Positions 1 through 64,000 of a stretch of 64,000 nt of DNA are shown in pieces. Each line of letters begins with the position of its first letter. The stretch's first letter is position 1. Position numbers and translations under genes: made by a program. Source of the DNA: Acidobacteriota bacterium. GTDB taxonomy: Bacteria > Acidobacteriota > Aminicenantia > Aminicenantales > Saccharicenantaceae. The notes under the pieces are model-generated. The model saw nothing but the letters and a program-made list of their open reading frames with translations, was not told the DNA's origin and made no database searches. The stretch lies in NCBI GenBank assembly GCA_039683095.1, contig JBDKSB010000012.1, forward strand, positions 838,293 through 902,292, in the 5' to 3' direction.

Positions 1-242
1 CGGCGGTCCGGCTCATCGGCGTCCTTGGGCAGCGCGGGGCCCGCTTCGTGCCTCTGGTCGAGACGCGCCGCATCCAGGTCGCCGACGTCGCCGCGGACAG
101 CCTTTACTACGGCCCGATCGTCAAGGCCCTGTCCTTCCAGATCATGGCCCTGACGCCCGAACGGCTGTTCGAGCCCGAGCGGATTGTCTCCGGCGAAGAG
201 GCCATCCGGATCCTCGAGCTCATCCACGGATTGGCCCGCTAG
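1..242 (+). CDS. 3' end of an unidentified protein (partial)
   Basis: This reading frame is open from the window edge to a TAG stop at 240-242 and gives about 79 C-terminal residues, rich in Val, Leu, Arg and Glu and ending ELIHGLAR. The 5' part lies outside the window. I do not recognise the family. The next gene starts 11 bases after the stop, so the two probably share a transcript. Codon use matches the neighbours, which supports real coding. Confidence 0.55.
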   Translation, partial: AVRLIGVLGQRGARFVPLVETRRIQVADVAADSLYYGPIVKALSFQIMALTPERLFEPERIVSGEEAIRILELIHGLAR

Positions 243-252
243 GAACGCGACC

Positions 253-876
253 ATGGAAGACCGGAACGGATCGATGGACATGGCCAGGGCGCCGCGCGGA
301 CGGGCGCTCTGGTCCGAGCTTCTGCAGCTGCCCAATCTGCTGTCCCTGGCCAGGATCCTCCTGACGCCGGTCTTCGTCCTCATGATGCTCCAGCGGCGGC
401 CCTGGGCGGCCTTCGGCGTCTTCCTGGCCGCCGGCGCGACCGACGCCCTCGACGGCTTCACGGCCCGGCAGCTCCACCTCAAGTCGAACCTGGGGCTGTG
501 GCTCGACCCGATCGCCGACAAGCTCCTGCTGACCGCGGCCTTCGTCGTCCTGACCCTGCCGGCCCTGGCCGAGCCGAACGCCCTGCCCGTCTGGCTGACC
601 GCCGTGTGCGTCGGCCGCGACGTCGTCATCTCGCTCGGGGCGCTCGTCATCGTCGCCCTGCGCGGCAAACGGCGATTCCCCCCGACCCTGGCCGGGAAAG
701 CCAGCACGATCTGCCAGGTCTTCCTGATCTACTTCGTGCTCTATCTCAACGCCGCCGGCGGATCACCCCGGTCGCTGGCCTGGATCTACGTCCTGACGGT
801 CCTGCTCGCGGCCGGATCGTTCGTCCACTACGTCTTCATCGCCGTCCGCATGCTCCGCCAGCCCCGCGCGTCCTAG
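253..876 (+). CDS. pgsA: CDP-alcohol phosphatidyltransferase, probably CDP-diacylglycerol-glycerol-3-phosphate 3-phosphatidyltransferase
   Basis: An integral membrane enzyme of 207 residues. It should transfer a phosphatidyl group from CDP-diacylglycerol to an alcohol, most likely glycerol-3-phosphate, in phosphatidylglycerol synthesis. The family signature D-x2-DG-x2-AR-x8-G-x3-D-x3-D is complete at residues 64-89 (D64, D67, G68, A71, R72, G81, D85, D89). Several hydrophobic segments follow. I chose the ATG at 253 because it comes 11 bases after the upstream stop and follows AGGAACG; the longer frame from TTG 184 would run back into the previous gene. The alcohol acceptor is inferred; cardiolipin synthase of the same fold is the alternative. 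Confidence 0.85.
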   Translation: MEDRNGSMDMARAPRGRALWSELLQLPNLLSLARILLTPVFVLMMLQRRPWAAFGVFLAAGATDALDGFTARQLHLKSNLGLWLDPIADKLLLTAAFVVLTLPALAEPNALPVWLTAVCVGRDVVISLGALVIVALRGKRRFPPTLAGKASTICQVFLIYFVLYLNAAGGSPRSLAWIYVLTVLLAAGSFVHYVFIAVRMLRQPRAS

Positions 877-955
877 CGGCGGCCGCCGGCCGGAGTTTGC
901 TTTTTTATCCGCCCATGATAAGATTCCTCGGGAATGCGGTATTGAGGAGCTCTTT

Positions 956-2194
956 ATGAATCCTGTGTCGAACTTCGACAAGCTGGCCCGCCGGATCGAA
1001 CAGTTCCGCGACGAAATGGTCGATCTCCAGGTGAAGCTCTGCGCCATCCCCGCTATCGCCCCTTCGAGCGGCGGCGAGGGAGAGGCCAAGAAGGCTGAGT
1101 TCCTGGTCGAGTGGCTCAAGGCGAACGGCTTCGTCGATGTCACCCTCGTCAAGGCCCCCGATCTCGACGCGCCGGCCGGCTACCGTCCGAACATCCTGGC
1201 CTACTACCGGGGCAAGAGCCAGGCCCGGACGGTCTGGGTCATGGCCCACATGGACGTCGTGCCGCCCGGCGAGATGTCGCTCTGGCGGGGCGATCCGTTC
1301 AAGGCCTGGGTCGAGAAGGGCCGCGTCTACGGCCGCGGCGTCGAGGACAACCAGCAGGACCTGGTCGCCTCGCTCTTCGCCGTCAAGGCCCTGAAGGCCG
1401 AAGGCCTGGTCCCGCCCTCGGACATCGGCATCGTCTTCGTCGCCGACGAGGAGACGGGCAGCCGGAAGGGCATCGATTACGTCATCCAGACCCACGGGGC
1501 CTTCCGCAAGCAGGACCTGATCGTCGTTCCCGACGCCGGCAACGAGCACGGGACGATGATCGAGGTGGCCGAGAAGACCCTTCTTTGGCTCAAGTTCAAG
1601 ACCCTCGGCAAGCAGACGCACGGCTCGACCCCCGAAAAGGGCGTCAACAGCTTCAAGGCCGCGAGCTTCTTCGTCACGGCCCTGAACGACCTCTACAAGA
1701 TCTACCCGGGCCGGGACCGGCTCTTCGATCCGCCGATCTCCACGTTCGAGCCGACGAAGAAGGAGCCGAACGTCCCGAACATCAACACCATCCCCGGCGA
1801 GGACGTCTTCTACGCCGACATGCGCATCCTGCCCAAGATCAAGGTCCAGGACGTCGAAAAGACCGTCCGGCAGATCGCCGCGAAGATCGAGAAAAAATTC
1901 CGGGTCAAGATCACGCTCGAGGTCCAGCAGAAGGCGCCGGCCGCTCCCCCGACGTCCTCCCAGGCCCCCGTCGTCCTGGCCCTCAGGAAGGCCGTCCGCG
2001 AGGTCTACCACAAGGACGCCAGGGCCATGGGCATCGGCGGCGGCACGGTGGCCGCGATCTTCCGGCGGGCCGGGATCCCGGCGGCCTGCTGGTCCAAGAT
2101 CGACGAGACCGGCCACCAGCCGAACGAGTACTGCATCATCGACAACATGGTCGGCGACGCCAAGGTCTTCGGCCACGTTTTCCTGCAGGAATAG
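956..2194 (+). CDS. M20 family metallopeptidase (dipeptidase / amidohydrolase type)
   Basis: A cytosolic zinc peptidase of 412 residues with no signal peptide. The M20 metal-site motifs are visible: HMD at 98-100, Asp131 in GVEDNQQD, the catalytic Glu pair in ADEETG at about 164-166, the HGSTPEKGVNS dimerisation-domain segment, and a C-terminal GHQPNEY histidine. The insert around 205-320 fits the usual lid domain. The start has GAGGAG nine bases upstream. Family members cleave dipeptides, acyl-amino acids or succinyl-diaminopimelate; the sequence alone does not decide the substrate, so no gene symbol is given. Confidence 0.88.
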   Translation: MNPVSNFDKLARRIEQFRDEMVDLQVKLCAIPAIAPSSGGEGEAKKAEFLVEWLKANGFVDVTLVKAPDLDAPAGYRPNILAYYRGKSQARTVWVMAHMDVVPPGEMSLWRGDPFKAWVEKGRVYGRGVEDNQQDLVASLFAVKALKAEGLVPPSDIGIVFVADEETGSRKGIDYVIQTHGAFRKQDLIVVPDAGNEHGTMIEVAEKTLLWLKFKTLGKQTHGSTPEKGVNSFKAASFFVTALNDLYKIYPGRDRLFDPPISTFEPTKKEPNVPNINTIPGEDVFYADMRILPKIKVQDVEKTVRQIAAKIEKKFRVKITLEVQQKAPAAPPTSSQAPVVLALRKAVREVYHKDARAMGIGGGTVAAIFRRAGIPAACWSKIDETGHQPNEYCIIDNMVGDAKVFGHVFLQE

Positions 2195-2224
2195 GGGCGA
2201 AAGAAGGCCCGCGGCCGGCCGGAT

Positions 2225-3220
2225 TCAGACCGGCCGGCGCACGGCCGCCAGGGGGGACGGCGGCTCGGGGTAGATCCGCTGGATGCGCTGGGCGATGCGG
2301 ACCGTGTTCAGGTGGATATCGACGGTGTCCTTGATCTCCAGGGCATAGCCGCCGGCCAGGACCACCGCGACGGGGATGCCCAATCGCCGGGCGTTCTCGA
2401 TGACCAGCTTGTCCCTCTCTTTTAACCCCGGCTTGGTCACGGCCAGGCCCCCCAGCTGGTCCTTCTCATAAGGGTCAGCCCCGGCCAGGTAAATGATCAG
2501 GTTGGGCCGGAACTCCCTGTAGATCTTGGGGATATGGGTCCGCAGCCCGGCCAGGTACTTGGCGTCGCCGTCGCCGGCCCAGAGGCCGACGTCCAGCGTG
2601 CTGAGCGGCTTTTCGTGGGGATAGATATCCATCTGATGTATGGAAAACGTGAAGATCTCGGAATGGCCGGCCAGGGCCGCGGCCGTGCCGTTGCCCTGGT
2701 GAAGGTCGCAGTCGACGATCATGACCCGTTCGGCCAGCCCGTCGACGACGACCCTGCGGGCGGCCACGGCGACGTCGTTGAGCAGGCAGAAGCCCTCGCC
2801 GTGGTCGGGGAAGGCGTGATGAAAGCCGCCGCCGATGTGCACCGCCAGGCCCGATTCGAGGGCCTTGCGGGCCGCGAGGATCGTCCCGCCGACGGCCAGG
2901 AGGGCGAAGCGGACGATCTCGGGAGAGTACCGGATCTCCAGGGCCTTGAGCTCTGCGGCGCTCAGGCCGCCCGTCCTGACCCGCTTGAAGTAGCGCGGGT
3001 TGTGCACGAGCAGGATGTCCTCTTCCGCGGCCGGGCGGGGACGGAGGAAGTTCTCCCGCTTGGCGCCCATGGCCAGGAGGTTCTCGTAGACCAGCCGGTA
3101 CTTTTGAAGGGGGAAGACGTGCTTGCCGCCTTCGACCATCCAGTACTCGTTGCTGAAGACGAGCTGGAAGGGGAAGCGCTTGCCGATCAGCACCTTGAAG
3201 AGGTCGAGAAGATCGCCCAT
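2225..3220 (-). CDS. Histone deacetylase family hydrolase (AcuC/HDAC-like)
   Basis: 331 residues with the arginase/deacetylase fold. The active-site features are present: the His pair H134-H135 in GGGFHHAFPDH, the zinc ligands D172 and H174 in VDCDLHQGNG, a third Asp in LAGADPYEKD (about 258), and the transition-state Tyr in LAGGYAL. The bacterial family includes acetoin-utilisation AcuC, acetylpolyamine amidohydrolases and protein deacetylases. No acuA or acuB lies nearby, so the substrate is open. It follows the efflux operon in the same orientation, with about 96 bases between the tolC stop and this start; co-transcription is possible but not shown. Confidence 0.87.
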   Translation of the reverse strand: MGDLLDLFKVLIGKRFPFQLVFSNEYWMVEGGKHVFPLQKYRLVYENLLAMGAKRENFLRPRPAAEEDILLVHNPRYFKRVRTGGLSAAELKALEIRYSPEIVRFALLAVGGTILAARKALESGLAVHIGGGFHHAFPDHGEGFCLLNDVAVAARRVVVDGLAERVMIVDCDLHQGNGTAAALAGHSEIFTFSIHQMDIYPHEKPLSTLDVGLWAGDGDAKYLAGLRTHIPKIYREFRPNLIIYLAGADPYEKDQLGGLAVTKPGLKERDKLVIENARRLGIPVAVVLAGGYALEIKDTVDIHLNTVRIAQRIQRIYPEPPSPLAAVRRPV

Positions 3221-3316
3221 GGGGACCTCACGATACCAGAAAACCCGCCGAGAAAAAAGCCCGGCCGGAGGGAAGGGCGGTTCAATAGGAGGAATGGGAG
3301 GTACCCCGCTCCTTCC

Positions 3317-4669
3317 CTACCGGCCGGTGACTTGCAGATATTGAACGAGCTTGATCCGGTAGGCGGCCATGGCCTCCGTCAGCCGGTCCCGGGCCTGTTG
3401 CCGCAGGGCCTGGGCCTCGAGGAGGTCGGACACGGTGATAAGCCCGTTGTCGTAGCCGTCCTGGTTGACTTTCAGGTTCTCGTCCGCCTGGGCCTCTGAC
3501 TCCCGGCACAGGGCCAGCTCCCGGTCCGCGTCGGTCAGGTCCTTCCAGGCCTTCTCCATCTGGAGCAGGAGCATCGCCTCGCTGTCGCGCAGGGTGTTGC
3601 GGGCGATCTCCTCGCGGGCCTTCTGCCGGCCCAGCGCGTAGGATCCCTCCCACCAGCCGGAGAGCGGCACGGACAGGGTCCCGAAGACGAGGCCGTCCGT
3701 CCGGCCCTTCGCGTCGTCCATTTTCATGTACAGCCCGGCGACGCCGACCCCGAGCTGGGGCAGGTACTCGCCGCGGGTCATGCGGGTCTTCAGGACCTCG
3801 GACCGGACGGAGGCCTGGAGGAGCTTGTATTCGGGCCGGCCTTCCAGGGCGGCCTTGTGGTCGACCCGGCAGCGATCCGGCGGCCCATCGATGACAAGGG
3901 CGTCGGAGAGCTCGAGGGCCGGATCGTACTCGATCCCGAGATAGCGGCAGAAGGCCATGGCCGCCAGGGACCGGCCGTTCTCGACCTTGGACTCGTTGAG
4001 CAGGACGCCGGACAATTCGAGCTTGACCTTGAGGACGTCGTTCTTCATGACCAGGCCGGCGTTCCAGGCGTCCTCGACCTGGGCCAGGAGGCGGCGAAGG
4101 AGCGTCTCGTAGCTCGCCAGGGTCTTCGCCTTCTCGGCCAGGGAGACGATCTGCCAGTATTGCTCCTCGGTCGACCGCAGGACCTCGTTGCGGGCCAGCC
4201 GGGCCCTGTCCTCGCTGGCTTCGACGCCCAGGGCGGCCAGGCGGTTGCCGTTGACGATGCGGCCGCCGGCGAAGACCGGCTGGACTACCGTGATCAGGCC
4301 CGTCTTCAGGGAGCCCAGCAGGCCCATGGTCGAGCCGGGGAGATAGGCGAACTGGGTGGCGCCGGGCAGGTTGGCGGGATTGCCGTCGTAGACAGGGAGG
4401 TTCCCGCCTTCGGTCCTGATCTCCATCAGGGGATCTTCGGCCTCCAGCGCCGTGCCCGAGGCGCTGACGGTCGGGAAATACTTGGTGAAGGCCGCCTTCC
4501 TGTCCTGCCGGGCGGCCTCGGTCTCGAGCTGGCCGTTCTTCATCTCGACGTTGTTCCGGACGGCCAGCGCCTTGCTTTCGGCGAGCGTCAGCTTCTGGCC
4601 GGCCCGCAGGAAGCCGGCGGACAGCATCAGGATGACGCTCGCGGCGCACATCGTCTTCATGTTCTTCAT
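3317..4669 (-). CDS. TolC-family outer-membrane efflux protein
   Basis: 450 residues with an N-terminal signal peptide (hydrophobic to about residue 23, ending in LRAGQ) and two long alpha-helical repeat halves typical of TolC/OEP channels, for example LAESKALAVRNN and the late QARDRLTEAMAAYRIKLVQYLQ. It would form the outer-membrane exit duct for the RND pump encoded just upstream. The ATG overlaps the RND stop as ATGA (4666-4669), so translation is probably coupled. It is the last gene of the tetR-MFP-RND-tolC unit. Confidence 0.9.
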   Translation of the reverse strand: MKNMKTMCAASVILMLSAGFLRAGQKLTLAESKALAVRNNVEMKNGQLETEAARQDRKAAFTKYFPTVSASGTALEAEDPLMEIRTEGGNLPVYDGNPANLPGATQFAYLPGSTMGLLGSLKTGLITVVQPVFAGGRIVNGNRLAALGVEASEDRARLARNEVLRSTEEQYWQIVSLAEKAKTLASYETLLRRLLAQVEDAWNAGLVMKNDVLKVKLELSGVLLNESKVENGRSLAAMAFCRYLGIEYDPALELSDALVIDGPPDRCRVDHKAALEGRPEYKLLQASVRSEVLKTRMTRGEYLPQLGVGVAGLYMKMDDAKGRTDGLVFGTLSVPLSGWWEGSYALGRQKAREEIARNTLRDSEAMLLLQMEKAWKDLTDADRELALCRESEAQADENLKVNQDGYDNGLITVSDLLEAQALRQQARDRLTEAMAAYRIKLVQYLQVTGR

Positions 4670-7600
4670 GCGACTTCCCCTTCCGCCGAGGATCCCTGCG
4701 CGGGCGGCGTTCGGCGTTCGTTCTTATGAAGCAGATAGTAAAGGACCGGCAGGATGAGGAGCGACAGGACCAGGCCGAAGAGCAGGCCGAAGCAGATGAC
4801 CGAACCCAGCGGTCCCCACAGGGACGAGCCGCTGAGGACCATCGGCACGACGCCGACCGCCGCGGCCATGGCCGTCAGGAAGATCGGCCGCATCCGGCGC
4901 TTGCCGGCGGCGATGGCCGCCTCCTCGGGCGTGCAGCCCTGCGTCCGGCGCAGCTCGTCGGCGTATTGGACGTAGATGATGCCGTTCCTGACAACGATGC
5001 CGAACAGGGCGATGATCCCGACGAAGGCCGTGATGCTGAACGGATAGCCGGAGATCATGATGCCGAAGGCGGCCCCGAAAAGCGTCAGGGGCATGATGAT
5101 CATGATCAGGAGCGATTTCTTGACGCTCCGGAACTCGAACATCAGGATGAGGAAGATGAGGACGACGGTCACGGCCAGGGAATAGAAGAACGGCGTGAAA
5201 TACTCGATGCCGGCCGCATATTCGCCTCCGTATTCGATCCTCAGCCCAGCGGGGAGCTTCAGCCCGTCGATGAGCGGCTTGGCCTTCTTAATGACCTCCG
5301 AGGCGAAGACCTTCCTGTCGACCCCGGCCATAACGGTCAGGGTCCGCACCCCGTTGCGCCGAACTATATCGCCGTCGGTCCAGCCCGGCCGGAGGTCGGC
5401 CAGCTGGCGGAGCGGCACGGCCGAGCCGAGAAGGGGCGAGGTGATGTAGAGGTCCTCGAGGTCGGCCGGACCGGCGTGGTCCAGGCCCTCGAATTTCAGC
5501 CGGACCTGGAGCGGGTAATCGCCCTCCCAGACCCTGGCCACCGGCAGACCCTTGGTCCCGGTCATGAGCGAGTAGTTGAGCATGGCGTTGGGATAACCCA
5601 GCCGGTTGGCCTCATCCTTGTGGATATCGACCTCCACGCTCTGGACCGGCTGCCTGAAGTCGGTGCGGACCAGGGTCACTCCCCTGGCCGCCCTGAGTAT
5701 CGCTTCTACCTTACCGGCGGTAGCCTTCAGTTCGCGAATGTCCTCGCCGCAGATGCGTACTTCAATTGGCTCGGTGAAGTAGGCCATATCCAACTGTTTC
5801 CATTTGACCTCGGCCCCCGGATAGCTCTCTGCGAATTTCCGGCTGTATTCATCGAGGATCATCATGGTTGACTTGTTGGAATCGGTCAGGACCACGAGCT
5901 GGCCTATGTCGCGCGATGGGAAGCGGGGGGCATAAAGGGTGTGGAAGCGAGGCGAGCTCGTCCCGACGAAGGAGGTAACCACCTTGACCCGGGGGTCCTT
6001 CATGAGCCGGCCCTCCAGGTCCTTCATCACGGCGTCGGTGGCCCCGAGGGAGCTCCCGGTCGAGAGGGTGACCTCGACCGCGAACTGGTTCCTCTCTATC
6101 TTGGGAAAGGGCTGGCTCGGAGATTTGGCCAGGATGATCAGGCCGACTGCGAAGGACAGAACGCCTATGGCGATGATCAGGGCCTTCTTGTGGAACACGG
6201 CCTCCACCAGGCGGTCGTAGCGCTTCTGCAGGCCTTCCAGGAAAGCCGTTCTCTTGCCGGCCTGGCCGTGCTTGACCCCCTGCTTGATGAAATGGAAGCA
6301 CATGAGAGGGGTCAGGAGCGAGGCGGCCAGCAGCGACGCCGTCAAGGTTGTGATGACCGTCGGCGGCATGGAGCGGACGAAATCCCCGGCCATCCCTTTC
6401 AGGAATGAACTGAAGGGCAGGAAGCAGCTGATGATGATGATGGTGGCCGCGAAGACCGAGGGGAAGAGCTCCTTGACGCTCAGGGTGGCCGCCCGGCGGC
6501 GGTCGAAGCCTTGGTCGAGCTTCTCGACGTAATTGTCGATTATGACTATGGGGTCGTCGACGACCAGCCCCAGGACCACGATGAGCGTGGCCAGGGACAC
6601 GGTCTGGAGGTCCAGGCCGAAGGCCCACAGCAGGCCCAGGCTCGAGAGGATGGTGACCGGGATGGTGGCCGCCGCGGCCAGGGCCACCCGGCCGGGCAGC
6701 AGGATGAGGGTCACGGCGATGACCGACAGAACGGCGATGAGGAACTCCCTCAGGAAGCCGCCGATGGACTTGGACACCGCGTCGGGTATGTTGGATATGA
6801 CGTCGATCTTGACGTCGGGCGGCAGGGTCTTCTGGAAATCGGCGATGACCCGGCCGACATCCCGGCCGAATTCGACGATGTTGTTGCCGCTCAGCATCTC
6901 CAGAGAGACGACCAGGCATTTCTTGCCGTCCACCCGGACGTAGGACTGGGGCTCCTCATATTCCCGGACCACGCGGGCCACGTCCTTGAGACGGACGACC
7001 GTCCCCATGGGATCGGAATAGACGATCTGCTCGGCCAGATCGTTCTCGGACTTGTAGTTGGCCGGTATATGCACGGGCCGGACCAACTTCCCGTCATCGA
7101 GCTCGCCGGAGTAGCCGGTCGTGCTCTGGGGGACGATGGCCGCGGCCAGGGTCAGCGGCCGTATGCCGTAGCGGGCCAGCTTGGCGTTGTCGAGGTAGAC
7201 GTTGATCTCTTCCTTCTGTTCCCCGTAGCGCTTGACCCTGGAGACGGAAGGGACCCGCCGGACCTCGTCCTCGAACATCTTGATGCAGTCCTCGAGCTCG
7301 CGGTAGGTCTTGCCGTCGGAGCGGACAGAGAGGAGCAGGGCCGAGGTGTTCCCGAAATCGTTGTCGGCCGTAAGCGACATGAGCCCCGAGGGAAGACCGG
7401 CCTTCAGCTCGTTCAGGCCGTGGCGGAGCTTGACCCAGAAGCCGTCGGGGTCCTTCTCCTTCTCCGCGACCTCGACGTAGATGATCATGACGTTCTCTCT
7501 GGAGATCGAATAGGTCTTGGAGCGTTTGACCGAGTTGTACTGGAAGAGATATTTCTCGACCTTGGCGGTGATCTCGGATTCGACCTGTTCCGAGGAGGCC

Positions 7601-7773
7601 CCGGGATAGACCCCGACGATCACCCCCTGCCTGATCTTGAATTCGGGGTATTCGTCCCTTGGCATCTTGACCAGGGCGATGATGCCGGCGGTGACAAGGA
7701 TGAGTACCAGTATCACTATCGGCTGTTGATAACGCAGCAGGAAATCTATCAGTTGACGCTTTTTTTCGGCCAT
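4666..7773 (-). CDS. RND-family efflux transporter permease
   Basis: 1035 residues, the usual length for RND pumps. There is one N-terminal membrane helix, a large periplasmic loop, a central block of helices (about 330-540), a second loop and a C-terminal helix block. TM4 carries the acidic pair in LVVDDPIVIIDNY expected for proton relay. The MFP gene ends 21 bases upstream and tolC overlaps downstream, giving a complete tripartite system. The TetR gene at the head of the unit suggests induction by a ligand, perhaps the exported compound. Whether it moves drugs, lipids or metals cannot be read from the sequence, but no metal-type (CusA) methionine motifs stand out. Confidence 0.93.
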   Translation of the reverse strand: MAEKKRQLIDFLLRYQQPIVILVLILVTAGIIALVKMPRDEYPEFKIRQGVIVGVYPGASSEQVESEITAKVEKYLFQYNSVKRSKTYSISRENVMIIYVEVAEKEKDPDGFWVKLRHGLNELKAGLPSGLMSLTADNDFGNTSALLLSVRSDGKTYRELEDCIKMFEDEVRRVPSVSRVKRYGEQKEEINVYLDNAKLARYGIRPLTLAAAIVPQSTTGYSGELDDGKLVRPVHIPANYKSENDLAEQIVYSDPMGTVVRLKDVARVVREYEEPQSYVRVDGKKCLVVSLEMLSGNNIVEFGRDVGRVIADFQKTLPPDVKIDVISNIPDAVSKSIGGFLREFLIAVLSVIAVTLILLPGRVALAAAATIPVTILSSLGLLWAFGLDLQTVSLATLIVVLGLVVDDPIVIIDNYVEKLDQGFDRRRAATLSVKELFPSVFAATIIIISCFLPFSSFLKGMAGDFVRSMPPTVITTLTASLLAASLLTPLMCFHFIKQGVKHGQAGKRTAFLEGLQKRYDRLVEAVFHKKALIIAIGVLSFAVGLIILAKSPSQPFPKIERNQFAVEVTLSTGSSLGATDAVMKDLEGRLMKDPRVKVVTSFVGTSSPRFHTLYAPRFPSRDIGQLVVLTDSNKSTMMILDEYSRKFAESYPGAEVKWKQLDMAYFTEPIEVRICGEDIRELKATAGKVEAILRAARGVTLVRTDFRQPVQSVEVDIHKDEANRLGYPNAMLNYSLMTGTKGLPVARVWEGDYPLQVRLKFEGLDHAGPADLEDLYITSPLLGSAVPLRQLADLRPGWTDGDIVRRNGVRTLTVMAGVDRKVFASEVIKKAKPLIDGLKLPAGLRIEYGGEYAAGIEYFTPFFYSLAVTVVLIFLILMFEFRSVKKSLLIMIIMPLTLFGAAFGIMISGYPFSITAFVGIIALFGIVVRNGIIYVQYADELRRTQGCTPEEAAIAAGKRRMRPIFLTAMAAAVGVVPMVLSGSSLWGPLGSVICFGLLFGLVLSLLILPVLYYLLHKNERRTPPAQGSSAEGEVA

Positions 7774-7794
7774 GGCGGTCCCCTCTTCGCGGGA

Positions 7795-8835
7795 TTATCT
7801 CTCGACGACCCGGACGGCCGCCCCGTCGACAAGCTTGTGCTGGCCGGAGACGACGACCAGGTCGCCTTCTTTGAGTCCGTCGGTCACCCTTATCCCGTTC
7901 TGGAGCAGTTCGCCCAGCTTGATATAGCGGACGGAAGCCCGCGCACCGGCCTGGTCGAGGCAATAAACATAGTTGCGGCCGGTCTCATCGACCAGGACGG
8001 CCTGGTTGGGAAGGACCAGCCCGGAGCCCATATCCAGACCCTTGATCGAGGCCATGCAGACCATGCCGGGCTTGATGATCCGGTCGGGATTGGCCACGGC
8101 GATCCGTATCTTGTAGGAATGGGCCAGGGGGTCGGCCATGACGCCGATGTCCTCTATCCGGCCTTCGAACTCCTTCCGCCCCAGGGCCCCGATCCGGATC
8201 ACGGCCCGGTCGCCCTTGTGGAGCAGGGCCACGTCGTTCTCAGGGACAGGAACGCGGGCATAGACCTTGTCTATCCGGACGATGGTTATCGAATCCAGGC
8301 TGGGCATGACCACCTGGCCGGGTTCGATCGACCGCTTGGCGACATAGCCCGAGGCGCTGGCCCGCAGGCGGCAGTCGGCCACGCTCTTCTCGGCGATCGA
8401 CGCGGCCGCCCTGGCCTTCCGGAGGCCGGTCTCGACCTCGACATATTTGATCTCGGGGATGTTCCCGTTCTTGTACATCCTGGACAGGCGCTCGAAGGCG
8501 TCCTCGGCCTGCTTCTCGGCCGCCTTGGTCATCTCCAGGCCCTGCCGGTACGTCGCGTCGTCGATCTCGGCCAGGACCGCCCCCCTGGCGACGAAGTCCC
8601 CTTCGTTGACGTGGACCCGGGTCACGGTGCCGGTCACGGCGAAGCTCTGGGGCATGCTTTCCGACTCCATGATCGTTCCGCTGTAGGCGAATTCCCGGCC
8701 GGCCTCGGCCGGCGCGGCCTTGCGGACGACGACCTTGGCCGGGGCGGGGGCGGATGCCGCTTCGTGCGGCGAGCGGCAGGCGGAAAAAAGGATCAGGATA
8801 GCGAATCCTATCGAGCAAGCGTTCCTGGCATTCAT
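7795..8835 (-). CDS. RND efflux periplasmic adaptor (membrane fusion protein), lipoprotein
   Basis: 346 residues. The N-terminus has a lipobox (FSAC, Cys20), so it is probably anchored as a lipoprotein. The barrel-sandwich/lipoyl halves are visible around VTRVHVNEGDFVARGAVLAEID (about 70-92) and ASASGYVAKRSIEPGQVV. Between them lies a helical hairpin (about 100-150), followed by the beta-barrel domain. It bridges the RND pump and TolC. The start has AAGGAG at good spacing. It follows tetR by 65 bases; that gap holds a small inverted repeat that could be an operator. Confidence 0.9.
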   Translation of the reverse strand: MNARNACSIGFAILILFSACRSPHEAASAPAPAKVVVRKAAPAEAGREFAYSGTIMESESMPQSFAVTGTVTRVHVNEGDFVARGAVLAEIDDATYRQGLEMTKAAEKQAEDAFERLSRMYKNGNIPEIKYVEVETGLRKARAAASIAEKSVADCRLRASASGYVAKRSIEPGQVVMPSLDSITIVRIDKVYARVPVPENDVALLHKGDRAVIRIGALGRKEFEGRIEDIGVMADPLAHSYKIRIAVANPDRIIKPGMVCMASIKGLDMGSGLVLPNQAVLVDETGRNYVYCLDQAGARASVRYIKLGELLQNGIRVTDGLKEGDLVVVSGQHKLVDGAAVRVVER

Positions 8836-8870
8836 GGGCTCTCCTTATTGAACGGCTGAACGGTTTTCGT

Positions 8871-8885
8871 ATATTAGTCGAATAT
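8871..8885. promoter_or_regulatory. Candidate TetR-type operator between tetR and the MFP gene
   Basis: Perfect 5-bp inverted repeat ATATT-N5-AATAT between the tetR stop and the MFP start. It shares the heptamer TAGTCGA (8875-8881) with a second inverted repeat just upstream of tetR (9503-9509). A shared word in both gaps suits an autoregulated local repressor, but the arms are short. Confidence 0.3.
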
Positions 8886-8900
8886 CGGCAAAAAAAATTA

Positions 8901-9479
8901 TTAAAGTCCCTCGGACATCAGCCGGATGATCGGATCGATCAGGCTCTTATCGCGGCTGTCGAAGAACAGGTTGAACGCCAGGCTCTTGATAACCCCGCCG
9001 ATGGCCTGCGTGGTGATCTTGAGATCCTCCATTTGGATGCTCCGGAACTCCCCTCTCTCGAGACCTGAACGGAGGATGGGCTCGACGACCTTTTCGTTCA
9101 GGACGATGAACTTGTCCCCGACGCGGTCGATGACGGCCCGGACGGATGCTAAGTCGCGCTCGAAGTTGAGAGGGGTCATGAGCTCCCGGATCTCCTGGAA
9201 GATCGTCAGGACGTAGGCCAACAGCTGCTCTTTGGCCGTTTTCTTCCCGGCGATCATCTCCCGGGCCAGGCCGATGATCCGATCAAGCTCATATTGGGCC
9301 ATGGCCTCGAGGATGTCATCCTTGCTCTGGAAATAATAATAGAGGGTGCTTTTGCCTTTGCCGGCCTCGCGGGCGATGTCCTCCATGGTCGTCTTGGAAA
9401 GCCCCCACCGCCGGAAGACGGTTTCCGCCGCCCTGACGATATCCGCCCGAACAGGATCGTCTTTCGCCGATGTTTTCAT
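8901..9479 (-). CDS. TetR/AcrR family transcriptional regulator
   Basis: 192 residues. The N-terminal helix-turn-helix is clear at about 13-58: RADIVRAAETVFRRWG, then MEDIAREAGKGKSTLYYYFQSKDDIL. The rest is the helical ligand-binding and dimerisation domain. It heads the efflux operon and is expected to repress it. I chose ATG 9479 because the HTH begins about 12 residues later as usual; a longer frame upstream to 9551 has no family-like sequence. The ribosome-binding site is weak. Confidence 0.9.
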   Translation of the reverse strand: MKTSAKDDPVRADIVRAAETVFRRWGLSKTTMEDIAREAGKGKSTLYYYFQSKDDILEAMAQYELDRIIGLAREMIAGKKTAKEQLLAYVLTIFQEIRELMTPLNFERDLASVRAVIDRVGDKFIVLNEKVVEPILRSGLERGEFRSIQMEDLKITTQAIGGVIKSLAFNLFFDSRDKSLIDPIIRLMSEGL

Positions 9480-9500
9480 ACTATTGGACCATAATCGTTT

Positions 9501-9518
9501 TGTAGTCGAGATTCTACA
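9501..9518. promoter_or_regulatory. Candidate operator upstream of tetR
   Basis: Inverted repeat TGTAG-N8-CTACA, 22 bases before the tetR start, including the TAGTCGA word also found in the tetR-MFP gap. Its position suits autoregulation. Short arms make this tentative. Confidence 0.35.
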
Positions 9519-9565
9519 GGGGGAGAGCCCGCTTGTCAAGTCCGTGGGCAACGGTGGCGCCCGTC

Positions 9566-11533
<1,968 letters not shown>

Positions 11534-11580
11534 GGTTTCTCCTCTTCCGATCCGTCGGACCCTGGCCCGGGCAGGCGCGT

Positions 11581-11590
11581 CCCCCCCCCC
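11581..11590. repeat. Run of ten cytosines in the ftsH leader
   Basis: A C10 homopolymer 48 bases upstream of the ftsH ATG (G10 on the transcribed strand). It is the longest G/C run I noticed in the window. It lies in non-coding DNA where slippage could alter promoter spacing or mRNA structure. Confidence 0.6.
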
Positions 11591-11664
11591 GGGCGGCTTG
11601 TCGAAGAAAGCATAGCCGGTCAGCCCGAAATTGGCAAGGGGGCCCGGCCCGCCTTGAGAAGAAC

Positions 11665-11702
11665 AAAAAAAGGGGCTGTCCCCCGGATGAGGGACAGCCC
11701 CT
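11665..11702 (-). terminator. Rho-independent terminator after ppdK
   Basis: Perfect 12-bp stem (AGGGGCTGTCCC, 11671-11682, with GGGACAGCCCCT, 11691-11702) and an 8-base loop. On the minus strand it is followed by a T run (11665-11671). It lies 19 bases past the ppdK stop and separates ppdK from ftsH. Confidence 0.93.
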
Positions 11703-11720
11703 GGGTGTTCGCGAGATCGA

Positions 11721-14522
<2,802 letters not shown>

Positions 14523-14555
14523 AGGTCATCTCCTGATATACAGAGTATTCATGAA

Positions 14556-14584
14556 AATATACACGCATTCAGACCCGAATTCAA
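14556..14584 (-). promoter_or_regulatory. Sigma-70-type promoter for ppdK
   Basis: On the minus strand, -35 TTGAAT (14579-14584), 17-bp spacer, -10 TATATT (14556-14561). It lies 34 bases before the ppdK ATG. Confidence 0.65.
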
Positions 14585-14659
14585 CCGCGCCTCCCCCCTT
14601 GGCAGCCCCTGGAATCATCCGCCGCGGGCCTCCCCGGACGGACCGTCCCCCCGCCTCTA

Positions 14660-15103
14660 TTATCCCCTGGAATCGCTCTTTATCAAGACCCGCCCCTTCG
14701 CCTTTTCGAACAGCAGGCACAGCCCGAGATAGAGCATCCCCAGGTCTTCGACGATGACGCCCAGGCCGGCCTTGCGCTCGACGGCCCCGAAGCAGCCGCA
14801 ATCGACGTCGAGGCCGCGGGCCATGGTCACGACCGTCAGGGCGATGAAAAAGACGAGGAGGGCCGAGATGACGAGGGCCGCGCCGCGCTTCCAGGCCCCC
14901 GCGGCAAGGAACGCCCCGGCCAGGATCTCCAGCCAGGGCAGGATGAGAGCAGCGGCGAAGGAGAGGGATTGACCCACGAGCTGATAATTCCGGATGTTCT
15001 GGGCGAAGGCGAGCGGCTCAAGGGCCTTGGCGGCGCCGGCGCAGACGAACAGGGCGCCGAGGACGATCCGGAAGACGAGAAGGACGGTCCTATTCCTGAC
15101 CAC
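14660..15103 (-). CDS. MauE/DoxX-family redox-associated membrane protein
   Basis: 147 residues with four predicted membrane helices. The sequence GLDVDCGCFG (about 98-107) is the Cys-Gly-Cys-Phe-Gly signature of MauE-type proteins, which assist thiol/disulfide chemistry or electron transfer in the membrane. I chose GTG 15103 because GGAGGAG sits seven bases upstream; it overlaps the rhodanese gene by 14 bases. A longer frame upstream is only Arg/Ala-rich readthrough of that gene. The pairing with a rhodanese suggests sulfur or thiol metabolism. Confidence 0.82.
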   Translation of the reverse strand: MVRNRTVLLVFRIVLGALFVCAGAAKALEPLAFAQNIRNYQLVGQSLSFAAALILPWLEILAGAFLAAGAWKRGAALVISALLVFFIALTVVTMARGLDVDCGCFGAVERKAGLGVIVEDLGMLYLGLCLLFEKAKGRVLIKSDSRG

Positions 15104-15581
15104 CGCTCTTCTCCTCCGGCAGCCCGGCCCCGGTCCATTCCTCCCAGCCGCCGCCGAAGACGCGGATGTCGCGGAAGCCCGCGTCATGCAGGCGCCTGGC
15201 CAGGCTCAGGCTCGATCGGCAGTCGCCGCCCTCGCAGTAGACGAGACACGTCCGGTCCCGTGGGATCTCGAGGATGCCGGCCGGAAGGGCGCCCTTCGCC
15301 CCGGCCGCCGGCAGGTTCCGGGCCCCCGGGACATGGCCCCGTTCGAAGAAGCCGGCGGCCCGGGCGTCCAGGATGACGGCCTGCCCGGTCCGCCAGAGCT
15401 CCTCGGCCTCGGCCAGGGTGACCATCCGGATGCCGGGATATTCGGCGGCCGGGAAGAACGACTCCCGGAACTCCCCCCGGGCGAAGCGGCCGATGAGGGG
15501 GATATGGACGGCCGCCGCGACGGCGACGCTCAACCCGACCAGGACCGCGGCCTGCCGCAGCGTCCGCCGGGCCTCGCTCAA
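15090..15581 (-). CDS. Rhodanese-like domain protein with N-terminal membrane anchor
   Basis: 163 residues. A hydrophobic segment near residues 10-27 implies a membrane anchor or signal peptide, so the domain is probably periplasmic. The rhodanese domain spans about 50-155 and includes VILDARAAGFFERGHVPGARNLP and the active-site loop YCEGGDCRSS, which carries Cys residues at the sulfur-acceptor position. The start codon is TTG, with GGAGG just upstream. It sits 13 bases after the aminotransferase stop and overlaps the MauE/DoxX gene. Confidence 0.85.
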   Translation of the reverse strand: MSEARRTLRQAAVLVGLSVAVAAAVHIPLIGRFARGEFRESFFPAAEYPGIRMVTLAEAEELWRTGQAVILDARAAGFFERGHVPGARNLPAAGAKGALPAGILEIPRDRTCLVYCEGGDCRSSLSLARRLHDAGFRDIRVFGGGWEEWTGAGLPEEKSGGQE

Positions 15582-15594
15582 GTGGACCTCCGTC

Positions 15595-16791
15595 TCAGCC
15601 GTGGACCGCCCTGTACTTCTCGAGGGCCGCCTTGAAGACGCGGACGGCCTCGCGGAGCTCGGGCTCGTTGATGACGTAGGCCAGGCGGGCCTCGTCCGTG
15701 CCCTGGCTCGGTGTCGAGTAGAAGCCGGGCGCCGGGGCGATCATGACCGTCTTCCCGTCGAGCGAAAAGTCCGAGAGCAGCCAGACGGCGAAATGCTCGA
15801 CGTCCTTGACCGGCAGGCGGATGATGACGTAGAAGGCCCCTTCCGGCTTGCGGATGACGACGCCGGGGATATCCTTGAGCCCGTCGTAAAGGACGTTGCG
15901 CCGGCGGTCGTACTCGGCCCGGATCCCGGCGAAATAGCTCATGGGCATGTTGTAGGCGGCCAGGGCGGCCATCTGCTCGATCGAGGGAGGGCAGAGCCGG
16001 GCCTGGGCGAACTTGAGGGCGCCCGCATAGATGTCCTTGTTGCGGGTGATGATCATGCCGATCCGGGCGCCGCAGCAGGAGAAGCGCTTGGAGATGCTGT
16101 CGACGACGATGGCCCGGTCCCTGATGTCCTCGTACTCGAGGATGCTCTTGTGCCGGAGGCCGTCGTAGATGAACTCCTTGTAGACCTCGTCGCCGACGAG
16201 GAAGAGGTCGTGCTTCCTGACCAGGGCGACGACGCGGTCGAGCTCCTCGGGCGTGTAGACGGTGCCGGTCGGGTTGTTCGGCGAGCAGAGGAGGATGGCC
16301 CTGGTCCGCGGGGTGATGCGGGCCTCGATGGCCTCGACCGCAGGCAGGCGGAAGCCGTTCTCGACCGACAGGGGCAGCGGGACGATCCGGAGGCCGGCGA
16401 AGGCCGCGTAGCCGTTGTAGTTCGTATAGTACGGCTCGGGGATGATGATCTCGTCGCCGACGTCGCCGATGACGGAGAAGGTGAAGTGGATGGCCTCCGA
16501 TCCGCCGCAGGTGATGAGGACGTCGTCCGCCTCCAGCGGGATGCCGTAGTTCGCGAAATAGCCGGTGACGGCCTGCCGCAGCTCGAGGAAGCCCTGGGCC
16601 GGCCCGTAGGCCAGGACGGGTTGGTCCCAGCGATGGAAGGTCTCCAGGACCGGCCCCGGCATGGGAATGTCGGGGTCGCCGATGTTGAGGTGGAAGACCT
16701 TGATGCCTTTGGCCTTGGCCGCGTCGGCATAGGGTTTCAGCTTCCGGATCGGGGACGCCTGGATCTCGCGGCCGCGCTTCGACACGTTCAT
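15595..16791 (-). CDS. PLP-dependent aminotransferase class I/II (aspartate-aminotransferase-like)
   Basis: 398 residues, fold type I. Recognisable parts are the HLNIGDPDIPMP N-terminal arm, CGGSEAIHFTF near the cofactor phosphate site, LCSPNNPTGTVYTPEEL with the conserved Asn, DEVYKEFIYD with the PLP-ring Asp, SISKRFSCCGARIG with the Schiff-base Lys, and a late R (YVIIRLP region) for the substrate carboxylate. I chose ATG 16791 because AGGAGG lies eight bases upstream; the longer frame lacks homology. It is the first gene of a three-gene unit with the rhodanese and MauE/DoxX genes. The amino-acid specificity is not resolved. Confidence 0.9.
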   Translation of the reverse strand: MNVSKRGREIQASPIRKLKPYADAAKAKGIKVFHLNIGDPDIPMPGPVLETFHRWDQPVLAYGPAQGFLELRQAVTGYFANYGIPLEADDVLITCGGSEAIHFTFSVIGDVGDEIIIPEPYYTNYNGYAAFAGLRIVPLPLSVENGFRLPAVEAIEARITPRTRAILLCSPNNPTGTVYTPEELDRVVALVRKHDLFLVGDEVYKEFIYDGLRHKSILEYEDIRDRAIVVDSISKRFSCCGARIGMIITRNKDIYAGALKFAQARLCPPSIEQMAALAAYNMPMSYFAGIRAEYDRRRNVLYDGLKDIPGVVIRKPEGAFYVIIRLPVKDVEHFAVWLLSDFSLDGKTVMIAPAPGFYSTPSQGTDEARLAYVINEPELREAVRVFKAALEKYRAVHG

Positions 16792-16871
16792 GGATGAATC
16801 CTCCTGGGGGTCCGGGCCCGGAATATTAAGCTTCATTATATGGAATTCGCCGCACCAACTCAACGGTCCGG

Positions 16872-18254
16872 CTAGATCGCGAACGCGACGATCAGCTTAT
16901 AGGCCGTGTAGCGGAACTTCAGTTGGCCGAACGGGTCCCACATCCCGTCGAGCCCCTCCCGGGCGATGATGTCGGGCCGCCCGCCGATCTGCCGTCCGCC
17001 GAACGAGACGCCCAAGCCCACCGTGAACGAGTATCCTTTGAACGCGAATTCGCCTCCCGTGACGATGTGATGGATGTCCCAGTCGGTCAGCGAGAGGTTG
17101 GACGAGGTCCCGGGCTTCTTGGCCGAGGCGTCGGTCGTGAAGCTGGCATAGCCCTTGAAGCGGGCGGAATAGAACCACTCCATGCCCGTGCCCCAGTTCA
17201 GCACGGCCCCGAGCTCCTGGGTGACATCGGTCGAGAACGTCTCGCCGGTCGTCTGAGAGACGAACTCGGGCGAGTCGATGACGGCGTACGGCCGGACGCG
17301 GGCGAACCACTCCATGCTCCAATAAGCCCGGACCTTCTGGATCTTGAAGGTCATCCCGGCCGCGACGGACAGGGGCGTCCGGTAGACCGCCGGCAGGCGG
17401 TCGCGATAAGCGGCGGCCAGGAAATCGTCGGCGGCGCCGTCGCCGTCGAGGTCCAGGCCGGCCACGCTCGAATTGACGCCGGTCGCGCCCTGCCCGCCGA
17501 TGGCCGCGCTGGGCGTAGTCAGGGTCAGCCCCAGCGTGAGCCTCCTGAAGTCGGCGGCCAGGCCGATCTTCCACAGGGCCCGGAAATGGATATACCGGTA
17601 CTGCCGGGCCCCGACGGCCATGGCCAGGCGCTTGTCCGGGCTCAGCGCCTCGACCAGCTCCTGGGTCATGGCCCGCTGGTTGCGGTAGGCGATGTACTGG
17701 GTGACGCCGACGCCGATGTGAGGCGATATCTTGTAGGACCAGGTCAGGCCGAACCAGCTCTCGGACACCTTCTCGTCGAGCCGGAACTGGGAGACATAAT
17801 CCTCCGGGCCGGGGATGTCCGGGAGGACGTCCCGGAAGCCCGTTGCCGAGGTCGAAACCCCGAGCTTGACCGATTGCCGGGTCAGGTAGGAGTAGCCGAA
17901 CCAGTGCTTCCGCAGGCCGCGGATGCGGATGGTGCCGGCCAGGAGCGAGGGCGCGGGGCCCGGATTGAACGTATATTGGGACACGCTCGCCGCCCCTGCC
18001 CCGACCAGGGTCACCCGCGGATACTGAAAGACCTTGGCGGCCATGAGGGTCTGCGGCTTCTCCAGGAGGCTCATGCCGCCCGGATTGTAGTAGGTCCCGG
18101 ACAGGTCGAGGACGCTGCCGATGACCGCCCCGCCGAGCAGGGTCGCCCGCGAGCCGTATTGATGGGTCCAATAATGGGAGTCCTGGGCCGCGGCCGGCCA
18201 GGCCAGGCCAAGCAGGAAAACGACGGCCGGCCAGGGGGCCCAAATGGTTCTCAT
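16872..18254 (-). CDS. Outer-membrane beta-barrel protein (OmpP1/FadL-like)
   Basis: 460 residues. A signal peptide (to AAAQ, about residue 24) is followed by alternating beta-strand patterns and many aromatic residues. The early DLSGTYYNPGGMSLLEKPQTLMAAKVFQYPRVT segment resembles the N-terminal region of FadL/OmpP1-type porins, and the chain ends in a strand with a terminal hydrophobic residue. Its role is probably transport or structure in the outer membrane; the substrate is unknown. ATG 18254 gives a clean signal peptide with GGGGA upstream. Confidence 0.75.
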   Translation of the reverse strand: MRTIWAPWPAVVFLLGLAWPAAAQDSHYWTHQYGSRATLLGGAVIGSVLDLSGTYYNPGGMSLLEKPQTLMAAKVFQYPRVTLVGAGAASVSQYTFNPGPAPSLLAGTIRIRGLRKHWFGYSYLTRQSVKLGVSTSATGFRDVLPDIPGPEDYVSQFRLDEKVSESWFGLTWSYKISPHIGVGVTQYIAYRNQRAMTQELVEALSPDKRLAMAVGARQYRYIHFRALWKIGLAADFRRLTLGLTLTTPSAAIGGQGATGVNSSVAGLDLDGDGAADDFLAAAYRDRLPAVYRTPLSVAAGMTFKIQKVRAYWSMEWFARVRPYAVIDSPEFVSQTTGETFSTDVTQELGAVLNWGTGMEWFYSARFKGYASFTTDASAKKPGTSSNLSLTDWDIHHIVTGGEFAFKGYSFTVGLGVSFGGRQIGGRPDIIAREGLDGMWDPFGQLKFRYTAYKLIVAFAI

Positions 18255-18318
18255 CGTCCCCAGTTTATATGATTTTCCTTCGTTCCTCGTCAAGCCCGGC
18301 GGGCGGGGAACATTCCGA

Positions 18319-18348
18319 TTGCCAAGCCGGGACCACTTCTGATATTTT
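18319..18348 (+). promoter_or_regulatory. Possible sigma-70 promoter of the pyrKDF operon
   Basis: -35 TTGCCA (18319-18324), 18-bp spacer, -10 TATTTT (18343-18348), placed 29 bases before the pyrK start. No attenuator or PyrR-binding leader is visible. Confidence 0.45.
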
Positions 18349-18376
18349 ACCGGGCGGAAAGAGCTCCGGAAAGCCC

Positions 18377-19162
18377 ATGACGATCGAGAGAGACGCCCGC
18401 CTCCGCGAGGTCCAGAGCTGGGGGAGTTTCTTCCGGTTCGGGATCGACGCTCCGGCCGTGGGGAAGGACGCCCGGCCGGGCCAGTTCGTCATGGTCAAGG
18501 TTTCCGACGGGACGGCCCCCCTGCTCCGCCGGCCGCTCGGCATCCACGACGCGGACGCCGGCGGCTTCGATCTCTTCTTCAGCATCGTCGGCCGGGGCAC
18601 CGAGGCCCTGTCGCGCAAGGCCCCGGGCGACCGCCTCGACGTCATCGGCGCGCTCGGAAAGGGGTTCACGATGCCGGCCCCGGCCGAAGGGAAGACGGCC
18701 TATCTCGTCGGCGGCGGCCGGGGCATCGCCCCGCTCTACTTCCTGGCCCGCGAGCTGGCCCGGGCCGGGGCCCGGCCGATCGTCTTCTACGGCGGGCGGA
18801 CGCGGGACGAGATACCCATCCGGGACCGGTTCGAGCGGGCCGGGATCGAGGTCCGATGCTCGACCGACGACGGCAGCTTCGGCTTCGCCGGCTTCGTGAC
18901 CGCGCTCGTCGACCAGGAGCTGATCAAGTCCAGGCCCGCCAAGGTCTACGCCTGCGGCCCGGACCGGATGATGAAGGCCCTGGCCGGCATCACGGCCCGG
19001 CACGCCGTCCCGGCCGAGTTTTCGCTCGAGTCGATCATGGGCTGCGGCATCGGCGCCTGCTGGGGCTGCGTCCAGCGGATCCGGAACGAGAGCGGCGACG
19101 GCTGGGTCAAGATCTGCGAGGAAGGCCCGGTCTTCCCCGGGGAGCGCATCCTATGGCCGTGA
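18377..19162 (+). CDS. pyrK: Dihydroorotate dehydrogenase electron-transfer subunit
   Basis: 261 residues. It passes electrons from the class 1B dihydroorotate dehydrogenase through FAD and a [2Fe-2S] cluster to NAD+. The FAD-binding barrel includes LLRRPLGIHD and the NAD domain has YLVGGGRGIAPLYF. The C-terminal cluster motif is MGCGIGACWGC plus a later Cys in VKICEEGPVF. I chose ATG 18377 because the family fold begins there. It overlaps pyrD by 10 bases, so the subunits are probably made together. Confidence 0.93.
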   Translation: MTIERDARLREVQSWGSFFRFGIDAPAVGKDARPGQFVMVKVSDGTAPLLRRPLGIHDADAGGFDLFFSIVGRGTEALSRKAPGDRLDVIGALGKGFTMPAPAEGKTAYLVGGGRGIAPLYFLARELARAGARPIVFYGGRTRDEIPIRDRFERAGIEVRCSTDDGSFGFAGFVTALVDQELIKSRPAKVYACGPDRMMKALAGITARHAVPAEFSLESIMGCGIGACWGCVQRIRNESGDGWVKICEEGPVFPGERILWP

Positions 19163-20085
19163 CGACAAGGCCGGTCGACCTGACCGCGGACCTGGGCTTC
19201 CTCCGGCTCCGCAATCCCGTCCTGACGGCCAGCGGCACGTTCGGCTACGGCCTCGAGTTCGAGCCCTACCTGGACCTGGCCAAGCTCGGCGGCATCGTCG
19301 TCAAGGGGCTCTACTATCATCCCCGGGAGGGCAACCCCCCGCCGCGCCTGGTCGAGACGCCGAGCGGCCTCATCAACGCCATCGGCCTCCAGGGCGTCGG
19401 CGTCGAGGCCTTCGCCGCCAAGGTCCTGCCCAGGCTGAGGGCGATCGACACGGCCGTCATCGTCAACGTCTGCGGCGCGGACGACGACGAGTACGCCGCG
19501 GTCGTCGAGTTCCTGGACGCGCAAGAAGGCATCGCCGCCTACGAGCTGAACATCTCCTGCCCCAACGTCAAGAAGGAAGGGGCCTGCCCGGCCCTCGCCC
19601 CGGAGCCGACCTTCGAGCTCGTGAAGCTGGTCAAGTCGGTGAGCCGGCGCCCCCTCATCACCAAGCTTTCGCCCAACGTCACCTCGATCATCGAGATCGC
19701 CCAGGCGGCCGCGGAGGCCGGGACGGACGCGGTGGCCCTGGTCAACACGTTCCTGGCCATGGCCATCGACCTCGAGACGCGCCGGCCCAGGCTCGGCAAC
19801 GTCTACGGCGGGCTGAGCGGGCCGGCCATCAAGCCCATCGCCCTGCGCATGGTCCACCAGGTCGCGTCGCGGCTCACGGTGCCGGTCATCGGCCTGGGCG
19901 GCATCATGACCGGCGCGGACGCCCTGGAGTTCCTCGTCGCCGGGGCGGCCGCCGTCGAGGTCGGGACGGCGAGCTTCGTCGATCCGGACGCCGCCGCGCG
20001 GATCATCGGCGAGATCGTGAGCTGGTGCGAGGCCCACGGCGTCGCGGCCGTCCGCGACCTGGTCGGGACGCTGGCCGTTCCGTAA
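19153..20085 (+). CDS. pyrD: Dihydroorotate dehydrogenase, class 1B catalytic subunit
   Basis: 310 residues, an FMN-binding TIM barrel that oxidises dihydroorotate to orotate in pyrimidine synthesis. Key segments are LTASGTFGYG (about 25-34), NAIGLQGVG, ELNISCPNVK with the class 1 catalytic Cys, ITKLSPNVT, ALVNTFLAMAID, and the FMN phosphate site VIGLGGIMTGADALEF. The presence of pyrK just upstream confirms class 1B. Start ATG 19153 lies inside the end of pyrK. Confidence 0.95.
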   Translation: MAVTTRPVDLTADLGFLRLRNPVLTASGTFGYGLEFEPYLDLAKLGGIVVKGLYYHPREGNPPPRLVETPSGLINAIGLQGVGVEAFAAKVLPRLRAIDTAVIVNVCGADDDEYAAVVEFLDAQEGIAAYELNISCPNVKKEGACPALAPEPTFELVKLVKSVSRRPLITKLSPNVTSIIEIAQAAAEAGTDAVALVNTFLAMAIDLETRRPRLGNVYGGLSGPAIKPIALRMVHQVASRLTVPVIGLGGIMTGADALEFLVAGAAAVEVGTASFVDPDAAARIIGEIVSWCEAHGVAAVRDLVGTLAVP

Positions 20086-20106
20086 GCCCGAAGAAAGGAC
20101 GCCCTT

Positions 20107-20832
20107 ATGGCCCTCTCCAACGCGGACCGCATCATCATCGCCCTCGACGTCCAGACCAGGGAAGAGGGCAGCGCCCTGGTCGGGCGCCTCCGGGACGCCC
20201 GGACCTTCAAGGTCGGGCTGGAGCTGTTCACCGCCGAGGGGCCGGCCCTGTTCCGCAAGCTCAAGGTCCTGCGCAAGGACATCTTCCTCGACCTCAAGCT
20301 GCACGACATCCCCAACACCGTGTCCGGGGCCGTCCGTTCGGCCCTGAAGCACGGCGTCCAGATGATGACCCTCCACGCCTCGGGCGGCCGGGAGATGATG
20401 GCCAGGGCGGCCGAAACGGCCCGGGCCGCGGCCGAAGCGGCCAAGGGCCCCAAGCCCCTTCTCCTCGGGGTCACGGTCCTGACCAGCCTCAAGGGCGCGG
20501 ATCTGGAGGAGGTCGGGCAGGGGGCCGATGTGGCCTCCCAGGTCGTGCGCCTGGCCGGACTGGCCAAGGCCTCGGGCCTGGACGGCGTCGTCTGTTCCCC
20601 CCAGGAGATCGAGGTCCTGCGCCGGGAGTACGGGCGCGACTTGGTCATCGTCACGCCGGGCATCCGGCCCGTCTGGGCGGCCGCCCAGGACCAGAAGAGG
20701 ATCATGACCCCGGCCGACGCCGTGGCCAGGGGAGCGGATTATCTCGTCATCGGGCGGCCCATCACCGGGGCGCCCTCGCCGAACGAGGCCTTCCTCCGGA
20801 TCGTCGAGGAGCTAGATCAGAGCCGGCCGTAG
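20107..20832 (+). CDS. pyrF: Orotidine 5'-phosphate decarboxylase
   Basis: 241 residues. It converts OMP to UMP, the last step of UMP synthesis. The active-site array is visible in FLDLKLHDIPNT (Asp-Lys-Asp, about 59-70), and the phosphate-binding end in IVTPGIRP and YLVIGRPITGAPSPNEAF. It follows pyrD by 21 bases. Its 3' end overlaps the convergent Yip1 gene by 16 bases. Confidence 0.95.
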   Translation: MALSNADRIIIALDVQTREEGSALVGRLRDARTFKVGLELFTAEGPALFRKLKVLRKDIFLDLKLHDIPNTVSGAVRSALKHGVQMMTLHASGGREMMARAAETARAAAEAAKGPKPLLLGVTVLTSLKGADLEEVGQGADVASQVVRLAGLAKASGLDGVVCSPQEIEVLRREYGRDLVIVTPGIRPVWAAAQDQKRIMTPADAVARGADYLVIGRPITGAPSPNEAFLRIVEELDQSRP

Positions 20833-21407
20833 CGGACCGCGAAGATCCCCTTGACGATCAGGTTGAAGACGATCGACAAGGCCAGGACCACGAGGACGCT
20901 CACGATCATGTAGCCCGGGATCTTGTCCTTGGGCGTCTCCATCATCGGCGTCTCGAATCCCAGGTAGAGCAGGTACAGGCCGTACAGGCTGGCCACGAGG
21001 CCCAGGGCCCACAGGCCGGGGACGATGAACAGGACCCCGGCCACCCAGCCGGGCGTCATGCTGTAGGCGGCCAGCTTCAGGGCGGCGGTCATGTTCTTGG
21101 GCGAGGAGAAGGTCGGGGCCAGCTCGTCGATGATCAGGGCGAACAGATAGACCGTGACGAGCGCCAGGACATAGGAGACGACGGCGTAGCCGAGGGCCCG
21201 GCCGATCGGCCAGCGGAAGACCCCGACGAGAGGCAAGCGCTTGCCCACGAGCACGTTGCCGAGGAACTGGAAAGCCGGCGGGATGGCGGCCAGGACCATG
21301 ATGTAGGACGGGAACAGGCCGGCCGGGGTGGCCGGCTCAGCCTTGATCCTGACCCATTCCTCCCGTGGTTTCAGAAGAATGGACTGGACCCTCTGGATGA
21401 TATCCAT
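20817..21407 (-). CDS. Yip1-family integral membrane protein
   Basis: 196 residues with five to six hydrophobic segments after the characteristic amphipathic start IQRVQSILLKPREEWVRIK. That opening and the Pro/Gly-rich helices fit the bacterial Yip1 domain, whose function is unknown. GGAGGG precedes ATG 21407; longer frames upstream run into the tRNA-Cys gene. It is convergent with pyrF and overlaps its last 16 bases. Confidence 0.82.
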   Translation of the reverse strand: MDIIQRVQSILLKPREEWVRIKAEPATPAGLFPSYIMVLAAIPPAFQFLGNVLVGKRLPLVGVFRWPIGRALGYAVVSYVLALVTVYLFALIIDELAPTFSSPKNMTAALKLAAYSMTPGWVAGVLFIVPGLWALGLVASLYGLYLLYLGFETPMMETPKDKIPGYMIVSVLVVLALSIVFNLIVKGIFAVRYGRL

Positions 21408-21505
21408 GTCACCCTCCTGCCTTAAGGTGGCCCAATGATAAACCAGGGCCGGGGGAGTGTCAACGCGGCCGCTGCGGGGGCGGCGGGAAGAAAGAGAAGA
21501 AAGAG

Positions 21506-21581
21506 TGGAGGCGCGGGTCGGACTCGAACCGACGGATAGAGGTTTTGCAGACCTCTCCCTTAGCCACTTGGGTACCGCGCC
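21506..21581 (-). tRNA. tRNA-Cys (anticodon GCA)
   Basis: Full cloverleaf on the minus strand: acceptor GGCGCGG pairing with CCGCGCC, an anticodon loop with GCA flanked by GAGGT/ACCTC, a GGTTCGAGTCC T-arm and discriminator U. The CCA end is encoded (21506-21508). It lies 27 bases from tRNA-Gly and is probably co-transcribed. Confidence 0.96.
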
Positions 21582-21608
21582 AGGTTCTTCATTGATCGAG
21601 CGGATCGT

Positions 21609-21683
21609 TGGAGCGGGCGATGGGACTTGAACCCACGACCTTCTGCATGGCAAGCAGACGTTCTACCACTGAACTACGCCCGC
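21609..21683 (-). tRNA. tRNA-Gly (anticodon GCC)
   Basis: Full cloverleaf on the minus strand: acceptor GCGGGCG pairing with CGCCCGC, an anticodon loop with GCC flanked by CTGCT/GCAGA-type pairing, a GGTTCAAGTCC T-arm and an encoded CCA. It is upstream of tRNA-Cys in the same direction. Confidence 0.96.
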
Positions 21684-21798
21684 CCGCTCACCCCTCTTCC
21701 GAGGGACAGCAGGCCTTAAACTAGCAGAATCGCCGGAGGCTGTCAACCGAAAGAAGGGGGGCGCGGATCGAAGGTCCATGCCCCCCTGGAAAACAAGG

Positions 21799-22596
21799 TC
21801 AATGAGCGGTGCTGATCTGGACCTCGGCGCCGATGTCGACGGCGTCGCGGGCCCCGAGAATCTTGATGGTCGAGGTCGCGCCGCGGACGTCGATGATGAT
21901 GGCGCTGGCGAAGGCCTCCCTGGGCAGATTGGGCTTGGCCTGGTGGAAGACGTTGAGCTGGTCGCCGATCTGGACACAGTGCTGGCGGCCCAGGTCGACC
22001 AGGGCCCATTGGCCCGTGCCGGAGATGTGGAAGTCGTTCTCGATGTAGATGACGCGGCCCCGCTTGCTGGCGTTGGGGTCCATGTCGCGGTAGCCGAGGT
22101 CCCGGCCGATCTGGCCGGCCTCTTCCTCGAAGGGAATGAGATAGTCGCCTATTAGGATCCGGCCGCAACCCTTCTCGACCTTGGCCGTGGCCATGCGGTC
22201 CTCGAGCCGGACGACGCGGGCCCGGCCGTGGCGCTCCATGACCGTCCCGAGCTTGCCCACCTTGGCCCGCGGCCCGACCGTCAGGAAGAGCTGGCCGATC
22301 TCCAGCCCGTCGGCCGCGCCCTTGTCCAGGTAGATGACGTCGCCGTCCTCGAAGATGCTCTTCTCGTTCATCCGCTCCGCCCCGATGATCCGGATGTCGG
22401 GCAGGAGCTTGCCGGCCTCGTACATATAGAACGAGCAGTTGAGGTCGGACTCGTTGATCAGCTGGTAGTTCTCTTCGAAGATCTTCGGCTTCTGGATCAT
22501 CGTCTCCTGCGTGTCCTGGGCGAAAGGCCGGCCCGGGACGATGAGAGCCAGACCGACGAGGGCGATGCCAACGTAGACCGCCGATTTTCTGCTCAT
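21799..22596 (-). CDS. Exported protein with FlgT-C-like repeats, function unknown
   Basis: 265 residues with a signal peptide (cleavage near FAQD, about residue 27). Two stretches resemble each other and the small beta domain seen in FlgT C-termini and LysM-linked proteins: DKGAADGLEIGQLFLTV followed by RARVVRLEDRMATAKVEKG...IGDYL, and later LGRQHCVQIGDQLNVFH with SAIIIDVRGATSTIKIL. It probably acts in the periplasm or envelope. AGAGGTGAG precedes ATG 22596, and a consensus promoter lies upstream. I do not recognise a named family. Confidence 0.75.
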   Translation of the reverse strand: MSRKSAVYVGIALVGLALIVPGRPFAQDTQETMIQKPKIFEENYQLINESDLNCSFYMYEAGKLLPDIRIIGAERMNEKSIFEDGDVIYLDKGAADGLEIGQLFLTVGPRAKVGKLGTVMERHGRARVVRLEDRMATAKVEKGCGRILIGDYLIPFEEEAGQIGRDLGYRDMDPNASKRGRVIYIENDFHISGTGQWALVDLGRQHCVQIGDQLNVFHQAKPNLPREAFASAIIIDVRGATSTIKILGARDAVDIGAEVQISTAH

Positions 22597-22634
22597 GGTC
22601 TCACCTCTTGGCCGATGGAGTTCCACCGGGCGTT

Positions 22635-22664
22635 ATTATACGGAGCGCCTCTCTCGACTGTCAA
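22635..22664 (-). promoter_or_regulatory. Consensus sigma-70 promoter for the exported FlgT-C-like protein gene
   Basis: On the minus strand, -35 TTGACA (22659-22664), 18-bp spacer, -10 TATAAT (22635-22640). Both hexamers match consensus, 39 bases before the start codon. Confidence 0.8.
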
Positions 22665-22754
22665 CATTCCGTCGGCACCCGCTCCCGATGGACAAGCCAC
22701 CATGATTCGAATAGAATGAATCAAATCATAATGTTAGTCGCTCCGAGGACACGA

Positions 22755-23819
22755 ATGTCCAAAAAAATCACCGTCGGCCTGATCTTCGGGGGGCGCTCGG
22801 CCGAACACGAGGTTTCCCTGGTCTCGGCGTCCGCCGTCCATAAAAACCTGCCCCGGGACAAGTTCGACGTCCGCTCGATCTACATCACCCGGGGGGGCCG
22901 GTGGAAGGCGGTCGAGGCCCCGTCGGCCGGCCCCGGGGACCTCGAGGCGGGGCCGGACTTCTCCTTCCTGCCGTGGGAGTCCGCCCCGGCCGCGGACCGG
23001 CCGTTCGCCGACATCTATTTCCCGGTCCTCCACGGGCCCTTCGGCGAGGACGGGACGATCCAGGGCCTGCTCGAGCTGGCCGGAGTCCCCTATGTCGGGG
23101 CCGGGGTCACGGGCTCGGCCGTGGGCATGGACAAATCCGTGTCCAAATCGGTCCTCCGCGACCACGGCCTCCCGGTCGTGCCCTGCGCGACCGTCCGGGA
23201 GATCGACTGGGGCCGGGACCGCGCGGCCAGCCTGCGCCGCGTCCGCCGGGCCCTGCCGCTGCCCGTCTTTGTCAAGCCCTCCAACCTGGGCTCGAGCGTC
23301 GGCATCACCAAGGTCATGGAGGCGGCCGGGCTCGCGGCCGCCCTGGACACGGCCTTCCGCTACGATGCGACGGCCCTGGTCGAGAAAGGCGTCGCCGGCC
23401 GCGAGCTCGAGCTGAGCGTCCTCGGCAACGACGAGCCTGAGGCCTCGCTCCCCGGCGAGATCATCCCCCACAACGAGTTCTACGACTACGCCGACAAGTA
23501 CCTCGAGGGCAAGACCGGATTCGTCATCCCGGCGAAGCTCGGGGCGAAGACAACGGCCAGGGTCCAGGCGCTGGGCATCGCCGCCTTCAAGGCACTGGCC
23601 GCCTCGGGCCTGGCCCGGGTCGACTTCTTCCTGGAGAGGGGCACCGGCCGTCTCTACGTCAACGAGATCAACACCATCCCCGGCTTCACCGAGATCAGCA
23701 TGTACCCCAAGCTCTGGGCCGCCTCGGGCCTGCCCTTCCCCCGGCTGCTCGAGCGGCTCGTGGCGCTCGGCTTCGAGCGCCACGCGAGCCGCAAGGCCTG
23801 CCTCGAAAGGGACCGCTGA
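22755..23819 (+). CDS. ddl: D-alanine-D-alanine ligase
   Basis: 354 residues, an ATP-grasp enzyme that makes the D-Ala-D-Ala end of peptidoglycan precursors. Recognisable parts are GLIFGGRSAEHEVSLVSA at the N-terminus, LHGPFGEDGTIQGLLE, KPSNLGSSVGI for ATP binding, and EINTIPGFTEISMYPKLW with the metal and substrate residues. I chose ATG 22755 because GAGGA lies six bases upstream and the family motif begins six residues in. It overlaps the next start by one base. Confidence 0.96.
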   Translation: MSKKITVGLIFGGRSAEHEVSLVSASAVHKNLPRDKFDVRSIYITRGGRWKAVEAPSAGPGDLEAGPDFSFLPWESAPAADRPFADIYFPVLHGPFGEDGTIQGLLELAGVPYVGAGVTGSAVGMDKSVSKSVLRDHGLPVVPCATVREIDWGRDRAASLRRVRRALPLPVFVKPSNLGSSVGITKVMEAAGLAAALDTAFRYDATALVEKGVAGRELELSVLGNDEPEASLPGEIIPHNEFYDYADKYLEGKTGFVIPAKLGAKTTARVQALGIAAFKALAASGLARVDFFLERGTGRLYVNEINTIPGFTEISMYPKLWAASGLPFPRLLERLVALGFERHASRKACLERDR

Positions 23820-24259
23820 TGCGGATCCTGGGGATCGATTACGGCGACCGGCACATCGGCCTGGCCCTGAGCGATCCGCTCCTGATCACCGCGCAGCCGC
23901 TCGGCGCCTACACGCCCAGCGGCCGCGCGAGCGTCGACGGGCAGTACTTCCGGGACCTCGTGGCCCGGCACGACGTCGGCGAGATCGTCCTGGGCAACCC
24001 CCTGCGCATGGACGGCAGCTCCGGGACAAGGGCCGAGAAAACGAGGTCGTTCGCGGCCTGGCTGGAGAAGACCGTCGGCAGGCCGGTGACGCTCCTGGAC
24101 GAGCGCCTGACGACGCGCCAGGCCCTCAAGACCCTCGACGACGAGAAGCTCCGCGGCCGGAAGAAGAAGGAGTGGGAGGACCAGATCGCCGCGGTCATCA
24201 TCCTCTCGACCTATCTCGAGAGGAAGCGCGGAACGGACGATGTTCCTGAAGGCCGTTAG
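23819..24259 (+). CDS. ruvX: RuvX/YqgF family nuclease-fold protein
   Basis: 146 residues with an RNase H-like fold. Acidic residues expected for metal binding appear in RILGIDYGDRHIGLALSD (Asp7) and later in LLDERLTT; the GNPLRMDGS segment is also typical. Family members act as a Holliday-junction resolvase-like protein or in 16S rRNA 5'-end maturation. It overlaps ddl by one base (TGATG) and mltG by 20 bases, so the three are one operon. Confidence 0.92.
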   Translation: MRILGIDYGDRHIGLALSDPLLITAQPLGAYTPSGRASVDGQYFRDLVARHDVGEIVLGNPLRMDGSSGTRAEKTRSFAAWLEKTVGRPVTLLDERLTTRQALKTLDDEKLRGRKKKEWEDQIAAVIILSTYLERKRGTDDVPEGR

Positions 24260-25259
24260 GGGCGTCCTCCTCGCCGCCCTCCTGCTGCTGCCCGCTTTCG
24301 CCGGCTGGCTCGTCCGGGCCCTCGACGAGCCCGCGGCCGTGTCGGCCGGAAGCGCCGGGATCGCCTTCGAGATCGAGAAAGGCTGGACGGCCCGGACCAT
24401 CATCGAACGCCTGGAGGGCCAGGGCATCGTCCGCGGGGCCCTGCCGCTCCGGCTGGCCTGCCGGCTCTTCTATCCCGGCCAGCGCTTCAAGGCGGGCGAA
24501 TATCTTTTCACCCCGCCACTCGCGGCCAGGGACGCGCTCTTCCTCGTCTTCAGCGGCCGCGTCCATCTCGTCTCCGTCACCATCCCGGAAGGGTTGACCG
24601 GCGACGAGATGGCCGGTCTCTTCCGGCCGGGCGACGGCGGGAGCGCGGCCGCCTTCCGCGCCGCCCTCCGCGAAACCTCCCTGATCGCCGACCTTGACCC
24701 CGCGGCCGGGGACCTCGAAGGCTATCTCTTTCCCGAGACCTACAATCTGCCCCGGAAGGCCCCGGGATCGGATCTCGTCGCCGCCATGGTCGCCGGGTTC
24801 CACCGCGTCTTCGACGAAAGCCGCCGGCGGCGGGCCGCCGAGCTCGGGATGAGCGTCCGCGACGTGGTGACGCTGGCCTCGCTCATCGAGGAGGAGACCG
24901 CCTTGCCCGGAGAGCGCCCTCTCGTCTCGGCCGTCTTCCACAACCGGCTGCGGATCGGGATGAAGCTCGACTGCGATCCGACGGTCGCCTACGCCCTCAA
25001 GCGCGAGGGCCGCTACACCGGACGGCTGCTCCAGCGCGACCTCAAGGTCGATTCGCCGTACAACACCTACCTCCATGCCGGCCTGCCGCCGGGCCCTATC
25101 TCGAACCCCGGCCTGTCGAGCCTCGACGCCGCTCTCCATCCCGCCGCCGGGGACTTCCTGTACTTCGTCGCCAAGGGCGACGGCGGCCACCGTTTCAGCC
25201 GGACCCTGGGCCAGCATCTGGACGCCGTGAGAGAATATCGGGAATTGAAAAATCGTTGA
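24240..25259 (+). CDS. mltG: Endolytic murein transglycosylase (MltG/YceG)
   Basis: 339 residues with an N-terminal signal anchor (about 5-22). A LysM-like region is followed by the YceG catalytic domain. The catalytic Glu is in LASLIEEETALPGERPLVSAVFHNRL, with LDCDPTVAYAL and SPYNTYLHAGLPPGPISNPGL downstream. It is predicted to end nascent glycan strands by cleaving them at the membrane. It shares an operon with ddl, which also serves peptidoglycan synthesis. Confidence 0.95.
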   Translation: MFLKAVRGVLLAALLLLPAFAGWLVRALDEPAAVSAGSAGIAFEIEKGWTARTIIERLEGQGIVRGALPLRLACRLFYPGQRFKAGEYLFTPPLAARDALFLVFSGRVHLVSVTIPEGLTGDEMAGLFRPGDGGSAAAFRAALRETSLIADLDPAAGDLEGYLFPETYNLPRKAPGSDLVAAMVAGFHRVFDESRRRRAAELGMSVRDVVTLASLIEEETALPGERPLVSAVFHNRLRIGMKLDCDPTVAYALKREGRYTGRLLQRDLKVDSPYNTYLHAGLPPGPISNPGLSSLDAALHPAAGDFLYFVAKGDGGHRFSRTLGQHLDAVREYRELKNR

Positions 25260-25321
25260 AATTTGATATATTAATGGTTCATTCCGCATAACCGGAGTCT
25301 TGAGCGAGGTACGACAGGAAG

Positions 25322-25340
25322 CTGTAAAAGTCTTTTACAG
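25322..25340. promoter_or_regulatory. Perfect inverted repeat upstream of a sigma-54 promoter (candidate activator site)
   Basis: CTGTAAAA-GTC-TTTTACAG, an 8-bp perfect inverted repeat in an AT-rich patch. It lies about 50 bases upstream of the sigma-54 -24 element, a fair position for an enhancer-binding-protein site. It has no T run and is not a terminator. Confidence 0.5.
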
Positions 25341-25387
25341 GCCGAGTCTTATCCTCCCCCAATGACCGAGAGCAACCACCCCTGAGA

Positions 25388-25404
25388 TTGGCATGACAAT
25401 TGCT
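25388..25404 (+). promoter_or_regulatory. Sigma-54 (RpoN) promoter
   Basis: TTGGCATGACAATTGCT matches the -24/-12 consensus, with GG (25390-25391), ten bases, then GC (25402-25403). The expected transcript start is near 25414, giving a leader of about 37 bases before the downstream gene. Such promoters need an ATP-dependent activator; the inverted repeat at 25322-25340 is a candidate site. Confidence 0.75.
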
Positions 25405-25450
25405 CTCTAGGGAAGCGGAAGTGAAGCAGATGTCAACTTCAGGAGGAAAA

Positions 25451-26509
25451 ATGAGAGCTTCCAGAACGATCGCGGCCGCGCTCGCGCTCTTCGTCATCGC
25501 CGGTCTTCTCGCCGTGTCCGTGCAGGCGGCGCCCGGACCCCAGAAAGGCAAGCCAGCAGAGCCGAAGCCCCAGAAGGCTTCGATGCCCAAAGAGATCGCT
25601 GCGGTGATCCAGGAAGGACTGGGGACCAGGCAGGGGCGTCAGGACATTCCCTTCAGCTTCTTCAAGACGCTGATCCTCCCGGCCCAGCAGGACAATCTCT
25701 ACCCGGTCTGGTTCTTCAGGATCAAGAACGCCGACCTCGGCTACGCGCCCTCGGCCTCCGGATCGGGCGAGATGGAAGCCACGGTCAACGCCTACTTCCA
25801 GTTCTTCGAGCCGGACGCCGCCGGCGCGCTCAAGCCGAAATTCGGCGGCAAGGCCCAGGCCGTGGTGACGGCCCCCGGAGCCGGCTTCGACGCGCAGAAG
25901 GAGGACTGGTACTCCTTCGCCATGGGCCTGCCCCACGGCCAGTACACGCTGGCCTTCGTCCTGGCCTCGGCGGACATGAAGAAGCTCAGCGTCGCCTACA
26001 GCGATATCACCCTGCCCGGGACCGACGCCATCGCTTCGGCCCTGCTGCCCTCTGAGCCGATCGTCGTCGTCTCCATGGACCGGATCGATCCCGACCAGCG
26101 GCCGACCATCCACCGCGGCTGCTTCACCTGGGGCGGCATCAAGGTCGTCGCCAACGCGGACGCCGAGATCGCCTCCGGCGATAACCTCGAGATCCTCTCC
26201 TTCGTCATCGGCGCCGCCGTCAAGGATCCGGCCGCCCAACAGCCCCTGTTCGACATCGAGGTCAACTTCGAGGTCCAGGGCCAGGACGGCAAGCCGGCCA
26301 TCAAGTGGGCGCCCCAGTCCTACGAGATCTACCTGGTCAACCAGCCGCTGCCCCTGTTCCAGACCCTCCAGACGATGGACGAGAAGGGCACCGTGACCAA
26401 GACCGACAAGAAGCCGCTGCCGGCGGGGAAGTACGTCCTCGCGGTCAACGTCCTCGACAAGGTGACGGGCAAGAAGGGCGAGACCAAGATGACCTTCACG
26501 GTCAAGTAA
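25451..26509 (+). CDS. Exported protein of unknown function, possibly related to GWxTD-protein tail domains
   Basis: 352 residues. A signal peptide (about 1-27, VSVQAAPG) leads to a Lys/Pro-rich linker and then two or more beta-rich domains. The last ~40 residues (LPAGKYVLAVNVLDKVTGKKGETKMTFTV) look like the Ig-like strand pattern seen at the ends of GWxTD proteins, but the GWxTD region itself is absent. This resemblance is by eye. The start is fixed by AGGAGG seven bases upstream. It has its own sigma-54 promoter and a strong terminator, so it is a single-gene unit facing the GWxTD operon. Confidence 0.75.
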   Translation: MRASRTIAAALALFVIAGLLAVSVQAAPGPQKGKPAEPKPQKASMPKEIAAVIQEGLGTRQGRQDIPFSFFKTLILPAQQDNLYPVWFFRIKNADLGYAPSASGSGEMEATVNAYFQFFEPDAAGALKPKFGGKAQAVVTAPGAGFDAQKEDWYSFAMGLPHGQYTLAFVLASADMKKLSVAYSDITLPGTDAIASALLPSEPIVVVSMDRIDPDQRPTIHRGCFTWGGIKVVANADAEIASGDNLEILSFVIGAAVKDPAAQQPLFDIEVNFEVQGQDGKPAIKWAPQSYEIYLVNQPLPLFQTLQTMDEKGTVTKTDKKPLPAGKYVLAVNVLDKVTGKKGETKMTFTVK

Positions 26510-26536
26510 GTCCCGCCGTTACAGGATAGGATCGAC

Positions 26537-26569
26537 AAGGACCGCCCCGCCCGGGGCGGTCCTTTTTTT
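26537..26569 (+). terminator. Rho-independent terminator after the sigma-54-driven exported protein gene
   Basis: 12-bp stem (AAGGACCGCCCC, 26537-26548, with GGGGCGGTCCTT, 26553-26564), a 4-base loop, then a T run to 26569. It lies between convergent genes; the facing gene stops inside its 3' edge. Confidence 0.92.
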
Positions 26570-27491
26570 ATTCCTGTTTCTTCAGGTATTCGAGCAGCTG
26601 CCTGGCGATGCCGGCCTTCTCATGGGCCGGGGCCAGAGCCAGGAACTTCTCCAGGCTGGCCTTGGCCTCGGGCACCTTGTTCTGGCCGATCTGGATGGTC
26701 GCCATCTGGTAATAGGCGTCGGCATAATCCGGTTTAAGGCTGACCGCCTTCTCGAAGCAGGGCAGCGCGCCGGCCGAATCGCCGACGTTGACCAGGCAGA
26801 CGCCGAGGTTGTACTGGGCGTCGGGGTCGTCGGGGCTCAGGGAAACGGACTTCTCGTAGAACGGCTTGGCCTCGGCGAACCCGCCGGCCTTGGCCAGGGC
26901 CTCGCCGGCCTCCTTGTTGGCGCTGTAGCTCTCGGGGTTGAGCTCGACCGCCTTGCGGAACGCGGCCAGGGCCTCGCCGGCCTTGCCGCTCTTCTTGAGG
27001 GCCAGGCCGAGGTTGAGGTGGTAGCCCCAGTTGGCCGGGGCCTGGGCGATGGCCTCGTTGTAGGCGGCCGCGGCCTGCTCGAACTTCTGTTCGGCATAAA
27101 GTTTGTTGCCGTTGAGGAAGGCCTTGTCCGCCGCGGACAGGCTCCGCTCGGCGGCGGCCTCGACGGACATGAGCGTGATCTCGACGCCCTCGTCGCCGGC
27201 GACCCCGATGTGGATCTCCTTCGAGCCGGGGGCGAAGCCGGCCTTCTTGACGGTGAGCATGAAGTATCCGGGCATCACGCCGATCTGGACGAAGCGTCCG
27301 TCCTTGTCGGTCTTGAGGTCATAGCGGAGGGTGGCCGATTTCTGCGAGACGATGGACACGTCGGCCTTCTCGACCGGCTGGCCGGCCTTGTCGAGGACCC
27401 GGCCGCTGATCTTGCCCTGGAACTGGGGCCAGGCGGACAGGGCGAGCAGCAGGACCATCGCGGCCAGGGCGGCGGCTCTTCGGGACATCAT
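26568..27491 (-). CDS. Exported TPR protein with carboxypeptidase-regulatory-like domain
   Basis: 307 residues. A signal peptide (about 1-22) is followed by a beta-sandwich regulatory-like domain (about 27-100: ISGRVLDKAGQPVEKADVSI...VMPGYFMLTVKKAGF). About five TPR units follow from residue 125 to the end (for example NWGYHLNLGLALKKSGKAGEALAAFRKAVELNP). The N-domain type is the same as in the two Oar-like receptors nearby. It lies nine bases after the GWxTD gene on the same strand, so it is the second gene of that operon. It is probably a periplasmic scaffold. Confidence 0.85.
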   Translation of the reverse strand: MMSRRAAALAAMVLLLALSAWPQFQGKISGRVLDKAGQPVEKADVSIVSQKSATLRYDLKTDKDGRFVQIGVMPGYFMLTVKKAGFAPGSKEIHIGVAGDEGVEITLMSVEAAAERSLSAADKAFLNGNKLYAEQKFEQAAAAYNEAIAQAPANWGYHLNLGLALKKSGKAGEALAAFRKAVELNPESYSANKEAGEALAKAGGFAEAKPFYEKSVSLSPDDPDAQYNLGVCLVNVGDSAGALPCFEKAVSLKPDYADAYYQMATIQIGQNKVPEAKASLEKFLALAPAHEKAGIARQLLEYLKKQE

Positions 27492-27500
27492 GAGGAACTC

Positions 27501-29597
27501 CTATCGTTGGCCGATGCGTTTTTTCGCCTCCTCCTCCAGGGCCCGGACGGCCGGCTGGTCGGGAAGGAGGGTCAGGGATCGCTGGATGAGGGGCAGCGCT
27601 CTTTCCGGCCGGCCCAGGGCCATGTGGCACTCGGCGGCCAGGTTGAGGACGGGGACTTCGGTGGCCTCGGCCATGAGCTTGTCGAGGATGGCCAGGGCGG
27701 CGTTCCAGTCCTTCAGGCCGGCCTGGTCGAGGGCCATGACCTTGGCCGCCTCGCGGTCGCCCGTGCGCTCCCGGACGGCCGTCGCCTCGGTCAGCGATTC
27801 GCCGTAGAGGCCCAGGCCGTAGAGGGACTTGGCCAGGAGCAGGCGCGAATCGGCGTCGTCCCGGATCTGGAGGGCCCGCCGGAGGATGTCCCGGGACCGG
27901 GCGTAGTCGCCCTTCAGAAAATACTGGGAGCCCAGGACCTTGAGGTGCTCGAGGCCCGGGAAGGGACCGTGCAGACGGGCGTAGGGCCAGGGGGCCGCGT
28001 TCAGGGGCTGGGCCAGGACGATGAAGTTCTCGCTCTTCGTCAGCAGCCGCCGCCCGTCGGGCGCGACGAGCGACACGTCGGCCCGGAAATAGCCCGGCTT
28101 GACGTCCTTCAACGGCGCCTCGCCGGCGACCAGGAGGGCGGCCGGGTCGGCGGGGTCGGGCGCGACCTCGGTCAGCGGGAAGGTCGCGGCGATCTCGTTC
28201 CGGTCGAGCGAGAAGAGGTCGAGGACGAACGAAGGCGAAGCGCCCCGGACCAGGCCGGCGACATTGCGGGCCTGGACGAACGCGCCCAGGTTCGCCGCGG
28301 CTGGGAATTCGCGGCGGGCCCCGACGATGTACTGCTGCCCGCCGAAGACGAAGGCCTTGAGGTTCTTCTTCTGCGCCTCGGGGACGGCGCCGCGGCCGTA
28401 GAAGAGGAGCGGCGCCGTCAGGCCGGCCTGCCCGGCGTCGCCGGCGGGGACGTCGACCGGGGTCTCGAAGGAGGTGAAATCCCGGGTCGTCTTGTTCTTC
28501 AGCAGGAACAGGGCCCGGTATTCGCCGGGGGCGACGGCCAGGAGGTCCTGGAACGCGAAGCGCTGGCGCTGGTGCGCTTCGTACTGGGCCGCGTCGAGCC
28601 GGAGCGGGATCTCCTCTGTCCTCTCGAAGACGGTCCGCCCCCGGCCGTCCTCAAGCCGCAGGATGAGCTCGTAGCTGGCGTAGATGGACGGGCCCTGAGA
28701 GCTGAAGTTCATCTTGTCCGGCTCGATCGACCAGTGCAGGAACGGCTGGCCGCCCTCCCGGAAGACCCGGACGTCGAAGGCGCTCGGGATGAAGCGGTCG
28801 GAGTAATCGGTCTCGACGTAATCCTTGAACGCCAGGTAGGAGCGGGCGTAGCTGTCCGGATATTTTTTCTCCGGGAGGTTGCGGATGGCGGCGATGATGG
28901 CGTCGGACGAAAGCGACGAGAGGCCGGCCGGCGTCTCGCCCGGCACGTAGCTCTGGGAGGCCCGGGCCAGCTCGCCGTTGATGTCCTTGATCGCGGCCAG
29001 GGCGGTGCGCCGGTTCAGGGCGACGCCGTTGCCGAGCGCCGGGACGGTCAGCTTTTCCGGCCCGTCAACGCTCGGGGAATACAGCCGGAAATCGCCGATG
29101 CCCTCGGGACGGTAGAAGATGAGGTAGAAGTAGCTCGGCAGCCCGTACTGCTCTTCGCCCTGGTAGAACCACAGCTCGAGCGGCCAGAGCTGGGATTGGG
29201 TCTCGAACGAGGTCCGCTCGCGCGGCTTGCCCAGCAGGACGTAGAAGAAGCCCCGGTCGGTCTGGCTGCCGCGCTTGGGCGAGGTCCGGCCGAAGTTCTG
29301 GTCGGCATAGCGGATCCGCCCCTCGTATTCCTTCCGGAACTCGTTCTCCTCGGTATCGGGCAGGGGGTCGCGCGATTTCCAGAAGAAGCGGACGAACTTG
29401 GCCCGGTCGTCGTTGGTCTGGAGCCTGGTGAAGACGGCCCGCTCGGCCCTGGTGATGATCGGAGAGACGTCCTCGAGCCAAGCGGCCAGTTCGGGCGTCA
29501 TCTTCTCCGCGGCGGCCTGAGGCCCGCCGGCCAGGACGCTTCCCGCCGCCAGGAGGGCCGCCAGGGCCAGGCCGAGCCGGATCTTTTGGGTCTTCAA
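27501..29597 (-). CDS. GWxTD domain protein with C-terminal TPR region
   Basis: 698 residues. A signal peptide (about 1-23) is followed by the GWxTD-type N-terminal domain: ITRAERAVFTRLQTNDDRAKFVRFFWKSRDPLPDTEENEF, then GSQTD at 110-114 in place of GWxTD, then FYVLLGKP. A central beta-rich region (about 370-540) and TPR-like helices (about 570-690) come next. The family is known from Bacteroidota, Gemmatimonadota and Acidobacteriota-type genomes; its function is not established. The start codon is TTG at 29597, as in the neighbouring receptors. It is the first gene of a two-gene operon. Confidence 0.85.
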   Translation of the reverse strand: MKTQKIRLGLALAALLAAGSVLAGGPQAAAEKMTPELAAWLEDVSPIITRAERAVFTRLQTNDDRAKFVRFFWKSRDPLPDTEENEFRKEYEGRIRYADQNFGRTSPKRGSQTDRGFFYVLLGKPRERTSFETQSQLWPLELWFYQGEEQYGLPSYFYLIFYRPEGIGDFRLYSPSVDGPEKLTVPALGNGVALNRRTALAAIKDINGELARASQSYVPGETPAGLSSLSSDAIIAAIRNLPEKKYPDSYARSYLAFKDYVETDYSDRFIPSAFDVRVFREGGQPFLHWSIEPDKMNFSSQGPSIYASYELILRLEDGRGRTVFERTEEIPLRLDAAQYEAHQRQRFAFQDLLAVAPGEYRALFLLKNKTTRDFTSFETPVDVPAGDAGQAGLTAPLLFYGRGAVPEAQKKNLKAFVFGGQQYIVGARREFPAAANLGAFVQARNVAGLVRGASPSFVLDLFSLDRNEIAATFPLTEVAPDPADPAALLVAGEAPLKDVKPGYFRADVSLVAPDGRRLLTKSENFIVLAQPLNAAPWPYARLHGPFPGLEHLKVLGSQYFLKGDYARSRDILRRALQIRDDADSRLLLAKSLYGLGLYGESLTEATAVRERTGDREAAKVMALDQAGLKDWNAALAILDKLMAEATEVPVLNLAAECHMALGRPERALPLIQRSLTLLPDQPAVRALEEEAKKRIGQR

Positions 29598-29623
29598 AAG
29601 GCGCTTCCCTTTTTTGAGGAACT

Positions 29624-29652
29624 ACGATAGCACACGGTCCGGACGTTGACAA
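29624..29652 (-). promoter_or_regulatory. Sigma-70 promoter for the GWxTD/TPR operon
   Basis: On the minus strand, -35 TTGTCA (29647-29652), 17-bp spacer, -10 TATCGT (29624-29629). It gives a short leader of roughly 20 bases before the TTG start. Confidence 0.6.
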
Positions 29653-29686
29653 ATGCCAGTTCGGCGCGGCGGGGGAGAAATGGCCC

Positions 29687-29715
29687 TTGCCAAAGCGCCC
29701 CGGGATGTCTATGAT
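29687..29715 (+). promoter_or_regulatory. Sigma-70-type promoter for the first Oar-like receptor
   Basis: -35 TTGCCA (29687-29692), 17-bp spacer, -10 TATGAT (29710-29715). The leader to the TTG start would be about 200 bases. No sigma-54 element is found here, unlike the second receptor. Confidence 0.55.
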
Positions 29716-29924
29716 AGTTACGAAGAGGGTCGGGTTTCTTTCGGAAGGGCAGTCTTTTTCGCGTCCGGGAGCCGTCGTTCCCGTCGGCCTGAGCTCGAAG
29801 GAGCGGCCTGCCCCGCCGCACGGCCGGAACGCGGCCGGAAGGGAGGTGCTTCGAAGGAACGCCCAGATCCCATCGCCCCCTCGACCGAAGGCAAAATCCC
29901 GAGAACGATGAAAGGAGGTATCCC

Positions 29925-32708
29925 TTGAAGAGATCATTGTTCGTCCTGACGATTTGCCTTCTCCTCGTCCCCCTGTCCTTCTCCCAGTCCCGGGAGACCG
30001 GCGCCATCCGGGGCGTCGTGACCGACGACCAGGGCGACCCGATGCCCGGCGTCAGCGTGACGCTTTCGAGCCCGAGCCTCATGGGCCTGCGGACCTTCAT
30101 CACCGACGCCAGGGGCGAGTACCGCTTCCCGGCCCTGCCGCCCGGCGAATACAAGGTCCAGTTCGAGCTCCAGGGCTTCAACCCGATCGTCCGCGAGTCC
30201 ATCCGGCTCACGACCACGACCACGCTGACGGTGGACGTTCAGATGAAGGCCGCGGCGGTCGCCGAGGAGGTCACGGTCGTGGCCAAGGTCCCGACCGTGG
30301 ACGTCAAGTCCACGGAAACGGCCTCGGTCACCCTGTCCGACGAGATCCTGCGCAACGTCCCCAACAACCAGTTCACCGCGGAGATCGTCAACATGGCCCC
30401 CGGCGTCACCAACAACGTCGCCTACGGCGGGTCGGAGAACACCGGCATCGCCTACTCCATGGACGGCGTCAACGTCGCCGACCCCGAGGCCGGCTCGGCC
30501 TGGGTCTTCTCGGACTACAACATCATCGAGGAGGCCAAGGTCATGGGCATCGGCCTGCCGGCCGAATACGGGAATTTCACCGGGGTCATCTTCAACCTGG
30601 TGACCAAGTCCGGCGGCAACTCCTTGTCCGGCCATTTCGAATTCGACTTCCAGGGCTACCAGGCGGACTCGAGCTTCTGGCAGGCCAATAACAACCAGGC
30701 CTACCTCGCCGACTTCCCCGGTCTGACCTCGCCGAGCTCGAAGCTCCTGGACGTCAACGCCCACGTCGGCGGGCCGATCGTCAAGGACAAGCTCTGGTTC
30801 TACATCGGCGGCCAGTTCTACCGGACCATGGAACGGCCGGCCGGCTTCCCCGACGACGTCGACTACAAGCAGCCGCGGCTTTTCGTCAAGCTGAGCGCGC
30901 AGCCGTCGCCGTCGCTGAACGTGAGCCTGGCCTTCCAGAGGACCAAGTATCAGGGCACGAACCGCGACGCCGCCGACTGGGTCCTGCCCGAGGCCACCGT
31001 CACCCAGGATTCCCCGGACTGGCTCATCGGCCTGACCCTGACCAAGATCCTCAGCGCCAGGACCTTCTTCGACCTCAAGACCAACTACTTCGAGGGCCGC
31101 TATTACCTCGATCCCACGCCGGGCACCACGGCCGTTTCCCATTATTCCCTCAACGACGACCGGCTGTCGGGCAGCTCCGGCTACTATTACTGGGCGGACC
31201 GGGCCCGCTTCGGCACCAACGCCAGCCTGACGCATTACGTGGAGGACTTCCTGGCCGGGTCCCACGAGTTCAAGTTCGGCGCCGAGTTCGAGCGCTCCAT
31301 GGCCCGGAGCCGCTACGGCTATACCGGCAGCGGCGGCGAGCTGGGGGACAACGTCAAGTACACCGACTACGTCGGCTACGCCTACAACCTCTCCGGCCAG
31401 CTAGCCTACTTCACCGGCCCCTATCTGGCCTATCAGTACGCCGGCTACGACGTGAACACGCGCTACACCCGGCTGGAGGTCTTCGCCCAGGATTCCTGGC
31501 AGGTCACGAAGCGGCTGAACATCAGCCTCGGCCTTCGCTTCAGCCAGAACTGGGGCGACGTCAAGGGCGTTTCCGGCGTCGTCTACAACACCCACCGCCT
31601 GGCGCCGCGCCTGGGGTTCACCTTCGACGTTCTGGGCGACAAGACCACCATCCTCAAGGCCCACTACGGCCAGTTCACCGAGGCCATGCTGACGTCCTAC
31701 CACGACCGGATGAACCCCGTCGCCAACTTCAGCCACAAGATCGGCTACATGTACGATCCCCTGACCGCGTCCTGGGACCTCTGGTACGACATCCCGCACG
31801 ATCCCTACACCATGGACCCGGACATCAAGCATCCGTACATGACCCAGTTCACGGTCGGGATCGAGCGCGAGCTGTTCAAGAACACCTCCCTGGGCGTGAC
31901 CTACATCAACCGGAGGTGGAACAACCTCATCGGCAAGTACGACACCCTGGGCGTCTACGAGCCCGCAACGGTCCATTCCGACGAGCTCGGCCGAGATTTC
32001 ACCGTCTACCAGCGGACCCTCGACACCCTCGACACCTACTCCTACATCATCACCAACCTGAAGCAGAGCCCCGACCTGCCCTACATCCTGGCGGACCCCT
32101 ACCGCAAGTACGAGGGCATCGAGGTCCTGTTCAACAAGCGCTTCTCCAACCGCTGGCAGCTGCTGGCGTCCTACGTCTACGGCCGGGCCACCGGGACGGT
32201 GGACAACTCCTTCGGCGAGGATGTCGGCGCCGCCTGGGCCGCCACCAAGAGCGACCCGAACATCTGGATCAACGCCGAGGGCCATCTGACCAACGATCCG
32301 ACCCACATGATCAAGATCCAGGGCACCTACATCCTGCCGCTCGACATCAGCCTGACCGGCTACTTCTGGGGCATCACCGGCAGCTCCTGGACGACGCGCA
32401 TACTGACCGACTGGTTCAACCAGGGGCAGATCACGTTCTTCACCGAGGAGCGGGGCGACCATCACTATCCCATGCAGAAGATCCTCAACCTGCGCCTGGA
32501 GAAGGTCTTCACCCTGGCCCGGAAGTACCGCCTCGGCCTGATGTTCGACGTCTTCAACGTGTTCAACGACGACACCATCATGTCCTGGGGCACCCGGATC
32601 GGCTACGACTGGTTCACCGACGGCACGTATCCCTCGACCGACGGGCACCGGCTGCGCAGCATCAGCACGCCGAGGAACGCCCGCCTCGGCATCCGGTTCA
32701 TGTTCTAG
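29925..32708 (+). CDS. Oar-like TonB-dependent outer-membrane receptor (copy 1)
   Basis: 927 residues. A signal peptide (to SFSQ, about residue 20) is followed by a carboxypeptidase-regulatory-like domain (about 22-105: ETGAIRGVVTDDQGDPMPGVSVTL...LPPGEYKVQFELQGF). A TonB plug-like region (about 125-230) follows, then a 22-strand-type barrel ending in RLGIRFMF with a C-terminal Phe. No TonB box is obvious. Known Oar-type proteins are outer-membrane transporters or adhesion and secretion factors. The start is TTG 29925 with AAAGGAGG upstream. It is a close paralogue of the gene at 33000 and is followed by its own terminator. Confidence 0.88.
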   Translation: MKRSLFVLTICLLLVPLSFSQSRETGAIRGVVTDDQGDPMPGVSVTLSSPSLMGLRTFITDARGEYRFPALPPGEYKVQFELQGFNPIVRESIRLTTTTTLTVDVQMKAAAVAEEVTVVAKVPTVDVKSTETASVTLSDEILRNVPNNQFTAEIVNMAPGVTNNVAYGGSENTGIAYSMDGVNVADPEAGSAWVFSDYNIIEEAKVMGIGLPAEYGNFTGVIFNLVTKSGGNSLSGHFEFDFQGYQADSSFWQANNNQAYLADFPGLTSPSSKLLDVNAHVGGPIVKDKLWFYIGGQFYRTMERPAGFPDDVDYKQPRLFVKLSAQPSPSLNVSLAFQRTKYQGTNRDAADWVLPEATVTQDSPDWLIGLTLTKILSARTFFDLKTNYFEGRYYLDPTPGTTAVSHYSLNDDRLSGSSGYYYWADRARFGTNASLTHYVEDFLAGSHEFKFGAEFERSMARSRYGYTGSGGELGDNVKYTDYVGYAYNLSGQLAYFTGPYLAYQYAGYDVNTRYTRLEVFAQDSWQVTKRLNISLGLRFSQNWGDVKGVSGVVYNTHRLAPRLGFTFDVLGDKTTILKAHYGQFTEAMLTSYHDRMNPVANFSHKIGYMYDPLTASWDLWYDIPHDPYTMDPDIKHPYMTQFTVGIERELFKNTSLGVTYINRRWNNLIGKYDTLGVYEPATVHSDELGRDFTVYQRTLDTLDTYSYIITNLKQSPDLPYILADPYRKYEGIEVLFNKRFSNRWQLLASYVYGRATGTVDNSFGEDVGAAWAATKSDPNIWINAEGHLTNDPTHMIKIQGTYILPLDISLTGYFWGITGSSWTTRILTDWFNQGQITFFTEERGDHHYPMQKILNLRLEKVFTLARKYRLGLMFDVFNVFNDDTIMSWGTRIGYDWFTDGTYPSTDGHRLRSISTPRNARLGIRFMF

Positions 32709-32730
32709 CTCCCCGCCGCGCGCCTGCGCC

Positions 32731-32766
32731 AGCCCCGGAAGGCCGCCCTTCCGGGGCTCTTTTTTA
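32731..32766 (+). terminator. Rho-independent terminator after Oar-like receptor 1
   Basis: 12-bp stem AGCCCCGGAAGG (32731-32742) with CCTTCCGGGGCT (32747-32758), a 4-base loop, then a T run. The stem is identical to that of the terminator after receptor 2. Confidence 0.93.
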
Positions 32767-32784
32767 TTAAGAAACCCCTTGCAG

Positions 32785-32810
32785 TTATCCTAATTCTTGG
32801 ATAATATCCA
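32785..32810. promoter_or_regulatory. Overlapping inverted repeats upstream of the sigma-54 promoter (candidate activator site)
   Basis: TTATCC (32785-32790) pairs with GGATAA (32799-32804), and TGGATA (32798-32803) pairs with TATCCA (32805-32810) around one base. GGAT/ATCC half-sites thus recur, with one more GGATT at 32818-32822, in an AT-rich stretch 77-100 bases upstream of the -24 element. This arrangement is typical of enhancer-binding-protein sites, but none is identified. Confidence 0.45.
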
Positions 32811-32884
32811 TTATGTTGGATTAGTAAGTAACCATTTATTAGTCTATTTCGTCTATTCTAGCGCCGGATAGGTGAAAGGGCCGA

Positions 32885-32902
32885 CTGGCATGGAATTTGC
32901 TT
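32885..32902 (+). promoter_or_regulatory. Sigma-54 (RpoN) promoter of Oar-like receptor 2
   Basis: CTGGCATGGAATTTGCTT has GG (32887-32888), ten bases, then GC (32899-32900), close to the consensus. The expected start is near 32911, leaving a leader of about 90 bases before TTG 33000. It resembles the element at 25388, sharing TGGCATG and TTGCT. Confidence 0.78.
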
Positions 32903-32999
32903 GCTCTCACGTTCATGAGTGATCGCAAGGAAAGCGCTGCGCCCCGTCGTCTCCGTAGCTCATCGGCAATGCCCCCTAGGAATTCATAAGGAGGAATTT

Positions 33000-35750
33000 T
33001 TGAAGAACAAACTGATCGCCATCTTCGCCCTGACCCTCCTTCTCGCTCCCGTCGCCTTCTCCCAATCCCGGGAGACGGGCGCCATCCGCGGCGTCGTGTC
33101 CGAAGAATCGGGCGCCCCGCTGCCCGGCGTCAACGTGACGCTCTCGGGCGGCAACCTCATGGGCACCCGGACCTACGTGACCGACGCCAACGGCGAGTAC
33201 CGCTTCCCCGCCCTGCCGCCCGGCGAATACCAGGTCAAGGCCGAGCTCCAGGGATTCGGGACGGTCATCCGCGAGAAGATCCGTCTGACGACGACGTCCA
33301 CCCTGGCCGTCGACATCCAGCTGAAGCCGTCGGCCTTGGCCGAAGAGGTCACGGTCATCGGCCAGTCGCCGACGGTCGACGTCAAGTCGACGGAGACCGC
33401 GTCCGTCACGCTGTCGAACGAGATCCTGCGGAACATCCCCTACAGCCAGTTCACCTCGGACATCGTCAACATGGCCCCCGGCGTCAACAATGACAGCGCC
33501 TACGGCGCCTCGTCCGGGACGGGCGTCGCCTACACGATGGACGGCGTCGGCGTCGGCGACCCCGACGCCGGCTCGGCCTGGGTCTTCCTCGATCACAACA
33601 TCGTCGAGGAAGCCAAGGTCATGGGCGTCGGCCTGCCGGCCGAGTACGGCAACTTCACCGGCGTCATCTTCAACCTGGTGACCAAGTCCGGCGGCAACGA
33701 CTTCGCCGGGCACGTCGAGTTCAACCGCCAGATGTCGGGGTCCAAGTTCTGGCAGGCCAACAACAACGCCGCCTACCTCGGGGACTTCCCCGGCCTGACC
33801 GCGCCGAGCTCGAACCTCTTCGACATCAACGTCCATCTCGGCGGACCGATCGTCAAGGACAAGCTCTGGTTCTACGTCGGCGGCCAGTACTACCGGACCA
33901 AGGACCGCCCGACCGGGTTCCCCGAGGACGTCGACTACAAGCAGCCCCGCGGTTTCATCAAGCTGACGAGCCAGATCACCCCCTCCCTGAACATCAACGT
34001 CTCCCTCGAGATGGACAACTACAAGGGCGTCAACCGCGACTCCGCCTCGAATGTCGACGCCGACGCCACGGTCAGCCAGGAATCGCCCGAGAAGGTCGGC
34101 AACTTCAGCCTGACCCAGATCTTCAGCCCGACGACCTTCTTCGACCTCAAGGGCGCCTTCTTCCACGGCTATTACTACCTCGAGCCGGAAACGGGCCGCG
34201 ACACCTACATGCACTTCGACTATGCCGACAACCGGCGCCATGACAGCGCCGGCTACTACTACCTCGCCGACCGGTCGCGCTACCAGGCCAACGCCAGCCT
34301 GACCCACTACGTCGAGGATTTCATCGCCGGCTCGCACGATTTCAAGTTCGGCGCCGAGATCGAGCGCTCCTTCGTCCGCAGCCGCTACGGCTATACCGGC
34401 ACCGGCGGCGCCCTCGGCAACGCCGTCGAGTACTACGACTACACGGACTACGTATACGCCGGCGTCTCCAACTACCTCGCCTACCAGTACGGCGGCTACG
34501 ACAACAACACTCGCTACACCCGCCTCGAGGGCTTCGTCCAGGATTCCTGGCAGGTCACCAAAAGGCTCAACATCAGCCTGGGCCTCCGCCTGAGCCAGTA
34601 TTGGGGCCAGGTCAAGAACGTCAGCGGCAACGTCTACACGGCCAGCCGCATCTCGCCGCGCCTCGGCTTCACCTTCGACGTGCTCGGCGACAAGACCACC
34701 ATCTTCAAGGCCCATTACGGCCAGTTCGCCGAGGCCATGAACGCCAGCTACCACGACCACATGAACCCCGCCTCGGCCTACCAGGACAAGGTCAGCTATT
34801 ACTGGGACTATATTGATGCGAGCTGGGTAGAGTTCGAGCGCGTCGTCCACGAGAACCTCTACTCCATGGATCCGGACATCAAGCACCCGTACATGGAGCA
34901 GATCACGTTCGGCCTCGAGCGCGAGCTGTTCAAGGACGCGTCCCTGAGCGTCACCTACATCCATCGCAACTGGAAGAACACGATCGGTCCGGTCGACCGC
35001 GCCGCCGACTATACGGAGTACGCGGTCACGGTCCCGGGCTACGGCAACTACACGATCTACCAGCGGACCGCCGAGACTGTCAGCACCTTCAACTACCTGA
35101 TCACGAATTACAAGGCCGGCGACAACTGGATCCTGGCCGATCCGTACCGCAAGTACGACGGCCTCGAGATCCTCTTCAACAAGCGCTTTTCCAACCGCTG
35201 GCAGCTGGTCGCCTCCTACGTCCTGTCGAAGACCCACGGCACGATCGACAACGGCCAGGCCGACGACATCAACTACGGCGGCGGCACCAATGATCCGAAC
35301 TTCTACATCAACGCCGACGGCCACGCGACCTACGACCCGACGCACATGATCAAGGTCCAGGCTTCGTACCTCATCCCGGTCATCGACCTGAGCGTCAACG
35401 CCTACTTCCGCGGCATCACCGGGAACGCCTGGACGGCCCGCTACCGCACCGCGCGCCTGAACCAGGGCCGGGTCACCTTCTTCCTCGAGCCGCGCGGCAG
35501 CGAGCACTATCCCATGGACACGGAATTGGACATCCGGCTCGAGAAGATCTTCACCATCGCCAAGAAGTACCGCCTTGGCGTGCTGTTCGACGTCTTCAAC
35601 GTCTTCAACGCCGACGCGGTCACGTCCTGGGGGACGCGCGTCGATTACGACTGGTACACCGACGGCACGTATCCCTCGACGAGCGGGCACGAGCTCTACG
35701 GCATCGTCAATCCCCGCCAGGCCCGCATCGGCGTCCGTCTCATCTTCTAA
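33000..35750 (+). CDS. Oar-like TonB-dependent outer-membrane receptor (copy 2)
   Basis: 916 residues. A signal peptide (to AFSQ) leads to a carboxypeptidase-regulatory-like domain (ETGAIRGVVSEESGAPLPGVNVTL), a plug-like region and a barrel ending RIGVRLIF. The architecture and most motifs match the upstream paralogue (EYRFPALPPGEY, VDVKSTETASVTLS, MGVGLPAEYGNFTGVIFNL, DVFNVFN). The start is TTG 33000 with AGGAGG upstream; longer frames run into the promoter. It is transcribed from a sigma-54 promoter, unlike copy 1, and ends in a terminator with the same stem. Confidence 0.88.
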   Translation: MKNKLIAIFALTLLLAPVAFSQSRETGAIRGVVSEESGAPLPGVNVTLSGGNLMGTRTYVTDANGEYRFPALPPGEYQVKAELQGFGTVIREKIRLTTTSTLAVDIQLKPSALAEEVTVIGQSPTVDVKSTETASVTLSNEILRNIPYSQFTSDIVNMAPGVNNDSAYGASSGTGVAYTMDGVGVGDPDAGSAWVFLDHNIVEEAKVMGVGLPAEYGNFTGVIFNLVTKSGGNDFAGHVEFNRQMSGSKFWQANNNAAYLGDFPGLTAPSSNLFDINVHLGGPIVKDKLWFYVGGQYYRTKDRPTGFPEDVDYKQPRGFIKLTSQITPSLNINVSLEMDNYKGVNRDSASNVDADATVSQESPEKVGNFSLTQIFSPTTFFDLKGAFFHGYYYLEPETGRDTYMHFDYADNRRHDSAGYYYLADRSRYQANASLTHYVEDFIAGSHDFKFGAEIERSFVRSRYGYTGTGGALGNAVEYYDYTDYVYAGVSNYLAYQYGGYDNNTRYTRLEGFVQDSWQVTKRLNISLGLRLSQYWGQVKNVSGNVYTASRISPRLGFTFDVLGDKTTIFKAHYGQFAEAMNASYHDHMNPASAYQDKVSYYWDYIDASWVEFERVVHENLYSMDPDIKHPYMEQITFGLERELFKDASLSVTYIHRNWKNTIGPVDRAADYTEYAVTVPGYGNYTIYQRTAETVSTFNYLITNYKAGDNWILADPYRKYDGLEILFNKRFSNRWQLVASYVLSKTHGTIDNGQADDINYGGGTNDPNFYINADGHATYDPTHMIKVQASYLIPVIDLSVNAYFRGITGNAWTARYRTARLNQGRVTFFLEPRGSEHYPMDTELDIRLEKIFTIAKKYRLGVLFDVFNVFNADAVTSWGTRVDYDWYTDGTYPSTSGHELYGIVNPRQARIGVRLIF

Positions 35751-35775
35751 GGCTCCATCTCTCCGCGCACGCCCG

Positions 35776-35812
35776 AGCCCCGGAAGGCCTTCCTTCCGGG
35801 GCTCTTTTTTTT
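35776..35812 (+). terminator. Rho-independent terminator after Oar-like receptor 2
   Basis: Stem AGCCCCGGAAGG (35776-35787) with CCTTCCGGGGCT (35792-35803), a CCTT loop, then eight T bases. The stem is the same as that of the terminator at 32731. Confidence 0.93.
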
Positions 35813-35863
35813 CGGGCCGCCGCCGTTACCGGCGGCCGGCCTTTTTTGGTAAGATAGACGGCG

Positions 35864-38215
35864 ATGACCGAACGGATGAAGGCGAAGAAGAAGAGGCCGC
35901 TTTGGCCCGCCGCGGCGGTCCTGCTGGCCGGGGCCGGTCTGGCGGCCTTTTTCCTGCTGCGCCCGCGGGCCGCGGATTTCGCCGGGCTGCGGGACGGCAG
36001 GGACTTCAGCGTCATCCTGATCACGGTGGACACCCTGCGGGCCGACAAGGTCGGCTGCTACGGCAATCCCGGCGTCCGGACGCCGGCGATCGACGGCTTC
36101 GCCGCCCGGGGCGTCCGCTTCGCCGGCTGCATCTCCCAGACGCCCCTGACCCTGCCGTCCCACACGACCATCATGACCGGCACCCTGCCGCCCTATCACG
36201 GCGTCCGCGACAACGGCGGTTTCGTCGTCCCCTCGGAGCTCGAGACCATGGCCGAGGCGTTCAAGCGGAAGGGCTACGACACCGCGGCCTTCGTCGCCGC
36301 CTATGTCGTCGATTCCAAGTGGGGCCTGAACCAGGGCTTCGACACCTACTTCGACAAGTTCGACTTGAGCCGCTTCGAGCGCATCTCGCTTGGCGAGGTC
36401 CAGCGGCCGGCCAACGAGGTCCTGGACGAGGCCCTGGGCTGGCTCGACAAGAAGAAGGACGGCAAGTTCTTCGCCTGGATCCACCTCTACGACCCGCACA
36501 CGCCCTACGAGCCGCCCGAGCCGTTCAAGTCCGAATACGGCCAGAACCCTTACCTCGGTGAGATCGCCTTCGCCGACAGCCAGCTGGCCCGCCTGAACGA
36601 TTTCATCGACCGGGCGGGGCTGCGGGACCGCCTTTTCCTCGTCCTGGCCGGCGACCACGGCGAGAGCCTGGGCGAGCACCGGGAGAGCAGCCACGGCTTC
36701 TTCCTATACCAGGGCGCATTGCACGTCCCGCTCATCGTCGTCACGCCGTTCAAGCCCCTCCAGGGTGTCGTCGCCAACGGGACGGTCGGCCTGGTCGACG
36801 TCATGCCGACGATCTGCGACATGGCCGGCCTGCCCGTGCCAGCGGCGGTCCAGGGCCGGAGCCTGGTCCCCGATCTCTTCCGCCCCGGCGCCGCGGCCGG
36901 CCGCCTGGCCTATTCGGAGACCTATTACCCCCGCTATCACTACGGCTGGTCCGAGCTCCGGAGCGTCCAGGACGGCCGGTACAAACTCATCCTGGCCCCG
37001 GTGCCCGAGCTCTACGATCTCGAGGCCGACCCGCGCGAACAGAAGAACCTCGTCTACATCGAGAAGAGGGTCTACGAAGACCTCTCGGCCAGGGCCAGGG
37101 CCATGATGGCCGAGGCCGGCCGGAACGGCCTGGAGGTCGATCTCAAGAAGGTCGACGAGGAGACCCGGGAGAAGCTGGCCGCCCTCGGCTACATCGGCTC
37201 GTTCACCGACTCGTCGAAGCTCCAGGGCCGGAAGCTGGCCGACCCCAAGGACAAGATCGGCATCTTCAACGAGCTGTCCCGGGCCCGCGAGGACGGCCTG
37301 GCCGGCGATCCCGACCGTGCCATCGCGGCCATCCGGGCCATCATCGCCGAGGACCCGGCCATCGGCGACGCCCATTTCGGCCTGGGCAACGTACTCTTCA
37401 AGGCCCGGCGCTTCCCCGAGGCCCTGGAGGCCTTCTCCAAGGCCCTTGACCTCAAGCCCGACGACTCGTTCGCCGCCATCAACGTGGCCAACTGCTATCA
37501 GGCCATGGGCCGCTACGACGAGGCCGAGAAGTTCGTCCTCGACTACGTCGCCCGCGGCTTCGAGGACTCCCAGCTCTACTTCCTGCTCGGCAACATCAAG
37601 GTCCACCACGGCCAGCCTGACAAGGCCATCCCCTATTTCGAGAAGTGCCTGGCGGTCAACCCGATGTCGGCCTCGGCCTACAACGCGCTGGGGGCGGTCT
37701 ACCTCACGCTCGACGGCCCGGGCGACCTGGAGCGGGCCGACCGGGCCTTCGCCTCCGCCGCGGCCATCAACCCGGCCTTGACCAGCCTGCGTTACAACAC
37801 GGCCCAGGTCCGCGAGAAGCAGGGCCGGCTGGAGGAGGCCGCCGCCCTCTACGGCCAGGAGATCCAGGACACGCCCAAGAGCTACAAGGCCCTCTACAAC
37901 CTGTCCCGGGTCTATCGCCAGATGGGCCGGGAGGAAGAGGAGCTCCGGACGCTGCGGCGGACGATGGAGGTCGAGCCGGATTTCCCGCTGGCCTATTTCC
38001 ACGCCGCCCGCATCCTGCTCCGGCGCGGCGGGGATTACCACGAGGCCATCGCCCTGGCCCTGAAGGGCATCGAGCTGCGGCCGGCCCCGGCCGAGCTGCC
38101 GCTCGGCTACTTCCTCCTGGCGGATCTCTACAACCGCGTCGGCGACGACGCCCGTTCGGCGGAGAACGCCAGAAAAGGACAGGCGGCCGCGGCCGCCGCG
38201 GCCAGCCGGAAGTAA
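35864..38215 (+). CDS. Membrane-anchored sulfatase-fold hydrolase/transferase fused to TPR repeats
   Basis: 783 residues. One membrane helix near 15-32 anchors it, probably facing the periplasm. An alkaline-phosphatase/sulfatase fold covers about 48-410: VILITVDTLRADKVGCYG with a metal Asp, and LVLAGDHGESLGEH with metal Asp/His. At the nucleophile position the motif is T96-L-P-S-H, with Thr instead of the Cys/Ser of sulfatases (CxPxR). About nine TPR units fill 430-770. The Thr suggests a phospho- or phosphoglycerol-type transferase or hydrolase rather than a formylglycine sulfatase. It lies between the receptors and the second GWxTD operon. Confidence 0.87.
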   Translation: MTERMKAKKKRPLWPAAAVLLAGAGLAAFFLLRPRAADFAGLRDGRDFSVILITVDTLRADKVGCYGNPGVRTPAIDGFAARGVRFAGCISQTPLTLPSHTTIMTGTLPPYHGVRDNGGFVVPSELETMAEAFKRKGYDTAAFVAAYVVDSKWGLNQGFDTYFDKFDLSRFERISLGEVQRPANEVLDEALGWLDKKKDGKFFAWIHLYDPHTPYEPPEPFKSEYGQNPYLGEIAFADSQLARLNDFIDRAGLRDRLFLVLAGDHGESLGEHRESSHGFFLYQGALHVPLIVVTPFKPLQGVVANGTVGLVDVMPTICDMAGLPVPAAVQGRSLVPDLFRPGAAAGRLAYSETYYPRYHYGWSELRSVQDGRYKLILAPVPELYDLEADPREQKNLVYIEKRVYEDLSARARAMMAEAGRNGLEVDLKKVDEETREKLAALGYIGSFTDSSKLQGRKLADPKDKIGIFNELSRAREDGLAGDPDRAIAAIRAIIAEDPAIGDAHFGLGNVLFKARRFPEALEAFSKALDLKPDDSFAAINVANCYQAMGRYDEAEKFVLDYVARGFEDSQLYFLLGNIKVHHGQPDKAIPYFEKCLAVNPMSASAYNALGAVYLTLDGPGDLERADRAFASAAAINPALTSLRYNTAQVREKQGRLEEAAALYGQEIQDTPKSYKALYNLSRVYRQMGREEEELRTLRRTMEVEPDFPLAYFHAARILLRRGGDYHEAIALALKGIELRPAPAELPLGYFLLADLYNRVGDDARSAENARKGQAAAAAAASRK

Positions 38216-38222
38216 GGCCTGA

Positions 38223-39155
38223 TCAGATCTGGAACTTCCGCTCGATGGCGGCCTTGCTGCCGTCGGTCGCGTTGGTGACGAGGGCGCTCAGCGTATAGGG
38301 GCCGGGCTTGAGCGGAGCGCTGGCCTCGACGGTGAAATCCCCGGCCAGGACCTCCTTCAGGCGGCTCTCCGGGATATCGAGGGGATAGCTCTTGGTGAAG
38401 GCCCAGGCTTCCCGGCCTTCGGTGTCGGAGACCTTCATCACGACCTCGAGGGTCGTCCGGAGTGACTGCCCCCCGGACTTCATCCAGATGCTTTTGTAAG
38501 GAACGGTCAGCACGAACCGGGCCGTCTCCTTGTCGGCGACCTGGATCGAGACCTCGAGCCCGGCGATGCTAGACGCGTAACGAACGCCGCCCGCCTGGGG
38601 CAGCCCTTCGCGCGGCAGGTTGAACTCCCGCTGGGCCTGGGTGATCACGGCGATCTGCCCGGCGCTGTCCGGGGAGATCTTGTAGTCGTCGTTCCAGTAC
38701 TCGTCGATGAAGACGATGGCGACCATGCCGTACCACCAGATCTCGGTGGGCAGGCCGTAGAACGTGACGCCACGCGGATAGGTGATGCGGGTGTCCGGGG
38801 GCCCGAGCGTGATGTAGACCCGGCCGCGGTCCTGGAGCCAGCCCGGGGCGCCGCCGCCGGAGAAGAGCCTGTTGGACCGCTCGATCCGGTTGTAGTACTC
38901 GATCTTGTACTCGTTCTCGGGGCTGACGGGGGTCGGGTCCCGCCGCTTCCAGAAGTCCTCGATGAACGGCTCCCGGGCCTCGGGAGCCAGGGCCAGGAAG
39001 GCCCGGCGCTCCTCCGGCGTGATCGTGTAGCGGACCTTGGAGATGAAATCCCGGCTCTTGGGATCGAGCTGCTTCAGGGCGCCCGACGAAGCGCAAGCGC
39101 CGGCAAGCAGCATCGTCCCCAGGGCCAGGGCCCAAACCCTGACTGAGACGGACAT
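38223..39155 (-). CDS. GWxTD domain lipoprotein
   Basis: 310 residues. The lipobox LAGAC (Cys21) marks a lipoprotein. The GWxTD-type domain covers about 30-180: VRYTITPEERRAFLALAPEAREPFIEDFWKRRDPTPVSPENEYKIEYYNRI, then GWLQD at 105-109, then RGRVYITLGPP. A beta-rich tail ends in a strand typical of the family (YTLSALVTNATDGSKAAIERKFQI). Its start overlaps the upstream GWxTD/TPR stop by one base, so the two are co-translated and may work as a pair on the envelope. The function is unknown. Confidence 0.85.
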   Translation of the reverse strand: MSVSVRVWALALGTMLLAGACASSGALKQLDPKSRDFISKVRYTITPEERRAFLALAPEAREPFIEDFWKRRDPTPVSPENEYKIEYYNRIERSNRLFSGGGAPGWLQDRGRVYITLGPPDTRITYPRGVTFYGLPTEIWWYGMVAIVFIDEYWNDDYKISPDSAGQIAVITQAQREFNLPREGLPQAGGVRYASSIAGLEVSIQVADKETARFVLTVPYKSIWMKSGGQSLRTTLEVVMKVSDTEGREAWAFTKSYPLDIPESRLKEVLAGDFTVEASAPLKPGPYTLSALVTNATDGSKAAIERKFQI

Positions 39156-41221
39156 CAGTCCTCCTTGATCTTGCCCTGGATGTCGGCCAGCTTCTTGGCG
39201 AGCTCGGGCTGCGACGGGTTGAGCTCGAGCGACTTCTTCCAGGCCGTGATGGCCCCGGCCAAGTCGCCGGTCTTGACATAACAGTCGCCGATCGCGTTGA
39301 GTACGTTGAGGTTCGTCCCGGAGTAGGTCAGGTAATCCTTATAAAAAGCGGCGGCCTCCGCGTAGCGGCCGAGGGCCTGGGCGCTCTCGCCGAGGTACTG
39401 GGCGAACTCGAAGTTCTTCCTGTCCCGGTAGAACGGCAGGGCCACGGAGTGGAGACCGTCGTAATCCTTGGCTTCGTAAAGAACGCGGCAGAGGTCGAGG
39501 GCGTAGGCCGCTGACCCCGGCGCCCGCCGCGAGGCCTCTTCGAGGAGCGGCCGGGCCTTGGCCAGGTCGCCCTTCTGGAAATACTGCATGCCGCGGATGT
39601 CGGCATAGGAGGGGTCGCCGGCGGCGGGCAGCGGCGCGTACATGATCCAGGCGCGCGGCAGGGCCGTGTTGGCCGTGACGTAGAACGCCGCCTTGGACGT
39701 CAGGACGGCTGTCCTGGACGCGTCGAGCAGCTCGACCTGGGCCGTGTAGTAGTCCGGCGGGAAATTCGCCAGCGGGAAGTCCTCGAAGACCCGGAAGGGG
39801 TCGCCCGCGCCGGCCAGGGACTTGCTGATGGCAGCCACGACCTGGTCGTTCCGGACCATCGTGATGGACAGGCTGCCGCCGGCCTTCAGCGCTTCGGTCA
39901 GGCCGCCGAGCTCGCAGAACAGGGTCAGCGTGTTCTGGACCGTGAAATCGTTGCGGGGGGAGGCGACGAGCTGGGTCTCCCCGACCGTGAAGGGCTTGAT
40001 CTGTCCGGCAAAGGCAAGATTGCGGACGACCCGGTTGGCCAGGAGGGGCGCGCTCAGGGTCAGGGTCCGGGCCGGCGGGATATTGACGGCCGCCTCGACC
40101 GAGGTGAATTCCTTGGAGACCGTGTTCTTCCAGAGCAGGCTGATCTTGTAATCGCCCTCGATGAGCGGGAAGGAATCCTGGAGTGAGACCTTGCGGTCCC
40201 TGACCTTGGCGAACTGCTCTTCGTTGAGCTCCAGCGGGATCTTGCGGTCGAACTGGTAGACGGTCTTGCCGTTAGCGTCGGAGACGATGCCGTTGACGTC
40301 GAAGACCGTCCGGTAGAGGCCCTCGATGCGCTCGATGCTGAGACGGGACGGCTCGATGAGGTAGTGGACGAAGGCCCGGCCGGCGGCGTCCCGGGCGACC
40401 TGGACCATGGCGTCGTTCTCGATGTAATTGGCCGTGTACTCGACCTCGACGATGTCCTTGTACTTGAGGAGCTTCTCGGCGTAGGAGTCCTTGACGCTCT
40501 CGTAGCCCATCCGGGGGATCTTCTGGCTGATCAGGATGTCGGAGGCCGGGGTGGGGTTCATGCCCTGGACGTACTCGCCGGGGATGAGGGACATCGACAG
40601 GTCGGCCAGGACCGCGTTGCGCTGCCGCAGCTCGCCCCAGGCCTGGAGGTAGTTGGTCATGTCGCCGTTGTAGAAGGGCATGAGCTTCTGGGGCCCGTCC
40701 CGGACCGGGGAGTAGAGGATATAGTCGCCGCCGCCGTCCTTCTTGAAGAACACGACGTAGAAGGAGTTGGGCATCCCGCCGCCCATCTGCCCCTGGTAGA
40801 ACCAGACGATCATCGGGTAGACGTCGGTTTCGTTCTCGTAGCGCTCGATCGTCTTCGGCTCGCCCAGCGTGATATAGACCCGGCCCATGTCGGACCGCCA
40901 GCCGCCGGCCTTGAGGCCGCGGCCGAACCACAAGTTGGAGTACTGGATGCGGCGGTAGTGCTCGTCCTTGAACTTGTTCTCGGGCGTCGACGGGTCCTCG
41001 TCCCGGGCCTTCCAGAAGGCCGTGATGAACATATCCCGCTCCCGGTCGTTGGCCAGCCGGAGGAAGACGGACTTTTCCTTGGGCGAGATGATGTAGGGGA
41101 CTTCCTCTTCGATCCAGGAGCGGAAGCGCTCGGGCAGGTCCCTGACGGCGGCCTTCTGCGCTGCTGCGGGAAGCGCGGCCAGAGTCAAAGCGCCAAGAAG
41201 AGCGACGGTTCGAAGCTTCAT
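39155..41221 (-). CDS. GWxTD domain protein with C-terminal TPR repeats
   Basis: 688 residues. A signal peptide (to PAAAQ, about residue 22) is followed by the GWxTD-type domain (YIISPKEKSVFLRLANDRERDMFITAFWKARDEDPSTPENKF, then GWRSD at 107-111, then MGRVYITLGEP). Beta-rich domains follow to about 530, then TPR helices (about 545-680). It has the same architecture as the protein at 27501-29597, so the two are paralogues. I chose ATG 41221 because it gives a proper signal peptide with GGACC/AAAGGA sequence upstream. It is the first gene of the second GWxTD operon. Confidence 0.86.
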   Translation of the reverse strand: MKLRTVALLGALTLAALPAAAQKAAVRDLPERFRSWIEEEVPYIISPKEKSVFLRLANDRERDMFITAFWKARDEDPSTPENKFKDEHYRRIQYSNLWFGRGLKAGGWRSDMGRVYITLGEPKTIERYENETDVYPMIVWFYQGQMGGGMPNSFYVVFFKKDGGGDYILYSPVRDGPQKLMPFYNGDMTNYLQAWGELRQRNAVLADLSMSLIPGEYVQGMNPTPASDILISQKIPRMGYESVKDSYAEKLLKYKDIVEVEYTANYIENDAMVQVARDAAGRAFVHYLIEPSRLSIERIEGLYRTVFDVNGIVSDANGKTVYQFDRKIPLELNEEQFAKVRDRKVSLQDSFPLIEGDYKISLLWKNTVSKEFTSVEAAVNIPPARTLTLSAPLLANRVVRNLAFAGQIKPFTVGETQLVASPRNDFTVQNTLTLFCELGGLTEALKAGGSLSITMVRNDQVVAAISKSLAGAGDPFRVFEDFPLANFPPDYYTAQVELLDASRTAVLTSKAAFYVTANTALPRAWIMYAPLPAAGDPSYADIRGMQYFQKGDLAKARPLLEEASRRAPGSAAYALDLCRVLYEAKDYDGLHSVALPFYRDRKNFEFAQYLGESAQALGRYAEAAAFYKDYLTYSGTNLNVLNAIGDCYVKTGDLAGAITAWKKSLELNPSQPELAKKLADIQGKIKED

Positions 41222-41255
41222 GGAGGGTCCTTTCGAGCCCGAGGCACGGCAATTC

Positions 41256-41284
41256 AGTTTACCGCGTTTGCGGCGGTTTTTCAA
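41256..41284 (-). promoter_or_regulatory. Sigma-70 promoter for the second GWxTD operon
   Basis: On the minus strand, -35 TTGAAA (41279-41284), 17-bp spacer, -10 TAAACT (41256-41261), placed 34 bases before ATG 41221. Confidence 0.6.
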
Positions 41285-41285
41285 C

Positions 41286-41314
41286 TTGCATTCGCCCGCC
41301 GCATCTCCTACACT
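41286..41314 (+). promoter_or_regulatory. Sigma-70-type promoter for the endonuclease Q gene
   Basis: -35 TTGCAT (41286-41291), 17-bp spacer, -10 TACACT (41309-41314). The transcript would begin only about six bases before ATG 41327. It is back to back with the GWxTD promoter. Confidence 0.5.
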
Positions 41315-41326
41315 GGACCCTCCATC

Positions 41327-42622
41327 ATGAGATTCCTAGCCGATCTCCATATCCATTCGAAGTACTCGCGCGCCACGGCCAAGGACATGGTCCTCGAGAC
41401 CCTGGCGCCCTGGGCCAAGGTTAAGGGCATCTCCCTGCTGGCCACCGGCGATTTCACCCATCCGGAGTGGCTGTTCCTGATGAAGGAGCGGCTCGAGCCA
41501 ATGGGCAACGGCTTCCTGCGGCTCAAGAACGGGACGACGGCCCTGGACGCTCCGCCGTTCAGGGGCCTGCCGGCCCTGTCCAGGCCGGTCGCCTTCATCC
41601 TGTCCTCGGAGCTGAGCTTCATCTATTCGAAGGGCGGCAAGGTCCGCAAGGTCCACGTCATGCTCCTGGCCCCCGACTTCGAATCCGTCGAGCGGGTCAA
41701 CCGGCGCCTCCAGGCGGTCGGCAACCTGGCCTCGGACGGCCGGCCGATCCTGGGCCTGGACGTGCGCCTCTTCTGCCGGATGGTGGCCGAGGCCGCGCCG
41801 CGGGCCGTGGTCATCCCCTCGCACATCTGGACGCCCTGGTTCTCGCTCTTCGGGGCCAACTCCGGCTTCGACTCGATCGAGGAGTGCTTCGAGGAGATGA
41901 CGCCCTCGATCTTCGCCCTGGAGACGGGCCTGTCGTCGGACCCGCCGATGAACCGGCGGCTGTCCGCGCTCGACCGCTACGCCCTCGTCTCCAACTCCGA
42001 CGCCCATTCGCCCGCGAAGATCGGGCGCGAGGCCAACGCCTTCGACACCGAGTTCAGCTTCCGCGGCCTCATGGACGCCCTGCGGGCCAACGACCCGGCC
42101 CGCTTCCTCTACACCGTCGAGTTCTTCCCCGAGGAGGGCAAGTACCATTACGACGGCCACCGCAAGTGCGGCGTCGTTTCGTCGCCGCGCGAGAGCCTCA
42201 AGACGAACGACGTCTGCCCGAAGTGCGGCAAGAAGCTGACGATCGGCGTCCTGCACCGCGTCGAGGAGCTGGCCGACCGCGAGTCCGGGGCCGAGCGGCC
42301 CGGCCCCGTCCCCTTCAAGAACCTCGTCCCGCTCAACGAGGTCATCGCCGAGGCCCTGGGCAAGACGCCCGAGTGCCAGGGCGTCTGGGACCTCTACTTC
42401 CGGTTCATCCGCGAGTTCGGGGACGAGCACGCCATCCTGACCGAGGTCCCGACGTCCGAGCTGGCCCGGATCTCCCCCGAGAAGGTGGCCGAGGGGATCG
42501 ACCGCATGCGCCGGGGCCAGGTCTCCATCGCCCCCGGCCACGACGGCGAGTATGGCCGGATCAGCCTCTTCGGCGAGGGCCCGTCGCCCGACGCCTGCTC
42601 CCCCCAGCTGTCCCTCTTCTGA
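41327..42622 (+). CDS. Endonuclease Q-like PHP-domain DNA repair nuclease
   Basis: 431 residues. The PHP metal site is built from LADLHIHSKYS (H8, H10), GDFTHPEW (D42, H45), SSELSFIY (E95), H110, IPSHIWTPWFS (H166) and SNSDAHSPAKIG (D225, H227). A zinc-finger-like segment follows, with C281, C297 and C300 (DGHRKCG...NDVCPKCGKK). This matches EndoQ, which nicks 5' of deaminated bases such as uracil and hypoxanthine and is best known from Thermococcales and a few bacteria. The chain ends exactly in QLSLF, a canonical bacterial beta-clamp-binding motif. The start is the first ATG before the PHP motif. Confidence 0.87.
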   Translation: MRFLADLHIHSKYSRATAKDMVLETLAPWAKVKGISLLATGDFTHPEWLFLMKERLEPMGNGFLRLKNGTTALDAPPFRGLPALSRPVAFILSSELSFIYSKGGKVRKVHVMLLAPDFESVERVNRRLQAVGNLASDGRPILGLDVRLFCRMVAEAAPRAVVIPSHIWTPWFSLFGANSGFDSIEECFEEMTPSIFALETGLSSDPPMNRRLSALDRYALVSNSDAHSPAKIGREANAFDTEFSFRGLMDALRANDPARFLYTVEFFPEEGKYHYDGHRKCGVVSSPRESLKTNDVCPKCGKKLTIGVLHRVEELADRESGAERPGPVPFKNLVPLNEVIAEALGKTPECQGVWDLYFRFIREFGDEHAILTEVPTSELARISPEKVAEGIDRMRRGQVSIAPGHDGEYGRISLFGEGPSPDACSPQLSLF

Positions 42623-42635
42623 GCCGGCCGGCGAT

Positions 42636-42664
42636 TTGACAAAGCCCAGACCGGCACTTATATT
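42636..42664 (+). promoter_or_regulatory. Sigma-70 promoter for the bifunctional-nuclease-domain gene
   Basis: -35 TTGACA (42636-42641), 17-bp spacer, -10 TATATT (42659-42664). It is near consensus, with the transcript start about 15 bases before ATG 42685. Confidence 0.78.
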
Positions 42665-42684
42665 GGAGTCGGTACAGGCGGGCC

Positions 42685-43170
42685 ATGGAAATCGAAATGA
42701 AGGTCAAGGGTCTCGTCGTGGACCCGATATCCAAGATGCCGATCGTCGTGCTTGAGAACCCCCGCAACGAGCAGATCCTGCCCATCTGGATCGGCGTCTT
42801 CGAAGCCAACGCCATCGCCCTGACGATCGAGAACGTGCCGACGCCCCGGCCCATGACCCACGACCTGCTGAAGAGCTTCCTGGAGAAGCTCGGCATCTCC
42901 ATCGAGAAGATCGTCGTCAACGACGTCCGGAACAACACTTTCTTCGCCCTCATCCACTGCCGCCGGGCCGAGGAGGCCATCGTCATCGATTCGCGTCCTT
43001 CCGACGCCATCGCCCTGGCCCTGCGGATGAGCTCGCCGATCTTCGTTGAGGAACAGGTGGTCAAGAAGGCCAACGGCCTGAGGTTCGACGAGAAGGTCGA
43101 ATCCTCCGAGAAGCTGCGGAAATGGCTCGAAACCCTGCAGCCGGAGGATTTCGGCAAGTACAAGATGTAA
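42685..43170 (+). CDS. Bifunctional nuclease (BFN/DUF151) domain protein
   Basis: 161 residues. The BFN domain covers about 5-135, with VVLENPRNEQILPIWIGVFEANAIAL near the start and AIVIDSRPSDAIALALRMSSPIFVEEQV towards the end, both highly typical. Plant members show DNase and RNase activity; in bacteria the role is undefined. A short helical tail follows. It faces the lptFG gene convergently, seven bases apart. Being next to the repair nuclease may be chance. Confidence 0.92.
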   Translation: MEIEMKVKGLVVDPISKMPIVVLENPRNEQILPIWIGVFEANAIALTIENVPTPRPMTHDLLKSFLEKLGISIEKIVVNDVRNNTFFALIHCRRAEEAIVIDSRPSDAIALALRMSSPIFVEEQVVKKANGLRFDEKVESSEKLRKWLETLQPEDFGKYKM

Positions 43171-43176
43171 TAGGGC

Positions 43177-45507
43177 TCAGGTCCGAAGCCGCAGCAGCCC
43201 CGCTATCCCTCCCAGCCCGAAGAGAAGGTTGGCTCCCCAGGCCCCGAGGAACGGGCTGAGGAGGCCCGCGGCGCCGAGGCTGCGGAAAACGGCGAAGGTC
43301 CCCCAATAGGCAATGGCGATGGCCAGGCTGAGGCCGACGCCCGCCAGCGTCCCCTTGCGGCCCAGGCGAAAGCCGAAGGGGACGGCCAGCAGGGCCATGA
43401 TCAGGCTGACGAACGGCAGGGCGATCTTCTCGGCCAGGGCCGCCCGCAGCCGGACGGCGGGAAAGCCCATGGCCCGGACGTCGGCCGCATAGCGCCGCAG
43501 CTGGCCGTAGGTCATCTCCAGCCGCTCCTGCCAGGGCGCCCCCCGGAAGGCGGGCCGATCGTCGGCCGCGTCGACGCGCCCGGCCGCCGACCGCAGGAAA
43601 GCCGGGCCCGGGGCCGCGGCATAGTCCCTGGTCCAGCCGTCCCGGTACGCCAGCTGATCTCCCTCGAACGCGGCTTTCTCGGCGTAGGTGCGGCGGGCGA
43701 GGCTCCAGCGCCGGGTGTCGATATCGAAGACGGAGAGCCGTCCGAACGTCGACGAGCCGGGCTCGAAATAATCGAAATGGTAGATCCGGCCGAGGTGTGC
43801 GCCGACGACCCAATGGCGGTTGACGTAGCCGGAGAGCCGGGAGGGTTGGCCGTGCAGCTCGTTCCAGGCGGCTTCGGCTCTCTGATGCGCGGCGGGCACG
43901 ACGCGCTCCTGGATGAGGAAGCCCAGGAGGCCGGCGGCCGCGGCCAGGAGAACGATCGGCAGGACGGTCCGGTAGACGCTGACGCCGCACGCTTTCAAGG
44001 CCGTGGCTTCGTTCGTTCGGGCCAGGAGGCCGAGGGCGAGGAGCGCCGCCGTCAGAACTGCCGCCGGCAGGAGGAAGGCCAGGAACTCGGGCAGCCTGTA
44101 CAGGACGAAACGGGCCAGGAGCCCGACCGGAGCGCCGGCGCGGAGAGCCTCTTCCAGGTTTTCGAAGAACATGAACAGGAAAGCGGCGGCGGCCAGGGCC
44201 GCGAGGACGAAGGCCAGGACGCCCAGGAAGCGCCTCGAGACGTAGCGGTCGAGGAGGCCCGGGAGACGGGGGGATGCGGCCGGGGAGCGGTCCCGGCCGG
44301 CGGGCGCCGGTCTCGCCGCAGGAGCGGTCCGGGCCGAAGCGACGGGCCGGGACTCGGGCCGCGGCGGCCTGCGGAATATCGCCGGGACCCGGCGCTTGGA
44401 GGCCAGGACAAGCCCCGCCCCGGCCGCGGCCAGGATGATGTCCGGGCCCCACATGCCCAGCGCGGCGGACAGGCGGCCGTCCATGGCCGCCGTTTCGCCG
44501 GCCGTGAGCAGGACGTAATAGAGAATGATGATGACCAGGGCCAGCGAGAAGCCGCCGATGCGCCCGGTCCGGCCGGTCATGGCCCCGAGCGGCAGGCCGA
44601 GAAGGGCGAAGACGAGGCAGGCCGCCGGCAGGGCGAGCTTTTTGTGGATCTCGATCCGGTGGGCCCGGAGCTGCCGCGGCTGGGGCCGGCCCGCGCGGGA
44701 CTCGGCCTCGAGGGACCGCAGATCGCGGACGAGCTCGCCGATGTCCTTCTCCCGGACCCTCTTTTCGACGGTCAGGGAGGGGATGATCCCGGCGACATCG
44801 ATCTCCTCCTCCAGGCGGTCGAAGGTGGTCACGGCGTCCTCGCCGGGCGAGGCCGGCGTCCCGGAATAGGCGATGCCGTCGGCGAGCTCCAGGACGGCCC
44901 GCCGCTCGTCCGGGAACAGGCGGAGCCTGCCCGAGCGGGCCATGATCAGGCGGGGATGCGAGGCATCCCGGTTCAGGGAGGCGAAAACGCCGGTCCAGGC
45001 CCCGTCCCGGCCGACCTCTCGGACAAGAAAGACCAGTCCCGGGAACGTTTCGTTGAACTCGAGAGGCTCGACCTTCAGGCGGACGCGGCCGAGGACCGAG
45101 GCGGTCATGTCCCGGACCCAGGCGTCGTTGGCCCGGGGGGCCCAATAGAGGGCGAGCGGCAGGGTCAGCAGGAAGCCGCACAGGCCGAAGGCAACGAGGG
45201 GACGGGCCAGGCGGCGGGCCCCGACCCCGGCGGCGGCCAGGGCGACGATCTCCGAGTCGGCCGAGAGCCGGGCCAGCCCGCCGAGGATGCCCATCAGGAC
45301 GGCCATCGGCAGGGCGAAGACGAGCATGGACGGAACGAGAAGCGCCAGCAGCCGGAGCGCCTGAAGGGCCGGGACGCCCTTGTCGATGAACAGGTCGGCC
45401 GCGAGCAGGACCTGGTTCATCAGCAGGACGAAGGTGACGAGCAGGAGGCCGACGAGGAAGGGCGGAACGACCTCGCGCAGAACGTAGCGATCGACGAGCC
45501 GGGCCAT
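43177..45507 (-). CDS. LptF-LptG fusion permease of the lipopolysaccharide export system
   Basis: 776 residues, about twice the normal LptF or LptG length. Two YjgP/YjgQ permease modules lie in tandem. Module 1 is about 1-370 and starts LVDRYVLREVVPPFL; module 2 is about 417-776 and starts LLDRYVSRRFLGVLAF. A Pro/Ala/Arg-rich linker joins them (about 371-416). Each module has N-terminal helices, a periplasmic beta domain and C-terminal helices. It would form the whole membrane part of the LptB2FG transporter in one chain. The frame is intact throughout, so this is not a sequencing joint. The lptB gene is not in the window. Confidence 0.9.
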   Translation of the reverse strand: MARLVDRYVLREVVPPFLVGLLLVTFVLLMNQVLLAADLFIDKGVPALQALRLLALLVPSMLVFALPMAVLMGILGGLARLSADSEIVALAAAGVGARRLARPLVAFGLCGFLLTLPLALYWAPRANDAWVRDMTASVLGRVRLKVEPLEFNETFPGLVFLVREVGRDGAWTGVFASLNRDASHPRLIMARSGRLRLFPDERRAVLELADGIAYSGTPASPGEDAVTTFDRLEEEIDVAGIIPSLTVEKRVREKDIGELVRDLRSLEAESRAGRPQPRQLRAHRIEIHKKLALPAACLVFALLGLPLGAMTGRTGRIGGFSLALVIIILYYVLLTAGETAAMDGRLSAALGMWGPDIILAAAGAGLVLASKRRVPAIFRRPPRPESRPVASARTAPAARPAPAGRDRSPAASPRLPGLLDRYVSRRFLGVLAFVLAALAAAAFLFMFFENLEEALRAGAPVGLLARFVLYRLPEFLAFLLPAAVLTAALLALGLLARTNEATALKACGVSVYRTVLPIVLLAAAAGLLGFLIQERVVPAAHQRAEAAWNELHGQPSRLSGYVNRHWVVGAHLGRIYHFDYFEPGSSTFGRLSVFDIDTRRWSLARRTYAEKAAFEGDQLAYRDGWTRDYAAAPGPAFLRSAAGRVDAADDRPAFRGAPWQERLEMTYGQLRRYAADVRAMGFPAVRLRAALAEKIALPFVSLIMALLAVPFGFRLGRKGTLAGVGLSLAIAIAYWGTFAVFRSLGAAGLLSPFLGAWGANLLFGLGGIAGLLRLRT

Positions 45508-45551
45508 CGCGTCGCCTATGATATGGCGGCAGCCGCTGCGCGGTCAAACCC

Positions 45552-45586
45552 AAAAAAAAGCCCCGGGCGGCAGGCCGCCCGGGGCT
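45552..45586 (-). terminator. Rho-independent terminator after groEL
   Basis: 12-bp stem AGCCCCGGGCGG (45559-45570) with CCGCCCGGGGCT (45575-45586), loop of 4. On the minus strand it is followed by eight T bases. It isolates groESL from lptFG. Confidence 0.94.
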
Positions 45587-45617
45587 GGCGATTCGCTGTC
45601 GCGCGGGGCGCGACCTA

Positions 45618-47243
<1,626 letters not shown>

Positions 47244-47534
47244 TTACTTCTCGATGATCGCGAGGATCTCTTCTTCGCGGACGATGACGAGTTCGACGCC
47301 GTCGACCGTCACTTCGGTGCCGCTGTACTTGCCGATGAGGACATGGTCGCCCTTCTTGACCGCGAGGGCGATCGTCTTGCCGTCATCGTTGATCCGCCCC
47401 TTGCCGGCCTCGATGATCTCGGCTTCCTGGGGCTTTTCCTTGGCCGTGTCCGGGATGATGATCCCGCCTCTCTTGACTTCCTGTTCCTCCATTCTCTTGA
47501 GGAGCACTCTGTCGTACAGAGGGTGAACTTTCAT
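47244..47534 (-). CDS. groES: Co-chaperonin GroES (10 kDa)
   Basis: 96 residues. It caps the GroEL ring. It starts VHPLYDRVLLKRMEEQEVKRGGIIIPDTAKEKPQ, including the mobile loop (KRGGIIIPD), and ends with a beta-strand rich in Val and Ile. AGGAGG precedes the ATG. It is the first gene of the groESL operon and is controlled by the CIRCE element just upstream. Confidence 0.98.
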   Translation of the reverse strand: MKVHPLYDRVLLKRMEEQEVKRGGIIIPDTAKEKPQEAEIIEAGKGRINDDGKTIALAVKKGDHVLIGKYSGTEVTVDGVELVIVREEEILAIIEK

Positions 47535-47561
47535 GAAAACCTCCTGTGGTATACCTGAGAT

Positions 47562-47588
47562 TTAGCAGTCAGAAAATCTGAGTGCTAA
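47562..47588. promoter_or_regulatory. CIRCE element (HrcA operator)
   Basis: TTAGCAGTC-N9-GAGTGCTAA, one mismatch from the consensus TTAGCACTC-N9-GAGTGCTAA. It overlaps the end of the groESL -10 box by one base, so HrcA binding would block transcription until heat stress. No hrcA gene is in the window. Confidence 0.93.
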
Positions 47589-47616
47589 TAATATATATAG
47601 TCGATGGATTTGTCAA
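47588..47616 (-). promoter_or_regulatory. Sigma-70/A promoter of groESL
   Basis: On the minus strand, -35 TTGACA (47611-47616), 17-bp spacer, -10 TATTAT (47588-47593), leading directly into the CIRCE element. Confidence 0.88.
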
Positions 47617-47658
47617 GAGGAGGAACAAACAAATGTTGGCAGTCGCCGGCTTAGACTG

Positions 47659-47895
47659 CTAATATTTCTTTTTGATCTTCAGTAGCTTGGCCCGGTTATG
47701 GAGGGTGTTGCGGTGGACGCCGAGGGCCTGGGCCATCTTGGTCTGGTTGCCCTGATGCTTCCGGTCGGCCTGTTCGTAGAAGATCTTCTCGAACTCGCGC
47801 AGGGCGTCCTTGAGGCTGATCTCCTTGTCGACCATATCCTTGACCAGGATCTCCATGCGCTGATGGAAGTTCAATTCGCTAGATTTCTTGTCCAT
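47659..47895 (-). CDS. Small Fis-type helix-turn-helix protein
   Basis: 78 residues. The C-terminal half (about 48-74, GNQTKMAQALGVHRNTLHNRAKLL) is the HTH found in Fis and at the C-terminus of NtrC-type activators; the N-terminal half is a charged helix pair. There is no AAA+ or receiver domain, so it cannot itself activate sigma-54 but could bind DNA as a dimer. It overlaps cvpA by 17 bases and is the last gene of the purC-PHP-cvpA unit. Its targets are unknown. Confidence 0.82.
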   Translation of the reverse strand: MDKKSSELNFHQRMEILVKDMVDKEISLKDALREFEKIFYEQADRKHQGNQTKMAQALGVHRNTLHNRAKLLKIKKKY

Positions 47896-48409
47896 GTTTC
47901 CCTCCGCTTTCGCGGATCCGCTTGTATGACTCGTCGAACCGCTGCCGCAGGTCCTTGGGGACCGTGTGGACCACGGCCCGGGCCACGCCGAGGCAGGCCG
48001 GGGCGAGAACGGATGTCTCGACCGCCGGCTTGGCCATCTCGAACGAGACCAGGGCGAAGACGACGATGCCGCAGACGAGAACCGCGCTGATGACCCCGAA
48101 AACGGCCCCGAAGAGCCGGTTGGCGAAGGCCAGGGGGCCGACCATGGCCTTCGTCAGCAGATGGCCCAGGATCGTGCCTGCGACGAGGACGAGGACGAAG
48201 ATCAGCAGGAAGGCCAGGAAGTTGCAGACCGCCCGGTTCTTGACGAAGCCCCTGAAGATCCCGGAGGCCTGGGCGTAGTAGATGACCGCCAGGATCAGGC
48301 CGGCGATGACCGCGACCAGGCCGATGACCTGCTTGACGAATCCCTTGAAGATGCCGTAGATGGCCGTCAGGACGACGATGGCCAGGATGACGTAGTCGAG
48401 CCAGTTCAT
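47879..48409 (-). CDS. CvpA-family membrane protein
   Basis: 176 residues with four membrane helices. It starts WLDYVILAIVVLTAIYGIFKGFVKQVIGL, the recognisable CvpA/colicin-V-production domain. The cytosolic C-terminal tail (about 140-176) is charged. The cellular role is poorly defined. In this operon it sits between a PHP phosphoesterase and the Fis-type gene, with four-base (ATGA) and 17-base overlaps. Confidence 0.88.
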   Translation of the reverse strand: MNWLDYVILAIVVLTAIYGIFKGFVKQVIGLVAVIAGLILAVIYYAQASGIFRGFVKNRAVCNFLAFLLIFVLVLVAGTILGHLLTKAMVGPLAFANRLFGAVFGVISAVLVCGIVVFALVSFEMAKPAVETSVLAPACLGVARAVVHTVPKDLRQRFDESYKRIRESGGKHGQEI

Positions 48410-49296
48410 GCCGCCCCTCCCCGTCTCGCCCGCAGCTTCTCGACCATGCCGTAGTCCCCTTCCCGCAGGGCGCCGAAGACGACATGGGGCTTGATCCGGC
48501 CGTGGAAATCCGAGCCGGCCGTGGCCACCAGGTCGAGCTCCGCGGCCATGTCGCGGTAAAAGGCCGTCTGTTCGGCCGTGTGGTAGAAGGTATAGACCTC
48601 CATCCCCAGCAGGCCGTGATCTTTGAGCGTCCGGGCGTCCCCGGGCGTCGTGCGCTGGAAGTAGGCCCCGGGGTGGGACAGCACGGGCGCCCCGCCCGTG
48701 GCCGGGGCCGCGGCCAGCACGTCGAGCAGGGCCACGAACCTCTTGGGCACGAAGGCCGGCTTCCCTTCGGCGAAATATTCCTTGTAGAACATGTACGGCG
48801 CGTAGCCGCGGTTCTCTTCCTTATAAAAAAGCGCCAGGGCCGGGTGCTTCCGGTTCTCCGGGTTCTCGAGCAGGATCTGGGCGATCTTGACCCCGAGCGG
48901 CGGCGCGCCGTTGGACTTGGCCCGGACCTCGTCGAGCGTCAGGGCGAAGCCCAGGGCCCGGACCTTCTCGATCCGCTCGGCGGTCTCGGCCAGGCGGCAT
49001 TCCGTCTGGCCGGCGATGATCCCGGCCAGGGCCGGGCTCGTCCAATCGACGAAGGGCAGCAGGCAATGGAACTCGCGGCCGCCGAAGAGGGTCGTCAGCT
49101 CGATGCCGGGAATGACCTCGACGCCGGCCCGGCGCCCCAGCTCCACGGCTTCGGGATAGGCGGCCACGGTGTCGTGGTCGGCGATCGAGATGGCGCGCAG
49201 GCCGAGGTTCCCGGCGAACCCGACGAGCTCGGCCGGCGAGAAGTCCCCGTCGCTGCTCTTGTTCGAGTGGACGTGGAAATCGACCCGTCCGCTCAT
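48406..49296 (-). CDS. PHP-domain phosphoesterase (nucleoside-bisphosphate phosphatase-like)
   Basis: 296 residues. The PHP metal motifs are VDFHVHSNKSSDGDFSP (H8, H10), ADHDTVAAY, IPGIELTT, an LSHPGAYF His and the late GSDFHGRIKPH. This matches the YciV/RNase AM group, which removes 5' nucleotides from short RNAs or hydrolyses 3',5'-nucleoside bisphosphates. It overlaps purC and cvpA by four bases each, so it belongs to their operon. Confidence 0.87.
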   Translation of the reverse strand: MSGRVDFHVHSNKSSDGDFSPAELVGFAGNLGLRAISIADHDTVAAYPEAVELGRRAGVEVIPGIELTTLFGGREFHCLLPFVDWTSPALAGIIAGQTECRLAETAERIEKVRALGFALTLDEVRAKSNGAPPLGVKIAQILLENPENRKHPALALFYKEENRGYAPYMFYKEYFAEGKPAFVPKRFVALLDVLAAAPATGGAPVLSHPGAYFQRTTPGDARTLKDHGLLGMEVYTFYHTAEQTAFYRDMAAELDLVATAGSDFHGRIKPHVVFGALREGDYGMVEKLRARRGGAA

Positions 49297-50186
49297 GCGA
49301 GGTCGTCGAGGCCGGTCAGGACCTTGTAGATTTCCAGGTACTTCTGGGAGGTCTTGGCGATGATGTCCGCGGGCAGCTCGGGCGGCGGGCTGTTCTTGTC
49401 CCAGTTGGTCGTCTCGAGGTAGTCGCGGACGAACTGCTTGTCGAAGCTCGGCTGGGGCCGGCCGGGCTCGTACTGGGCCAGGGGCCAGAAGCGCGAGGAG
49501 TCGGGCGTGAAGATCTCGTCGATGAGGACGAGATCGTCGCCGTCCAGGCCGAACTCGAACTTCGTGTCGGCGATGATGATGCCCTTGGAGACGGCGTACA
49601 GGGCCGCCTTCTGGTAGAGCTCGAGGCTGGTCTTGCGGATCTTGCCGGCCAGCTCGGCGCCGATCTCCCTCTCGACGTCCTTGAAGGAGATGTTGACGTC
49701 ATGGCCCTTCTCGGCCTTGGTCGAGGGCGTGAAGATGGGCTCGACGATCTGGTCAGATTCCCGGAGGCCCTTGGGCAGCCTGATGCCGCAGACCTTGCCC
49801 GTGGCCTTGTACTCCTTCCAGCCGGAGCCGGACAGGTAGCCGCGGACGACGCACTCGACGGGCACGACCCTGGTCTTCTTGACCAGCATGGACCGCTTGG
49901 CCAGGACGCCGGCGAAGGGGGCCAGGACCGGGGGAAAGTCCCTGGTTTCGGTCGCGATGAGGTGGTTGGGGATGACCAGCCCGACGAAATCGAACCAGAA
50001 TTTCGACAGCTGCGTCAGGACCTTGCCCTTGTACGTGATGAGCGAGGGCAGGACCCAGTCGAAGGCGGAGATGCGGTCCGTGGCGACGATCAGGAGCTTG
50101 TCCTCGACCTCGAAAACGTTGCGGACCTTGCCCTTGCGGAAGAGAGGCAGACCGGGAAGCTCGATGTCGCCGATGGGTTGTTCCAT
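49293..50186 (-). CDS. purC: Phosphoribosylaminoimidazole-succinocarboxamide synthase
   Basis: 297 residues. It joins CAIR and aspartate using ATP to give SAICAR in purine synthesis. It starts LPLFRKGKVRNVFEVEDKLLIVATDRISAFDWVLPSLITYKG, the ATP-site signature, and has SGSGWKEYKATG and IIIADTKFEFGLDG later. The length suits the longer (yeast-like) bacterial form. AAAGGAGA precedes the ATG. It is the first gene of the operon with the PHP, cvpA and Fis-type genes. Confidence 0.95.
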   Translation of the reverse strand: MEQPIGDIELPGLPLFRKGKVRNVFEVEDKLLIVATDRISAFDWVLPSLITYKGKVLTQLSKFWFDFVGLVIPNHLIATETRDFPPVLAPFAGVLAKRSMLVKKTRVVPVECVVRGYLSGSGWKEYKATGKVCGIRLPKGLRESDQIVEPIFTPSTKAEKGHDVNISFKDVEREIGAELAGKIRKTSLELYQKAALYAVSKGIIIADTKFEFGLDGDDLVLIDEIFTPDSSRFWPLAQYEPGRPQPSFDKQFVRDYLETTNWDKNSPPPELPADIIAKTSQKYLEIYKVLTGLDDLA

Positions 50187-50414
50187 GACCGTCTCCTTTG
50201 GGACCCGTCAAGGATAGCCAAATCGTTTTTAAAAAGCAAATGCCAACGGCGGCCCCGCCAGGGTCACGAACGGCCGCGGCGTGACCTCGGGGATCGGCCC
50301 CTTCTTCCGCGGCCTGCGGCGGGCCTTCAAGCGCGCCCCTTGCGACATTGAACGCTTTTAGAAAACGAGGACTGAACAGCGTAACAAGAACAGCGGAAAG
50401 GGGGCCCACCCTTG

Positions 50415-51143
50415 CTAAGGGGTCAGGCCGATGAAGTTGACCATCCGGCGCCGGTCGGCGGGAAAGCGGCGGTAGGACAGGAGACGCGGCTCGCAATGGG
50501 TGCAGACGGCCCCCGGGCTGAAGATGTTCTCTTTCCTGACCCCCAGCCCGGCGAGGAGCCAGATGTTCGCGGCCCGCAGATCGAGAAGGTATTTCGCCTT
50601 CAGCTCCGGGACATGGACGCCGGGGGCGTCCCCCCGCTTGACCAGGACGGTCTCCGGGAAGCCGGCCCCCAGGAAAACCTCCCGCACCTCGGGCCCGATC
50701 TCGTAGCAGGCCGCGCCGATGCAGGGGCCCAGGGCCGCCCGCAGGCCCTCCGGCTTCGAGCCGTAGGCCTCGCCCATGGCCCGCACGGCCTTTTCCAGGA
50801 TGCGCCCGGCCGTGCCGCGCCAGCCGCAGTGGACCGCGGCCACGGCCCGGCGGGCTTCGTCGACCAGAAGCGCGGGCAGGCAGTCGGCCGTGCGGATGAC
50901 CAGGACGAGCCCCGGGACGTTCGTCATCAGGGCGTCGCCGTCGAGCGCCCCGGAGGGCGCGGCGTCGATCCGGTGGACGATGTCCGAGTGGAGCTGACGC
51001 ATGATGACCGGGCGCAGGCCCCGGGAGGCCGCGAAGGCCAGGAAGTCCGCCTCGCTCCAGCGGGCCTCGCCGAAGCCGTGGACGAGTCCGGGGACGGACG
51101 CGAGCCGCGGCTCGCTGAGAAAAGGGCGTCTGTCCTCGGTCAC
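50415..51143 (-). CDS. pgeF: Peptidoglycan editing factor PgeF (laccase-domain, YfiH family)
   Basis: About 242 residues. PgeF hydrolyses wrongly built UDP-MurNAc-L-Ser to prevent its entry into peptidoglycan; older names call it a polyphenol oxidase. The catalytic His-Cys-His set is in MRQLHSDIVH, RTADCLPALLVD and AVHCGWRGT. The C-terminus ends RRFPADRRRMVNFIGLTP. The start is uncertain: GTG 51143 best fits the family N-terminus (RRPFLSEP), while an in-frame TTG at 51179 adds 12 residues; neither has a strong ribosome-binding site. Confidence 0.88.
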   Translation of the reverse strand: MTEDRRPFLSEPRLASVPGLVHGFGEARWSEADFLAFAASRGLRPVIMRQLHSDIVHRIDAAPSGALDGDALMTNVPGLVLVIRTADCLPALLVDEARRAVAAVHCGWRGTAGRILEKAVRAMGEAYGSKPEGLRAALGPCIGAACYEIGPEVREVFLGAGFPETVLVKRGDAPGVHVPELKAKYLLDLRAANIWLLAGLGVRKENIFSPGAVCTHCEPRLLSYRRFPADRRRMVNFIGLTP

Positions 51144-51245
51144 GGCACAAGTATTAGCAGAAAGTCCCGGCGCGCTCAAGGCAGGCGCGGGAGGCCCGGT
51201 CCCCCGCTTGTCATCCGGCGCCCGTCCTCGTATGATGAGGGCATC

Positions 51246-52409
51246 ATGCCCGCCAAGGAAGAAACCATGTCCATCCTGGCCGTCACCGGTCTTGTCCTCG
51301 GTTTAGCCGCAGCGGCGTTCGCCGCCGCGGCCCCGGGTCCGGCCCCTGCGGCCCGCCCTCGCGCCCGGGAATTCGGCCTGATCATCGGGGTCCTTCCGCC
51401 CGGACCCCTGAACGCCATCACCGACGTGGCCGGGGTCAAGATCGGCCAAGTCACGATCGTCGAAGGCCGGGACGTGCGGACGGGCGTCACGGTCATCCTG
51501 CCGCACGGCGGGAACGTCTTCCAGGACAAGGTCCCGGCCGCGATCTCGGTCGGCAACGGCTACGGCAAGCTCGCCGGAGTGACCCAGGTCCGGGAGCTGG
51601 GCACCCTCGAGTCGCCGATCGTCCTGACCAGCACGCTGAGCGTGCCGGCCGCGGCCGACGCCGTCATCGACTGGACGCTCGGCCTCCCCGGCAACGAGAA
51701 GGTCGGGTCGGTCAACCCGGTCGTGGGCGAGACCAACGACGGCTGGCTCAGCGACATCCGCGGCCGGCACGTCACCAAGGCCCGCGTCCTCGAGGCCATC
51801 CGGGCCGCCGCGGACGGGCCGGTCGCCGAAGGGGCGGTCGGCGCCGGCACGGGGACGACGTGCTTCGGCTACAAGGGCGGCATCGGCACGTCCTCCCGGC
51901 GCCTGCCCGCGGACCGGGGCGGTTACACGGTCGGCGTGCTCGTCCAGACGAACTTCGGCGGCGTCCTGACCCTGCGCGGCGTGCCCTTCGACCGCCAGGC
52001 CGCCGGCGCCCCGGCCGCGGCGCCGCGGTCCAACCCGTCGGGCGACGGATCCTGCATGATCGTCGTGGCCACCGACGCCCCGCTCGACGCCCGCAATCTC
52101 GAGCGCCTGGCCAAGCGCGCGCTGCTCGGCATCGCCCGCACCGGCGGCTACTTCTCGAACGGCAGCGGCGATTACGCCATCGCCTTCTCTGCCGCCGAAA
52201 GCGTCCGCGTCCCCAACGCCTCGACCTCGCCGACCCGGACGGTCACCCTGCTCCGGGACGACGCGATGTCCCCGCTCTTCCAGGCCGCGGCCGAAGCGGC
52301 CGAAGAAGCCATCTGGAATTCCCTGTTCAAGGCCGTCCGGACCGAGGGCAAGGACGGGCGCGTCGCCGAGGCCCTGCCGCTCGACCGGGTCCGGGAGCTC
52401 GTCAGGTGA
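51246..52409 (+). CDS. P1-family aminopeptidase (DmpA-like), exported
   Basis: 387 residues with a signal-peptide-like segment (about 8-30). DmpA-type enzymes remove N-terminal amino acids, including D-Ala or beta-amino acids, after self-cleavage. The self-cleavage site DGS (Gly268-Ser269, followed by CMIVVATDAPL) is clear, as are GTGTTCFGYKGGIGTSSR and VGVLVQTNFGG. It overlaps the racemase gene by four bases (GTGA). ATG 51246 has GATGAGGG upstream; ATG 51267 is an alternative start. The partnership suggests D-amino-acid peptide metabolism. Confidence 0.87.
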   Translation: MPAKEETMSILAVTGLVLGLAAAAFAAAAPGPAPAARPRAREFGLIIGVLPPGPLNAITDVAGVKIGQVTIVEGRDVRTGVTVILPHGGNVFQDKVPAAISVGNGYGKLAGVTQVRELGTLESPIVLTSTLSVPAAADAVIDWTLGLPGNEKVGSVNPVVGETNDGWLSDIRGRHVTKARVLEAIRAAADGPVAEGAVGAGTGTTCFGYKGGIGTSSRRLPADRGGYTVGVLVQTNFGGVLTLRGVPFDRQAAGAPAAAPRSNPSGDGSCMIVVATDAPLDARNLERLAKRALLGIARTGGYFSNGSGDYAIAFSAAESVRVPNASTSPTRTVTLLRDDAMSPLFQAAAEAAEEAIWNSLFKAVRTEGKDGRVAEALPLDRVRELVR

Positions 52410-53134
52410 GCCCGAAGAGGCTGCGGACGATCGGCGTCCTCGGCGGCATGGGCCCGGAAGCGGGGGCCTCGTTCTTCGAGCGGATCATTCGCGAAACGGC
52501 GGCCGGCCGGGACCAGGACCACGCGCCGGTCGTCCTCTACAGCGTGCCCCAGGTCCCGGACAGGACCCGGGCCATCCTCCAAGGCGGCCCCAGCCCGGTC
52601 CCGGCGCTGCGCCGCGGCCTGGGCGCCCTGCGGGCGGCCGGGGCCGATTTCGCCGTCATCCCCTGCGTCACGGCCCATCATTTCTTCGCCCGGATCGTCT
52701 CCGGATCGCCCCTGCCCCTTCTCAGCTTGGTCGACGAGACCGTGGCGGCCGTCCGCCGGATGAACCCGGCGCCGGGGACGATCGGGATCATCGCCACGAC
52801 CGGGACGGTCCGCTCGGGGGTCCTCGCCCGCGCCTTCGCGGCCGCCGGGATCGAGGTCCTCGTCCCTTCCGGGCGTGAGCAGAAGAAGGTCATGACCGCC
52901 ATTTACGGGAAAAGGGGGATCAAGGCGGGCGTCACCTCCGGCCCGCCCCGGGAGATCCTGCTCGGGATCGCGGCCGGGCTCATCCGCCGGGGCGCCCGGG
53001 CGGTCGTGGCCGGCTGTACCGAGGTCCCCCTGGTCCTGAGGGAGGGCGACCTGTCCGTGCCCCTGATCGACCCCCTGACCATCGGGGCCAGGGCGGCCGT
53101 CCGCCGCTCCGGCGCCCGCCTGCGCGGAATTTAG
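52406..53134 (+). CDS. Aspartate/glutamate racemase family protein
   Basis: 242 residues. The cofactor-free racemase fold starts IGVLGGMGPEAGASFFERI. Both catalytic cysteines are present: C87 in VIPCVTAHHF and C204 in VAGCTEVPLVL. It would interconvert L- and D-Asp or Glu; the AspR/RacX-type opening makes aspartate or broad specificity more likely than MurI. GTG start 52406 overlaps the P1 peptidase stop. Confidence 0.88.
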   Translation: MSPKRLRTIGVLGGMGPEAGASFFERIIRETAAGRDQDHAPVVLYSVPQVPDRTRAILQGGPSPVPALRRGLGALRAAGADFAVIPCVTAHHFFARIVSGSPLPLLSLVDETVAAVRRMNPAPGTIGIIATTGTVRSGVLARAFAAAGIEVLVPSGREQKKVMTAIYGKRGIKAGVTSGPPREILLGIAAGLIRRGARAVVAGCTEVPLVLREGDLSVPLIDPLTIGARAAVRRSGARLRGI

Positions 53135-53264
53135 GCCCGGGGGACGCCGCCGGAGGCCGCATGAGCGGCGATCCAGCCGGGCAGGAGCCGGGGCGAGGGG
53201 AGCGGCGAGCTGGACGGCGCGAAAGGTCACCGCGGCGGACTGAGGCGAATATCCCGAGGGCGGG

Positions 53265-53293
53265 TTGACTTTTCAGGGGGAATCGGGTATAAA
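53265..53293 (+). promoter_or_regulatory. Sigma-70 promoter for rpsU
   Basis: -35 TTGACT (53265-53270), 17-bp spacer, -10 TATAAA (53288-53293). It gives a leader of about 30 bases with a strong GAGGAGGTGA ribosome-binding site. Confidence 0.78.
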
Positions 53294-53329
53294 TCGGCGG
53301 TACTTTCCCCAGTGAGGAGGTGAAAGTTT

Positions 53330-53536
53330 TTGGCTTTTGTACAGCTTGACGAAGGTGAGAATCTCGAGTCCGCGCTGCGCCGGTTCAAGAGGAAGGTCCA
53401 GCAGGAAGCGATCATCAAGGAGATCAAGAAGCACTCGGTCTACTTCAAGCCCGGCGAGAAGCGCCGCATGAAGGAGGCCCAGGCGCGCAAGCGGATGAGA
53501 CGGCGCATCAAGAGAGAGCGCGACGTCGAGTATTAA
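53330..53536 (+). CDS. rpsU: 30S ribosomal protein S21
   Basis: 68 residues, the normal size. The sequence has the S21 pattern ENLESALRRFKRKVQQEAIIKEIKKHSVYFKPGEKRR followed by a very basic tail. It joins the 30S platform and helps initiation. The start codon is TTG at 53330, placed by a strong GGAGGTGA at the right distance. Confidence 0.96.
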   Translation: MAFVQLDEGENLESALRRFKRKVQQEAIIKEIKKHSVYFKPGEKRRMKEAQARKRMRRRIKRERDVEY

Positions 53537-53613
53537 GAACTTTCATCTCTTCCCGGCCATTCCTCGCCCCGCCCGAGACCGCATCCGAGCCAGCATCGAA
53601 GGGCCGGGTCTTT

Positions 53614-54510
53614 ATGAGAGGGGGAGTGACGGCGACTCAAAAACCCGCCTGGCTGAAGGTCCCGCTCCCGTCGCACGGTGAATACTTCCGTGTCGCGGAG
53701 ATCCTGAAGTCCGGGCGTCTGCACACGATCTGCCAGAGCGCCCGCTGCCCGAACATCGGCGAGTGCTGGGAGCGGCGGACGGCCACGTTCCTCATCCTGG
53801 GCGACACCTGCACCCGCAACTGCGGCTTCTGCGCCGTGACCAAGGGGACGCCTCTGCCGCCCGACCCGGAGGAGCCGGCCCGCGTCGCCGCGGCCGCGGC
53901 GGCGCTCGGCCTGGCCCACGTGGTCATCACCTCGGTGACCCGCGACGACCTCCCCGACGGCGGGGCTGGCCATTTCGCGGCCGTGATCGGGGCCGTCCGC
54001 GGCCAGAGCCCGGCTACCCGGATCGAGGCCCTGATCCCCGACTTCGGGGGGGAGGCCGACGCGCTGGAGATCGTCCTGTCCGCCCGGCCGGACGTCCTCA
54101 ACCACAACCTGGAGACGACCGAGACTCTCTATCCGGCCATCCGCCGCCCCCGCGAGAACTACCGCCGCTCGCTCGGCGTGCTGGCCGCGGCCAAGGCCAG
54201 GGGCGCCCTGACGAAATCGGGCCTCATGATCGGGTTGGGAGAGGACGAGGCGGACATCTTAAAGGCCTTCGCCGACCTGCGTCAGGCCGGCTGCGACTTG
54301 CTGACCGTGGGGCAGTACCTGCAGCCGACGGCGGCCCATCCCCCGGTCGCCAGGTACTACACGCCCGGGGAGTTCGAAGCTTTCGCGGCGGACGCCCGCC
54401 GGGCCGGGTTCCTGGAGGTCGTGTCCGGACCGCTCGTCCGGAGCTCCTACGAGGCCGGCCGGCTGTACGAAGCGGTCCGCGCCAAGGACGAGGGAACATG
54501 CGCTACCTGA
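53614..54510 (+). CDS. lipA: Lipoyl synthase
   Basis: 298 residues, a radical-SAM enzyme that inserts two sulfurs into octanoyl groups on carrier proteins. The auxiliary cluster motif C-x4-C-x5-C (C40, C45, C51) and the SAM cluster C-x3-C-x2-C (C66, C70, C73) are complete, as is the C-terminal RSSY serine ligand. No lipB or dehydrogenase-complex gene is in the window. The metallophosphoesterase start lies inside its last 13 bases. Confidence 0.95.
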   Translation: MRGGVTATQKPAWLKVPLPSHGEYFRVAEILKSGRLHTICQSARCPNIGECWERRTATFLILGDTCTRNCGFCAVTKGTPLPPDPEEPARVAAAAAALGLAHVVITSVTRDDLPDGGAGHFAAVIGAVRGQSPATRIEALIPDFGGEADALEIVLSARPDVLNHNLETTETLYPAIRRPRENYRRSLGVLAAAKARGALTKSGLMIGLGEDEADILKAFADLRQAGCDLLTVGQYLQPTAAHPPVARYYTPGEFEAFAADARRAGFLEVVSGPLVRSSYEAGRLYEAVRAKDEGTCAT

Positions 54511-55238
54511 TCTTCACCGACATCCACGGCAACATGGAGGCCTTTCACGCCGTCCTCAAGGCCGTCCAGAAGAAGCGGATCGATCACTACATCTGCCTCG
54601 GCGACCTCGTCGGCTACGGCGCCTCCCCCAACGAGGTCATCCAGAAGATCCTGACCCTCAAGCCGCTGTCGATCATCCGCGGCAACCACGACAAGGCCGT
54701 CTCCGGCCTCGACTCCGTCCAGACCTTCAACCCCATCGCCGCCTCGGCCATCTTCTGGACGAAGAAGACGATCGCCCGCAAGCATCTCGATTTCCTGGTC
54801 CGGCTGAAGCAGAGCCCCGAGGTCGTCCAGGATTCGATCACGATCTGCCACGGGGCGCCTTTCGACGAGGATTACTACATCTTCGGCGAGTTCGACGCGG
54901 CCGAGGCCTTCTCCTATGTCCAGACCCCGGTCTGCTTCTTCGGCCACACCCACTTCCCCTTCGTCTACACCGAGAAGGACGGCAACGTCGAGGGCACGTT
55001 CCTCGAGGGCAACGCCAACGAGATCAAGCTCGAGAAGGGCGTCCGCTACCTCATCAACCCCGGGTCGGTCGGCCAGCCGCGCGACCGCAACCCCCGGGCC
55101 GCGTTCGCCGTCTACGATTCCGAGGCCCGAACGGTCAAGTTCGGCCGCGTCGAGTACGACATCGAAGAGGCCAAACGGAAGATCATCGAGGAAAAGCTGC
55201 CGCCGGCCCTGGCCGAGCGCCTCAGCCTGGGCATCTGA
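54498..55238 (+). CDS. Metallophosphoesterase (calcineurin-like, cytosolic)
   Basis: 246 residues. The metal-site motifs are complete: TDIHGN (D8, H10), CLGDLVGYGASPNE, IRGNHD, the CHGAP His and GHTHFPF. The tail has the INPGSVGQPRDRNPRAAFAV block typical of the YfcE/MJ0936 phosphodiesterase group. It starts 13 bases before the end of lipA. The substrate is unknown. Confidence 0.9.
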   Translation: MRYLIFTDIHGNMEAFHAVLKAVQKKRIDHYICLGDLVGYGASPNEVIQKILTLKPLSIIRGNHDKAVSGLDSVQTFNPIAASAIFWTKKTIARKHLDFLVRLKQSPEVVQDSITICHGAPFDEDYYIFGEFDAAEAFSYVQTPVCFFGHTHFPFVYTEKDGNVEGTFLEGNANEIKLEKGVRYLINPGSVGQPRDRNPRAAFAVYDSEARTVKFGRVEYDIEEAKRKIIEEKLPPALAERLSLGI

Positions 55239-55245
55239 ATTCCCC

Positions 55246-56103
55246 CTAAACCTTCGGATTCGCGTAACAATACACGCAGCCGTGGCGACAGGCCTGCGCG
55301 TAGCTGCCGATATCCTTCGATTCCGTGCAGAGGCAGTCCGCCCGTTGGCCGCGGTCCTTGCGGCGCGAGGCCGGCTCGCGGCCCGGATGCAGCGACTCGA
55401 GGAGCGCCCCGTCGATGCAGGCCGACGGCCGGAGGCCGGGGACGCCGTCCAGGAGCGTCTGCGAGCAGGCGTGCAGGACGAGCCCCCGCTCGGCCGCGAC
55501 GGCCGCGAGCCCGGCCGCCCGAGCCCGCTTTTCTTCGTCGGGCGGATCGACGAAGCGGAAGCCGCGGGCGCGGGCCCGCCGCTCGGCCTTGCCGTACCAC
55601 TGCGCGAAGCTGATGCGGATGTCCCGGACGCCGTTCGCCGCCGCCGCGTCCGCCGCCTCCGTGAACCGCCCGAGGTTAGACCGTATCTCGCCCCCGTCCT
55701 GCCAGAAGACGGCGGGATCGAACCGCAGCGAGACGCGCAGGGGATCGCCGGCCAGGGCGGCCAGCCCGGGGAGCTCGGCCAGGGCCTCGCGGAACGAGGG
55801 CACCCCGGGCTCGATCGCCGTCCGGCCCAGGCCCGTCACGGTGAAGTGCAGATAAAGCTGATCATAGGCCGCGAGCAGGTCCCGCAGGCCGTGCGCGTTC
55901 CGCAGCAGGTTCGCGAAGTCCTTCGACCAGAGAACGATCGTATGGACCTTCTCCGGCGCGAGATCGACCCGATAGACGCCGCCCGCCGGCCCGGCCACCT
56001 CGGCCGCGCGACGGCGCAGGCAGGCGGCCAGCCAGTCCGGGAACGAGGCGACGAGGTCGGTGCGCCGCGAAGCGCTGATGACGGTCTTCAGGGTCTTATT
56101 CAC
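55246..56103 (-). CDS. DUF1848 protein with C-terminal iron-sulfur-type cysteine cluster
   Basis: 285 residues. It starts VISASRRTDLVASFPDWL, the DUF1848 signature, and has HFTVTGLG and SLRFDPA later. The C-terminal end holds Cys residues in CLCTESKDIGSYAQACRHGCVYCYANP; the CRHGCVYC part is a CxxxCxxC arrangement like a radical-SAM cluster but at the wrong end of the chain. The family's function is not known to me. It is convergent with the phosphoesterase gene, seven bases apart. Confidence 0.82.
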   Translation of the reverse strand: MNKTLKTVISASRRTDLVASFPDWLAACLRRRAAEVAGPAGGVYRVDLAPEKVHTIVLWSKDFANLLRNAHGLRDLLAAYDQLYLHFTVTGLGRTAIEPGVPSFREALAELPGLAALAGDPLRVSLRFDPAVFWQDGGEIRSNLGRFTEAADAAAANGVRDIRISFAQWYGKAERRARARGFRFVDPPDEEKRARAAGLAAVAAERGLVLHACSQTLLDGVPGLRPSACIDGALLESLHPGREPASRRKDRGQRADCLCTESKDIGSYAQACRHGCVYCYANPKV

Positions 56104-57736
56104 GCCGGCGGAAGAGCCGGTCGCCGATGGTCTCGCCGAGGAAGAACTTGAACAGGAAGAAATAGATCAGCAGGAACACGCCGTAGAGAAGGAGCATCGG
56201 CCCGGACATGGCGCCCAGGATCTCGAACAGGGTCCGGCCCGTCGAGCCGGCGGCCAGCCAGAGGGCGACGAGCCAGAACAGGCCGACGAAGAGGATGTCG
56301 AAGGCCTTGGACTTGAAGAAGACCGAGAAGCTGAAGGGCGGCCGCGGCTCGGGCTCTTCGGCTTCTTCGGCGGCCTCAAAGGCCGGTCCGGCCGCCTCCC
56401 GAGGCCGCGCCGGCAGCACGGGCTCCCGGATGGGGCTGACTTGGCCCGCGGGCAGGACGACCTCCTCCGGGGTCAGGTCGCGGGGGATCTCCAGCGCCGC
56501 TTCCTCTTCCTCCCGCTCGTCCCGCTCTTCGTCGGCCAGCTCTTCGTCTTCCATGTCCGCATCTTCTCCGGCCACGGCCGCTTCGAAGGGCAGCGGGGCC
56601 TGCCGGACTTGTTCCGGCAGCCCGATGGTCGAGTCCGAAGCCCGGCGCCGCGGGAAGATCTCGACTCCCTCCTCCGTATCGGGGGAGAACGGCTCTCCGC
56701 CGCGCTGCCGGCGCGTCTCGACCGGACCCGTGTCCTCGGTGAAGACGGGCGCACCCTTCATGGTGCTGGCCCAGGGCGGGAGCGCCCCGGTCGACGGTTC
56801 GGGGGTGCCCGCCAAGGCGCCTTCCCCCGCGTCCGCTTCCTCCCGGGCCGGTCCCTCTTCCTCGCGTCCCGGCTCAGCTTGAGCCATCGGCTCGGCCCAG
56901 GGCATGGATCGGGGCTCGGGGATCGGCTCGGCCTCAGGGCGCCCGGAGGGCGGCTCCGGAGGAGCGGCGGGTGGTGCGGCGACGGCCCGTCCCTCGATGA
57001 ACCTGTCCACCTTCTGCTTGCTCAGCTCGACCGTCCGGCCCAGGTTCTCGAATTCCTTGGTATCGAACGTGACCGGGCGCAGGGCCGCTTCGCCGGCGGT
57101 CGCGGCCTCGTCGGGAGGCGGCGTCTCGGCGACATACTCGATCTCGGGCCGCTCGCCGGAGGGCGGGGGCGGCTCCAGCTCTTCTTCCTCTTCTTCGAGC
57201 TCGTCCTCGATCTCGTCGTCGAGGGCTATCGGCATCGTTCCTTTTCCGTGTTCTTCGTCTTCCTCGTCTTCCTCCAGGCTTTCCGCGCCCTCCTGAGGCG
57301 CGGCCGAGACGGACGGCGCTTTCACCTCGCCGGTCTTGTCCTCTTCCGGGGCGGCGGCGATCCCTGCCTTCCCCGCGGCGGCGTCGTTCTCGTCGACCAG
57401 GATGACCTCTTCGGTGGGTTCGCTTTCTTCGTCCTCCTCCCCCTCCTCGCCTTCCTCGTCGACGAGATCTTCGGGGCGCATCTCCTCGGTCTTCTCTTCG
57501 AGCTCCTCCTCGATGTCGTCCTCGAGGTCCCTGTCCCCGGTCGGGCGCTTCTCGCCCTCGGGCTCTTCGACCGTGTAGTCCTTCTCCTCGACCTCGGCCT
57601 CGACGATCTTCTCGCCCGGGATCTCCTCTTCCACATCGTCGTCGTCGGCGAACAGCAGCTGGGTGCCGCAGTTGTTGCAGTACTTGTCGTTCTCGTCGAT
57701 GATGGCGTGGCAATAGGGACAGCGGGTGATAGCCAT
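56096..57736 (-). CDS. Zinc-ribbon membrane protein with long acidic disordered region
   Basis: 546 residues. An N-terminal zinc ribbon (CPYCHAIIDENDKYCNNCG, about 6-24) is followed by ~420 residues extremely rich in Glu, Asp, Pro and Ala, then two membrane helices (about 468-530). The final stretch FFLGETIGDRLFRRRE resembles the end of RDD-type domains. The zinc ribbon is probably cytosolic. I chose ATG 57736 because the promoter's -10 box overlaps the earlier ATG at 57745; transcription would begin at or next to 57736, so the mRNA looks leaderless. It overlaps the DUF1848 start by eight bases. Confidence 0.75.
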   Translation of the reverse strand: MAITRCPYCHAIIDENDKYCNNCGTQLLFADDDDVEEEIPGEKIVEAEVEEKDYTVEEPEGEKRPTGDRDLEDDIEEELEEKTEEMRPEDLVDEEGEEGEEDEESEPTEEVILVDENDAAAGKAGIAAAPEEDKTGEVKAPSVSAAPQEGAESLEEDEEDEEHGKGTMPIALDDEIEDELEEEEEELEPPPPSGERPEIEYVAETPPPDEAATAGEAALRPVTFDTKEFENLGRTVELSKQKVDRFIEGRAVAAPPAAPPEPPSGRPEAEPIPEPRSMPWAEPMAQAEPGREEEGPAREEADAGEGALAGTPEPSTGALPPWASTMKGAPVFTEDTGPVETRRQRGGEPFSPDTEEGVEIFPRRRASDSTIGLPEQVRQAPLPFEAAVAGEDADMEDEELADEERDEREEEEAALEIPRDLTPEEVVLPAGQVSPIREPVLPARPREAAGPAFEAAEEAEEPEPRPPFSFSVFFKSKAFDILFVGLFWLVALWLAAGSTGRTLFEILGAMSGPMLLLYGVFLLIYFFLFKFFLGETIGDRLFRRRE

Positions 57737-57743
57737 TGATTTC

Positions 57744-57772
57744 ATTATCATAAGGAAACGGGACGATGTCAA
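57744..57772 (-). promoter_or_regulatory. Sigma-70 promoter for the zinc-ribbon protein gene (leaderless transcript likely)
   Basis: On the minus strand, -35 TTGACA (57767-57772), 17-bp spacer, -10 GATAAT (57744-57749). The expected transcript start, about seven bases on, coincides with ATG 57736. No ribosome-binding site is visible. Confidence 0.65.
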
Positions 57773-57820
57773 TTGAATTGCGGGGCCCGTATCCTTTAGA
57801 CTAGCGGCCGGAGGAAGCCG

Positions 57821-58624
57821 ATGCCGAAGACGACCTACAGGACCGCCATGATCACCGGCGCTTCGGCCGGGTTGGGGACGGAGTACGCCCGTCAGCTGGC
57901 CGCCGCCGGGACGGATCTCATCCTCGTCGCCCGCCGCCGGGACCGGCTCGAGGAGCTGGCCGGGGAGCTCCGGGCCCGGCACGGCGTGACCGTAGAAACG
58001 CTCCAGGCCGACCTCGCCGCGCCGGAAGGGACGGCGGCCACCGAGGGCCGCGTCGCCGCGTGCCCGACGCTTGACCTCCTCGTCAACAACGCCGGCTTCG
58101 GCGGCAAGGCCGGGTTCGTCCGCGGCGACGTCGCGGACCACCTCGCCATGGTTCGCGTCCACGTCGACGCGACGGTCCGGCTGACCAGGGCGGCCCTGCC
58201 GGGGATGATCGGCCGCGGCCGGGGGGCCGTCATCAACCTCGCCTCCGTCGCCGCCTTCTCCCCGTTCTCGGGGGCGATGTACAGCGGGACGAAAGCGTTC
58301 TTGGTCATGTTCTCCGAGAACCTCCAGGCCGAGCTCCGCTCCAAGGGCGTCGTCGTCCAGGCCCTCTGTCCGGGCCTGACCCATACCGAGTTCCACGCCG
58401 CCGCCGGCCTGGACCTCTCGGGCCTTCCGCGGATCGCCTGGATGACCGCCGCGAAGGTCGTCAGGATATCGCTGAAGCGGCTCGGCCGGGGCGTCGTTTG
58501 CGTCCCCGGCTGGGTCAACAAGACCGTCTCCTTCCTGATGCGCTGCCCGCTGACTGCCGGGCTCGTCCGGCTGATCGGCCGAAGCCGGGCAGTGCGCGGC
58601 GGGTCGGGCGCGGTCAAGGCCTGA
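57821..58624 (+). CDS. Short-chain dehydrogenase/reductase
   Basis: 267 residues, Rossmann fold. The cofactor site is TGASAGLGTEYA (about 10-21), LVNNAGFGGKAG follows, and the catalytic Ser-Tyr-Lys set is in INLASVAAFSPFSGAMYSGTKAF. ARRRDRLEEL after strand 2 suggests NADP(H). The C-terminal region with LCPGLTHTEFH fits the DltE/YqjQ-like group acting on lipids or ketones, but the substrate is not determined. GAGGAAG precedes the ATG. Confidence 0.88.
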   Translation: MPKTTYRTAMITGASAGLGTEYARQLAAAGTDLILVARRRDRLEELAGELRARHGVTVETLQADLAAPEGTAATEGRVAACPTLDLLVNNAGFGGKAGFVRGDVADHLAMVRVHVDATVRLTRAALPGMIGRGRGAVINLASVAAFSPFSGAMYSGTKAFLVMFSENLQAELRSKGVVVQALCPGLTHTEFHAAAGLDLSGLPRIAWMTAAKVVRISLKRLGRGVVCVPGWVNKTVSFLMRCPLTAGLVRLIGRSRAVRGGSGAVKA

Positions 58625-58663
58625 AGCCGCCGGGAGGATCCGGCCCCTGGCCGTCCCCGCCGT

Positions 58664-58774
58664 CAACTCAAGCAAGGCCACGCCAGGGCCATCCGGTTCT
58701 CGACCCTCGAGAAGATCTGCGAGGTTCTGGATTGCCAGCCCGGCGATATCCTGAGTTTCAAGCGGGAGGGCTGA
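58664..58774 (+). pseudogene. 3' remnant of an XRE/Cro-type HTH regulator
   Basis: The frame reads LKQGHARAIRFSTLEKICEVLDCQPGDILSFKREG before TGA 58772-58774. RFSTLEKIC-x3-LDCQPGDIL is the hallmark C-terminal half of small XRE-family (HTH_26) regulators. The upstream half, including the recognition-helix region, is missing: the frame becomes Arg/Pro-rich with no start. It is therefore a gene fragment. Confidence 0.7.
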
Positions 58775-58808
58775 TCTGATCGGTGATCCCGTGGCGTCCC
58801 GGCCAAGA

Positions 58809-58836
58809 TTGACAACCGCCCTCAATCCGATAAAAT
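58809..58836 (+). promoter_or_regulatory. Promoter of tRNA-Val
   Basis: -35 TTGACA (58809-58814), 16-bp spacer, -10 TAAAAT (58831-58836), ten bases before the tRNA 5' end. Confidence 0.7.
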
Positions 58837-58846
58837 ACGGTCGGCT

Positions 58847-58918
58847 GGGCGATTAACTCAGCGGTAGAGTGCTACCTTCACACGGTAGAAGTCAGAGGTT
58901 CAAGTCCTCTATCGCCCA
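58847..58918 (+). tRNA. tRNA-Val (anticodon CAC)
   Basis: Full cloverleaf: acceptor GGGCGAT pairing with ATCGCCC, anticodon stem CTACC/GGTAG around TTCACAC (CAC at 58879-58881), a GGTTCAAGTCC T-arm and discriminator A. Unlike the Cys and Gly tRNAs in this window, CCA is not encoded. Confidence 0.95.
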
Positions 58919-58932
58919 CACTTCCTTTATCC

Positions 58933-58984
58933 GAAACGCGGTCCACCAGTCCCCCTTGATTGAACAAGGGGGCAGGGGGATTAA
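58933..58984 (+). repeat. ~53-bp dispersed repeat, copy 1
   Basis: It begins GAAACGCGGTCC and contains CCCCCTTG paired with CAAGGGGG, then CAGGGGGATTAA. It matches copy 2 (59022-59075) closely: the last 34-35 bases differ at two positions, and the first part has a few changes and a 2-base indel. The hairpin-forming palindrome suggests a REP- or MITE-like unit. Confidence 0.8.
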
Positions 58985-59021
58985 TATCTACGGACAAAGT
59001 CTTGAGAGGCGTTTCGGCAGG

Positions 59022-59075
59022 GAAACGCCGTCCGCAAGTTTCCCCCTTGAATTAACAAGGGGGCAGGGGGATTAA
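59022..59075 (+). repeat. ~53-bp dispersed repeat, copy 2
   Basis: Direct copy of the repeat at 58933-58984, starting 89 bases later. It ends in GGGGGATTAA, and the reading frame of a truncated AraC/GyrI-type regulator begins at that edge. The 37 bases between copies include GCGTTTCGG (59009-59017), inverted relative to CCGAAACGC at 58931-58939. Confidence 0.8.
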
Positions 59076-59409
59076 GACGAAGCTCCTGGCCGTTTACCAC
59101 GACAACCCCGACATCACGGAAGCGGACAAGCTCCGCTCCAGCGCCTGCATCACCGTGCCCCCGGAAACGAAGGCCGACGGCGAGATCGGCCGGATGTCCA
59201 TTCCCGGCGGCCGCTTCGCCGTGGCCCGCGCCGAGATCCTGCCCCGCCAGTTCGGGGAGGCCTGGAACGCCCTGATGAGGGATTGGTTCCCCGAGAGCGG
59301 CTACCAGCCCGACGACCGGATATGCTACGAGGTCTATCTCAACGACCCCAAGACCCATCCCGAAGGGAAGTTCCTGATCGAGATCTGCGAACCCGTCCGG
59401 CCGCTCTAA
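59074..59409 (+). pseudogene. 5'-truncated AraC-family / GyrI-like effector-binding protein
   Basis: The frame runs from the repeat edge to TAA 59409 and reads KLLAVYHDNPDITEADKLRSS..., then TVPPETKADGEIG, IPGGRFAVARAEI, WNALMRDWFPESGYQPDDRICYEVY and FLIEICEPVRPL. This is the C-terminal half of the GyrI-like small-molecule-binding domain usually attached to AraC-type DNA-binding domains. The first part of that domain and any HTH are absent. A short internal frame from 59155 (GTG) could start but would be only 84 residues. It is probably a remnant. Confidence 0.75.
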
Positions 59410-60941
59410 CGGCCCGACCTCTCCGGGCCGCAGATCCTGTCGATCCAGGCAAAGAGCCGGTCCAGGTCGTAATCCCCGCCATGCCCCTGTCCCCACGGGA
59501 TCGCGAAGTCGACGTCGAAGCCTTCGTTCCTCAGCTTCGCGGCCAGGATGACGGGGATGGCCAGGGAGGTGTCCCGGTCGACGGCGCCGTGGCGGATCCG
59601 CCAATGCCGGGCCGTGGAGGCCCCCTTCGCGCCGATGTAGCTCATCGGATTCATCATCTTCACGACCGCCGCGTCGGCCAGGGAGCGGTCCGCGCTGTTG
59701 TCCCTGCCGAACCGGGTGAAGTGCCGGCTGTCGACGGTCGCCGTGCCGAACAGGTTGTTCTCCGGGCTGCTGAGATCGAGGGCGTCAAAGGCGGGGGCCG
59801 TCTTCATCCTGGTGGCATACCGCGGGAAACGATCGAAGTCGATATCCGCGACCGTGGCGCCCCTGATGGTCAGCCAAGTCAGGCCGGACAGGTCCCCGCC
59901 GCCGTTCAGGGCGTCCTGCGCCGAGGCCATCACGAGGGATTTGATGTGATCCTTGAACGACCCGCCGCCGCTCGCGTCCAGGGTCAGGGGAGAGCCGTCG
60001 GCCTTCTTCAGTCCCAAGCCGTTCACGTACTCCGGGAACAGGGCCCTCAACCGGCCGGATATCTCGATCTGAGCGGCGGACATCGAACCCTTGGCCCTGC
60101 CGCTGTAGTCGTTGACGCCGTAGAACAGCCACTCGTAGGCGGCGTCCGCGTTATCCAGGTTCGTGATAGGGCAATAGCAGCTGGCGGCGAAGATATCGTC
60201 CCGCTCGGCGGCCGCGCCGATCTCCTTGAGGAAGGGCTCATAATCCGCGGCGTTGCCGGAAGCCCCCAGCAACGCCGAAAGCGCGCCGCCCGCGCTGGTG
60301 CCGCTGGAGACGATCTTTTCGGCGTCCCCGGGCATGATCCGGTCGTTATGCCGCAGGTAGCGGACCGCCGCCTTCAGGTCCACGATGCAGGCCGGAGCCT
60401 TGCCGGTCAACATCCCGTTCGCGTTCCGCAAGGTCCGGCCGCGCGTTCCGGGCGCCGCCACGACGCAGCCCCTCGATAGGGCCATGAACGCGGCGTTCGG
60501 GCGTCCGTCCCTGGCCTGGCCGGGGCCGCCGGCCAAGCCGGGCATGTAGCCGCCCACGGAATTCGGGAAGAAGATGGGAGCCGTCCTGGCGTTGTAGCCC
60601 CCGACCGTCTCGCCCTTATAGAACGCCTCAGGCACAAAGAAGCTCAGGCTTTGATATCTCGCGTCGACTGGGTTGGCCGCATAGACTATGTTCTCATAGG
60701 CGCGGTAGGCAATCGTCAGGTCGCCCACCGTCAGGGTCTTTACGCTGCAGCGGGCTTCGTCGAACGCCAAGCCCGGGTTTCCCTGTCGCGCCGCCGGCGC
60801 GACCCCGGCCGGGCTCCCCGGAGCATTGGCGCGCTTGGCTATGACCGATGCCGCATCGGCATCGCCCACGACGCTCCGGTCGGCCGCCGCGACGACCGCG
60901 AGACCCAGAAGCAGAGTGAAGATGGCCTGGCTTTTTTTCAA
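59406..60941 (-). CDS. Exported tannase-like alpha/beta hydrolase (subtype B tannase family)
   Basis: 511 residues. A signal peptide (about 1-20) is followed by an alpha/beta-hydrolase domain with the nucleophile elbow GTSAGGALSALLG (Ser about 216) and a late His in WGQGHGGDYD. The GTSAGG elbow, the YCPITNLDNADAAYEWLF block and the overall length resemble bacterial subtype B tannases and feruloyl-esterase relatives, which cleave gallate or other aromatic esters. I chose TTG 60941 because AAAGGGG lies seven bases upstream and it starts directly with KK plus the hydrophobic core; GTG 60965 is the alternative. Confidence 0.78.
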   Translation of the reverse strand: MKKSQAIFTLLLGLAVVAAADRSVVGDADAASVIAKRANAPGSPAGVAPAARQGNPGLAFDEARCSVKTLTVGDLTIAYRAYENIVYAANPVDARYQSLSFFVPEAFYKGETVGGYNARTAPIFFPNSVGGYMPGLAGGPGQARDGRPNAAFMALSRGCVVAAPGTRGRTLRNANGMLTGKAPACIVDLKAAVRYLRHNDRIMPGDAEKIVSSGTSAGGALSALLGASGNAADYEPFLKEIGAAAERDDIFAASCYCPITNLDNADAAYEWLFYGVNDYSGRAKGSMSAAQIEISGRLRALFPEYVNGLGLKKADGSPLTLDASGGGSFKDHIKSLVMASAQDALNGGGDLSGLTWLTIRGATVADIDFDRFPRYATRMKTAPAFDALDLSSPENNLFGTATVDSRHFTRFGRDNSADRSLADAAVVKMMNPMSYIGAKGASTARHWRIRHGAVDRDTSLAIPVILAAKLRNEGFDVDFAIPWGQGHGGDYDLDRLFAWIDRICGPERSGR

Positions 60942-61059
60942 GGCGGTTCCCCTTTCAGAAGACACAACTCTTCATTCCCGGCATGACGATGCCGATCCTC
61001 CTTCCCGGCGGAACCCGGCCCCCGGGGAAGGGCCTCCCGGACGGCCGGGACGCCCGCGC

Positions 61060-61638
61060 TCAGAAAGCCAGGCCGATCGTCGCCGAGAGGACGCCGTTCT
61101 TCAGATCGATCGTTCCCAGGTCTGGGATCTCGAGTTTCTGGAGCCCCATCGTGTACCGGGCATCGATATGGACCGAGCCGCCCAGCTGGAGGCCGGCGCC
61201 GAAGACGGCGCTGTAATCGGATTTCGGCATGTCGTCGATCTTATAGCCCTCGACGGCCGCTTTCAGCTTCCAGCCGAAGGCCGGGCCGGCGAAGACGAAC
61301 GGATGGACGCTGCCCATCGGGATCCGGACCTTGAGGAGGACCGGGATCTCGATGTAGTCGAACTTGAGCTTGCCTTCGCCCGTATCGGCCCCCTTCATCG
61401 TATAAAGGATCTCGGGCTGGATGGTCAGGACCCGGCCGAAATTCAGCTCGAGGAAGATCCCGCCGCAGAACCCGACCGTGCTCTTCCAGTCGGCGAGGGC
61501 GTCGGAGAAATTGCCGTTGACGTTGGCGACGTTCGCCCCGCCCTTGAGGCCGAACTTGACGCCGGCGGCGGCCGCCTGAGGCAGGGCCAGGACCGTTACG
61601 AACAGGCCGATCACCAGGATCCTCGACAGGTTCTTCAT
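61060..61638 (-). CDS. Small outer-membrane beta-barrel protein (OMP_b-brl type)
   Basis: 192 residues. A signal peptide (to AAAAG, about residue 25) is followed by GVKFGLKGGANVANV, the usual first strand of PorT/OMP_b-brl barrels. Eight or so amphipathic strands follow, ending GVLSATIGLAF with a C-terminal Phe. AAAGGAGATC precedes the ATG. It is probably a structural or minor porin-like protein. It is transcribed in the same direction as the tannase-like gene, 118 bases upstream of it. Confidence 0.82.
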   Translation of the reverse strand: MKNLSRILVIGLFVTVLALPQAAAAGVKFGLKGGANVANVNGNFSDALADWKSTVGFCGGIFLELNFGRVLTIQPEILYTMKGADTGEGKLKFDYIEIPVLLKVRIPMGSVHPFVFAGPAFGWKLKAAVEGYKIDDMPKSDYSAVFGAGLQLGGSVHIDARYTMGLQKLEIPDLGTIDLKNGVLSATIGLAF

Positions 61639-61701
61639 TGGATCTCCTTTCGAGCGAAATTAGCCCGGGCTTGCAGCGCTCGCGGACATGGTTCCCTGGC
61701 G

Positions 61702-61730
61702 ACATCCTAACAAAATCCGCGCTGCTTGTT
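61702..61730 (-). promoter_or_regulatory. Sigma-70-type promoter for the small barrel protein gene
   Basis: On the minus strand, -35 TTAACA (61725-61730), 17-bp spacer, -10 TAGGAT (61702-61707), about 64 bases before the ATG. Confidence 0.45.
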
Positions 61731-61842
61731 AAGGGTCCGCGGCGGGCCGCTCCCCCTCGCCAGGGCCCTCGTTCCCGGCCGGTCCTTTGGGAATCCGCTA
61801 TAATGGAATTCCTATAGTGCAATTCGGAGATGAAACCGACCT

Positions 61843-62949
61843 ATGTCCGCAAAGAGAATTTTGCTGGCGTCGTTCGCCCTGGCCCTGCTCGCGGGCCGTT
61901 GCCGATACAGCGTCGAGAACGGCGGGGTTGACCTGTCCCGGTTCCGCGAGGACCCCAGACTCGTCTCTGTCCCCGATGAGCTGAAGGGGCTCGTCCCCAC
62001 CAATGCCGAGGCCGTCCGGGAGGTCCGGAGCCGCGACCGCGCCGGCGACCTGCGGTTCGTCGTCATCGGGGATACGGCCTCCAACGACAACGAGACGTTC
62101 AAGGGCTTCCTGCGGGAGATCGCCGCGCTCGACCCGCCGCCCGCGTTCATCGTCCACCTGGGCGACCGGGGCACCTCGCCCGTCATCAAGACCTTCGGCG
62201 CCTACCTGAAGGCCGTCGCCGATCCGCCCTGCCCCATCCTCCACGTCGAGGGGAACCACGACCTCCGGGAGGAGGGCGAGCGGATCTCCCGGGCCTTCTT
62301 CGGAGACCGGGACTTCTATTTCGACCTCGACGACAAGCGCTTCGTGTTCATGGGCGACGCCCGCCCCCACGGGGCCCAGGGTTTCACCCGCGAACAGCTG
62401 AGCTGGCTCGAGGGCGTGCTGTCCGCGCCCTCGCCTGCCCGGAAATTCTTCTTTGCCCATGTCCCGCCCCAGGCCCCGTTCAAGAGGATCAACCCGGGGC
62501 TGTCGTCCCTGTTCACGCCGGCCATCGAGAACGAGCCGGCGTTCCTGGACATCCTGGCCCGCCATCACGTCGTTCTGGCCGCTTTCGGCCACCGCCATGT
62601 CCACGCCTCGCTGGTCTACCACGGCGTCCTCATGGTCATCACCGGAGGCGGGGGCCAGCGGAACGCCATGTACCCGAACGTCCGGGAGCCCCTTTTCACC
62701 AAGAAGCACCATTACACGCTCGTGGACATCCCCGGCTCGGGGCCCGGCGAGCCGCTCCGGGGGGTCCTGTCCTGCATGGGCCAAGGGCACGAGACGCTGT
62801 TCATTTCGTCGTTCAGCCAGCCGAGCCTGCTCGCCGGCGCCGTGTCTCCGGCCGTCGCCCTCCGGCCCTATCCGGCCTCGGACTTCGGCCCGTTCCGGCC
62901 CGGCGATCCCATCGCGGCCGCGATGGCCGTCTCCAGCCGCACGCCCTGA
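61843..62949 (+). CDS. Exported metallophosphoesterase, probable lipoprotein
   Basis: 368 residues. The N-terminus has a signal with a lipobox-like LAGRC (Cys20). The calcineurin-like domain (about 65-290) has VVIGDTASND, VHLGDRGTS, VEGNHD, FAHVPPQ and FGHRHVH. Compared with the GDxHG/GDxxDR consensus, the first motif has no His and the second reads GDRGT. It probably acts on phosphate esters in the periplasm. TATAAT at 61799-61804 may serve as a -10 box, but no -35 was found. Confidence 0.82.
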   Translation: MSAKRILLASFALALLAGRCRYSVENGGVDLSRFREDPRLVSVPDELKGLVPTNAEAVREVRSRDRAGDLRFVVIGDTASNDNETFKGFLREIAALDPPPAFIVHLGDRGTSPVIKTFGAYLKAVADPPCPILHVEGNHDLREEGERISRAFFGDRDFYFDLDDKRFVFMGDARPHGAQGFTREQLSWLEGVLSAPSPARKFFFAHVPPQAPFKRINPGLSSLFTPAIENEPAFLDILARHHVVLAAFGHRHVHASLVYHGVLMVITGGGGQRNAMYPNVREPLFTKKHHYTLVDIPGSGPGEPLRGVLSCMGQGHETLFISSFSQPSLLAGAVSPAVALRPYPASDFGPFRPGDPIAAAMAVSSRTP

Positions 62950-63041
62950 CGGCGCCTTGATTCCCGCCGCCCCTTCTGACATCATGGGGGGCGATAACGA
63001 GGTCCCGATGGCGATCTTCGGCAGCGCGGGAGGGATGGAAG

Positions 63042-63821
63042 ATGAACGGTAGACGCGGGCGCACAAGGCTCCTGATCCTCTGCGGCCTGCTGCTGGCCGC
63101 GATCCTGGCCGCTCTCCTTCTCCGGCCGTTCCGGGACGAAGGGGCCGGGGCCGCCGGCCTCAAGCGCCCCGTGCTCGCCGACGAGCTGGGCCCGTTCAAG
63201 TCCCGCCTGGGACCCGCGCGCTACTCGTCGCACGACGAGGAGCTCTTCGTCCGGGACTTCTTCTCGGACCGCCGGGACGGCTTCTTCGTGGATATCGGCG
63301 CGGGTCATTACCGCGATCGCAGCAATACCTATTACCTGGAAAAGGAGCTCGGCTGGTCCGGGATCGCCGTCGACCCTCTTCCCGGCCTGGCCGCCGGCTA
63401 CGTCAAGCATAGGCCGCGGACGAGGTTCTACCCGATGTTCGTTTCCGACGTATCCGACCGCCAGGTCCTTCTCCACGTCGGCGACAACAGCCTGTTCTCC
63501 TCGGCCCAGAAGGGCTTCACGGAGGAGTTCACCGGCGTGAAGGCCGCGATCGATGTCCGGACGGTCAGGCTCGATGACCTGCTCGCCGCCGAGAACGTCG
63601 GCCGGATCGACTTCCTGTCGCTGGACGTCGAGCTGCACGAACCCCAGGCCCTGGCCGGCTTCGACCTCGGGCGCTTCCTCCCCGGTCTCGTCTGCGTCGA
63701 GGCGCATCCCCAGGTGCGCCAGCAGATCCTGGACTACTTCGCCAAGCGCCGGTACGTCGTGGTCGCCAAGTACCTGCGGGCCGATCCGCAGAACCTCTGG
63801 TTCATGCCGCTCCCCGAATAG
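63042..63821 (+). CDS. FkbM-family methyltransferase with N-terminal membrane anchor
   Basis: 259 residues. A hydrophobic segment (about 8-27) precedes the FkbM domain (about 75-250): FFVDIGAGHYRDRSNTYYLEKELGWSGIAVDP is the SAM site, and VRTVRLDDLLA...IDFLSLDVELHEPQALAGFDL is typical of the family. FkbM enzymes O-methylate sugars or small molecules. Having an N-terminal anchor on a SAM-dependent domain is somewhat unusual; the catalytic part must stay cytosolic for SAM. GGGAGGG precedes the ATG. Confidence 0.87.
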   Translation: MNGRRGRTRLLILCGLLLAAILAALLLRPFRDEGAGAAGLKRPVLADELGPFKSRLGPARYSSHDEELFVRDFFSDRRDGFFVDIGAGHYRDRSNTYYLEKELGWSGIAVDPLPGLAAGYVKHRPRTRFYPMFVSDVSDRQVLLHVGDNSLFSSAQKGFTEEFTGVKAAIDVRTVRLDDLLAAENVGRIDFLSLDVELHEPQALAGFDLGRFLPGLVCVEAHPQVRQQILDYFAKRRYVVVAKYLRADPQNLWFMPLPE

Positions 63822-63829
63822 CCCCGGCC

Positions 63830-64000
63830 ATGCGCATCAGGATCCTCGGCACGCGCGGCGAGATCGAGGAGACCGCGCCGTATCATTCCCGGCATTCCGG
63901 CGTCCTGGTCGATGGCCGGCTCCTGCTCGACCTGGGCGAACCCGGGTTCCTCGACCGCCGGCCCGAGGCGGTGCTGATCACGCACCTCCACCCCGACCAC
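63830..64000 (+). CDS. MBL-fold metallo-hydrolase (5' part, cut by the window edge)
   Basis: 57 residues are visible from ATG 63830. The sequence starts MRIRILGTRGEIEETAPYHSRHSGVLVDGRLLLDLGE and reaches the metal motif THLHPDH, the HxHxDH signature of the metallo-beta-lactamase fold (RNase Z-, phosphodiesterase- or hydrolase-like). The rest lies outside the window. It begins nine bases after the FkbM gene and is probably in the same operon. Confidence 0.85.
   Translation, partial: MRIRILGTRGEIEETAPYHSRHSGVLVDGRLLLDLGEPGFLDRRPEAVLITHLHPDH

Follow-up and report, generated by a model that had tools for sequence, protein, structure and literature searches.

The locus lies at positions 25451–41221 of the window, by which we mean the whole 64,000-nucleotide stretch of Acidobacteriota DNA analysed here. 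Its eight predicted genes, confirmed by the open reading frame list and a codon-usage gene caller, encode three GWxTD proteins, two Oar-type barrels, CpdTPR, SULFTPR and the exported protein EXP1; the sequences and the family tally place an N-terminal signal or hydrophobic segment on the locus proteins. On the plus strand, EXP1 (25451–26509), an exported protein of 352 amino acids with no Pfam family above cut-off, is followed by an intrinsic-terminator-like hairpin (26537–26564, plus strand). The two Oar-type TonB-dependent barrels, OAR1 (29925–32708) and OAR2 (33000–35750), lie on the same strand, with one such hairpin between them (32731–32758, plus) and another 3′ of OAR2 (35775–35804, plus). 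SULFTPR (35864–38215, plus) carries an N-terminal transmembrane anchor, a sulfatase-fold domain (PF00884, E 1.1e-41) and a C-terminal TPR. The hairpins behind 26509, 32708 and 35750 are strong, which suggests separate transcription of the plus-strand genes. Two operons on the minus strand comprise CpdTPR (26568–27491), with a signal peptide, a CarboxypepD_reg domain (PF13620, 6.5e-14) and a TPR array (TPR_2, 5.7e-26); GWTPR1 (27501–29597), with a GWxTD head, beta-sandwich domains and a C-terminal TPR (TIGR04514, 1.6e-26); GWsh (38223–39155), a short GWxTD lipoprotein with the lipobox LAGAC (TIGR04514, 3.3e-29); and GWTPR2 (39155–41221), with a signal peptide, a GWxTD head, two beta-sandwich domains and a TPR (TIGR04514, 6e-30). 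The module is surrounded by mltG, ddl, lptFG and groEL; defence-system models gave no matches. A preliminary description of this DNA had counted GWxTD domains in three proteins, TPRs in four and CarboxypepD_reg in three. Pfam and NCBIfam searches bear out the first count (TIGR04514, E 1.6e-26 to 6e-30), the TPRs are found in the proteins at 26568, 27501, 35864 and 39155, and CarboxypepD_reg occurs in the 26568 protein and both barrels. The sulfatase-fold/TPR protein named there is the product at 35864, which has both PF00884 and TPR.

The twin Oar-like receptors of that description stand as PF25183 barrels at 29925 and 32919, except that the better start for the second is 33000. PF25183 is above cut-off in OAR1 (4.5e-34) and OAR2 (1.2e-35), as in 23 of the 24 Oars tested, and all 24, including both window barrels, have an N-terminal CarboxypepD_reg extension. 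The plug domain PF07715 is weak in OAR1 (E 0.12); 10 of the 24 reach E ≤1e-3. The TonB boxes read EEVTVVA (residue 114) in OAR1 and EEVTVIG in OAR2, and such a box is present in 59 of 85 Oars, against 2.3% of shuffled sequences. Three ExbD genes and one RpoN gene are present in the window genome. The N-terminal domain of CpdTPR is of the same type (CarboxypepD_reg) as that of the barrels, and CpdTPR genes recur next to GWxTD genes in related loci.

The three GWxTD proteins score 92.9, 101.5 and 103.9 bits against a curated TIGR04514 cut-off of 28, which places them well within a family (TIGR04514/PF20094) that has a name and no assigned function. None of the three copies keeps the literal motif intact (GSQTD, GWLQD and GWRSD), although the domain scores are still far over the cut-off. 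Of the 297 Acidobacteriota genomes sampled, 216 encode GWxTD proteins, and a single genome can have a dozen or more; the window genome has 12 genes over the Pfam cut-off and a weak thirteenth at the locus L111. Nearly all of the best 80 matches listed in a scan of named genomes are labelled Acidobacteriota or Aminicenantes. GWsh has a match in 40 of 40 relatives, and a lipobox is present in 31 of 68 short GWxTD members. On the GWTPR tree, window GWTPR2 adjoins the GWTPR of another locus of the same genome, L054, and GWTPR1 falls in a family-specific clade. The AF2 model of GWTPR2 (pLDDT 88.9) has a mixed alpha/beta head (approximately residues 25–256), beta-sandwiches (260–528) and a TPR arm (537–688). 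A fold search with the whole model returns chiefly TPR and Ig-type beta-sandwich matches. Modelled alone, the GWxTD head reaches pLDDT 92.5 and finds no Foldseek match in the PDB below E 0.079, and its VIA-align Z is never above 2.9. The predicted fold of the head may not be among solved structures, a missing match being no proof of a new fold. Interpreting the GR-x-YI-x-LG-x-P hairpin in the head as BamE-like was rejected, as BamE chains appear only at non-significant E values of 1.6–2.6. EXP1 lacks both the GWxTD head and the TPR, and its hhalign alignment with the tandem beta-sandwich region of the GWxTD-TPR family spans 264 columns (probability 97.4, E 1.2e-11). By this profile comparison EXP1 is homologous to that region, and is a headless relative and not an unrelated neighbour.

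SULFTPR has the sulfatase fold but fails the S1 (formylglycine) motif Cys/Ser-x-Pro-x-Arg: its nucleophile position is occupied by Thr, within the motif PLTLPSHTTIMTG (T-L-P-S-H). The TPR-linked family has Thr here in 48 of 50 members, Ser in one and one unread position, so SULFTPR is no ordinary formylglycine sulfatase. A stand-alone sulfatase in the window genome reads C-A-P-S-R at the active site. In the alkaline phosphatase superfamily a Thr nucleophile suggests phospho-transfer or phosphodiester cleavage more than sulfatase chemistry, and EptA/MCR-1 and LtaS are Thr-nucleophile transferases of this superfamily. SULFTPR resembles these enzymes in its sulfatase-type fold and the Thr at the nucleophile position; it differs in being TPR-fused and in its best sequence matches among solved structures, which are S1 sulfatases and choline-sulfatase. 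The active-site residues suggest that TPR-fused enzymes in this phylum are mislabelled as 'sulfatases'.

Both sigma-54 promoters proposed in the preliminary description proved to be exact consensus matches. The elements, each TGGCATG-N4-TTGCT on the plus strand, lie at 25389–25404, 46 bp upstream of the EXP1 ATG (25451), and at 32886–32901, 98 bp upstream of the OAR2 ATG (33000). They are the only exact matches in the window, where 0.36 would be expected even with one mismatch allowed. In one family (f1) the EXP1 element precedes each of the eight aligned orthologues, and EXP1 homologues usually have it 37–51 bp upstream. Across 2.32 Mb of related loci there are 51 exact sites, 49 of them intergenic, against two in a reversed control; 26 precede Oar genes, nine EXP1 homologues, five CpdTPR genes and one a type IV pilin gene. 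The entire window genome contains 21 exact sites (control, two). Four precede GWxTD-linked Oars and one EXP1, none precedes an Oar without GWxTD linkage, and the remaining sites are mostly ahead of exported or regulatory genes. Judged by these promoter motifs, one sigma-54 promoter class is common to the Oar, CpdTPR and EXP1 genes throughout the lineage.

The neighbourhood recurs in relatives among the Acidobacteriota sampled. Relatives in five families of the order have most of the gene set at 20 loci between them, many of these adjoining bifunctional nuclease, lptFG and groEL genes; a GWTPR-GWsh-CpdTPR run is frequent there, and the SULFTPR-type and Oar genes are variably oriented. Within the window genome (G000) the set is also found at L052, L053, L054 and L059; L111 is a weaker sixth case, and L051 and L057 have partial sets. 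Reduced forms occur in other classes of Acidobacteriota: one locus combines GWxTD, two sulfatase/TPR genes and an Oar (L108), and another has the arrangement Oar-CpdTPR-GWxTD (L168). Over all loci, the co-directional adjacencies are GWTPR to GWsh (34), GWsh to Cpd (22), Oar to Sulf (20) and GWTPR to Cpd (13). GWxTD-partnered Oars are polyphyletic, with nine label changes on the Oar tree against 12.3 in shuffles, and are scattered over the tree, so the pairing is kept while the partners change. Varying gene order and the polyphyly of the partnered Oars together argue against one frozen cluster. Distances between paired components within the window genome show no correlation (Mantel n = 4–6, not significant), leaving co-duplication of whole modules there unsupported, and the corresponding correlation across genomes is confounded by species phylogeny.

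The linkage exceeds chance expectation in several genomes. When GWxTD loci are placed at random (20,000 shuffles, 8 kb window, contig layout approximated), an Oar lies within reach of 6 of 10 GWxTD loci in the window genome, against 1.0 expected (P 1e-4). The corresponding values are 5 of 5 against 0.4 in G009, 4 of 5 against 0.4 in G020 (P 2.5e-4) and, in the distant-class genome G190, 3 of 7 against 0.4 (P 0.005; 0.0007 at 4 kb). The same permutation finds no significant Oar–GWxTD linkage in G030. Oar and sulfatase genes are found together within 8 kb of 5 of 10 GWxTD loci in the window genome (0.31 expected; 0 of 20,000 shuffles) and of 3 of 5 in G020 (0.11 expected). Recurrence in related genomes, whose absence would have refuted the preliminary description, is thus observed across families and, in reduced form, across classes of Acidobacteriota. 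The sulfatase link is missing in G190, where no GWxTD locus has both partners and the GWxTD–Oar linkage is kept. Elsewhere in the Acidobacteriota many single-copy GWxTD genes stand without an Oar, Cpd or sulfatase gene nearby, and away from the syntenic site about half of all GWxTD-TPR loci lack all three within 6 kb, so a wider role for GWxTD proteins is possible.

Co-occurrence in many genomes, and repeatedly within one, makes it very probable that the locus proteins form a single undescribed transport or envelope machine. The 'undescribed envelope system' of the preliminary description gains support from recurrence above chance, shuffled gene orders, the sigma-54 class and the homology of EXP1 to GWxTD proteins. 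The scaffold or chaperone relay of TPR/GWxTD proteins that it also proposed, and modification of a glycan or lipid by the enzyme, stay hypothetical. We give roughly even chances to a more specific reading, in which the region is a multi-copy transport module, Oar-based and TonB-powered, that has periplasmic and lipoprotein cofactors of its own. Weighing against it are the partnerless GWxTD-TPR loci, the hairpins that divide the plus-strand genes, the uncorrelated distances of paired components in the window genome, the inconsistent flanking genes and the non-significant linkage in G030. The window would then hold two overlapping copies of a multi-copy envelope module built around an Oar-type TonB-dependent barrel. 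The barrel would act as a variable, substrate-specific gate, and the GWxTD-TPR proteins and the GWsh lipoprotein would be its dedicated outer-membrane cofactors, a division of roles suggested by the repeated association of barrel, TPR, lipoprotein and enzyme, the many copies and the divergence of the barrels. Beta-sandwich domains and TPRs could offer binding and docking surfaces, and CpdTPR may bridge to the barrel through its N-terminal domain of the same type. SULFTPR might dock through its own TPR and act on the cargo or an envelope component by cleaving or transferring a phospho- (less likely sulfo-) group, with sigma-54 presumably turning on barrels and cofactors. The physical complex, TonB-powered transport, the cofactor roles and the enzyme activity are what we infer from gene content and arrangement. 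The boldest version makes GWxTD proteins dedicated partners of many Oar barrels, a Thr-type phospho-transferase or phosphodiesterase acting as processing enzyme, and the whole a sigma-54-controlled, multi-copy transport or secretion machine unrelated to Sus, type IX secretion or Lol/Bam and with a fold absent from solved structures; we propose it tentatively, as possible and short of probable.

The transport module has two narrower versions, which differ in direction. In the first, the loci would be Sus-like uptake systems that differ in the oligosaccharide or peptide taken up, and TPR/GWxTD proteins would replace SusD. The TPR-containing proteins of the SusD family show that such a partner can serve a TonB-dependent barrel in uptake (PMC2954216), and the resemblance to the SusC/SusD (RagA/RagB) pairs of Bacteroidota extends to multi-copy, divergent barrels, each next to its own exported or lipoprotein partner, which can have TPRs. 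Some flanks also fit: L052 has GH2, GH116 and a polysaccharide deacetylase, L055 has DUF2961 proteins, and L111 has a CBM9-like protein. A CapC/Mur-ligase pair also lies near the L111 module, and the flank of L053 contains a gamma-glutamyltranspeptidase. Nevertheless, Pfam assignments for 106 flanking proteins show no common family (DUF2961 four times, M28 peptidase three), no frequent glycosidase and no consistent cargo or hydrolase gene beside the modules, and a polysaccharide-utilisation role for all modules was dropped on this tally. The window copy, moreover, lies among mltG, ddl, lptFG and groEL, the eight proteins contain no SusD/RagB domain by Pfam/NCBIfam, there are no consistent carbohydrate enzymes, and the Thr-type enzyme is an addition to the Sus scheme. 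We regard this version as conceivable without being likely. The other narrower version, protein secretion in the manner of Myxococcus Oar/PopC, is unlikely in our estimate. The Myxococcus xanthus Oar is a TonB-dependent transporter that is required for PopC secretion and acts with the Ton system, and it belongs to the same barrel subclass (PMC6434023), sharing the CarboxypepD_reg (PF13620) N-terminal extension, the TonB box and the TonB-dependent-type barrel. TPR adaptors would be compatible with export, but the flanks hold no conserved cargo gene, and the same source reports the extension to be dispensable for Myxococcus secretion, which makes the common CarboxypepD_reg domain weak evidence for secretion. 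The GWxTD, CpdTPR and sulfatase/TPR partners, the multi-copy state and the sigma-54 sites are features of the loci described here, and the available part of the Myxococcus account does not describe such partners. As to direction, the flanking genes favour neither uptake nor secretion; the diversification of the receptors inclines us slightly to uptake of the Sus type over secretion of the Myxococcus Oar type.

Outside the transport module, the GWxTD/TPR proteins could be general periplasmic chaperones or assembly factors with Oar barrels or other outer-membrane proteins as their clients. An architecture of beta-sandwiches and TPRs suits client binding, partnerless GWxTD genes are common and the GWxTD-paired Oar lineages are diverse; yet this account leaves the recurrent, catalytic Thr-type enzyme unexplained, and no known assembly factor shows a supported similarity to the GWxTD head. 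We consider it rather unlikely. A chance meeting of abundant Oar, TPR and sulfatase families, followed by inheritance of synteny, is very improbable: the Oar and PF00884 families are indeed large in the window genome (about 22 and 14 genes), and many loci of the order represent one syntenic site, but independent loci within one genome, the several genomes involved, the shuffled orders and the permutation excess all speak against it.

These results place the GWxTD family in a recurring module, with EXP1 as a headless relative. Our literature search, in which subscription journals were sparsely covered, returned no mention of GWxTD, PF20094 or TIGR04514 and no combination of Oar-like, Acidobacteria and TonB. 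The link to Oar-type barrels, a Thr-type enzyme and sigma-54 provides a testable hypothesis for this family. The hypothesis extends to Paracidobacterium acidisoli, a named strain with adjacent Oar and GWxTD-TPR genes (L181).

Thr-type sulfatase/TPR genes, which encode sulfatase-fold enzymes with a threonine nucleophile, are present without GWxTD neighbours at L110, L112, L113 and L114; at L110 the gene is found together with two Oars. The enzyme family therefore extends beyond the GWxTD module. At another locus of the genome that holds the window, a CapC gene and a Mur-ligase-like (PgsB/CapB-like) gene form a pair like that of poly-gamma-glutamate capsule synthesis (L111 3662-5222), and the pair has as its neighbours one weak GWxTD gene and one gene each for an Oar, a CarboxypepD_reg/TPR protein and a sulfatase/TPR protein. 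In the module at a further locus of the same genome, a stop splits the Oar gene so that one open stretch has 171 codons and the other 892 (L059 13465-16656), and this gene may thus be interrupted or mis-assembled. Three GWxTD genes in succession adjoin an Oar in G190, a genome from a distant class of Acidobacteriota (L095 8697-13818). We also observe an Aminicenantes-type GWxTD module on a contig labelled 'Clostridiales bacterium A05DMB-I-28' (L142), a label that is probably wrong.

Within the window, LptF and LptG appear to be fused in a single 776-aa protein with two PF03739 stretches (43177-45507), and the synteny of its gene is kept across the order. Exact-consensus sigma-54 sites throughout the window's genome, including one at L201 484 (G000:C1:161783), are mostly followed by genes for exported proteins, among them a type IV pilin-like protein.
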